This document shows, one piece after another, positions 1 through 32,410 of a stretch of 32,410 nt of DNA. Source of the stretch: Thermoanaerobaculia bacterium. Its GTDB lineage: Bacteria; Acidobacteriota; Thermoanaerobaculia; Multivoradales; JAHZIX01. Under the pieces are notes generated by a model. It saw only the letters and a list, made by a program, of their open reading frames with translations, was not told where the DNA came from and ran no database searches. The stretch spans positions 1-32,410 of the forward strand of contig JALXFE010000047.1 in the NCBI GenBank assembly GCA_027069135.1. The letters run 5' to 3'. A program made the translations under genes and the position numbers. How positions within the stretch are numbered: the stretch's first letter is position 1; the number at the start of each line of letters is the position of its first letter.

Positions 1-2
1 TC

Positions 3-326
3 CTCCGGGAGGCCTGTGGCGGAGCCCAGATCGTCCCCGTCTATTTCAACTACGGAGACCGGCGAACCTCGGAGCAGGGACATGTCTCCCTCGGCAAGGC
101 GTACCTGGTCGCTCGTCTTCAGCAACTCCTCGAATCGAGCCGCCTCCATCTCCCTAGGCTTCCCGGTACTGAGGACTTGAAACGGGACCTGTTGGACTTC
201 GAGATCCCGGTCCGGACGAATGCCAATGAGCTCTACGGCGCCTTCCGCGTAGGGCCCCAAGACGACCGCGTCACTGCCCTTGGGCTCGCAGTGCAGATCG
301 ATCCTCCCCGTTGGGGCCTTACCTGA
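3..326 (+). CDS. Phage terminase large subunit-like protein, C-terminal end (5' truncated by window)
   Basis: This reading frame is open from the window edge to a TGA at 324-326 and gives 107 residues with no start, so only the 3' end is present. The protein runs GDRRTSEQGHVSLGKAYLVA, then a stretch on excision of short genes-like LQQLLES with LHLPRLP, then LLDFEIPV and YGAFRVGPQDDRVTALGLAV. This order (K-x-x-L-V, LQ-x-LL, leucine-rich LLDF segment, YGAFR-x-G-x-x-DD) is that of the nuclease-domain end of phage terminase-like ATPase/nucleases. The DD pair sits where the family's last metal-binding acids are expected. The family packages phage DNA, but isolated terminase-like genes also occur in bacterial mobile elements. 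No other packaging or structural genes follow, so it may be a remnant. The family call rests on pattern recognition only. Confidence 0.72.
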   Translation, partial: LREACGGAQIVPVYFNYGDRRTSEQGHVSLGKAYLVARLQQLLESSRLHLPRLPGTEDLKRDLLDFEIPVRTNANELYGAFRVGPQDDRVTALGLAVQIDPPRWGLT

Positions 327-654
327 CCCGGCGAGGGCAGGCCAATTCGAGACCCTCCCGCCCAGCGTCCTGTATGCCAGCGTTGCGCTGGAACTTATGC
401 AGACTTGACCATGGAACCTCGCGTGACGCAGAATCTACGAAAGTTTGTAGGCGAAGAATTCGACCACTGAAAGGTGGTCAGCTTGACGGTGGGGAGGTGC
501 ATGTCTTGGAGAGCGGTGGAAACCCGATTACTGCCGAGTACGGGGGTACTGGGAAGATGTTTTGGGGATCCCTTCGCGAAGAAAGACAGAAAGTTCCTGG
601 TTCGAACTGAGCCCGCCTATGGGTCTAAACCTCAAGCGAATCAAGAGCTGGAAG

Positions 655-689
655 GGCCATTTCGAAACGGCTTCAGTTTCGAAATGACC
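655..689. repeat. Inverted repeat with TTTCGAAA cores
   Basis: The arms GGCCATTTCGAAAC (655-668, with one mismatch at 657) and GTTTCGAAATGACC (676-689) are separated by seven bases (ggcttca). Each arm contains the self-palindrome TTTCGAAA, so the element is both an inverted and a direct repeat, as expected of a pair of operator half-sites or a strong hairpin. No T-run follows on either side, so a simple intrinsic terminator is not favoured. Confidence 0.6.
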
Positions 690-706
690 CCCGGTGAGCC
701 TAACAA

Positions 707-718
707 ACAAAGCTTTGT
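707..718. repeat. 12-base perfect palindrome ACAAAGCTTTGT
   Basis: The sequence ACAAAGCTTTGT is its own reverse complement. It lies 18 bases after the larger inverted repeat at 655-689. It could be a second regulator-binding site, but a 12-base palindrome can also arise by chance. Confidence 0.4.
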
Positions 719-842
719 CGCTTCTCCTCAGGGATCTCAAGCAGGAACAGGCTAGCAGAGCATTCGCTCGCTTTAGTCCTGTATAGAATACTGACTCTCT
801 TCAGGTTCCAGTAGGTACTTTTCTCGGATCCGAAGAGCCCCA

Positions 843-918
843 TGGAAGGCGCGGAAAGCCGCGAACCCCCTTCCACCGCGCCTTACGGTCCCTTCCGCGC
901 CCAAGGCAGGCGGGAAGG
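843..918 (+). ncRNA. Possible structured RNA: two adjacent bulged hairpins
   Basis: Hairpin 1 has an outer stem TGGAAGG (843-849)/CCTTCCA (869-875) stacked directly on an inner stem CGCGG (850-854)/CCGCG (859-863) with loop AAAG and a five-base bulge at 864-868. Hairpin 2 pairs CCTTCCGC (891-898) with GCGGGAAGG (910-918), with one bulged G. CCTTCC and GGAAGG recur in both, so alternative pairing between the two is possible. The element lies 200 bases upstream of the nitrilase-like gene. It could be a leader or a small RNA. Only the base pairing is seen; transcription and function are inferred. Confidence 0.3.
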
Positions 919-1117
919 CAAATGGCTCAAAAGCTCGGAGAACAGGGACTTCTGGCTCCCCAAAGAGCTCCGAAGTACTCATTCGAATTTGAGGAGAGTC
1001 AAAATACTTTTATGAATCGCAATCTATATTGAGCGGAGAATCCTTAACCCCTGAAGAATCGTAGACTCTCCTGTCCTAACTCTAAGACCAAACAGAGCTT
1101 TCCCTCTGGAGGCCCAG

Positions 1118-3793
1118 TTGAGCAAAAAAACAACAATTCAAGAATTCATCCTCGGCCTTCAACCCAGAACTTGGCCACTGAACAAGGAGGAAGAACCTCT
1201 AAAGTTAGATGAGTGGTTTCGGTGGCCGCCTGATGTATTCGCTTTAACGTCGCTACTCCTAGGTTGCACAGGAGCTTATCGCCGAGCAGTCTCTCCTCCT
1301 GAGGTTGGCTGGCCAAAGAGTACCTGGCAGAAAGACGCTCGTCAGTTTGCTAGAGAATGGAAAAAGAGCCTACTCCAGAAAAAATCCCTTCCCCAGGGTC
1401 TCAAATCTAGGAAAGAGGCGTTGGAGAGTAACCTTTCTACGAAACTCGACTTGCTCTACGATAGTCTTCCCAAGAAGGGAGCTTGGGTGCTATGTCGATG
1501 TCTACTTGAGTTACATGCAATAGCTGACGAGGCAATGCATGGGATTGGAACAGTCTTCTCTCCGCATAGCAGCGAGAAGGAGAGATACAGCGACAAGGAG
1601 AGATACAGCGACAAGGAGAATTCTGACGAGGAGAATCCTGACGAGCTTCCCGAAAGAAAATACGCGCTTTTCCACCTTCAAGGAAATACTCTTCTATCCC
1701 TAAGAGGGTCATTGTCGAGAATTCCAAAATATAGAGGGATCGTTCTTCCGAAAGCGCGAACCCCCCAGGTCGGGCTCAGCCTTCGATCGCTGTCTCTGCA
1801 TCTCACCTTCCATCAAACTGAAGTAGATGTCGCCTGGTGCGCCTTCCCGTGGCTTAACCTTGACGAAAATACGCTAAACGCCCTCTTGGTGCCTTGGCCA
1901 TACAGGGTTGCACCAACGGACTTCCGCTCTGCTTCACACCCACGAACTCAGGAGGTGCTCGGGGAGTTCCGCTATTTCCACTACAAGCCAAGCTCGTTCA
2001 AGGAACTCGACGTGAAAGATGTAGTTCTCTCTATACGTTCCATCGCAGGTCCTCAGGTTAATAGAGTTCACTTGGTTGTATTTCCCGAGATGGCTCTAAC
2101 CCCTGACGAAATTGAACATCTCAAAGAGGAGCTTGAACGTTTCCCGGCGGACAAAATACCTATGATAGTGGCTGGAGTGAGCGGCAAATTCTCACCTTAC
2201 AATGAGGAGGTACCAAATCGAGATGAGGATCAAACTGTTGAGAGCGTGAAGGCTCCCGAAGGCGCTGTTGGGTTTAATAGAGTGGTACTATCGGTATATT
2301 TTGCGGGCCGGTGGTTCGACGCTATCCAAGATAAACACCATCGATGGTTACTCGACAACCAGCAGGTCCAAAGCTATAACCTAGGCGGATCTCTAGCTGG
2401 GGGCCGAGACTGGTGGGAAGCAATTCATCTCCCCAGACGGCGCCTCTCTATTCTGGCTGCTAGCTCGTGGCTTACCATCTGCCCTCTAATTTGCGAGGAC
2501 CTCGCACGGCAAGAACCTGTATCGGATCTCATCCGAGGTGTTGGACCGACCTTAGTTATTGCCCTCTTGATGGATGGCCCTCAACTCAAACACCGTTGGT
2601 CTGCGCGGTACGCGAGCGTCCTTGCTGATGATCCAGGTTCCTCAGTACTCACACTAACTTCACTCGGAATGGCTCGCCGGTCCCAGAAACACGAGAACAA
2701 TAAGAAAATCGGCAAGGCGCAGGAAGCTCCTGCTTCCCACGCTATCTCTCTGTGGAAAGACAGCGTGGATGGCCTCGTCGAGATATATGCCTCTGAAGAG
2801 GCTGGTATAAAGCCACCGCTAATAATTAGCCTCTCGGCAGTCTGGAATAAGGAGTATTCGGCAGACTCTCGGTCTGAGGCAGACAACTCAGCCACATTCG
2901 TTTATCAAGGTTGGTTCAGGCCAGACCGAGGAGAAGAGGTAGCCTTCGAGGCCGCTCCCCGAGAAATGAGGATCAACCAGATTGCCAATCGGGACGACAT
3001 CGTAGAAAGGCTTCAGCCAAAAGAGGCAATGGAAAGAAATCTTGCTGAGCCGAGAGAAACTGAATACAACACTCGAAACCATGACGCCATACATACGCGA
3101 GCCGCGATTCGCGACATGTGTGAACTAACGCTCTTCACCTACTACATAGATGCTCTTGTCGATACTACGACGGACCCTATGACACTCCTAAGCTGGTTCG
3201 ATGGTGCAGTTCGGACCGGCAATACCGATGACTCTTTCACATTTACGGAAGGCACTATCTCTGCTCTCTGCAGAGATAGTATTAATACTCGAGACTCCAT
3301 TCCTTCAGACATCCCAACCCAACCAATGCTCTACGCCATTGAGTCCGCAACTTCGATGGTTGTCGAGGCTATCGCCTCAATCGATTCAAAAAAGGATCAA
3401 GCGACATATCTCCAAGAGCGTTGGGAGGCGCTGGTTGGACTTGCGAAAAATCACCTCACCTCAATCCTCGTAAAGCTCGACGGGGGACTCGACGAAGAAA
3501 GTTTTAAGAAGGAAGCGCTGGAGACCACTAAGAGAAAAGTTAACGAACCTCTTGGGAAAGGCAGAGAGTTCGTTCGGGTTGCGATTGGCATTCCTCTGGC
3601 AATTCTATGGTCGATCCACTTACGACTTTCCACTAGGAGAAAATTCGGCAATCTTACGGTAGAGCAAGGAGAGTTGATGGAGGTTATTCAAGATACTCTT
3701 GCGCCGAAGAATCTTCCTGACAAAGAGCACTACCACTTGGGTTTTTTAAACTGGAGGAACCGACTGGATAACCCACCGCCGAGATCTAGATAG
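1118..3793 (+). CDS. Large nitrilase-superfamily-like protein (891 aa), possible defence effector
   Basis: The start is TTG at 1118, supported by GGAGG at 1108-1112. The protein carries the Glu-Lys-Cys triad of carbon-nitrogen hydrolases: E324 in VVFPEMAL, K406 in QDKHHRW and C459 in CPLICEDL, with nitrilase-like spacing. The core (about residues 300-570) is flanked by a roughly 300-residue N-terminal region and a 320-residue mainly helical C-terminal region that I do not recognise. Ordinary nitrilases are about 300 residues. Nitrilase domains are fused to reverse transcriptases in class 1 defence-associated RTs (established), but no RT YxDD motif is visible here. Residues about 153-178 form a charged, repeat-coded linker (RYSDKE repeats). 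The gene is clearly AT-richer than its neighbours and uses many rare-looking codons such as AGA, ATA and CTA, suggesting transfer. A role in defence is inference from context. Confidence 0.65.
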   Translation: MSKKTTIQEFILGLQPRTWPLNKEEEPLKLDEWFRWPPDVFALTSLLLGCTGAYRRAVSPPEVGWPKSTWQKDARQFAREWKKSLLQKKSLPQGLKSRKEALESNLSTKLDLLYDSLPKKGAWVLCRCLLELHAIADEAMHGIGTVFSPHSSEKERYSDKERYSDKENSDEENPDELPERKYALFHLQGNTLLSLRGSLSRIPKYRGIVLPKARTPQVGLSLRSLSLHLTFHQTEVDVAWCAFPWLNLDENTLNALLVPWPYRVAPTDFRSASHPRTQEVLGEFRYFHYKPSSFKELDVKDVVLSIRSIAGPQVNRVHLVVFPEMALTPDEIEHLKEELERFPADKIPMIVAGVSGKFSPYNEEVPNRDEDQTVESVKAPEGAVGFNRVVLSVYFAGRWFDAIQDKHHRWLLDNQQVQSYNLGGSLAGGRDWWEAIHLPRRRLSILAASSWLTICPLICEDLARQEPVSDLIRGVGPTLVIALLMDGPQLKHRWSARYASVLADDPGSSVLTLTSLGMARRSQKHENNKKIGKAQEAPASHAISLWKDSVDGLVEIYASEEAGIKPPLIISLSAVWNKEYSADSRSEADNSATFVYQGWFRPDRGEEVAFEAAPREMRINQIANRDDIVERLQPKEAMERNLAEPRETEYNTRNHDAIHTRAAIRDMCELTLFTYYIDALVDTTTDPMTLLSWFDGAVRTGNTDDSFTFTEGTISALCRDSINTRDSIPSDIPTQPMLYAIESATSMVVEAIASIDSKKDQATYLQERWEALVGLAKNHLTSILVKLDGGLDEESFKKEALETTKRKVNEPLGKGREFVRVAIGIPLAILWSIHLRLSTRRKFGNLTVEQGELMEVIQDTLAPKNLPDKEHYHLGFLNWRNRLDNPPPRSR
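1577..1627 (+). repeat. Tandem 18-base repeat inside the nitrilase-like gene
   Basis: Two perfect copies of AAGGAGAGATACAGCGAC (1577-1594 and 1595-1612) are followed by shortened 15-base derivatives (AAGGAGAATTCTGAC and the next GAGGAGAATCCTGAC). They encode KERYSD, KERYSD, KENSD, EENPD, a charged linker. In-frame copy number change would alter linker length without breaking the gene. Confidence 0.85.
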
Positions 3794-4327
3794 ACTAAGA
3801 AGGGCCCAGTGGCCCCATCGAACTCGCAATGGAGTTTCGACGGCGACGAGTAGCCGATATGCAGATGGCCACGGTCTTCTCCAAGAGAAACTCAAGCGTG
3901 AGTCATTTCTTGTCGGCCGAGCTGGGGGCTTGGGCTTGCGAAGTGCTGGAGGCGTCGCCCCCCAATCTAGCATGGCTATCTGCTGGTCCCGGCCTTCGCC
4001 TAAAAGTCACGAGTTTCCATCCAGTCTGGGCGTCGGTCGCGGCCTTGAGTAGTAGTTCACCTTCGGTTGTCCTTTGCAGCACCTCGGGGCGTTCCGGTTT
4101 CGGCCCATTTCTACGGACGTACCGCAAAGCGCGCCGGTTGGGGTCTTCCCGCATCCGGGTAGTCGCCCACCTCACGGAGCGTGGTTTTTTCATGGAAGGC
4201 ACATTCTGTCAAGAAGCTACTGGTCCGAAATTCTCAGGGCAGGCCACGCGACTCCGACCCGGTCGGCTGGCACCTTGATAGGATTGAGGCTTGCGTCAGC
4301 TAACGTTTCTCCGACATGGGCTTTCAT
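3794..4327. other. Intergenic stretch without a supported gene
   Basis: This stretch lies between the nitrilase-like gene and a convergent small membrane protein gene. Frames are open on both strands (plus 3829-4278, minus 3903-4202) but overlap each other. The minus frame from an ATG at 4193 gives an 85-residue-plus basic protein (starting MKKPRSVRW) without a Shine-Dalgarno sequence. I see no family resemblance and would not call either as a gene. Confidence 0.4.
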
Positions 4328-4708
4328 CTATGTGGCTCTCCACAGCCTCTTGAGGCCTTTCTTAACTGCGAGGAGCCAGTTGTAAATAGCCAAGGTCCGC
4401 CGAAACCTCGTGAGTTCCCCAAATGGGTAGGGCTGTATGGCATGCATGCCCGTTGCTGCAACAGCCTTGCAACCGCTTAGTAGGGTATTCACCTCCTCCA
4501 CAGGGATGAGCTCACGCTGTTCATCTCTCGCTAAATACCGATCAAGCGTCAAGTGAATCTCCCTAAATCCAAAGAACGCGCTGTCTAGTTGTCGGTTCTT
4601 GTGCCTTCGCTCAAGCAACGCTACGACGGTAATTAAGAAGGAAAGCAGGCTGGCGCCCGCAGCTATGTCCGGCCAAAGATCCGGCAGGCTAGTCAGTAGA
4701 TCTTTCAT
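4328..4708 (-). CDS. Small membrane protein of unknown function (126 aa)
   Basis: The start is ATG at 4708; the only ribosome-binding-like sequence upstream is weak. One hydrophobic segment lies at about residues 14-31 (DIAAGASLLSFLITVVALL), followed by a positively charged turn (ERRHKNR), which predicts a single-pass protein with its long C-terminal part in the cytoplasm. The rest is mixed helix with no recognisable domain. It is convergent with the nitrilase-like gene. Its upstream region (4709-4790) is short and ends at a possible edge of the IS91-type remnant, so the native promoter may have been disturbed. Single-TM small proteins are common defence-island members, but no function is claimed. 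Confidence 0.5.
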   Translation of the reverse strand: MKDLLTSLPDLWPDIAAGASLLSFLITVVALLERRHKNRQLDSAFFGFREIHLTLDRYLARDEQRELIPVEEVNTLLSGCKAVAATGMHAIQPYPFGELTRFRRTLAIYNWLLAVKKGLKRLWRAT

Positions 4709-4774
4709 GGCTTAGTAGTCGGCTCCGTCGGTCCATTTACCCCTACGTTCGCAAGCTCCATCTTTTAATCCGCT

Positions 4775-4849
4775 GAACGCTATGCGTTCTATCTGACATC
4801 ACTCCACGGCTGTCCCAGCATCGCCATCAGAAGCCAGATGTTAGATAGA
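4775..4849. repeat. Nested inverted repeats at the probable edge of the IS91-type remnant
   Basis: GAACGC (4775-4780) and GCGTTC (4784-4789) form a tight palindrome around TAT. A second, longer inverted repeat pairs TCTATCTGACATC (4788-4800) with GATGTTAGATAGA (4837-4849), 12 of 13 bases. The IS91 family is known to insert beside GTTC/GAAC-type tetranucleotides and to carry hairpins at its ends. A GTTC stands at 4786-4789. That these mark the element end is inference. Confidence 0.4.
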
Positions 4850-5645
4850 GCGTGGTTGGACGAAACCGCGACCCTCGCGGCGACGACGTCTATGGGGATT
4901 CAACCGTACGGCGCGGGGTGCGGAGAGGGTGGTGGGCGGTACAGGAAACTCTCCGTCGGCCTGGTCTCGTCTTTTCGCTGCGATCTTCAAGGCCGTCTCC
5001 AGCTCCCGAGTTGACGATTGGATGATTTCGATGATTTGAGTATACCGCGAACTGGCCCAGCGGGCGCACTTCTCCCGCACCCGCCTCCAGGGCACTCCTT
5101 ACGGGCCCAACTCAGCAGGATCAAGCAACGCGACATGGTGGTGCTCTTTCTCGCGCTGGTGCTTGGGGGCCGCCAAGGCCGGCCAGCTGTCCCACGATCC
5201 TCAGCTTCCCTTCGCCACAGATCGGGCAGATCTGCTGCTGGCGCGCTTCGGGCGAAGGAGCTGGTTCGGCCAGGGGCCCCCAAGCACCAGCTCCCGGCAG
5301 CGCTCCAGCGTCTCGGTGACGGTTGGCAAAGAGCCCGTAGTAGCGGATCCGTACGAAGCCCTCCGGCAGGACGTGCTGGAGGAAGCGACGAATCAGCTCG
5401 TCGGCGGGCAGGTGTAGAAGCCGTCGGCGGCCGTGGTGGCGGTAGTCCTGCCAGCTCAGTACCACGGTATCGCCTTCCAGGCGGACGAGACGTTGGTTGG
5501 AGAGCGCCACCCGGTGGGTATAGCGGGCCAGGTATTTCAAGACCGTCTCCGTCCCCGCGAAGGGAGGCTTGCTGTAGACCACCCACTCCTGCCGGTAGAG
5601 CTGCCCAGGAAGTCGTAACTGACTCGGCCCTGGCGCCCCTGCCGG
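4790..5645 (-). mobile_element. IS91-family insertion sequence remnant
   Basis: The segment contains the C-terminal part of an IS91-type (Y2/HUH rolling-circle) transposase on the minus strand and a 3' flank ending in frames that read NPHRRRRREGRGFVQPRSI, a kind of sequence often seen downstream of IS91 transposases. The N-terminal half with the HUH nuclease motif is missing and the remaining gene has an internal deletion, so the element should be immobile. The lower edge is placed at the inverted repeats at 4775-4849; the upper edge is uncertain and put where the transposase frame meets a stop. Confidence 0.6.
5121..5645 (-). pseudogene. IS91-family transposase, C-terminal fragment with internal deletion
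   Basis: The frame reads LYRQEWVVYSKPPFAG, then VLKYLARYTHRVALSNQRLV, VLSWQDYRHHG, FLQHVLPEGFVRIRYYGLFANRHR and a CxxC zinc-binding end (ICPICGEGK). These are the hallmark C-terminal blocks of IS91/IS801-type transposases. Upstream it continues only to a TAG stop at about 5660. The junction SQLRLPGQLYRQEW brings together two segments (LRLPGQL and LYRQEW) that are normally separated by some 15 residues, pointing to a deletion. The HUH and Y2 active-site region is absent, so the protein cannot be active. Orientation is minus, as for the integrase downstream. Confidence 0.75.
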
Positions 5646-5651
5646 AATAAA

Positions 5652-5938
5652 CTCCCTCCCTTGCTACCCAGGAACTGAATACTCGGTCGCAGATCCGCCA
5701 AGCTCCCTCCGACTCCCGTTCCTCATGGCCGTGGACCTCGTCGCCCACAGCACATGGACGGCCGGTGGAAGGCCCGATCTCCGATCTGCTGCAGGGCTAC
5801 CACCCGCCAGAGGTGGATCCCCATGGAGAGGGCCGACCATTGGCTCTGATTCTCGATGACGCGTCCCTTGAGCCCGGGCTAGCCCGGACCTTTCTCCGCT
5901 TCCCATCGCCCCGCCCTAAGGTCTAGGATCTTTCCATC
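5652..5938. other. Intergenic stretch, no supported gene
   Basis: Between the IS91-type remnant and the small convergent gene. Short frames are open in several phases on both strands, typical of GC-rich DNA, but none has a good ribosome binding site or recognisable product. It may hold further eroded transposase DNA. Confidence 0.4.
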
Positions 5939-6190
5939 ATGGACGACGACCTGGAGGAGCTTCTCGCCTTCGCTGAGGCCGAAGAGGGTCCCTACACCGT
6001 GGACCGCTTCGAGGAGGAGCTTGCCCGCCGCCTGGGGATTCAGCGCGGTCCTGGCGTGGATCAGGTTCGGTGGAGGGAGATTCGGCGAGAATTCATCGGT
6101 GCGCATCCCCAGGCGAAGGCCAAGGGGAAAGAGCTTCAAGAGGAGTTCTTGGTGAAAGCGAGGGAGTGGGACCGCCAGAATCGGGAGTAA
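5939..6190 (+). CDS. Small acidic/helical protein (83 aa), convergent with integrase
   Basis: ATG at 5939 to TAA at 6190 gives a charged protein (MDDDLEELLAFAEAEEG, ELARRLGIQRG, AREWDRQNRE) with protein-like composition and three likely helices. The antisense frame here is far less protein-like. A ribosome binding site is not obvious, so the gene is tentative. It ends 10 bases from the stop of the convergent recombinase gene. Small acidic proteins beside integrases are sometimes excision or control factors, but nothing in this sequence shows a DNA-binding motif. Confidence 0.4.
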   Translation: MDDDLEELLAFAEAEEGPYTVDRFEEELARRLGIQRGPGVDQVRWREIRREFIGAHPQAKAKGKELQEEFLVKAREWDRQNRE

Positions 6191-6200
6191 GGCTTCCGGT

Positions 6201-7106
6201 TCAGCCAGCCTGCCCCGGGATCGCCAGCACCTGCACCGCCCGCCGCTTTGCTCCCTCGTCCCGCCGGTCGTAGCGAGCCGTGGTGGAGGCATCGGCGTGG
6301 CCGGCGAGCTTCTGGACGGTGAAGACATCGACGCCAGCATCGAGGAGGTGGGTGACGGCTGTTCTCCGTAGGTCGTGAGGGGAGAAGCGGTCGGTGCCCG
6401 ATTCTTCCTGTCGGCGGCGGAGGATGTAGGCGATGGATTCGCCGCGGAGGCGGGAGAGGCGCACTTCTCCAGTCTGGCTGACGGGACAGAAGAGGGGGCC
6501 GGGGTCGTCGCCGCGGTGGAGGAGCCAGGTCTTGAGGTGGCGGCAGGCTTGAGTGCCGAGGTAGACCGTGCGCTGCTTCCGGCGCTTCCCCTGGACCAGG
6601 ATGGAGTTGTCGTCGGGAGCGAAGTCCTCGACATCGAGTTGGGCGAGCTCTCCGCGGCGGAGCCCGCACCCGTAGAAGACAGCGAATAGGGCCGCGTCCC
6701 GGGCACCCTTGGGAGTCGTGTCGTCGGTGCAGGCCCGGAAGAGCTTCGCGATCTCGTCGCCTGCCAGTGCCCGGCCGCTGAGGAGATTGGAGCTGCGCAG
6801 GTTTTCGACATCGATGGCGCGGCGGTAGTGGTCGGCATCGACCAGGCCCAGGCGCCAAGTCTGCTTCAGGACGCCCCGGAGGGTCGAGAGCATCTTGTTG
6901 ACCGTGGACGGCTTGTAGCGCTCGGTGAGGGTGATGCGGACCTCCATACTCTCGCGGTAGGTCACCGTCTCCCAGGGGAAGGTGTCGGCGTCGGCGGTAT
7001 CGCTGAGGATGCCGGCGATGATGTCGAGGCATTTCCGCATACCCTGGCTGCCGGCGGAAAGGCTGGCCATGTAGAGCTGGACGGGATTGGCTGTCGTGGC
7101 GGTCAT
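6201..7106 (-). CDS. Tyrosine recombinase / integrase (301 aa)
   Basis: Complete phage-type integrase. The catalytic set is visible: first Arg in GCGLRRGELAQLD, His and Arg in SPHDLRRTAVTHLL, and His and nucleophilic Tyr in KLAGHADASTTARYDRR. An N-terminal SAM-like core-binding domain (about residues 1-100) precedes the catalytic domain. ATG at 7106 is preferred because AAGGGAG lies five bases upstream; an ATG at 7121 would overlap the upstream gene's stop (ATGA) but has no Shine-Dalgarno sequence. Either way translation is coupled to the 80-residue gene. It should catalyse site-specific integration or excision of the element holding these genes. It appears intact, unlike the relic at 9130-9387. 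Confidence 0.9.
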   Translation of the reverse strand: MTATTANPVQLYMASLSAGSQGMRKCLDIIAGILSDTADADTFPWETVTYRESMEVRITLTERYKPSTVNKMLSTLRGVLKQTWRLGLVDADHYRRAIDVENLRSSNLLSGRALAGDEIAKLFRACTDDTTPKGARDAALFAVFYGCGLRRGELAQLDVEDFAPDDNSILVQGKRRKQRTVYLGTQACRHLKTWLLHRGDDPGPLFCPVSQTGEVRLSRLRGESIAYILRRRQEESGTDRFSPHDLRRTAVTHLLDAGVDVFTVQKLAGHADASTTARYDRRDEGAKRRAVQVLAIPGQAG

Positions 7107-7117
7107 TTGGGCTCCCT

Positions 7118-7360
7118 TCATTCGGCGACGGATTCGAGGAATTCGGCAAGGGCTTCGTCGATGCCTCCGTTCAAGCCCCGAAGACGCTGGTAGGCCAGTT
7201 CGATGGCGGTGGGATTGACGCCGTGCTCGGTGCCCTCGTCCCAGCAGCTACCGCAGCTCGGATCGTCGATGACCTGGGCCACCTGCTCGGTGACGGCGGC
7301 GCCGAGCTCTATCCAGCGGTTGGCGAATTCGATGAGGTTGGCGGGGTCGATGTCGTGCAT
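7118..7360 (-). CDS. Small acidic protein (80 aa) coupled to the integrase
   Basis: ATG at 7360 with AAAGGGAGA six bases upstream; the TGA stop at 7118-7120 overlaps an integrase ATG. The protein is acidic and helical with one CxxC pair (SCGSCWDEG), so it could bind a metal, but one pair is not enough for a standard zinc finger. Its position directly in front of the recombinase gene fits an accessory (directionality or control) role, which is inference. I do not recognise a family. Confidence 0.65.
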   Translation of the reverse strand: MHDIDPANLIEFANRWIELGAAVTEQVAQVIDDPSCGSCWDEGTEHGVNPTAIELAYQRLRGLNGGIDEALAEFLESVAE

Positions 7361-7695
7361 GGTACGTCTCCCTTTTTCAGTGCCTTCGGCGGCTTGTCCG
7401 CCGTGCAGGAGTACTAGTAAGTCGGCCCGCGCCGGGTGGTCAACCAGCCGACGACGGATTCTCCGGGGAATCTTTCGGTGAGGAAATCGCTCCGCCTGGA
7501 GGCCATCTCAAAGGACAAGCAGACGGGATGGAGCGCCGGATCTGAGGGCCTGGGACCGGCCTGGAAGGGCCTGCCCGGGGCTCTCGGCAGGTTGGGCTTC
7601 GGGTCCAGGGAGCTGGGGCCTGGAAAGACCTTCCCCACGAGGAAACCGCCCCGGCAGCAGAGCCGAAGCGGCAAGGGACGGAGGGGCCAGGACGA
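7361..7695. other. Intergenic stretch upstream of the integrase pair
   Basis: About 335 bases. It should hold the promoter for the minus-strand 80-aa/integrase pair and the end of the next minus-strand gene. A small hairpin GGCGG/CCGCC with a five-base loop lies near 7390-7405. No supported gene is seen. Confidence 0.4.
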
Positions 7696-8157
7696 TCAGG
7701 CCGGATCGCTGAGGCGGTGCCCTTGGTCCCGAAGGTTCTTCAGCCAGAAGCTCAGGAACTCGTTCAGCTCCCGACGAAGGCTCCGGTAGTAGCTCCCCGG
7801 CTGGGGATAGACCCTCTGGTTGACGGGCGGGATCGCTTGCTCGAAGGTCAAAGCCTCAGCGCGGCCGAGGCCGGGATCCGTGGACGGGGCAAGCTGCTGG
7901 AAGATGGTCAGCCCCGGCGGGAAGAGCCGGACCGTCATCTCCGGGTCCTGGCAGAGGTCTCCGTTTTGCTCGAAGTAATGGCAGAGGGAGAGGACGATTC
8001 CGCCGGTTTCGTGGCAGTCGGGGAGCCGTTCGCAAACGAGGTCCATGAACCCAGGGGCGCGGAGCCGGTAGGCGGTGTCGAATTCCAAATCGGGCAAGGG
8101 CCGGCCCATGAGGGCCTCCAGGCGGGCGAAGTTTCGTTCGTAGCTGTTGCGAGGCAT
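7696..8157 (-). CDS. Accessory protein resembling DUF1249/DUF6908-type proteins (153 aa)
   Basis: ATG at 8157 with AGGAGA upstream (spacing about 7). The protein has a compact alpha/beta look: LPDLEFDTAYRLRAPGFMDLVCERLPD, GIVLSLCHYFEQNGDLCQDPEMTVRLFPPG, then AEALTFEQAIPPVNQRVYPQPG and a C-terminal helix FLSFWLKNLRDQGH. The succession of an 'M-x-V-R-L' strand, a fused 'A-L-x-F-x-Q' block and a terminal 'FL-x-x-WL' helix recalls DUF1249 (YqiB-like) and a plasmid/ICE family I know as DUF6908; neither has a proven function. It sits between two other small mobile-element genes on the same strand. The family comparison is tentative; that it is a real gene is well supported. Confidence 0.7.
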   Translation of the reverse strand: MPRNSYERNFARLEALMGRPLPDLEFDTAYRLRAPGFMDLVCERLPDCHETGGIVLSLCHYFEQNGDLCQDPEMTVRLFPPGLTIFQQLAPSTDPGLGRAEALTFEQAIPPVNQRVYPQPGSYYRSLRRELNEFLSFWLKNLRDQGHRLSDPA

Positions 8158-8247
8158 GGTGAGTCTCCTGTGTTGGTGGATGAGGCCAGAGACAGCGAAG
8201 GCGGCCCGATCGGACCGCTCTCGCGTGTGTCAGGTCTAGGCATAGCC

Positions 8248-8670
8248 TCACCGCTTGCGGGTCTTGGCCTTCGCCCTGGAGGGTGCCTTGGCAGGAGCCT
8301 CGGCCGGAGCCGTCTCTTCGACGGTCTCCAGCACGAATCCAACCACCCCATCCCCGAAGTCCTGGGCATCGAAGCTGCGGGCCTTGTCCACCGTCAGGCC
8401 GTGGTGGGCGAAGACTCGCTTGCCGTCCACCAGCCGGGAGACGGAGTTGCGCTGCTCTCGCAGGCGGTAGCTACCTCGGGCGCCGTTGTCTGCCGCCCGG
8501 AGTCCGATGGCCCGGGTCTCGGGGCTGTAGCCGATTTGGACCCGTTCCACGCCCTCGCCCAGCATCTCGACCGCCGCTTGGGTCAGGACCATCAGCCCGG
8601 CCCGGCGGACCGTAATTCGGGGATTTGAGGTGCTCTCGGTGGTGGGGCCTTCGTAGAAGTCGAAGTTCAT
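8248..8670 (-). CDS. Unknown accessory protein with basic Ala/Lys-rich tail (140 aa)
   Basis: ATG at 8670 with GGGAGG six bases upstream. Residues about 17-110 look globular (ITVRRAGLMVLTQAAVEML, VQIGYSPETRAIGLRAA, YRLREQ), while the last 20 are low-complexity and basic (APAKAPSRAKAKTRKR), a type of tail that often contacts nucleic acid. It lies 90 bases upstream of the 153-aa gene in the same orientation and may be co-transcribed with it. I do not recognise the family and claim no function. Confidence 0.65.
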   Translation of the reverse strand: MNFDFYEGPTTESTSNPRITVRRAGLMVLTQAAVEMLGEGVERVQIGYSPETRAIGLRAADNGARGSYRLREQRNSVSRLVDGKRVFAHHGLTVDKARSFDAQDFGDGVVGFVLETVEETAPAEAPAKAPSRAKAKTRKR

Positions 8671-9129
8671 GGGAACCTCCCGTGGTTGGTGACGCGGGGG
8701 CGGAAGTGCCCGCTGCGCCGTTGGCAGGTTGGCTTCTACGGAGGAGAGAGGCGGGGAGTCAACGAGGAGCGAGGTCCGCGGAACCGGCTCACGAGGGGCC
8801 GAATCTCGGCCAGCGGTGCTTCCCGGCTGCTAACTGCACCTTCGTTACTTGCCCAATCGACCCTCTCGCCGATGCTGCGCCAGCAAGCCCTTGCAGGGTT
8901 CGGCCGCGACGGGCAAGTTCCTGGATCGTCATTCGAGCCTCCAAGCTCAGCTTCGGACCTATGGCGCTGCCTCCGCGAGGGACAGCGTGCCACGGCACCC
9001 CCAGTCATCTGGGTCGTAAGACTGGGTGTCGCCGTGGGCTGAGTTTGGGGTCTCGCTCGACAGGGCGTTCGCCAGTTGGCGGCGGAGGCGGAAGAGGGCT
9101 CAGGTCGTGGCGGTACAAGAGGCGGCTGT
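8671..9129. other. Intergenic stretch with a strong two-part hairpin
   Basis: About 460 bases between the leftward accessory genes and the recombinase relic. Frames are open but overlapping and not protein-like. The stretch carries the hairpin at 8990-9037 and may include eroded upstream parts of the recombinase relic. Confidence 0.5.
8990..9037. repeat. Long interrupted inverted repeat (two 7-bp stems)
   Basis: CCACGGC (8990-8996) pairs with GCCGTGG (9031-9037) and CCCAGTC (9000-9006) with GACTGGG (9020-9026); a 3/4-base internal loop separates the stems and the apical loop is 13 bases. Fourteen Watson-Crick pairs make this one of the strongest hairpins in the window. No T-run follows. It could be an extragenic palindrome, a terminator without U-tract, or part of a recombination site. 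Confidence 0.55.
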
Positions 9130-9387
9130 GCGAATCGCGAAGCGGGTTGACGTTGAGTCTTGTCCCGCACGATCTTCGCCGGACGGCTGCAAGTGCATGA
9201 TTGTGAAGGAAATCCGCGGCTGACGGTGGCGACGACCCTGAACCACGCCGAAGGTGAATTCACGGCGCCCCACGACCGCCACAGGCACGATGCGGAGAAG
9301 CCTCAGGAATTGACTCGCTGGGCAGGAAAGTTGGACGCCTACCTCTTCGGCAGGGATGAGCCAGCGAAGGTGGTCAGGATCGCGTAG
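9130..9387 (+). pseudogene. Tyrosine recombinase relic (C-terminal end, frameshifted, catalytic Tyr lost)
   Basis: Three plus-strand frames together read an integrase C-terminus: PHDLRRTAASA (to about 9197), then MIVKEI, then RLTVATTLNHAEG and DRHRHDAEKPQELTRWAG, ending KVVRIA before TAG at 9385-9387. Phage integrases of this kind typically read HDLRRTAAS...LNHAEGGVTAVYDRHSYD, so the order is unmistakable, but two frameshifts separate the blocks. At the position of the nucleophilic Tyr the sequence has His (APHDRHRH; CAC in place of TAC). The upstream two thirds are not recognisable. The relic ends 110 bases before the promoter of the defence operon, so it may be what is left of the enzyme that delivered that operon. 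Confidence 0.75.
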
Positions 9388-9480
9388 GTCGTAAACAGGG
9401 CCGAGCGGTGCCATCCGCGGCATGAGGAGGGGGTGGGCGTGGAATTAACGCCAAGACGGGTCATGTACACGTGAATTCAC
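9254..9480. repeat. Two copies of the palindrome GTGAATTCAC, plus AATTCACAT direct repeat
   Basis: The perfect 10-base palindrome GTGAATTCAC occurs at 9254-9263 (inside the recombinase relic) and at 9471-9480 (18 bases upstream of the -35 box). The second copy extends to AATTCACAT (9474-9482), which recurs at 9541-9549 in the operon leader. The pair 9474-9482/9541-9549 brackets the promoter, an arrangement seen when a repressor binds on both sides. The copy inside the relic may be chance. Confidence 0.45.
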
Positions 9481-9498
9481 ATTATTTATCGCATTGGG

Positions 9499-9527
9499 TT
9501 GACAAGTAGTTTGCTGCTGCCTACTAT
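9499..9527 (+). promoter_or_regulatory. Sigma70-type promoter of the defence operon
   Basis: TTGACA (9499-9504) is a perfect -35 box; 17 bases later TACTAT (9522-9527) is a fair -10 box. Transcription would start near 9534, giving a leader of about 25 bases before the ATG at 9559. No other equally good promoter is seen inside the following operon, whose genes overlap. Confidence 0.7.
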
Positions 9528-9558
9528 CGGCCTACATGCTAATTCACATCCTGTGGAG

Positions 9559-10884
9559 ATGATGCCTTTGCCCGCAGTCACCAGTCATCGCTGGACCCCA
9601 CCAACCACGCCGCAACTGGCCGAGCGCTGGGACGCGGAGACTTACGTGTTCGGCCTGCAGGAACGCGGCTCGTGGTTCGCCCTCGGTAGGCTCAAGGCCC
9701 GGCTTCGAGAAGGTGAGCGCGTGCCGTCCGCCGAGGCCGTCGAGCTCGGCCTGTACAGGCCGTCGTCGCTTGTGGGGCTCATGCTCCACGATGATGACCT
9801 GGCGCCGATGCCCTCGTCCTGGGGAGAGCTCTCGCCGGTTGGGCTCGGGGACGTGGTGCTATCCAAGTTCCTGCCCGTTTCGGCCGCGTGGGTATCGCAG
9901 TCCACACCGCGTCGCCCCAGCGACGCCAACTGCGTCCGAGTGATCGGGTTGGCCAGCGACCAGGGCTTCTGGATCGCCAACGTGCTCGAGCACCCGACGT
10001 ACCAGCAGATGCTCGCGAGACGGGCTTCGGCCGCCACCATTCCCCGCGTCGGTCTCCGGGACCTACGTGCCCTTCGGGTTCCCGAGACGCCGCTCGGGAT
10101 CGGCGGGCTGACCGCGGAGTGGACCCGGGCCAGCCGTGATCTCACTGCAGCGCGAGAGGGCATCCGGGCGCTGCAGGACGAAGTCAACACTTGGGTCGAG
10201 CTGGATGAGCCGCCGTCACTCAGCGCCCTCGAGCCGCGGTTCTACCCGGCCGCCGATGTGGACGACTCCTGGACCCCCGGGCGCCTCGCGCTGCGCGGCT
10301 ACCAGTCGGCGGCGTCCCGCCGGGGTTGGGTGCGCTTGGCAGAGCTGCTGTCAGAGGATTCCGAGCGACTCCGCGGTCGGCGCGTCGAGGCGCTGCGGGT
10401 GCTCCGGCTGAGCGACGCCGACGGCGGGTTCGGGTTCGACCTCCCGGAACTCGCGGAGCTTAGGCACCCGACCTTTAGGATCTACGCCCGCCCCTTCGGC
10501 GCTGGCGAGGTTCTGTTGTCGGTGCTGGGCTCGGCCTCGAAGGTCGTCTTCCACCACCCGGGGCGTGCAGCGACTGTCTGGCTCTCCGACCACTGGGCCC
10601 GCTTTCAGCCCCGCGAAGACCCGGGCGCGCTAGCGCTGTTGCTCCGCGGCCCGGTGGTATCCGGGCAGCTTGCACTGGCCACCACGGGATCGGCCCGTCA
10701 GTTCGTTCCGCGCACCGAGCTGCTGGACATCCACATCCCGTGGCCCGAGTGCGACCGTCGGCGTCACTGGCACGGGCGTCTGTCAACGGCACTCGAGGGC
10801 GTCGCGCAGGCGAACGACCGCCTCGAGGCGGTGCGGACCGAGATGCGCGGGCTCGTCGATGAACACCTGGGAGGTCGCCGATGA
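9559..10884 (+). CDS. HsdS-like DNA specificity protein (first of two)
   Basis: ATG at 9559 (or 9562) is chosen because the promoter -35 box occupies 9499-9504, ruling out the longer TTG-started frame; GTGGAG lies immediately upstream, so initiation is probably weak. The protein resembles type I specificity subunits in layout: two target-recognition-like halves (about residues 30-190 and 235-420), each ended by a helical spacer (TRASRDLTAAREGIRALQDEVNTW and LSTALEGVAQANDRLEAVRTEMRGLV). Such subunits bind a bipartite DNA target and dock on HsdM. The resemblance is weaker than for the second HsdS at 13252. It overlaps the next gene by ATGA. With two specificity-like proteins and one methyltransferase, one may guide modification and the other recognition, which is inference. 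Confidence 0.6.
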   Translation: MMPLPAVTSHRWTPPTTPQLAERWDAETYVFGLQERGSWFALGRLKARLREGERVPSAEAVELGLYRPSSLVGLMLHDDDLAPMPSSWGELSPVGLGDVVLSKFLPVSAAWVSQSTPRRPSDANCVRVIGLASDQGFWIANVLEHPTYQQMLARRASAATIPRVGLRDLRALRVPETPLGIGGLTAEWTRASRDLTAAREGIRALQDEVNTWVELDEPPSLSALEPRFYPAADVDDSWTPGRLALRGYQSAASRRGWVRLAELLSEDSERLRGRRVEALRVLRLSDADGGFGFDLPELAELRHPTFRIYARPFGAGEVLLSVLGSASKVVFHHPGRAATVWLSDHWARFQPREDPGALALLLRGPVVSGQLALATTGSARQFVPRTELLDIHIPWPECDRRRHWHGRLSTALEGVAQANDRLEAVRTEMRGLVDEHLGGRR

Positions 10885-11249
10885 CGCCCGAGATCATCTC
10901 TCAACTGCGTACGCGGATGCAGAGCCAACCGCGCACCTTGACCGAGCTGTACCGCGCCGCCGTGGCGGTCGGCAGCCCCTGGTCCGAAGACCAGGTCGCC
11001 CTGCTGCTGGCGTGCCTCCCCGACGTCGAGGAGAGTGACGGGGCGTACGTGGCGGCCACGGGCGAGGAGGACGATCCCGTCACCAAGGCGCTCTTGCAGA
11101 TCGTCGGCGGCACGCCCGTTCCGGCCGCAGCGCTCGTGCGCCGCATGCCACGGGGCGTCGTCGTCACGCCGGCCGCGCTCTGTCAGATCGCCCGCAACCA
11201 CCAGGACCTCGAGCTCGTGGGTCCCAACCGAATTCGTCGCAAGACGTGA
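10881..11249 (+). CDS. Small two-domain protein, possible tandem winged-helix (122 aa)
   Basis: ATG at 10881 overlaps the preceding stop (ATGA) and has GGGAGGT upstream. The chain appears to repeat one fold: residues 1-55 (ISQLRTRMQSQPRTLTELYRAA ... VALLLACLPDVEESDGAYV) and 65-122 (VTKALLQIVGGTPVPAAALVRRM ... ALCQIARNHQDLELVGPNRIRRKT). Each half has a helix-turn-helix-like stretch followed by a beta hairpin ending in a charged strand, as in winged-helix DNA-binding domains. It may contact DNA next to the methyltransferase or regulate the operon. It ends 17 bases before hsdM. The fold is inferred by eye. Confidence 0.65.
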   Translation: MTPEIISQLRTRMQSQPRTLTELYRAAVAVGSPWSEDQVALLLACLPDVEESDGAYVAATGEEDDPVTKALLQIVGGTPVPAAALVRRMPRGVVVTPAALCQIARNHQDLELVGPNRIRRKT

Positions 11250-11266
11250 GCACAAGGAGAAGCCCG

Positions 11267-13252
11267 ATGTCCGATCTCACCACCAGATTCGAGGGCCTGA
11301 AGGCCGAGGCTGCCAAGCTCGGCTACCGGGACGTTCTCGATTTCAAGACCGACCGCGGCGACCAGGCGACGTGCGCGGTCTGCTGGGGCAAGGAGCGCGG
11401 CGCTCCAACTGGCCGAGTGCTGCTCGCGGCGCTCCCGGACGACGCGCTGGGCGACACGGCTGCGGACGATGTGCTTCAGCTGGCGTGGCAGGCACCGGTC
11501 GACGGCGCCTCCGAACCGGTGGCCGCCATGGTCGACGCCGGCGGCGGCGTGCGGAAGTTCGATCTGGATCCCTTCGCCCCCCACGAGATCGATCGGCTGC
11601 CGAAGCCGGAGCACGTGCACGAGCTGAAGCGGCTGTCCCGCGAGCCGACCTTCGAGTGGTCGTTGCGGGTGTACGAGCGGCTGCAGCGGGGCTTCGACGA
11701 CTTCCACGAGCAGGTCTACGGCTCGGTCCGGGACACGGTCGACGGCAAGAACGACATCATCGACGAGACGGCCAAGTTCCTTTTCCTGGAGCTGTTCCGC
11801 CTGATGCACTCGGACGCGGAGAAAGTGTTCGGCTATGAGGGCCAGCGTCTGTCGCTGGACGAGGTGTTCAACGCCGAAGCCTTCGAAGCGGGCGGCAAGG
11901 CAGAGCTCACCGAGGCGGTGGCCAAGGTGAAGGCCGCCTTCGAGGCGGTCAAGGGCCACGCCGACTACGTGACCACCGCCGACGACGGCGAGCGCATCCC
12001 CATCTTCCCTGCGGACGTGCACCTCAAGCTGTCGACGCCGCGCAACTACGCCACCCTGATCGGACTGCTCCAGGATCTGCCGCAGTTACACGACAACCGC
12101 GGGCGCCCGCTGGACCGCGAGGGCACGCTGAAGGATGTGGCGGGCGACGTGCTTGGCCGGGCCTTCGATGTCTTCCTGCGCCACAAGTTCCAGAAGGAAG
12201 GGATCGGCATCTACTTGACCCCAGCCCCGGTCAAGCGGGCGATGGTGGACATCGTGCTGCACGACATCGAGGCCCACGACTTCGGCAGCCTCACCGCGCG
12301 CGACGCACAGGGTCGGCCCACCTTCCGTGCCGGCGATCCGGCCGGGGGGTCGCTCGGCTTCCTCGTGGCGCTTCTGCCCCCGCTGCGCCGGATGCTCGAG
12401 AAGATGAACCTGACCGACGAGGAGCGCGATGCGCTCTGGAAAGACATGCTCGAGCACTCTTTCGTGGCCGCCGACAGCTCCCCGCGCATGGTGCGTCTGG
12501 GGCGGCTCAACATGGCGCTGCAGGGGGCGCCGCGAGCGCGGGTATTCAACACGGCCAACAGCCTGACCACCGGGCTACTGAAGCCAGGCTCCCTCGATCT
12601 GATCCTCACCAATCCGCCCTTCGGCACTCCCAACGCCAAGAAGGTGGAGGAGAAGAAGGCCGTTGCCGCCTTGATGGCCCACTTCCGCAGCGACGTGGAC
12701 TTCGACGCAATGAAGGGCAAGGGTGGGTTGATGACGCCCAGCCCTGAGGGGCTCGCACTTGGCTGCAAGCCCGACAAGAAGGGCGTGTGGAAGGAGAAGG
12801 ACTCGGGCGTGGACCTGTCGGTACTCTTCCTCGACCGGTGCTTGCAGCTCCTCAAGCCGGGAGGGCGGCTCGTGATGGTGGTGCCCGACAGCCTGCTGTG
12901 CAACGCCAATACCCGCTACGTGCGCGAGTACCTCATCGGCAAGAAGGACGACGAGACCGGCCAGTTCCACGGCGGCAAGGCCATCGTCAAGGCAGTGGTC
13001 AGCCTGCCCGCTGACGCCTTCAAACTCGCCGGCACCGGGGCCAAGACCAGCATCCTCTACGTTCAGAAGCGCCGCGCGCAGAAGGACGACCCAGAGCGCT
13101 TCGTGGACGAGCCGCAGACCGACGTGTTCATGGCCGTGGCCGACACCCTCGGCTACGTCGTCAAGAACAACCAGGAGGAGTACCGCCAGGGCGGCAAATT
13201 CATCCCCAACGACCTGGTGCCTATCGTGGGCGCGTACCAGCGGGGGGAGTGA
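11267..13252 (+). CDS. hsdM: Type I restriction-modification-like N6-adenine DNA methyltransferase (HsdM)
   Basis: ATG at 11267 is preferred over GTG at 11246 because AAGGAGA lies six bases upstream. The N-terminal helical region (to about residue 320) includes FHEQVYGSVRDTVDGKNDIIDETAKFLFLELF, a typical HsdM N-terminal block, followed by GIYLTPAPVKRAMVDI. The catalytic motif IV is intact: LILTNPPFGTP with N449-P-P-F452. Motif I (SAM binding) is unusual: GDPAGGSLGFL (D357) where the family has DPACGSGGFL, with Cys and a Gly replaced. LLKPGGRLVMVVPDSLL and a C-terminal helical part follow. It should methylate adenine at the sites chosen by the HsdS partners. Its TGA overlaps the ATG of the next gene. 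No HsdR exists in the operon. Confidence 0.9.
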   Translation: MSDLTTRFEGLKAEAAKLGYRDVLDFKTDRGDQATCAVCWGKERGAPTGRVLLAALPDDALGDTAADDVLQLAWQAPVDGASEPVAAMVDAGGGVRKFDLDPFAPHEIDRLPKPEHVHELKRLSREPTFEWSLRVYERLQRGFDDFHEQVYGSVRDTVDGKNDIIDETAKFLFLELFRLMHSDAEKVFGYEGQRLSLDEVFNAEAFEAGGKAELTEAVAKVKAAFEAVKGHADYVTTADDGERIPIFPADVHLKLSTPRNYATLIGLLQDLPQLHDNRGRPLDREGTLKDVAGDVLGRAFDVFLRHKFQKEGIGIYLTPAPVKRAMVDIVLHDIEAHDFGSLTARDAQGRPTFRAGDPAGGSLGFLVALLPPLRRMLEKMNLTDEERDALWKDMLEHSFVAADSSPRMVRLGRLNMALQGAPRARVFNTANSLTTGLLKPGSLDLILTNPPFGTPNAKKVEEKKAVAALMAHFRSDVDFDAMKGKGGLMTPSPEGLALGCKPDKKGVWKEKDSGVDLSVLFLDRCLQLLKPGGRLVMVVPDSLLCNANTRYVREYLIGKKDDETGQFHGGKAIVKAVVSLPADAFKLAGTGAKTSILYVQKRRAQKDDPERFVDEPQTDVFMAVADTLGYVVKNNQEEYRQGGKFIPNDLVPIVGAYQRGE

Positions 13253-14700
13253 TGTTCTCGACGCGAGTTACTCCCGGCCTTCTGATGGCTCGTATCAACT
13301 CCGAAGCGTACGCTCCCGTACACACGGCAGCAGAGGCGCAGCTGCGGTCCAGCGGGCTCACAGTGTCAAGTCTCGGCGATGTCGTGGACAAGCCAATCAA
13401 CAATAGCATTCGCAACGTGGCCGCGGAGTTGGACGCCCCCGGCGCGACAGTTCCGATGTTCCGGCCTGCCGACATGTCGGATGGTTGGCTATCTATCGAA
13501 TCGGCACCCAGGCTTCGAGTCGACTTCGAGCGCACCCACGCTAAGGCCCGCGTGTACCCCGGAGACTTGGCACTGGGCATCGCGGGTACCGTCGGCGAGG
13601 TCGGCCGCGTACCCAGTTCCACGACTCACGGAAACATCAACGGCAGTTGCGCTCGAATCGCCCCGAAGGACAGCTACAAGGGCTACCTGCACGGGTTTCT
13701 CCGCAGCAGGTACGGACAGAGTTCTCTCATGCGGTGGGCTGTTGGGGCGGTCCAGAAGCACATTAACCTGGAAGATCTGCCGGGCGTCCTGATCGCGGCT
13801 CCCGCCAGCGAACAGGCGCGGCTGTACATCGGCAACAAGGTTCGCCAGGCCGAGGCGCTGAGGACGGCGGCAAGCATCAATCGAGACACTGCTCACCAGG
13901 CAATCCTCGGTGACTCGACGTTCGAGTTGGAGCCATCCTTCTCAGAGGCGCCCCGGCGGATCGATGCCACCGACGTGTCCGACGTGTCTTTGGACCCGTC
14001 ATTTGTACGCGCGACCAGAGGGCATCGGCTTGTTCCCAGCGGCCTCCCGCTCGCCGAGATGGCGAACTCCTGCAAGTGCGGCGAGCCCATCCGTGCGGAT
14101 GAGCGCCAGCCGGGCCCGTATCCTTACTACGGCGCCTCCGGACCGATCGACGTACACGACGCCTACAACTTCGACGGCGAGTTCCTCGTCGTGGCGCAAG
14201 ACGGCTCCATCGGCTGTGTAGACGTGGCTCGCGGACGGTTCTGGGGAAACAACCACGTTTGGGTCTTGTCGCTCGGAAGAGGCTACGATTTGGATGCTGT
14301 CGCGTTGTATCTGCGGGACTACTACCCGTACTGGTCCGGAGCCACCACCGGTAGCGTTGTCCCGAAGGTGACATCCAAGAACCTGCTGCGCGTCTGCCTC
14401 CCGGAAGCTGTAGCCAAGGAAGGCGCTGGGATTGGTCCGCCCTGGCGTCGCGCCGTCGAGCAATCTGCGTTCGCGAAGCGCCTGACAACGGCGGCCCGAT
14501 TCCTGGTGGAAGCGCTCCTCGAGCGCAAGGTCACTGAGGCCGACCTCATTGCTGCGCACAAGAGCCCCGAGGCCGACCGCTCACTCTCAGAGCGGCTGAC
14601 TGTCGACGGACTGGACGCACCCGGGACCGAACCGCTCTTCACCGACTTGGACCGGCTGGAGGTGCTGTTGAACGAGGCCCAAGCGAAGGAGACCGAATGA
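13252..14700 (+). CDS. hsdS: Type I specificity subunit (HsdS), second of two
   Basis: ATG at 13252 overlaps the hsdM stop (TGATG), with GGGGGGAG just upstream. Both target-recognition domains are recognisable: the first reads AGTVGEVGRVPSSTTHGNINGSCARIAPK, HGFLRSRYGQ and VQKHINLEDLPGVLI; the second LAEMANSCKCG, YPYYGASGPIDVHDAYNFDGEFLVVAQDGSIG, FWGNNHVWVL and TTGSVVPKVTSKNLLRV. Helical spacers (RLYIGNKVRQAEALRTAAS and FAKRLTTAARFLVEALLERKV) follow each. This is the canonical HsdS layout and the protein should form the methyltransferase with HsdM and define its target. Its end overlaps the next start by ATGA. Confidence 0.88.
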   Translation: MFSTRVTPGLLMARINSEAYAPVHTAAEAQLRSSGLTVSSLGDVVDKPINNSIRNVAAELDAPGATVPMFRPADMSDGWLSIESAPRLRVDFERTHAKARVYPGDLALGIAGTVGEVGRVPSSTTHGNINGSCARIAPKDSYKGYLHGFLRSRYGQSSLMRWAVGAVQKHINLEDLPGVLIAAPASEQARLYIGNKVRQAEALRTAASINRDTAHQAILGDSTFELEPSFSEAPRRIDATDVSDVSLDPSFVRATRGHRLVPSGLPLAEMANSCKCGEPIRADERQPGPYPYYGASGPIDVHDAYNFDGEFLVVAQDGSIGCVDVARGRFWGNNHVWVLSLGRGYDLDAVALYLRDYYPYWSGATTGSVVPKVTSKNLLRVCLPEAVAKEGAGIGPPWRRAVEQSAFAKRLTTAARFLVEALLERKVTEADLIAAHKSPEADRSLSERLTVDGLDAPGTEPLFTDLDRLEVLLNEAQAKETE

Positions 14701-15854
14701 GCACGTCCGCTCCATCGATCCCGGCGCTGGCCAAGATATTCGCCGAGGGCAGCACACGAGTGCCCGAGAGGTGGGGTCTGTCCGGACCGCAGCAGACCGG
14801 GCTGTGGTGGCGCGCCGGCCTGGACGTGGTGGGCACACCGCTGCTGCTCCGCCTGGGGGCACGGATGTCCAGCGAGGGCGAGCGCGTCGGGCTGCTGCTC
14901 GCCACCGAGGAGCGGTTCCGCGACCCGTGGACCAACGTCACCGCGGCGAGGCTGGCGGAGCTGGGCCGTCGCGGTCGAACGGCCGATCTGTGTCGGCAGA
15001 TCTCCGAGCTGGGCGCCGTCGCGAGCGTGCTCCGGGAACGCGTCGCCCATGCCAAGGCAACACCGACCGCTCACGCTCCGCTGGAGTTGTCGCTGTGGGG
15101 CGCGCCGGCGGATCAGCCGGCGGCGGCTCCGGGCTTACTCCGAGTGCTCGGCCAGACCGCCGCACTGGTCGAAGGCGGACAAGGCGCCGAGGCGCAAGCG
15201 CTATTAGCGGTTGACCCGCGAGATCCGGAGAACAACTGGGTCGGCGGGCGCCTCATCCAGGCGCCGGGGCCCGCGGGAGCCTCGGGCCCTGCCGTGCTCT
15301 CGGGCGCCGTACCGGCGTGCCCCGCACCTACGGAGATGGTGGCGCGCATGGCGTGGGTGCTGGAGACGCCCTGGGTCACGCTGCTGGCCGTGCTCGCCTT
15401 CACCGCCGAGGCCTGGGCCGCCGAGCGCCAGGGTGGCATCGAGCTGGAGCTGCCCGGACGCCTGGTGGAGCACCTCGCGCGGCCCCCACGCATCGACGTG
15501 GTGGTGACCCTGGCGGATGGCCAAGAGGTGCTGTGCGGCACCCTCGGCGAGCTCTGCCTGCGGGCGCTGGACGCCCTCGGCATGGCCGTGGTGCCCACCA
15601 TCGACGCCGCCGAGTTGGACCGGCGCCTCGGGCCCGTGGTGGCCGAGCTGCTGCGGGCCGGCGTGTGGCGCTTTCGGGCCGACGGCCGCACCCGTTACGA
15701 GATAGGAGAGATCTTCGGCTACGACTGCTACCGGGGCGAGGGTCACCGCCACATCTTCCTCGGCTCGGAGGCGCTGTCGCAGACGCTTCGCGGCGTGGCC
15801 GTGTCCTGGGCCAAGGCGCGCGTCGAGCAGGCCGGGCGCGAGGTGCGCGCATGA
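14697..15854 (+). CDS. Operon gene of unknown function (385 aa), part of the defence locus
   Basis: ATG at 14697 overlaps the hsdS stop and has AAGGAGA six bases upstream. The protein is soluble and helix-rich, with no motif I can name. Residues 150-190 are Ala/Gly-rich (LLRVLGQTAALVEGGQGAEAQ), and the C-terminal part (ELDRRLGPVVAELLRAGVWRF, RYEIGEIFGYDCY) looks like a compact folded domain. It lies between the modification genes and the large ATPase and overlaps the next gene by ATGA, so it is probably made in stoichiometry with them. It may be a structural or adaptor subunit (inference). Confidence 0.7.
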   Translation: MSTSAPSIPALAKIFAEGSTRVPERWGLSGPQQTGLWWRAGLDVVGTPLLLRLGARMSSEGERVGLLLATEERFRDPWTNVTAARLAELGRRGRTADLCRQISELGAVASVLRERVAHAKATPTAHAPLELSLWGAPADQPAAAPGLLRVLGQTAALVEGGQGAEAQALLAVDPRDPENNWVGGRLIQAPGPAGASGPAVLSGAVPACPAPTEMVARMAWVLETPWVTLLAVLAFTAEAWAAERQGGIELELPGRLVEHLARPPRIDVVVTLADGQEVLCGTLGELCLRALDALGMAVVPTIDAAELDRRLGPVVAELLRAGVWRFRADGRTRYEIGEIFGYDCYRGEGHRHIFLGSEALSQTLRGVAVSWAKARVEQAGREVRA

Positions 15855-16849
15855 GCTGGGTCCTCGCTCGCCCATCGTTCTGGCCCGAGCCCCGCGATCC
15901 GTGGGCCTGGCAGCGTGCCCTCCAGACCATTGCGAAGGTGGCGCCGGTGCCCGATCCGCGCCCGTGCTGGAGGCGCGTCCTCGGAGACTCGCTGTCCCGG
16001 CGCTCTGTCGCAGGGTTGTACGGGCTGCGACGGTCGCCGGCCCCACCGACGGTGGTGGGCGTTGGCCTGCTGGAGCAGGACGCTGCCGGCTGGCACCTCT
16101 CACGTACCGGCGCGACGCTCGCGGAGCTCGACCGGGAGCTGTTTCAGGTCCAGCTGGCCGAGACCCTCGTTCGACAATCCGGCTGGCTGCGCCTCGCCCT
16201 CGTCGGGCTTGCCTCCGGCCGGTGGAGTCTCCCCCGTGGGGCGGCGGCCCTGTGCGCCCAGCGGCAGATGCGGCTTCACGAGGATCTGGCGGTGCCGGTA
16301 GGTGCCCTGCAGCGTCTGCCGGACACTCGCCGACTCCTCGGCGCTCTGCACCATGAGGACACGACTGCCGTGGGCACCAGCGTCCGCCCAGAGGCCCTTT
16401 CGGCGCTGCACGCCCCGCTGTACTTGCTGCACGCTCTCGACTGGCTCGACGCGGACGGTCGCCCGCGGTTGCCCGACGCCCTGGCCGCCAGCCTGGCCAT
16501 CGAGTCCCCGGCAGCGGCGCTGCGGCGCCTAGCCAACGAAGAGCAAGACGCCCGGGGCTTCGTGCCGCTCGTGCGGGTCTCGGAGCGCCTTCGCGCAGCG
16601 CTCTGCGGCGAGGTGGTCCTTAGTGACCCCCTGGAAAGGGCCGGCGTCCTGGCCGCGTGGATCGACAAGACCATCGGCGGCGCCATCGAGACGGGCGCGA
16701 TCGAGGTTCACGCCTGGGCCCCGGGCCAGCCGCGACACGGCCGAGGGTTGTACGGCGATCGAGACCGAAAGCTGGTCCGGTGGACCGTGCACGATGACCT
16801 GCAAATCCCGACGAGCGCGCCAGATCGGAACAGAGAGGTGAAGCGATGA
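15851..16849 (+). CDS. Operon gene of unknown function (332 aa), helix-rich
   Basis: ATG at 15851 overlaps the previous stop. The frame is open far upstream (to 15317), but the extension lies antiphase inside the preceding gene and has low-quality, Arg/Gly-rich sequence, so the short start is right. The protein begins with Trp/Pro-rich sequence (PSFWPEPRDPWAWQRALQTI). A stretch reading VVGVGLLEQDAAGWHLSRTGATLAELDRELF resembles a winged-helix wing ('...W-x-LS-x-x-G'). The remainder is helical, ending in a basic tail. It precedes the giant ATPase with an ATGA overlap and could be its partner or DNA-contacting subunit. No family recognised. Confidence 0.7.
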   Translation: MSWVLARPSFWPEPRDPWAWQRALQTIAKVAPVPDPRPCWRRVLGDSLSRRSVAGLYGLRRSPAPPTVVGVGLLEQDAAGWHLSRTGATLAELDRELFQVQLAETLVRQSGWLRLALVGLASGRWSLPRGAAALCAQRQMRLHEDLAVPVGALQRLPDTRRLLGALHHEDTTAVGTSVRPEALSALHAPLYLLHALDWLDADGRPRLPDALAASLAIESPAAALRRLANEEQDARGFVPLVRVSERLRAALCGEVVLSDPLERAGVLAAWIDKTIGGAIETGAIEVHAWAPGQPRHGRGLYGDRDRKLVRWTVHDDLQIPTSAPDRNREVKR

Positions 16850-19800
16850 ACCCGAAGCAAATCCACAAGTGGGAGCCCACGGGCGTGACCGCCTATCCGA
16901 TCACGCACCCCATCGTCGGGCAGACGGACTTCTACCGGAAGCTGAAGCACTGGTTGCCGCTAGTGAGCGGTGATCGGTTCGCGCATGTCTTCGCGATGGT
17001 CGCGCCCTGGGGCGTGGGCAAGTCACGGTTGGGCTACGAGGTCGTGGCCCAGGTCAACGACGCCTCATGCGGGTGGAAGGTCCGCGGTGACGACGGGGCC
17101 ATGACCGACGCCCAGCTCTTCGACAGCGATACTGAGCGCGACAAGCACCTGGCGCTGTACGTCCGCTACTCCCAGGTTGCGCACCGGCGGCTGAACCTGG
17201 ACAACTGGTTCGCGCCCGCCGTGTACAAGGCGCTTGCACCACTGGCGCGAGGCCAGTTCGACAGCTCCATTCAGCACCGCATCGCCAAGCAGTCCTTCGA
17301 TCGACTCGAGGCTGAGGGCTTCGATCCCGCTCGACTGGCCCTGGCAATGGAGCTGCAGGAAGACCACGGCGAGGCGATCTACACCGACACCGCCTTGGCG
17401 ACTCGTCTGTGCAACGCCTCCTTCGAGATCCTGAAGGAGTACGGCATCGAGTACGTGGTCATCGTGCTCGACGAGTTGGAGACCGCTGCCGAGCGTGCCA
17501 CTGGCGGGATGGAGGCCGAAGAGGCGCGGGCGATGGACGGGAAGTCGATCACCATGCTGCGAAAGGCCGTGGAGCTGCTGGGCCGCCCCGACATGGATCG
17601 CTCGGATATGGACAGGGCGTCCATCGAGATGATGAGCAAGGCGGTCAAGGAGGAGGACGCCCGGGCGCGCTTCCCCTGGCTGCGCTTCGTCGCGCTGTGC
17701 TCGCCGGCGATCGGTGACGAGCTCAAGGAGGTGCAGTCCACCGACCGCCGCTTCGAGATCGTCGATCTGACCCGCAACGCCTTCGCCGACGTCAGCACCT
17801 TCGTGCACAGCCTCGAGGCCGAGGGTCGCTTGCTGCGCACCTACCCGAAGGGCCTGGTGGAGGCGGCCTACATGATGAGTGGCGCCAACTTCGGTTGGTT
17901 CAACGTCATCATGGCGGTGGTCGACCAGGTGCTGGCGCGGGTTCCCGAGGGCGAGACCCGCAGCCTGTCTTGGGTGTTTCAGCGCGCCATCCAGATCCAG
18001 GAGCGGATCGGGCGCTACGTGCTCGATCACCGTAGCCTCGACGAGATCCCGCTCAAGGGCGCTGACCGCGACGCCGCCGCCGATCTGCTCTTCGGTCAGC
18101 AGCCCCGGCCGGTGGGCGATTTCGATGGAGACCAGACCATGCGTCTGCTCGACACGCGCAACGCCCACGGCGAGTCGGTGGCGGCTCGCTATCACCGGGC
18201 GGTGTGGGAGCCTCAGGCGTGCGTCCAGACGCTGGTCGAGAACCGCTTTCAGCGCCAGTCTGGAAGCTCGCGCTGGACGGCGCCCGGCATCCCCGAGCCC
18301 ATCGATCTAGAACGCCTGCTCGACGACCTCGCCACGATGGCGGTGCATGAGGCCGCCGGTGCCGACGACGAGGCCCAGCCCCTGCTGCTCCCGGGCACCC
18401 TCCCAGGCTTCCTGCAGCTGCTCGACCTGGTCCACCCACACCCGGCGGCAGAGGAGACAGGGCGGACCCTGTGGATGAAGCTCGTGGGAGCCGGCGGCAT
18501 GCCTGAGGGCGAGCTGACCCACATCGGGCCCTCGGTGGAGATGCTCCGGCGCCTCGACATCCGGCTGCGCAAGGCCAGCGTCGGCGCGATGCTGCGCGAC
18601 CCGGTGGAAAACGAGGCTCTGAGCCAGGTCCTGGACAGCGCTCGTCACGGGGAATCGAAGCGATCGCTCCGCGTACTCACCGGTGCCCTCCGAGTGCTCG
18701 ACCGCAACTGGGGCTACGACGTGGAGCCCGCGGGGCTCGGCGATGACGTGGTCGCGATCAAGACGCCCAAAGAGGGGTTGGTGGACTTCAAGGGGCTGTG
18801 GCTGCACCCCAAGGGCCAGGCGACCTTCGCGTGGGTGACGAGCGACGAGTCTCTCAAGCAGCTCGCCAAGGCCGTGGCGCGGGACCATCGCAAGGCCGGG
18901 CGCTACCCGGTGGTGGCGCTGACCACCGACTACGAGCTCCCGGATCGCTTCGCGAAGAGCCAGCTCGACGTGTTCAAGAAGGCGCGGGACACCATCGTGG
19001 TGGTGCACCTGAACTCCGGCGAGGAGTCAGCGCTGCTCTCGGTCGGGCTGCCGACCACCCAGTGGCAGGGATTCCGCCTGCGGGCCGACGGCTTCACGAC
19101 CCGCTTCGCCGAACGGCTCAACCGGATCCGAAACCCCATCGCCAAGCGCGTGCGCCAGTGGCGCCATGACATCGGGGCACGGGGCCGGATCGCGTGGCCG
19201 CTGCGGCCCAGCGGGACGCTCAAGCCGGAGTCTCTGCAGCGCCTCGTCTCTGGCTGGCGAACGGTCATGCTGGACCACGGGGGCAAGAAGCTCGGCGACG
19301 TCGGCGCCGCCCCCGGGCTCGACCAAGGCGCGCTGCTACAGGAGATCGAGCGGCTCGGGCAGAGCCCCGCGGCCGCGCCGAAGGGCTACGGCGGCCAGGA
19401 CGCAGCCTGTTTGTGGGTGGACCAGGGACCGGAGGCGCACCCCGAGGTGCCTCCGTTCTTGTTGCGTTCCATCGTCCTGCGCCTCTTCAACAACGCCAGC
19501 CTGCCGATGACCGCCGACTCCGTGAAGGCCGACTGGTTCTGGGGCTTCACGTGGGACGGTAACCGCACCGGCGACATCTTTCGCGAGTGGCTGAGCGTCG
19601 CCGTCGACCTCGGTTGGGCCGAGGCCGAGGGTGTGGGCAAGAACAACACGAAGACGCAGTACGTCTTCGTGCTTCGCGAGGCGCTCCACGGGAAGCTTGC
19701 GGCGGCCCGGAAGTGGCTCGACGAAGACTACCCGGGGATCGTCAAGGACCTCTCCACCCTGCTCGGTGAGGGCCTGGTCGACACCTGGTTCAAGCCCTCC

Positions 19801-21138
19801 ACGGGCTCCAAATACCAGAACGCGGTCCAGCGCCTCGATGAGGCCACCCGCGCCCTGGAGGAGCTCGACGCGCTGGAGACCAACCCGCCTTGTGAGGACG
19901 ACATCGCGACGGCGCAGGACTGGTTCACGCGGGCGACGCGGCTCCGGCTTCGGGCCCGCGACCTGGTGGCTCAGGTGTTCGACAAGGCAGGCTACGACGA
20001 GCTTCCGGCGGATCTGGACGGCCAGACCCTCCACCTCACCGATGAAGAGCGGCCCCTCTGGGAGCGGATCCGGCAGGCGAAGCACTTCGCAGACGCGGTG
20101 CAAAAGCTCGCGCGACGGATCCGAAAGCGCATCACATCGCTGAGCGAGGAGATCCGCCTGGAGGTGGCGGGAATCCACGCCTTCCCGGTCAACCTGTTCG
20201 TGCGCCCGCTCTCCAAGATCGATCACATCGTGGACGCGGGCCTCACGGGCGAAGACCCGCTGTGCACCACCAAGCGCGTTCAGCACGCAAAACCGGACAC
20301 GCTGGCGTACTACTTGAAGGAGCTTCGCGTCGCCGACGCCATGGCTGCGATCCGCGGTTTCGCCAAGGAGCTGGGGGTTGGCGAGCGAGCGGCAGACGAC
20401 CAGGCGCTCGCCGATGTGGACGGTGAGATCGTGGTCGGCTTCCACGACCTGATGGAGCGATACGGCGCTGCCAGGGCCGCGTTGTTCGATCTAACCGGTC
20501 GTGTCCATGAACTCGAAGACGCCCTCAAGGACGCTCCATCCGACTTCAGCTTCCCTGGCACGGTGGCACTGAGCGACGTTAGCGGGCGTCCGGCGTTGAT
20601 CGACGGTGTGCTGGCCCAGTCGCTCGAGGATGACGTCGAGGACATGCTCGAACGGCACGACACCGAGATGAACTACGGCAGGTTCGGTCCGCTGATGCGG
20701 GAGGTGCGCACGAAGCTTCTGGACACCCCCGAGCGGTCGCTCAAGGGACTCGAGGGGAAGGTGCGCACGCTGGAGAACGCCGTCGTCGCGTACCGCCAGG
20801 AGCTGCTCAAGGATGAGACGCTCCGGTCCCACCGAGCGGGTCTCAATGGCCTGCGGCGTGCCAAGAGTCAAGCCGCCGTGGCGCTGCCCGAGATGTCGGA
20901 TCTGGAGCCGAGATCGCTCAAAGATGGTCGTATCCACATCGACGGCGTCGCCATAGGCTGGGCCAAGGATGGCGGCGCCCTCCTCGATGGCACCGGTGTG
21001 TCCTTCAACCAGTGGCTGCGGGCAGTCGCCGCCGTGAACGAGGAGAAGGATCCGGGGCTGTCCGGTGACCAGATCGAAGGCCTGGTCCGCGAGGGCTTCC
21101 TGCGGCGAATCTACGCATTGGCGGGAGGTGACGCATGA
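16846..21138 (+). CDS. Very large P-loop ATPase of the defence operon (1430 aa)
   Basis: ATG at 16846 overlaps the previous stop with AGAGGTGA upstream. The N-terminal ATPase domain has Walker A WGVGKSRL (K59) and Walker B YVVIVLDELE (D209, E210), followed by an arginine-rich AAA-like lid region (RRFEIVDLTRNAFADV). Beyond about residue 420 follow several regions with no motif I know, mostly helical, including a likely coiled coil near 1290-1350 (LKGLEGKVRTLENAVVAYRQELL). Size and N-terminal placement of the ATPase recall BrxC/PglY of BREX/Pgl systems, but I see no convincing family match. As the biggest protein of the operon it is a candidate motor or scaffold that reads DNA state and licenses the nucleases. 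Its stop overlaps the next gene. Confidence 0.85.
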   Translation: MNPKQIHKWEPTGVTAYPITHPIVGQTDFYRKLKHWLPLVSGDRFAHVFAMVAPWGVGKSRLGYEVVAQVNDASCGWKVRGDDGAMTDAQLFDSDTERDKHLALYVRYSQVAHRRLNLDNWFAPAVYKALAPLARGQFDSSIQHRIAKQSFDRLEAEGFDPARLALAMELQEDHGEAIYTDTALATRLCNASFEILKEYGIEYVVIVLDELETAAERATGGMEAEEARAMDGKSITMLRKAVELLGRPDMDRSDMDRASIEMMSKAVKEEDARARFPWLRFVALCSPAIGDELKEVQSTDRRFEIVDLTRNAFADVSTFVHSLEAEGRLLRTYPKGLVEAAYMMSGANFGWFNVIMAVVDQVLARVPEGETRSLSWVFQRAIQIQERIGRYVLDHRSLDEIPLKGADRDAAADLLFGQQPRPVGDFDGDQTMRLLDTRNAHGESVAARYHRAVWEPQACVQTLVENRFQRQSGSSRWTAPGIPEPIDLERLLDDLATMAVHEAAGADDEAQPLLLPGTLPGFLQLLDLVHPHPAAEETGRTLWMKLVGAGGMPEGELTHIGPSVEMLRRLDIRLRKASVGAMLRDPVENEALSQVLDSARHGESKRSLRVLTGALRVLDRNWGYDVEPAGLGDDVVAIKTPKEGLVDFKGLWLHPKGQATFAWVTSDESLKQLAKAVARDHRKAGRYPVVALTTDYELPDRFAKSQLDVFKKARDTIVVVHLNSGEESALLSVGLPTTQWQGFRLRADGFTTRFAERLNRIRNPIAKRVRQWRHDIGARGRIAWPLRPSGTLKPESLQRLVSGWRTVMLDHGGKKLGDVGAAPGLDQGALLQEIERLGQSPAAAPKGYGGQDAACLWVDQGPEAHPEVPPFLLRSIVLRLFNNASLPMTADSVKADWFWGFTWDGNRTGDIFREWLSVAVDLGWAEAEGVGKNNTKTQYVFVLREALHGKLAAARKWLDEDYPGIVKDLSTLLGEGLVDTWFKPSTGSKYQNAVQRLDEATRALEELDALETNPPCEDDIATAQDWFTRATRLRLRARDLVAQVFDKAGYDELPADLDGQTLHLTDEERPLWERIRQAKHFADAVQKLARRIRKRITSLSEEIRLEVAGIHAFPVNLFVRPLSKIDHIVDAGLTGEDPLCTTKRVQHAKPDTLAYYLKELRVADAMAAIRGFAKELGVGERAADDQALADVDGEIVVGFHDLMERYGAARAALFDLTGRVHELEDALKDAPSDFSFPGTVALSDVSGRPALIDGVLAQSLEDDVEDMLERHDTEMNYGRFGPLMREVRTKLLDTPERSLKGLEGKVRTLENAVVAYRQELLKDETLRSHRAGLNGLRRAKSQAAVALPEMSDLEPRSLKDGRIHIDGVAIGWAKDGGALLDGTGVSFNQWLRAVAAVNEEKDPGLSGDQIEGLVREGFLRRIYALAGGDA

Positions 21139-21959
21139 GCGGCTCCTCGCTGGCTCACATCGGAGGCGGGCTCGCCGCGCATGCGCGCGGACGCACACTC
21201 GCGGCCGCGTTCAATGCGCTGAGCTGCGACGACGCGCTACCTGAGTCCGGCGCCCTGTTCGTGGTGGGCAAGGAGCTTCAGGCGGGCGGCGACCAGGCGG
21301 GTTCGTGGATCGGCTGGGCGGCCACAGCCGGGCGCGCGCTGATCGTGGTGCCACCCTTCGACCGGTTGCCGTGTGATCTGCCCGCCCGCTGGGAGGCGCG
21401 CCGTACAGAGTCGCTGGCGGGCGGTGAGACGACCCTTGGCGCGCTGCTGGCGCGCGAGCGACGCCATGAGATCCGCGGCCAGCTCTTACCGCTGGAGCGC
21501 ACCGCTGGCCAGGTTGTCACCGCCGGATGGCGCAAGCACCCGGCCGCCGGGCTCGTCGTCATCACCGCGCTGCCCGTGTGGTCTTTGACCGCCTTGGACC
21601 ACGGCGGCGTGTGCTCTGACTGGCTGACGGATCTGCTGGGCCAAGCAGGCGAGGCGCCCGAATCGGTAGCGAACGACCACGAGGCGCTGCCCGGGCCGGC
21701 GGAGCGGGTGCCAACGCGGGATGAGTGGACCCTGCTCTTGCATCTCTGCACAGGGCCGTTCGCGGACGAGAAGGCCGCGCTGAACGCCCTCTCGCGGTCG
21801 ACGATTCACACCCTGCCGGCGGAGTGCGCGACCGCGGCGATGGGGGGCCTGACGGAGCTGCGCTTCGCAGAGTTGGGCTGTCTGACCCCCAGCGGAGAGC
21901 GGGCGCTGCTCGATGGTCCCTATGCGGCGTACGCCCGAGCGCTATGGAGGCGAGCATGA
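21135..21959 (+). CDS. Operon gene of unknown function (274 aa)
   Basis: ATG at 21135 overlaps the ATPase stop, with GGGAGGTGA upstream. The N-terminal half has alternating strands and helices (ESGALFVVGKELQAGG, WIGWAATAGRALIVVPPF, AAGLVVITALPVWSLTAL), which reads like a Rossmann-type or amidotransferase-like alpha/beta domain; the C-terminal part is helical (RDEWTLLLHLCTGPFADEKAALNALSRSTIH). No catalytic motif is apparent. It is bracketed by the large ATPase and the NurA-like nuclease, both with ATGA overlaps, suggesting that it bridges them. The fold reading is tentative. Confidence 0.7.
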   Translation: MSGSSLAHIGGGLAAHARGRTLAAAFNALSCDDALPESGALFVVGKELQAGGDQAGSWIGWAATAGRALIVVPPFDRLPCDLPARWEARRTESLAGGETTLGALLARERRHEIRGQLLPLERTAGQVVTAGWRKHPAAGLVVITALPVWSLTALDHGGVCSDWLTDLLGQAGEAPESVANDHEALPGPAERVPTRDEWTLLLHLCTGPFADEKAALNALSRSTIHTLPAECATAAMGGLTELRFAELGCLTPSGERALLDGPYAAYARALWRRA

Positions 21960-23122
21960 GCGAGCAGTCGGAAGAGCGGTCGGTGCCGTTGACCGGCAAT
22001 CTGGCCCTGATAACTCAGTTGCACCTGCCTGGAACGGCTGGCCGTCTGGGTCAGCAGATCCGCGACCTGGAGGCCGCCGCGCCGGCGTTCACTCGGGCGG
22101 GCCTCGTGCGCAAGATCCAGCGCCCGAAGCCGCTAACGGTTCATGCGGCGGGGATCGCGACGAAGGTGCCAGGACGGCAGCGAGTCATGGGTGGCTTCCT
22201 CTACGCAGCCGGAGGCGTACGGCTCGACGTCATCGTCAAGGACAACCGCGTCTCGACGGGCACGCAGGACTCCGTCTGCGAGGTCGATGACATTGACTAT
22301 GAGGACCAGCGCCTGCGCCTGTCGCTCATCTCGCTCCGCCAGGCGTACGAGCTGGCAGACGCGGCGCTCACAGACGGCACGCGGCGAGACCTGCTCATCC
22401 TCGATACGCCGCTGCTGCTCTCCCGCTCGATGGTCGCGCCGAGGGATGACGCCGCCCACCGAGGGCACAGGGAGGCCTACGACGCCGCTCTGGAGACTGT
22501 GGAGAACTTCTGGAAGCACCACAAGGAGCGGCTCTTCCCATGGAACGAGGACGGCCCGGTTCTGGTGGGCGTTGGCTCGGGGCGCTTCGGCGCCGTGCTT
22601 CAGCTCGCGCAGCAGGACATCCGAACCCACGCCGGCCGGCAGTTCATCCTCGGCGGCGAGTTGGTGACTGCCGAGGCGCTCGCCGACATCGAGGGCATGG
22701 AGCGCGCGATCCTGAGCATCGGAGAGCAGCGTTTCGTGCAGGGCCTCCTGGGACCGTTCACCCGCACGGCGGCGTACCGGCTCAACATCCGGTCACCTCG
22801 AATGGAGCCGGGCGACCTCGCCGAGGAAGGTGTGGTCGGGTTCCACTTCAAGGGTGCTCAAGGCACGTCGGCTCGTTTCGCGCACTGCTTGGGCCCGGCT
22901 GAGCATTGGTCGTCGAAGAAGATCGACGAGGTCGCCGGGCTGCTCATGGCGATGAGCGCAATCGGCGGTCAGCAAGCGCAGCCGCTGCCCCTTCTTCTGG
23001 CTGAGCGCGAGCTGGCGCCGCTGACGGGTTTCCTCGAGCACTACGCACGAGAGGTTCGACACCACCTCCGCAGTCGGAAGCTCGAGGAAGGCTGGCTGGA
23101 CGGGCTCGATGAACTGGACTGA
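21956..23122 (+). CDS. nurA: NurA-like nuclease (388 aa)
   Basis: ATG at 21956 overlaps the preceding stop; GGAGG lies about six bases upstream. The protein has the NurA pattern: an acidic metal-binding strand LLILDTPLLLSRS (D150), a later strand VLVGVGSGRFGAVLQLA where NurA has its second acidic strand, and a C-terminal region RTAAYRLNIRS...GVVGFHFKGAQGTSARF resembling the NurA 'Y-K' strand region. NurA is a toroidal 5'-3' exonuclease/endonuclease that acts together with HerA, and herA follows 21 bases later. The second acidic residue expected in the strand VGVGSGR is not obvious, so activity needs proof. Pairing with HerA is strong support. Confidence 0.75.
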   Translation: MSEQSEERSVPLTGNLALITQLHLPGTAGRLGQQIRDLEAAAPAFTRAGLVRKIQRPKPLTVHAAGIATKVPGRQRVMGGFLYAAGGVRLDVIVKDNRVSTGTQDSVCEVDDIDYEDQRLRLSLISLRQAYELADAALTDGTRRDLLILDTPLLLSRSMVAPRDDAAHRGHREAYDAALETVENFWKHHKERLFPWNEDGPVLVGVGSGRFGAVLQLAQQDIRTHAGRQFILGGELVTAEALADIEGMERAILSIGEQRFVQGLLGPFTRTAAYRLNIRSPRMEPGDLAEEGVVGFHFKGAQGTSARFAHCLGPAEHWSSKKIDEVAGLLMAMSAIGGQQAQPLPLLLAERELAPLTGFLEHYAREVRHHLRSRKLEEGWLDGLDELD

Positions 23123-23143
23123 GCAAGAAATGGAGATAAGCAG

Positions 23144-24823
23144 ATGAAGAACCAGGTTCTTGGAAAGCTGGTCGGCAACACGGGCGACCCCAGCAACCTC
23201 AGCATGGCGATGAACTCGTCGTTCGCCGGGCGGCGTGGGGAGTTCGTCCGGATCCGGCATCAGGAACTTGAGGGCGAGGGCTTCTCCGATGTTCTTGGCC
23301 GTATCGTGAGCATTCACCGGAGCAACGTCCTCTTCAACTCGGGGATGGGCAGCGGGGTGACCGATCTCGAACTGATGCCGGGGGCGCAGATCACGGGCGA
23401 GAACCTCTACGCCAAGCTCGAGCTGGTCGGCTACAAGGACCCCGAGACGAGCAGGATCCGGATCCCTCGGCGCCCCTTGGACCCCGGGGCAAATGTGGAG
23501 ACCGTGGACTACCAGTTCCTGTCGGACTTCTACGAGTTCAGAGAGGAAACCAGCCTCCATCTCGGCAATCTCATCGGCTACGACCGGGGAGAGAACATCG
23601 TCCCCGTCTACATGGACGTGACCAACCTTGTGACCGAGCACATGGCCGTGCTCGCGATGACCGGCGCCGGAAAGTCCTACACCGTCGGGCGGATCATCGA
23701 GCGCCTGGTCGCCCTACACAACGCTACGGTGGTCGTGATGGATCCGCATGGGGAATACGGTCGGGCGATCGCCGGCGGCAAGGTCCAGTTCAACGACGTG
23801 TCGGATACGAGCGACCCGCGCGACCAACGGGCCTTGCCGCAGATCCAGGATCTGCTGAAGCGCCTTACCGAGGCGGGCGCAGGCATCAGAGTCTTCACTC
23901 CGCAGGACGCGACCTTTCGGCACAAATATGCGGGCGAGAACACGGAACTGGCGCTGCAGTTCGACAAGTTCGAGATGGACGATCTGTCGGAGATCCTGCC
24001 CGGCCTCACCGAGCCGCAGCAGCGGGTGCTGGACGTGGCGATCCGCTACTGGCGGCAGGTCGAGAAAGAGCCGCGGGATATCAACCGGCTGCGGGACCTG
24101 CTAGGCGACGGGCTCGAGGAGTTGCAGGGCTGGGAGCAGCTGACAGAAGCCGAAGCCCGGGCCCTGAACGGTCGGAGCGCGGCCGTGGCGTCGATGAAGT
24201 TGCGGAGGGTGCTGCTGGAGGCCAGGGCGTTCTACAACACCTCGCTGCCGGAGCCCACGGACATCCGGCGAGTGGTCGGGCGTCGGGGGGATCGCAAGGG
24301 ACGCATGATCATCGTGGATCTGCAGGGGCTGTCGGACACAGCGAAGCAGATCATCACAGCGTTGGTCAGCAGCGAGATCCTACGGGCCGCCTCCAGCAAG
24401 ACGGACCCGATCCGCCCGTGTTTCATCGTCTACGAGGAAGGGCACACCTTCGCGCCGGCTAAGGAGCAGGCCATCAGCCTGCGGATCATCAAGAAGGTGG
24501 CCGGCGAGGGACGGAAGTTCGGGGTCGGCTTCGCCATCGTCAGCCAGCGGCCTTCGAAGCTGGATCCCGACGTCACTTCTCAGTGCAACACCATCATCGC
24601 CATGCGCTTGAAGAACCCCGACGACCAGAGGTTCATCCTTCGGGTCTCGGACATGTTCAGCAAGGCGGACGTCGACGAGCTGCCCAGTCTGTCGACCGGC
24701 GAGGCCTTGGTCTCCGGGCGCTCGATCCCCGCGCCGCTGTTGGTGAAAGTCGGCACGAAGGCACTGGTGCACGGCGGCGAGTCGCCCCAGGTGCTCGACA
24801 TGTGGGGGAGCTTTGATGGCTGA
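23144..24823 (+). CDS. herA: HerA-type hexameric DNA translocase (559 aa)
   Basis: ATG at 23144 with GGAGAT about seven bases upstream. The N-terminal beta-rich region (to about residue 130) fits the HerA barrel. The ATPase has Walker A LAMTGAGKSYTVGRI (K177), Walker B TVVVMDPHGEYG, FIVYEEGHTFAP in place of the usual 'DEAH'-like segment, and an arginine-finger/sensor region IVSQRPSKLDPDVTSQCNTIIAMRLKN. These are diagnostic of the FtsK/HerA superfamily, HerA branch. HerA pumps dsDNA through a ring and drives NurA. In defence systems HerA is paired with various nucleases or sirtuin-like effectors (known). Here it sits between nurA and a small nuclease gene whose start lies inside its own 3' end. 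Confidence 0.92.
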   Translation: MKNQVLGKLVGNTGDPSNLSMAMNSSFAGRRGEFVRIRHQELEGEGFSDVLGRIVSIHRSNVLFNSGMGSGVTDLELMPGAQITGENLYAKLELVGYKDPETSRIRIPRRPLDPGANVETVDYQFLSDFYEFREETSLHLGNLIGYDRGENIVPVYMDVTNLVTEHMAVLAMTGAGKSYTVGRIIERLVALHNATVVVMDPHGEYGRAIAGGKVQFNDVSDTSDPRDQRALPQIQDLLKRLTEAGAGIRVFTPQDATFRHKYAGENTELALQFDKFEMDDLSEILPGLTEPQQRVLDVAIRYWRQVEKEPRDINRLRDLLGDGLEELQGWEQLTEAEARALNGRSAAVASMKLRRVLLEARAFYNTSLPEPTDIRRVVGRRGDRKGRMIIVDLQGLSDTAKQIITALVSSEILRAASSKTDPIRPCFIVYEEGHTFAPAKEQAISLRIIKKVAGEGRKFGVGFAIVSQRPSKLDPDVTSQCNTIIAMRLKNPDDQRFILRVSDMFSKADVDELPSLSTGEALVSGRSIPAPLLVKVGTKALVHGGESPQVLDMWGSFDG

Positions 24824-25376
24824 TGTGCACGCTGGGCTGAGTCAAGAGCTCCACGCCCTCGAGATCGCCCGGGCCGACTTCCCCATGTGGACGGACTGGG
24901 GCGTCGAGGACGAGTCCGTGGCGGTCCACAGCCTGGGGCTGTCCTACCTGACCACGGTGGGCCAGCGCGCGGGCTACGCCTGCTGCTGCGAGTACCCGGT
25001 GGCCGGGCACAAGGTGCGAGCCGACTCGGTGTGGTGGGACAAGGCTACGCGGCAGCCGGTGGCGCTGTTCGAGTTCGAGCGGCACAAGGGCGGGACCGAG
25101 CTCGAAGAAAAGGTCAAGAACCTTCTGCGGGCCTACCACAGCCTCGACGGCAGCCCAGCGCTCCTATGCCTCGTGTTCTGGACGAAGAACTTCTACCCGC
25201 TGGGAGACAACGGCGTTCGCGGCCTCTGGCAGATCCTCGAGCGGGGCTTCGTCGCCGACGACCGGAGCCGAGTTGGCGCGGCGCCAACGAGCCTGCTGCG
25301 GGTCTACGAGTGCCTGCATCAGGGCGCCGGAGCGGGACGCCACACGCTCAAGCAGGTCACGGAGAGGAAGCGATGA
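24816..25376 (+). CDS. Small PD-(D/E)XK-like nuclease (186 aa)
   Basis: ATG at 24816 (a TTG at 24813 is directly before it) overlaps the herA end by eight bases; GGGGGAG lies five bases upstream. The core reads YPVAGHKVRADSVWWDKATRQPVALFEFERHKGG: D70, then E86-x-E88 with K91, on adjacent predicted strands, followed by a helix (ELEEKVKNLLRAY) and strand (ALLCLVFW). This is the order of the PD-(D/E)XK restriction-endonuclease fold, with ExE rather than the textbook ExK. It could supply the DNA cut in place of HsdR, or be a recognition domain. The assignment is by motif spacing only. Confidence 0.65.
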   Translation: MADVHAGLSQELHALEIARADFPMWTDWGVEDESVAVHSLGLSYLTTVGQRAGYACCCEYPVAGHKVRADSVWWDKATRQPVALFEFERHKGGTELEEKVKNLLRAYHSLDGSPALLCLVFWTKNFYPLGDNGVRGLWQILERGFVADDRSRVGAAPTSLLRVYECLHQGAGAGRHTLKQVTERKR

Positions 25377-26809
25377 TGAGAGCGCTCGACCGCCTATTCC
25401 AGCTCGTGCCGCAAGGCACGCTCGGCAACCGCTATCGCCTGGACCGATGCCTGGGCGATGGGACCTACGGTTTCGTCTGGAAGGCCGAGCGCTTGAGCGA
25501 CCATGAGATCGTCGCGGTCAAGATTCCGAAGGCCCAGGGCGGCAAGAACAGCGACCTCGAAGAAGGTCGCGAGCTCGTCGACGCTCCGGCTCACGACAAC
25601 GTGGTCTCCGTCTACTGGATGGGTCGCGTGCCTCCCGAACGGGAGGTCTTCGTGATCGAGATGGAGTACTTCAACAGCAACACGCTGGCCTTCCTGCTCG
25701 ATGGACGGGCCGAGCGCCTGGTCGCAAGCTACAAACACCTGCTCGGGCTCTACGAGCAGGTGCTCGACGGTGTCTGTCACCTGCACTCGCTGGAGGTCGC
25801 CCACGGCGACATCAAGCCGCAGAACGTGCTGGTCCAAGGTGATCTGGTCAAGCTCACCGACTTCGGCAGCAGTCTGACCACTCAGGACTTCTACACCCGA
25901 AGCCGAGAGAACGGCGGGACGATCCTCTACTCGCCGCCGGAGTTCGCAGGCCTCACGACGCGGAAGCCCAACGGCCCGCTCGCTGTCGCTCACGACGTCT
26001 ACAGCCTCGGCGTCCTCCTCTATCAGCTCCTCACCGGACAGCTGCCCCACGACACACTCGCGCAGGTTGTGAGGCACGCGCCCTTCGCCCAGCCTCGTGA
26101 GCTCAGCTCGTCGATCGCGCCGCAGCTCGAGGCGGTCGTCATGCGCGCGTTGGAGAAGGAAACCGAGGACCGGTGGCCTACCGTGGCGGCGATGCGCGAA
26201 GCTTTCCGGAAAGCCCGGGCGGCGCAGCTCGCCTTCCGGGCTGACCGCGTGATCCGCGCCCCCGGTGTCCGCCGAACAGACTGGTCCACGCGGGTGCTGG
26301 AGCTGATGGACGAACAGGCGTGGCGCGACGCGGAAGCCGCGGCCCGAGCCGAATACCAACGGTCTGGAGACCTGCATGCTTTCTTGCTGATGGTGCGTGC
26401 CGCCGTTCGTGACGAGCGCTACTTCGATGTCCTGCAGATGTTGGAGGCGTCGTCGGAGCCGCTTCGAACGGACTCGCCGGTCCAAGGTGACCTGCAGCAG
26501 CTCGCGCTTCGGGCCTTCATCAAGACCGAACGGGTCAAGGAGGCAGCCGACATGGTGGAGCGGTGCATCGAACGGCAGGGAGAGCGGCCGGGGCTGATGC
26601 TGCACAAGGCATCTTTGCTGGGGCTCCAAGCCCGTTTCGCCGAGGCCGCTGAGATCCTGGTTCGGCTCAACCGCGAGCTCCCGCGGCGCCGCGTTGTGTT
26701 AAGCCGTCTCGTAATGGTCCACGAGCAGCTCCGTGACTGGGAGAAGGCCGAGGCGTACCGGCGAGTGCTGCAGAAGCTGGCAGGGGAGGGCGTGAGTAAC
26801 GACTCGTGA
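25373..26809 (+). CDS. Serine/threonine protein kinase with helical-repeat C-terminus (478 aa)
   Basis: ATG at 25373 overlaps the preceding stop with GGAGAGGAAG upstream. The kinase domain is complete: glycine loop LGDGTYGFVW (28-36), VAVKI with K50, catalytic loop VAHGDIKPQNVL with D146 (HGD for HRD), DFG with D163, GTILYSPPE as activation segment end and DVYSLGVLLYQLLTG. From about residue 300 to the end the sequence is helical, with repeats of the TPR kind (AWRDAEAAARAEYQRSGD, RYFDVLQMLEASSE, RVKEAADMVERCIERQ, RFAEAAEILVRLNREL, DWEKAEAYRRVLQKL). No transmembrane segment is seen, so it is cytoplasmic. As last gene it may sense infection or license the effectors by phosphorylation (inference; kinases with such a role are known in Pgl and MADS). 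Confidence 0.93.
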   Translation: MMRALDRLFQLVPQGTLGNRYRLDRCLGDGTYGFVWKAERLSDHEIVAVKIPKAQGGKNSDLEEGRELVDAPAHDNVVSVYWMGRVPPEREVFVIEMEYFNSNTLAFLLDGRAERLVASYKHLLGLYEQVLDGVCHLHSLEVAHGDIKPQNVLVQGDLVKLTDFGSSLTTQDFYTRSRENGGTILYSPPEFAGLTTRKPNGPLAVAHDVYSLGVLLYQLLTGQLPHDTLAQVVRHAPFAQPRELSSSIAPQLEAVVMRALEKETEDRWPTVAAMREAFRKARAAQLAFRADRVIRAPGVRRTDWSTRVLELMDEQAWRDAEAAARAEYQRSGDLHAFLLMVRAAVRDERYFDVLQMLEASSEPLRTDSPVQGDLQQLALRAFIKTERVKEAADMVERCIERQGERPGLMLHKASLLGLQARFAEAAEILVRLNRELPRRRVVLSRLVMVHEQLRDWEKAEAYRRVLQKLAGEGVSNDS

Positions 26810-26951
26810 GATGAGCCACGCCGACCGCTGTCCTTCGACCCCAAGGACATCGGATGAACAGAAAGGGACCTAAAGCGCTCCTTTCAAGGTGGAGCGGTAT
26901 TGACGACAACCTCCATGGATCATCACCGGGCTAGATTCGAGATCAACTCGC

Positions 26952-26979
26952 GGCGAAAATTCGCCATCTGATTACGAAT
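26952..26979. repeat. Palindromic site with an 11-base match to the tRNA-Lys anticodon arm
   Basis: GGCGAA (26952-26957) and TTCGCC (26960-26965) form a tight palindrome. Overlapping it, ATTCG (26959-26963) and CGAAT (26975-26979) flank CCATCTGATTA (26964-26974), which is identical to 27950-27960 in the anticodon arm of the tRNA-Lys gene in the same orientation. Inverted arms around a short spacer that matches a tRNA are what a tyrosine-recombinase attachment core looks like. The match is short, so chance is possible. Confidence 0.3.
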
Positions 26980-27006
26980 GAACCTTTCCTGCGTCGGCTG
27001 GCATGC

Positions 27007-27669
27007 TCAGAACAGATCCTCCCTCCGCATCGAGCACCACTCCCTCACTCCGCCCACAATCAGATGGTCCACCAGCACCACCCCCACTGCCTTACACGCC
27101 TCCTGAAGCATCCCCGTGAACTCGATGTCCTCCTCACTGGGCGTCACGTCGCCGCCAGGGTGGGTATGAAAACAGATGATCCCCTGCGCCCCGATCAGCA
27201 CCGCATGCCGCAGAAACGGCTCCGGTAAGGCGTTGCATCGGACTCGGGTCCCGCGGAAGAGCTCCCGATCCTCGATGAGCTGATGGCGTTGGTCGAGGAA
27301 GAGCGCTCCGACGACTTCCTGTCCCGGCTGGTCGTATCGCGACAGGAGGTACTTCGCCACCGCTGCGGGCCGGGCGAGCAACTGGCCCTTCGGCAACTTG
27401 GCGCGGAGCATGCGCTTAGAGAGCTCCAGGGAAGCGCGCAGTCGGGCGGCAGCAAGAGAAGCGTCTGGAAGGGCGGTCTCGATGATGGTCCGGAGCCGGG
27501 CGAGGCCGCCGGTGCCTCGGAGCAGGTCGACGGCGTGTTGGGTGTCGAGGCCGCCGATCAGCGCGAGGAGCTCCGCATCGGTCAGCGATTTCTCGCCGTG
27601 AAGTTGGAGTCGGTGGGCGAGGTCCGAGTCCGGCTTGAGGGTCGTTGTTCTCGCACGGGCCTTCGGCAT
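27007..27669 (-). CDS. radC: RadC family (JAB/MPN-domain) protein, 220 aa
   Basis: ATG at 27669 with GAGGG upstream. The N-terminal helix-hairpin-helix-like part contains KSLTDAELLALIGG; the C-terminal JAMM metal-binding motif is HTHPGGDVTPSEED, with the HxH and D ligands present and the upstream Glu in VVGALFLDQRHQLIEDREL. Length matches RadC (about 220). The name comes from a supposed repair role that has not held up; RadC-like proteins are often found in mobile elements and genomic islands. It lies between the defence operon and tRNA-Lys, in the opposite orientation to the operon, so it is either the first gene of the chromosomal side or the edge of the island. Confidence 0.88.
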   Translation of the reverse strand: MPKARARTTTLKPDSDLAHRLQLHGEKSLTDAELLALIGGLDTQHAVDLLRGTGGLARLRTIIETALPDASLAAARLRASLELSKRMLRAKLPKGQLLARPAAVAKYLLSRYDQPGQEVVGALFLDQRHQLIEDRELFRGTRVRCNALPEPFLRHAVLIGAQGIICFHTHPGGDVTPSEEDIEFTGMLQEACKAVGVVLVDHLIVGGVREWCSMRREDLF

Positions 27670-27919
27670 CCAGGCCCTCGGGGACCGGGGATGGTCAACC
27701 CGAGGTGGGGCCTACTCCTAAGGCCGACGAGGGCGAGATGTCAACGAACTTGGATCGGGCGACCGCGGTTCACAGCGGCTAGGACCACGGGTTCCAGAAC
27801 CTGGATTACGCTGGTTTTCGTTTCCAGGTGTTTGCTTATAGTTTGCTCGGCCGCCGGTTGAGGGGGGTCCTGGAGAGGCGGCGGGGCGGTCTAAACTATT
27901 GAAGGCAAAGAGGTTGGGT
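27670..27919. other. Intergenic stretch between radC and tRNA-Lys
   Basis: About 250 bases that should include the radC promoter (minus strand). A small palindrome GGTTCcaGAACC lies near 27790-27801. No gene is supported. Confidence 0.4.
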
Positions 27920-27995
27920 TGGTGGGCCGTGCAGGGATCGAACCTGCGACCATCTGATTAAAAGTCAGGTGCTCTACCAACTGAGCTAACGGCCC
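27920..27995 (-). tRNA. tRNA-Lys (anticodon UUU)
   Basis: The reverse strand reads a full cloverleaf: acceptor stem GGGCCGT/ACGGCCC, D arm with AGCTCAGTTGGTAGAGC, anticodon stem CTGAC/ATCAG region with loop carrying TTT, T arm with GGTTCGATCC, and an encoded CCA end (27920-27922). Seventy-six bases with CCA. A -10-like TATACT (28001-28006, minus strand) lies a few bases upstream of the 5' end. tRNA genes are common integration sites for tyrosine-recombinase elements, relevant to the defence operon beginning 18 kb away. Confidence 0.97.
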
Positions 27996-28083
27996 GGCGC
28001 AGTATACCGAAAATCTGGGGCGGGAGAATAGGGTGAAATGTGGGGAAAAAGGCGGGGCGGGCTTGGGAGGTTGGAGCTGCCGG

Positions 28084-30492
28084 TCAGCTCTGGCGAAGGG
28101 CCTTGACGGGGTCGAGGGCGGCGGCGCGGCGGGCGGGTAGGAGGCAGGCTAGGAAGGCGATGCAGGTGAGGGCCAGAGGGGGGACGAGGAAGGAGAAGGG
28201 ATCGGTGGAGCTGACGTTGTAGAGGGCGGATTTGAGGGCCTGGCCCAGGAAGAGGGCGAGGATCAGGCCGAAGCCGACGCCGATGGCGGCTTGCAGGAGC
28301 CCGTTGCGGATCACCATTCCTAGGACTTGTTCCCGCCGGGCGCCGAAGGCCATCCGTACGCCGATTTCTTGGGTGCGCTGGCCCACGGCAAAGGCCATGA
28401 CGCCGTAGAGACCCACGGCGGCCAGGAGTAGGGCGGCGGCGGCGAAGGCTGAAAACATCGTGCCGAGGATCTGGTATTGGAAGGTCGTCTTCTGAACGAC
28501 GTCTCGCATGCTTTCTACGAAGAAGATCGGCTCGTCGGGATCGACAGTGGCCATTTCCTGACGAAGGGCTGCGGAGAGGCCTTCGAGGCCCGTGGTCCCG
28601 GTTACCGCGATGGAGATGTTCTGGCGAAGGTTCTGGAGCAGGGGAAGAAAGGCCGCCGAGGAATCGCCTTGGTTCATCGCGTTCATGAATGGATCCGGCA
28701 CCACGCCGACCACAGTTCTCCAGGGGGATTCTTCCCCCTCGGGAAGGCGGATTCGTTGGCCCAGGGGTGTTTGTCCGGGCCAGAATCTCCGCGCCATGGA
28801 TTCGGTGATGACCGTCACCGGCAAGGTGTCCTGGCGGTCCGAAGCCTGTAGGAGGCGGCCATTCAACGGGCGGACGTTGAACGTCTCGAAGTACCCGGGG
28901 TCGGCGACGAAGAATCGAATCCGGGGATGTCTCTTTTCGTCGGTGTAGGCCTCTCCCTCGATCTCGACGGAGCTCTGGTAGGCCCAATGGGTGGGCAAGG
29001 AGGTGACGAATCCGAATTGAGAGACCTCGCTGCGCCGCCTAAGGCCTGCCTCGAGGCTGCGGTAGAAGCTCAGGCGTTGCTCGTCTTGGGAGTAGGTCTC
29101 GTCGGAAAGGGCGATCCGGGCGGTCAGGACCTCTTGAGGAGCGAAGCCGAAATCCAAATCGCTGAGGGTCACAACGGTGCGAATGGTCAGGCCGGCAGCG
29201 ATGAGAAGACCGCAGGAGAAAGCGATTTCAGCGATCACCAGGATTCTGCTCAAGCGTCCCATGTGCCGGCTGGAGGAGCCGCGGTTGGCATCGGCCAGGA
29301 TTTCGCTCAGCCCGGTACGGGTGGCCTGGATGGCCGGCAAGAGGCCGGCGAGAACGGCGGAGATCAGGGCCACCAGGGCGACGAAGCCAAGGATGCGGGC
29401 GTCCAGCCCTAGCATCAACCAGAAGGGGGTCGTCATCTGGGATATGACGCCGTTGAGCCAACCGATACACCATTGGGCCACGGCGAGGCCGAGGATGCCG
29501 CCGAAGAATGCGATCCACACGCTATCTGCCAAGAGTTGGAAGATAGCCTTCTTGCGACTGGCTCCCAGGGCGGATCGGATGGCGAGCTCTTTGGTGCGAC
29601 CGGACGCTCGGGCCAGCAGGAGATTGGCGACGTTGGCGCAGGCAATCAGCAGAACCAGGATCACCGCCCCGAACATGGTCCAGACGAGGGCCATGGTTTG
29701 ATCGTCGGTGAATTCCTTTTTGTAGGGCTTGATCACCGAGCCGACGCCTTCGTTGCTCTGAGGGTATTGGGCTGCGAGGCTGGTCGCGATGGAGGACATT
29801 TCGGCCCGGGCCTCCGAGAGGCTGACGCCTTCTTTGAGAAGCCCGAATACTTCGAGGGTGGTGCCTTCTCCGCGTTGGAGAGTGGAGGTCTGAAGGTGCA
29901 AGGGAAGCCAAATTTCCTGACTCAAGGGAAAGCTGAATCCCGGAGGTAGTACGCCGACGACCTCGGTGGGTCGGCCGTCGACCCGTACTGAGCTGCCGAC
30001 GATCTTCGGGTCGCTGCCGTAGCGGGTGTGCCAGACCTTGTCACTCAGGAGGGCGACTTTCGGGGCTCCTTCTTCGGCGTCCCGCGCAGCGAAGCCTCGT
30101 CCCAGAGTCGGGCGGACCCGGAGGAGCTCAAGGAAATTCGGGGAGATCGCAGCGCCTTGGAATCGTTCCGGGCGCTGGCCGTCACTGAGGTTGATGTTGA
30201 TGATTTCGAAGGCGGCCAGATCCTCGAAGGAAGTTTGCCGCCTCCGCCAATCCTCGAAGTCGTGCTGAGTGGCTTCCTGGCTGGAGATTCCTTGAGCGAG
30301 GTTGGAGGATTCCAGGTGGATCAGGCGTTCACCGTCCTCGAAGGGTAGGGGCTTGAGGATCAAGGCATAGATCAGGGTGAACATGGCGGTGGTCAGCCCG
30401 ATGCCCAGGGCCAGAGCCAGGATCGCGGCCAGGGATGTGCCAGGGTTCTTCAGAAGTATGCGGAGCGAATAGCGAAGATCTTTGAAGCTCAT
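28084..30492 (-). CDS. ABC transporter permease of the ADOP (duplicated MacB/FtsX-like) type, 802 aa
   Basis: ATG at 30492 with AGGAAG five bases upstream. The protein is a duplication of the MacB periplasmic-core plus FtsX permease unit: first TM with LRYSLRILLKNPGTSLAAILALALGIGLTTAMFTLIY, a periplasmic part with ERLIHLESSN...DFEDWRRRQTSFEDLAAF and SPNFLELLRVRPTLGRGF, then FtsX helices containing LLLARASGRTKELAIRSALGASR, then a second copy of core and FtsX (VGQRTQEIGVRMAFGARREQVL, TM helices, LPARRAAALDPVKALRQS). This is the architecture of acidobacterial duplicated orphan permeases, which lack an adjacent ATPase; none is seen here. Substrate unknown. It is good evidence for Acidobacteriota origin. 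Confidence 0.93.
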   Translation of the reverse strand: MSFKDLRYSLRILLKNPGTSLAAILALALGIGLTTAMFTLIYALILKPLPFEDGERLIHLESSNLAQGISSQEATQHDFEDWRRRQTSFEDLAAFEIININLSDGQRPERFQGAAISPNFLELLRVRPTLGRGFAARDAEEGAPKVALLSDKVWHTRYGSDPKIVGSSVRVDGRPTEVVGVLPPGFSFPLSQEIWLPLHLQTSTLQRGEGTTLEVFGLLKEGVSLSEARAEMSSIATSLAAQYPQSNEGVGSVIKPYKKEFTDDQTMALVWTMFGAVILVLLIACANVANLLLARASGRTKELAIRSALGASRKKAIFQLLADSVWIAFFGGILGLAVAQWCIGWLNGVISQMTTPFWLMLGLDARILGFVALVALISAVLAGLLPAIQATRTGLSEILADANRGSSSRHMGRLSRILVIAEIAFSCGLLIAAGLTIRTVVTLSDLDFGFAPQEVLTARIALSDETYSQDEQRLSFYRSLEAGLRRRSEVSQFGFVTSLPTHWAYQSSVEIEGEAYTDEKRHPRIRFFVADPGYFETFNVRPLNGRLLQASDRQDTLPVTVITESMARRFWPGQTPLGQRIRLPEGEESPWRTVVGVVPDPFMNAMNQGDSSAAFLPLLQNLRQNISIAVTGTTGLEGLSAALRQEMATVDPDEPIFFVESMRDVVQKTTFQYQILGTMFSAFAAAALLLAAVGLYGVMAFAVGQRTQEIGVRMAFGARREQVLGMVIRNGLLQAAIGVGFGLILALFLGQALKSALYNVSSTDPFSFLVPPLALTCIAFLACLLPARRAAALDPVKALRQS

Positions 30493-30564
30493 GTTCTTCC
30501 TGTGTCTCTTGGCCTTCGGGCCGTGACGGTCGATCGCAGGGCGGTGATTCGGTGGCTCTGCTCT

Positions 30565-30635
30565 ATTGAACGGATTCTATAGAGGAATTGTTTCCGGGAG
30601 GCAGGTTTCCCGGGGGGGCACGTTTCCGGGGGGGG
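30565..30635 (-). promoter_or_regulatory. Possible promoter/operator of the ADOP gene: three GGAAAC-type repeats
   Basis: On the minus strand the motif CCGG(G)AAAC appears three times (plus-strand GTTTCC copies begin at 30590, 30605 and 30622), spaced 15 and 17 bases. The copy nearest the gene is followed after 17 bases by CGTTCA, which together resemble ECF-sigma promoter elements (GGAAC-like -35, CGTT-like -10). A TATAGAAT sequence lies between them. Function is inferred from pattern only. Confidence 0.3.
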
Positions 30636-30668
30636 CGGCGTAGTCGACAACAGCCCTTCGATTTCCTG

Positions 30669-31343
30669 CTAGGAGATTTTTTCGAGCACCGAGCGGAGTC
30701 CTCCTTCGAGGTACTCCAGGCCGTAGGTCCAGGCCAGGTAGATGGCGACAAGCGCGATGGCGGCAGCCAAGGGGGCGAGCAACAGCCCTGCCAGTAGCAG
30801 GAGTCCGTCCCGTTCCAGGAGCCCGCAGCCGAATAGGAAGATCGCGAAGCTGGGGAGGGTGTTGGTCAGCGGGATGGGCAGGCTCATCAGAGCCGCCAGA
30901 ATGACGATAATGAGGCCGAGGAGAGCCACCATTCCTCGGTGGTCAGCCAAACGTGAAAGCCTCGGGCGAACGATGACCTCCGCCACTTTGAGGGGCAGGC
31001 CAGCTTTCTTGAGGGTGCCTTTGAAGGTGGCGTACCGGATGACACGGCGCCGGGCGACTTTTGGGAGGCTCGGTTGTTTGCGCCCCCGGATCATCTGAAT
31101 GCCGAGGCCGATCATGAGCAATCCGAAAGGGGTTGCGTAACCTGGTGCCGGCATCGGCAGCGCCGCCGGCAACGCGAGGATCGCTAGCAGGAGGCCGAAA
31201 CCCCGTTCGCCGATGGCGTCCACGAGGGCTCCGAGGGTGGTGTCTTGGCCGTCCAGGGAATCCAGCAGATCCGTGAGCTGCTGGGAGAGCGTTCGGTGGC
31301 CGCTCGGGCCAGAGGATGAGTCGGTGGTATCCAGATCGCCCAT
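30669..31343 (-). CDS. exoD: ExoD-like membrane protein (exopolysaccharide synthesis family), 224 aa
   Basis: Starts at ATG 31343 without a clear Shine-Dalgarno sequence. After a Ser/Thr-rich N-terminus the sequence reads LTDLLDSLDGQDTTLGALVDAIGERGFGLLLAILALPAALPMPAPG, GLLMIGLGIQMIRGRKQPSLP, then RLSRLADHRGMVALLGLIIVILAALMSLPIPLTNTLPSFAIFLFGCGLLERDG and a final hydrophobic pair. This is the ExoD (PF06055-type) pattern: several TM helices with paired PxP motifs. ExoD affects exopolysaccharide production in rhizobia; the biochemical role is unknown. It lies 180 bases upstream of the ADOP gene, same strand. Confidence 0.88.
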   Translation of the reverse strand: MGDLDTTDSSSGPSGHRTLSQQLTDLLDSLDGQDTTLGALVDAIGERGFGLLLAILALPAALPMPAPGYATPFGLLMIGLGIQMIRGRKQPSLPKVARRRVIRYATFKGTLKKAGLPLKVAEVIVRPRLSRLADHRGMVALLGLIIVILAALMSLPIPLTNTLPSFAIFLFGCGLLERDGLLLLAGLLLAPLAAAIALVAIYLAWTYGLEYLEGGLRSVLEKIS

Positions 31344-31434
31344 GGCCGCATAGGATACGTGGAATGGTTCCGAGTGTCATCCGAAGCCGAGCCAAATTCG
31401 ACTCATTTGGTGGGAAATGCGAATAGGAGCACCG

Positions 31435-31782
31435 CTAGTGTCCGGCATCTAGCACCGCAGCGAGGGCGGCTACTGTGATGTCGAAGTGGGAGGCATTCCA
31501 GGTTGCGGCGCCGTTGCGCACGAGGAGGGCTTGGGGCGTTTCGTGGCGGATGCTGAGGCGCTGGGCGACGGCGTTCGAGAGGGGGCGGGACTTTTGCACC
31601 ACGATCAGGGAGTAGTCGACATCCGCCGCCGGGGTTCCGGCGAGGTATTTGAGTATCTGGGAGTGGGCACTGCCGCTGATGGGGCAGGTAGAACTGTGCT
31701 TGAGGATGAGTTGGGGCCGGTCCGAGGAACGATCGAACACTGCTGCCAGCTGGTCGTCGGTCGTGAGCTCTTGGAGATCCAT
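31435..31782 (-). CDS. ytxJ: YtxJ-like (DUF2847) bacillithiol-linked monothiol redox protein, 115 aa
   Basis: ATG at 31782. A thioredoxin-like fold with the monothiol signature KHSSTCPISGSAHSQIL (single active-site Cys), followed by DYSLIVVQKSRPLSNAVAQRLSIRHETPQALLVRNG and a C-terminal ASHFDITVAAL. That is the YtxJ/DUF2847 layout, found in organisms making bacillithiol, where it is thought to reduce bacillithiol-protein disulfides. Length is normal for the family. It is separated from the ExoD gene by about 90 bases containing a small hairpin (CCAAAT/ATTTGG, 31392-31410). Confidence 0.88.
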   Translation of the reverse strand: MDLQELTTDDQLAAVFDRSSDRPQLILKHSSTCPISGSAHSQILKYLAGTPAADVDYSLIVVQKSRPLSNAVAQRLSIRHETPQALLVRNGAATWNASHFDITVAALAAVLDAGH

Positions 31783-31922
31783 GATGCGTTGGGTTCCTTC
31801 TTGTCTTGCGTCCGTCCGGGCAGCTCCCGGGGTCCGGGTCTGCAGGCTTGGGAGATGCGGATTCGAGGAGTCACCCCGGAAGGGTAAGCCTGCTCCCCAA
31901 ATCCTAGCACTCGCCAGGAGCT

Positions 31923-32410
31923 TCAGGGAACGGTCGCAGCCTGGGCGAGCCTCGGGGATGGAAACCTCACAGCCTCCCGGAGAAAGTCCGGATTGATGCG
32001 ACGAACCGAGTCTTCGAGAGCCTCCGCTTCGTCGAGGTCTCCTAAGTCCCTCAGGGTTTGGGCCAGGGCGAGACGGTTCTGCAGTTTGAGAGACCCCGCC
32101 GCGAAACCGCTGTAGGCTAAGGCGTCGTCGGCCCGCTCGAAGCCCGCCCGGGCCTCTTTCGGATGGCCTTCAAAATCTTGCCGTACGGCCTGCAAGTGCT
32201 CGCCTGTGGCCGTCCAAAGTCGACTCCCATAGCGGGGTTTTCGGACCTGCTCCGCGGCTCTGCGAGCGACCCATTCTTCGATCTGCAGCGCTTCTTCTCG
32301 GCGCTGGGTCGCCAGGGCGGCTCGGTACCTCAGGAATATGGGCAGGGTGGTGCGGTAGCTCATGCGGCAAGCATCCGTGGCCTGCCAGATCGTTTCCCAA
32401 TCCGCGGTCC
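31923..32410 (-). CDS. TPR-like repeat protein, C-terminal part (5' end outside window)
   Basis: The frame is open to the window edge; an internal ATG at 32363 is probably not the start because upstream codons (TADWETIWQATDACR) read on as protein. The sequence consists of helical pairs typical of tetratricopeptide repeats: TTLPIFLRYRAALATQRREEALQIEEWVARRA, HLQAVRQDFEGHPKEARAGFERADDALAY and LQNRLALAQTLRDLGDLDEAEALEDSVRRI. Such C-terminal ends are frequent in serine/threonine kinases and regulatory TPR proteins, so the N-terminal function cannot be told. Confidence 0.6.
   Translation of the reverse strand, partial: TADWETIWQATDACRMSYRTTLPIFLRYRAALATQRREEALQIEEWVARRAAEQVRKPRYGSRLWTATGEHLQAVRQDFEGHPKEARAGFERADDALAYSGFAAGSLKLQNRLALAQTLRDLGDLDEAEALEDSVRRINPDFLREAVRFPSPRLAQAATVP

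What the first reader, a model, noticed from the sequence alone, without database searches (positions are those of the whole stretch)
9559..14700. Type I-like modification module without HsdR but with two HsdS-like proteins
The operon has one HsdM, one canonical HsdS and a second more diverged HsdS-like protein ahead of it, but no SF2 helicase/nuclease HsdR anywhere in the window. One specificity protein may guide methylation and the other the attack, or they may give two methylation targets.
Basis: partly seen in the sequence, partly recalled or inferred. Interest (0 to 1): 0.72.

Follow-up and report, generated by a model that had tools for sequence, protein, structure and literature searches.

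The report
Twelve-gene defence operon with self-regulating HsdS
What looked like a DNA-marking module with a missing cutter is the front end of a widespread, apparently unnamed 12-gene bacterial defence-type operon, in which one of two target-reading proteins swaps targets freely while the other seems to have been turned into a switch that reads two near-unique sites in the operon's own promoter.

Summary
Confirmed: one HsdM, one ordinary HsdS and a second, diverged HsdS (fold predicted; closest solved structures are S subunits), and no HsdR in the contig. The genome's only HSDR_N gene lies on another contig beside its own HsdS- and HsdM-like genes. Both S genes belong to a tight 12-gene operon (9559-26809): wHTH, HsdM, HsdS, two unknowns, a 1430-aa ATPase, an unknown, a NurA-fold protein, HerA, a small possible nuclease, and a Ser/Thr kinase. 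The same gene order occurs in 67 contigs from at least eight phyla. It is related to MADS in logic but is not MADS.

The two S proteins differ sharply. The downstream one (g4) swaps target-recognition domains between near-identical operons (13-35% identity where HsdM is 95-99%). The upstream one (g1) keeps them (77-98%). Upstream of g1, paired bipartite sites (window 9467-9481 and 9534-9548) flank a sigma-70 promoter. In four gammaproteobacterial genomes the site occurs only twice, both copies there; loci without g1 lack it. Best reading: g4 alone sets self/non-self specificity, and g1 is an HsdS repurposed as the operon's operator-binding regulator. Operator binding by g1 is inferred, not shown.

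The parts
9467..9481 (+). Operator-like bipartite site 1, ACACG-N5-TCACA, 17 bp upstream of the -35 box
   Evidence: found de novo; 6 matches in 7.17 Mb; this pair is the only cluster
9499..9527 (+). Predicted sigma-70 promoter TTGACA-N17-TACTAT of the operon
   Evidence: 10/12 matches; 0.2 expected in shuffles
9534..9548 (+). Operator-like bipartite site 2, ACATG-N5-TCACA, just downstream of the -10 box at the expected transcription start
9559..10884 (+). g1: HsdS-fold protein with evolutionarily frozen TRDs; proposed operator-binding autoregulator
   Evidence: structure model, Foldseek, hhalign, TRD conservation
10881..11249 (+). g2: small probable winged-helix protein
   Evidence: weak DprA_WH, E 0.04; conserved in 54 of 67 loci
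11267..13252 (+). g3: HsdM-type N6-adenine methyltransferase (NPPF motif; alternative start 11246)
13249..14700 (+). g4: HsdS with TRD cassettes that turn over and a conserved C-terminal tail
14697..15854 (+). g5: conserved protein of unknown fold (385 aa)
15851..16849 (+). g6: conserved protein of unknown fold (332 aa), present in a subset of loci
16846..21138 (+). g7: 1430-aa P-loop ATPase (GVGKS, Walker B VLDELE), hallmark gene used to find relatives
   Evidence: weak KAP_NTPase in two of the A8 set
21135..21959 (+). g8: conserved protein of unknown fold (274 aa)
21956..23122 (+). g9: NurA-fold protein, possibly with a degenerate active site
   Evidence: model (pLDDT 85.7); Foldseek top hit NurA 2ygk E 5.5e-10; alignment
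23144..24823 (+). g10: HerA-family hexameric DNA translocase
   Evidence: DUF87 3.4e-39; PDB HerA relatives 6e-45
24816..25376 (+). g11: 186-aa protein with invariant E59, D70, E86-x-E88, K99; candidate PD-(D/E)XK-type nuclease (motif inference only)
25373..26809 (+). g12: Ser/Thr protein kinase with intact HGDIKPQN and DFG motifs and a C-terminal extension
   Evidence: Pkinase 2.8e-31; PADLOC PD-T4-6 and mad6

Best explanation
A conserved 12-gene, methylation-guided anti-invader operon. HsdM with g4 marks host DNA at a bipartite site and, on unmodified sites, licenses the attack machinery: the g7 ATPase with g5, g6 and g8, a HerA motor with its NurA-fold partner, the small candidate nuclease g11, and kinase g12 as switch. 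g4 is the only component whose target specificity changes, so marking and attack must both use it. g1 is a full HsdS fold whose two recognition domains are held constant. It reads a pair of bipartite sites around the operon's promoter and so acts as an autoregulator, probably a repressor, rather than as a second host-DNA specificity. Shown: operon, conservation, predicted folds of g1 and g9, TRD turnover in g4 versus freeze in g1, operator-like pairs, genome-wide rarity of the sites. Inferred: defence function, the attack mechanism, and that g1 rather than g2 binds the sites.
For: Same gene order in 67 contigs found through g7. HsdS fold of g1. For 11 locus pairs with HsdM at least 95% identical, median TRD identity is 27/16% in g4 versus 94/95% in g1, while g4 coiled coils stay at 81/67%; in wider comparisons g1 TRDs are more conserved than g1 coiled coils, the reverse of g4. 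g4 cassettes are sometimes shared singly between loci (e.g. TRD2 80%). Paired bipartite sites flank the promoter: window 9467 and 9534 around TTGACA-N17-TACTAT. Pairs occur in about 20 of 23 testable non-clostridial two-S loci, some identified by eye. GCGT-N4-ACTCGCA occurs exactly twice in each of four gamma genomes, both copies in the g1 promoter; window genome 6 matches, one cluster. Loci lacking g1 but keeping g2 show no enrichment (11 observed, 13.4 expected) and the eight such genomes searched have no clustered copies. The bipartite asymmetric form with a 5-6 bp gap is what an HsdS reads. g1 is the first gene behind that promoter.
Against: No binding, transcription, methylome or phage data. 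The consensus RCRY-N6-TCRCA was drawn from the same two-S loci, so its enrichment there is partly circular; the independent supports are the de novo search, the genome-wide counts and the one-S control. Individual shuffle p-values are modest (0.04-0.4, only 25 shuffles each). L018, L019 and L040 have g1 but no clear pair. Clostridial upstream S proteins belong to a different subfamily with other, less clear sites. The defence role rests on family resemblance and neighbours, not on a test.
Confidence: 0.62

Rival explanations
1. The wHTH protein g2 reads the promoter sites; g1 is a conserved structural or scaffold S protein with another role.
For: g2 is small and probably a winged helix, sits second in the operon, and g2 of two-S and one-S loci form different groups.
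Against: One-S loci keep g2 but lack the sites. The sites are asymmetric and bipartite rather than palindromic, the form an HsdS reads. g1 TRDs are the slow-evolving part of g1, as expected if they must keep matching a fixed site.
Confidence: 0.2
2. g1 is a second methylation specificity: HsdM-g1 methylates a fixed genome-wide motif in addition to g4's motif.
For: Full two-TRD HsdS fold next to a single HsdM.
Against: The candidate g1 site is almost absent from the genomes outside the promoter. TRDs do not diversify. g1 coiled coils, the HsdM-binding part of an HsdS, are poorly conserved compared with those of g4. No adenine is conserved in the first half-site across site types (sequences).
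Confidence: 0.09
3. Division of labour at the same target: one S protein directs methylation, the other directs attack.
Against: g4 changes target without g1 changing, which would uncouple marking from attack and kill the host; a one-S clade of 20 loci does without g1.
Confidence: 0.03
4. An orphan or decaying Type I RM system that uses the HsdR on contig C467.
For: One HsdR exists in the genome.
Against: That HsdR sits with its own HsdS-sized and HsdM-like genes. The operon is intact and conserved. A BLAST of this HsdR finds a relative in only one of 67 related loci, on the opposite strand at the edge (L015).
Confidence: 0.02

Closest known systems
MADS (methylation-associated defence system, Maestri et al. 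2024; paper not held here, cited in PMC12904381)
   Same: HsdM + HsdS + Ser/Thr kinase + HerA-type ATPase in one operon; no HsdR
   Different: In a MADS locus carrying mad2, 5, 6, 7, 8 (L084) only HsdM, HsdS, kinase and HerA match the families here; g1, g2, g5-g9 and g11 find nothing. NCBIfam MADS5/MADS6 models score 16 (on g1) and 124 bits (on g12) against cut-offs of 400 and 460.
Type I restriction-modification
   Same: HsdM and a TRD-swapping HsdS
   Different: No HsdR; about ten other conserved genes; a second, non-swapping HsdS in many loci
BREX and BREX-related systems (PMC12839542)
   Same: Multi-gene, N6-methyltransferase plus large ATPase; kinase as in Type-2 BREX
   Different: No PglZ, BrxC/PglY or PglX component found; the methyltransferase is HsdM/HsdS, not PglX
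HerA/FtsK capture systems, DndFGH (PMC10853773) and BRC (PMC12839542)
   Same: HerA motor coupled to other anti-invader parts
   Different: No HsdM/HsdS arrangement of this kind was found in searching the two papers
RptR-regulated Type I RM islands (PMC12255303)
   Same: Self-regulated defence operon whose first gene encodes a repressor with repeated promoter sites
   Different: RptR is a 79-aa dedicated repressor reading 6-bp palindromes; here the candidate regulator is an HsdS-fold protein and the sites are bipartite
CfrBI and other RM systems regulated through the modification enzyme or its promoter site (reviewed in PMC12707154)
   Same: The modification part of an RM system controls its own promoter
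   Different: Those are Type II methyltransferases; here a separate Type I-style specificity protein

Membership tests
Type I RM | HsdM with N6-methyltransferase domain | tested here: met
   N6_Mtase 1.6e-16, NPPF motif
Type I RM | HsdS with two TRDs | tested here: met
   g4 Methylase_S; g1 by structure
Type I RM | HsdR in the same locus | tested here: not met
MADS | HsdM, HsdS, kinase and HerA relatives of mad2, mad5, mad6, mad8 | tested here: met
   Superfamily-level matches only: mad2 57 bits, mad5 24, mad8 90, mad6 144
MADS | mad5/mad6 equivalogs over the curated cut-off (NCBIfam) | tested here: not met
   g1 16 bits vs 400 for MADS5; g12 124 vs 460 for MADS6; g4 was not scanned against NCBIfam
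MADS | mad7 and the remaining mad genes | tested here: not met
   No PADLOC mad7, mad1, mad3 or mad4 hit in the window genes or in 54 relatives; reciprocal search of a MADS locus negative
BREX | PglZ phosphatase and BrxC/PglY ATPase | tested here: not met
   No such hit in the operon in Pfam or PADLOC scans; two isolated weak BrxA hits
HerA-NurA | HerA ATPase | tested here: met
HerA-NurA | NurA fold of the neighbour | tested here: met
   (top hit NurA)
HerA-NurA | NurA catalytic acidic residues | tested here: inconclusive
   The stretch that looks like NurA's DGS motif reads hydrophobic-Gly-Gly in the relatives, and Asp150 is lost in L043, L077, L079; residue mapping is by sequence pattern only, and hhalign to one true NurA failed

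The most novel reading that the evidence does not exclude
An HsdS recruited as a transcription factor that senses HsdM. g1 and g4 compete for HsdM, and HsdM-g1 on the near-unique promoter sites represses, or methylates and so resets, the whole operon, tying expression of the attack machinery to how well the host is already protected. It would be a Type I-style controller made from a specificity subunit.
Probability: 0.25. Interest if true: 0.88.

Novelty: new variant of a known kind. Interest (0 to 1): 0.74.

Why it matters
A 12-gene defence-type operon with one gene order across Pseudomonadota, Planctomycetota, Acidobacteriota, Verrucomicrobiota, Cyanobacteriota, Bacillota and others is split by PADLOC into orphan Type I parts and is unnamed in the libraries searched. 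It supplies a natural experiment: two S proteins under one roof, one diversifying and one frozen. If g1 is the operator protein, it shows that a specificity subunit can be turned into a regulator and gives a concrete answer to how an operon with such a dangerous payload is held in check. It is directly testable with one gel shift and one reporter.

Tried and rejected
MADS membership: rejected after a reciprocal comparison with a real MADS locus. HsdR elsewhere in the genome as partner: rejected. BREX and HerA-capture papers searched; no such operon described. Profile searches of g5, g6, g8, g9, g11 against PDB sequences: nothing meaningful. hhalign of g9 against a single NurA: no alignment; the NurA assignment rests on structure alone. 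tblastn of g7 and HerA in plasmids: no match. Integrase/tRNA-Lys island idea: no shared att repeat of 13 bp or more inside the contig. Seven further paper searches turned up no account of the operon or of an HsdS acting as a promoter-binding regulator, judged by titles, abstracts and a few passages.
Full report
Observation. The window is an entire 32,410-bp contig of a 7.17-Mb draft genome. The genome's own name is withheld. Its phylum is probably Acidobacteriota, because a same-phylum genome (G063) carries the related locus on a 44,346-bp contig, the length of the Blastocatellia contig behind L018. HsdM and one HsdS are found by Pfam. The upstream protein at 9559 has no Pfam match, but its predicted structure is an S subunit: two TRDs, each followed by a long helix, with Type I and IIB S subunits as top PDB matches. 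No HsdR is on the contig. The only HSDR_N gene in the assembly is on C467, with HsdS- and HsdM-like ORFs next to it. The assembly is a 626-contig draft at 97% completeness, so absence elsewhere is not absolute, but the operon has several kb of flank on both sides.

The real unit. Twelve genes run almost without a gap from 9559 to 26809, mostly overlapping by 4 bp. Beyond g4 come two unknowns (g5, g6), a 1430-aa P-loop ATPase (g7), an unknown (g8), a NurA-fold protein (g9; model, Foldseek NurA 5.5e-10), HerA (g10), a 186-aa protein with invariant E59, D70, E86-x-E88 and K99 (g11), and a Ser/Thr kinase with intact catalytic motifs (g12). The acidic set in g11 resembles the E, D, E-x-E pattern of some PD-(D/E)XK enzymes such as BamHI; that comparison is from general knowledge, and no profile or structure supports it yet. 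g9 may be a degenerate nuclease, because the stretch that looks like NurA's DGS motif has lost its Asp across the 40 aligned relatives.

Conservation. One genome scan with g7 found 67 relatives. The gene order is nearly constant: HsdM in 59, an S protein of the g4 family in 63, NurA-fold in 62, HerA in 61, g11 in 60 and kinase in 59; many of the gaps are contig ends. The HerA tree mixes phyla (e.g. a Planctomycetota contig with Variovorax), which indicates horizontal transfer. ORFs inside and beside the loci include integrases, DarT, Fic, YhcG, Schlafen and ResIII genes, as expected of defence islands. A defence function is therefore likely but untested.

Not MADS. PADLOC relates g3, g4, g10 and g12 to mad2, mad5, mad8 and mad6 at superfamily level. 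A MADS locus carrying mad2, 5, 6, 7 and 8 matches only those four of the window's twelve families, and the NCBIfam MADS5 and MADS6 models score far below cut-off on g1 and g12. Logic shared, membership not met.

Two S proteins, two evolutionary regimes. Of 57 loci in the HerA tree, 32 carry an S protein before g2 as well as one after HsdM. The label needs only four changes on the tree; 20 loci form one clade without g1. L033 starts at a contig end and cannot be scored. In locus pairs whose HsdM is at least 95% identical, g4 TRDs are at background (median 27% and 16%) while its coiled coils are 81% and 67% identical. In the same pairs g1 TRDs are 94% and 95% identical. Some loci share a single g4 cassette with a distant locus, the signature of cassette exchange. 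In wider comparisons g1 TRDs are more conserved than g1 coiled coils, and g4 shows the reverse. So g4 behaves as an ordinary diversifying specificity subunit with a conserved HsdM-facing frame, and g1 as a protein whose DNA-reading domains must not change. g4 also has a conserved C-terminal tail absent from g1.

The promoter sites. Aligning the DNA upstream of g1 within lineages showed repeated bipartite motifs around the promoter. In the window they are ACACGTGAATTCACA at 9467-9481 and ACATGCTAATTCACA at 9534-9548, on either side of TTGACA-N17-TACTAT (9499-9527). The pattern occurs only twice in the contig and six times in the genome, with this the only close pair. Alphaproteobacteria and Variovorax carry ACRYG-N5-TCACA as an inverted pair, and gammaproteobacteria GCGT-N4-ACTCGCA as a direct pair; both fit the 15-bp register RCRY-N6-TCRCA. 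In Legionella massiliensis, L. bononiensis, Marinobacter pelagius and Parahaliea mediterranea the strict gamma pattern occurs exactly twice in the genome, both times here. A motif-free search for repeated bipartite words recovers the same sites in most two-S loci and nothing consistent in one-S loci. One-S loci show no enrichment (11 observed, 13.4 expected), and eight of their genomes hold no close pair. L014, L023, L032 and L043 have their own pairs, identified partly by eye. L018, L019 and L040 show none. Clostridial upstream S proteins have unrelated TRDs (12-16%) and different candidate repeats.

Mechanism. Shown: the above. Inferred: g1 reads these sites. The reasons are co-occurrence with g1 and not with g2, the asymmetric bipartite form with a gap in the range HsdS coiled coils set (PMC12707154), frozen TRDs, and first position in the operon. 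Site 2 would cover the transcription start and site 1 sits just upstream of -35, an arrangement suited to repression. Whether HsdM is involved is open: no adenine is conserved in the first half-site, which speaks mildly against methylation as the function. For attack, the most economical model is that unmodified sites bound by HsdM-g4 recruit the g7 complex and the HerA motor, with g9 and/or g11 as nuclease parts and g12 as regulator; this part is inference by analogy to other HerA-coupled systems (PMC10853773).

Novelty. No Pfam, PADLOC or NCBIfam model covers g5-g9 or g11, and the papers searched do not describe the operon; preprints and most subscription journals could not be searched. I rate it a new variant of the methylation-associated multi-gene defence kind. 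The use of an HsdS as the operon's own regulator, if confirmed, would be new to my knowledge. Precedents are Type II methyltransferases and promoter methylation controlling their own operons (PMC12707154) and the small RptR repressor of Type I islands (PMC12255303).

Noticed in passing
window 6204-7121 (-): Tyrosine recombinase (Phage_integrase 1.5e-33) upstream of the operon; with tRNA-Lys at 27920-27995 and RadC at 27007-27669 downstream this could be an integrative island, but no att repeat of 13 bp or more was found in the contig.
   Followed up: partly
window 1118-3793 (+): 891-aa protein with no Pfam match and a very weak nitrilase/DRT-type PADLOC match (E 0.028), in a stretch of much lower GC (51-54%) than the rest: a possible second, separate defence gene.
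   Followed up: no
L076, L078, L079 (and partly L077): Deep-branching variant of the operon in which an HsdS sits between the NurA-fold and HerA genes, and a different 500-550 aa protein follows HsdM (no Pfam match for the one shown, L076).
   Followed up: no
L036, L047, L055, L058 upstream of g2: In some one-S gammaproteobacterial loci the g1 position is taken by two genes of about 690 and 390-490 aa (AAA_5 seen in five of the scanned ORFs; possibly McrBC-like), next to the wHTH gene.
   Followed up: no
g4 families, many loci: Single TRD cassettes of g4 are shared between loci of different phyla (e.g. L018/L029 TRD1 66%, L014/L040 TRD2 59%), which suggests a common pool of TRD cassettes.
   Followed up: partly
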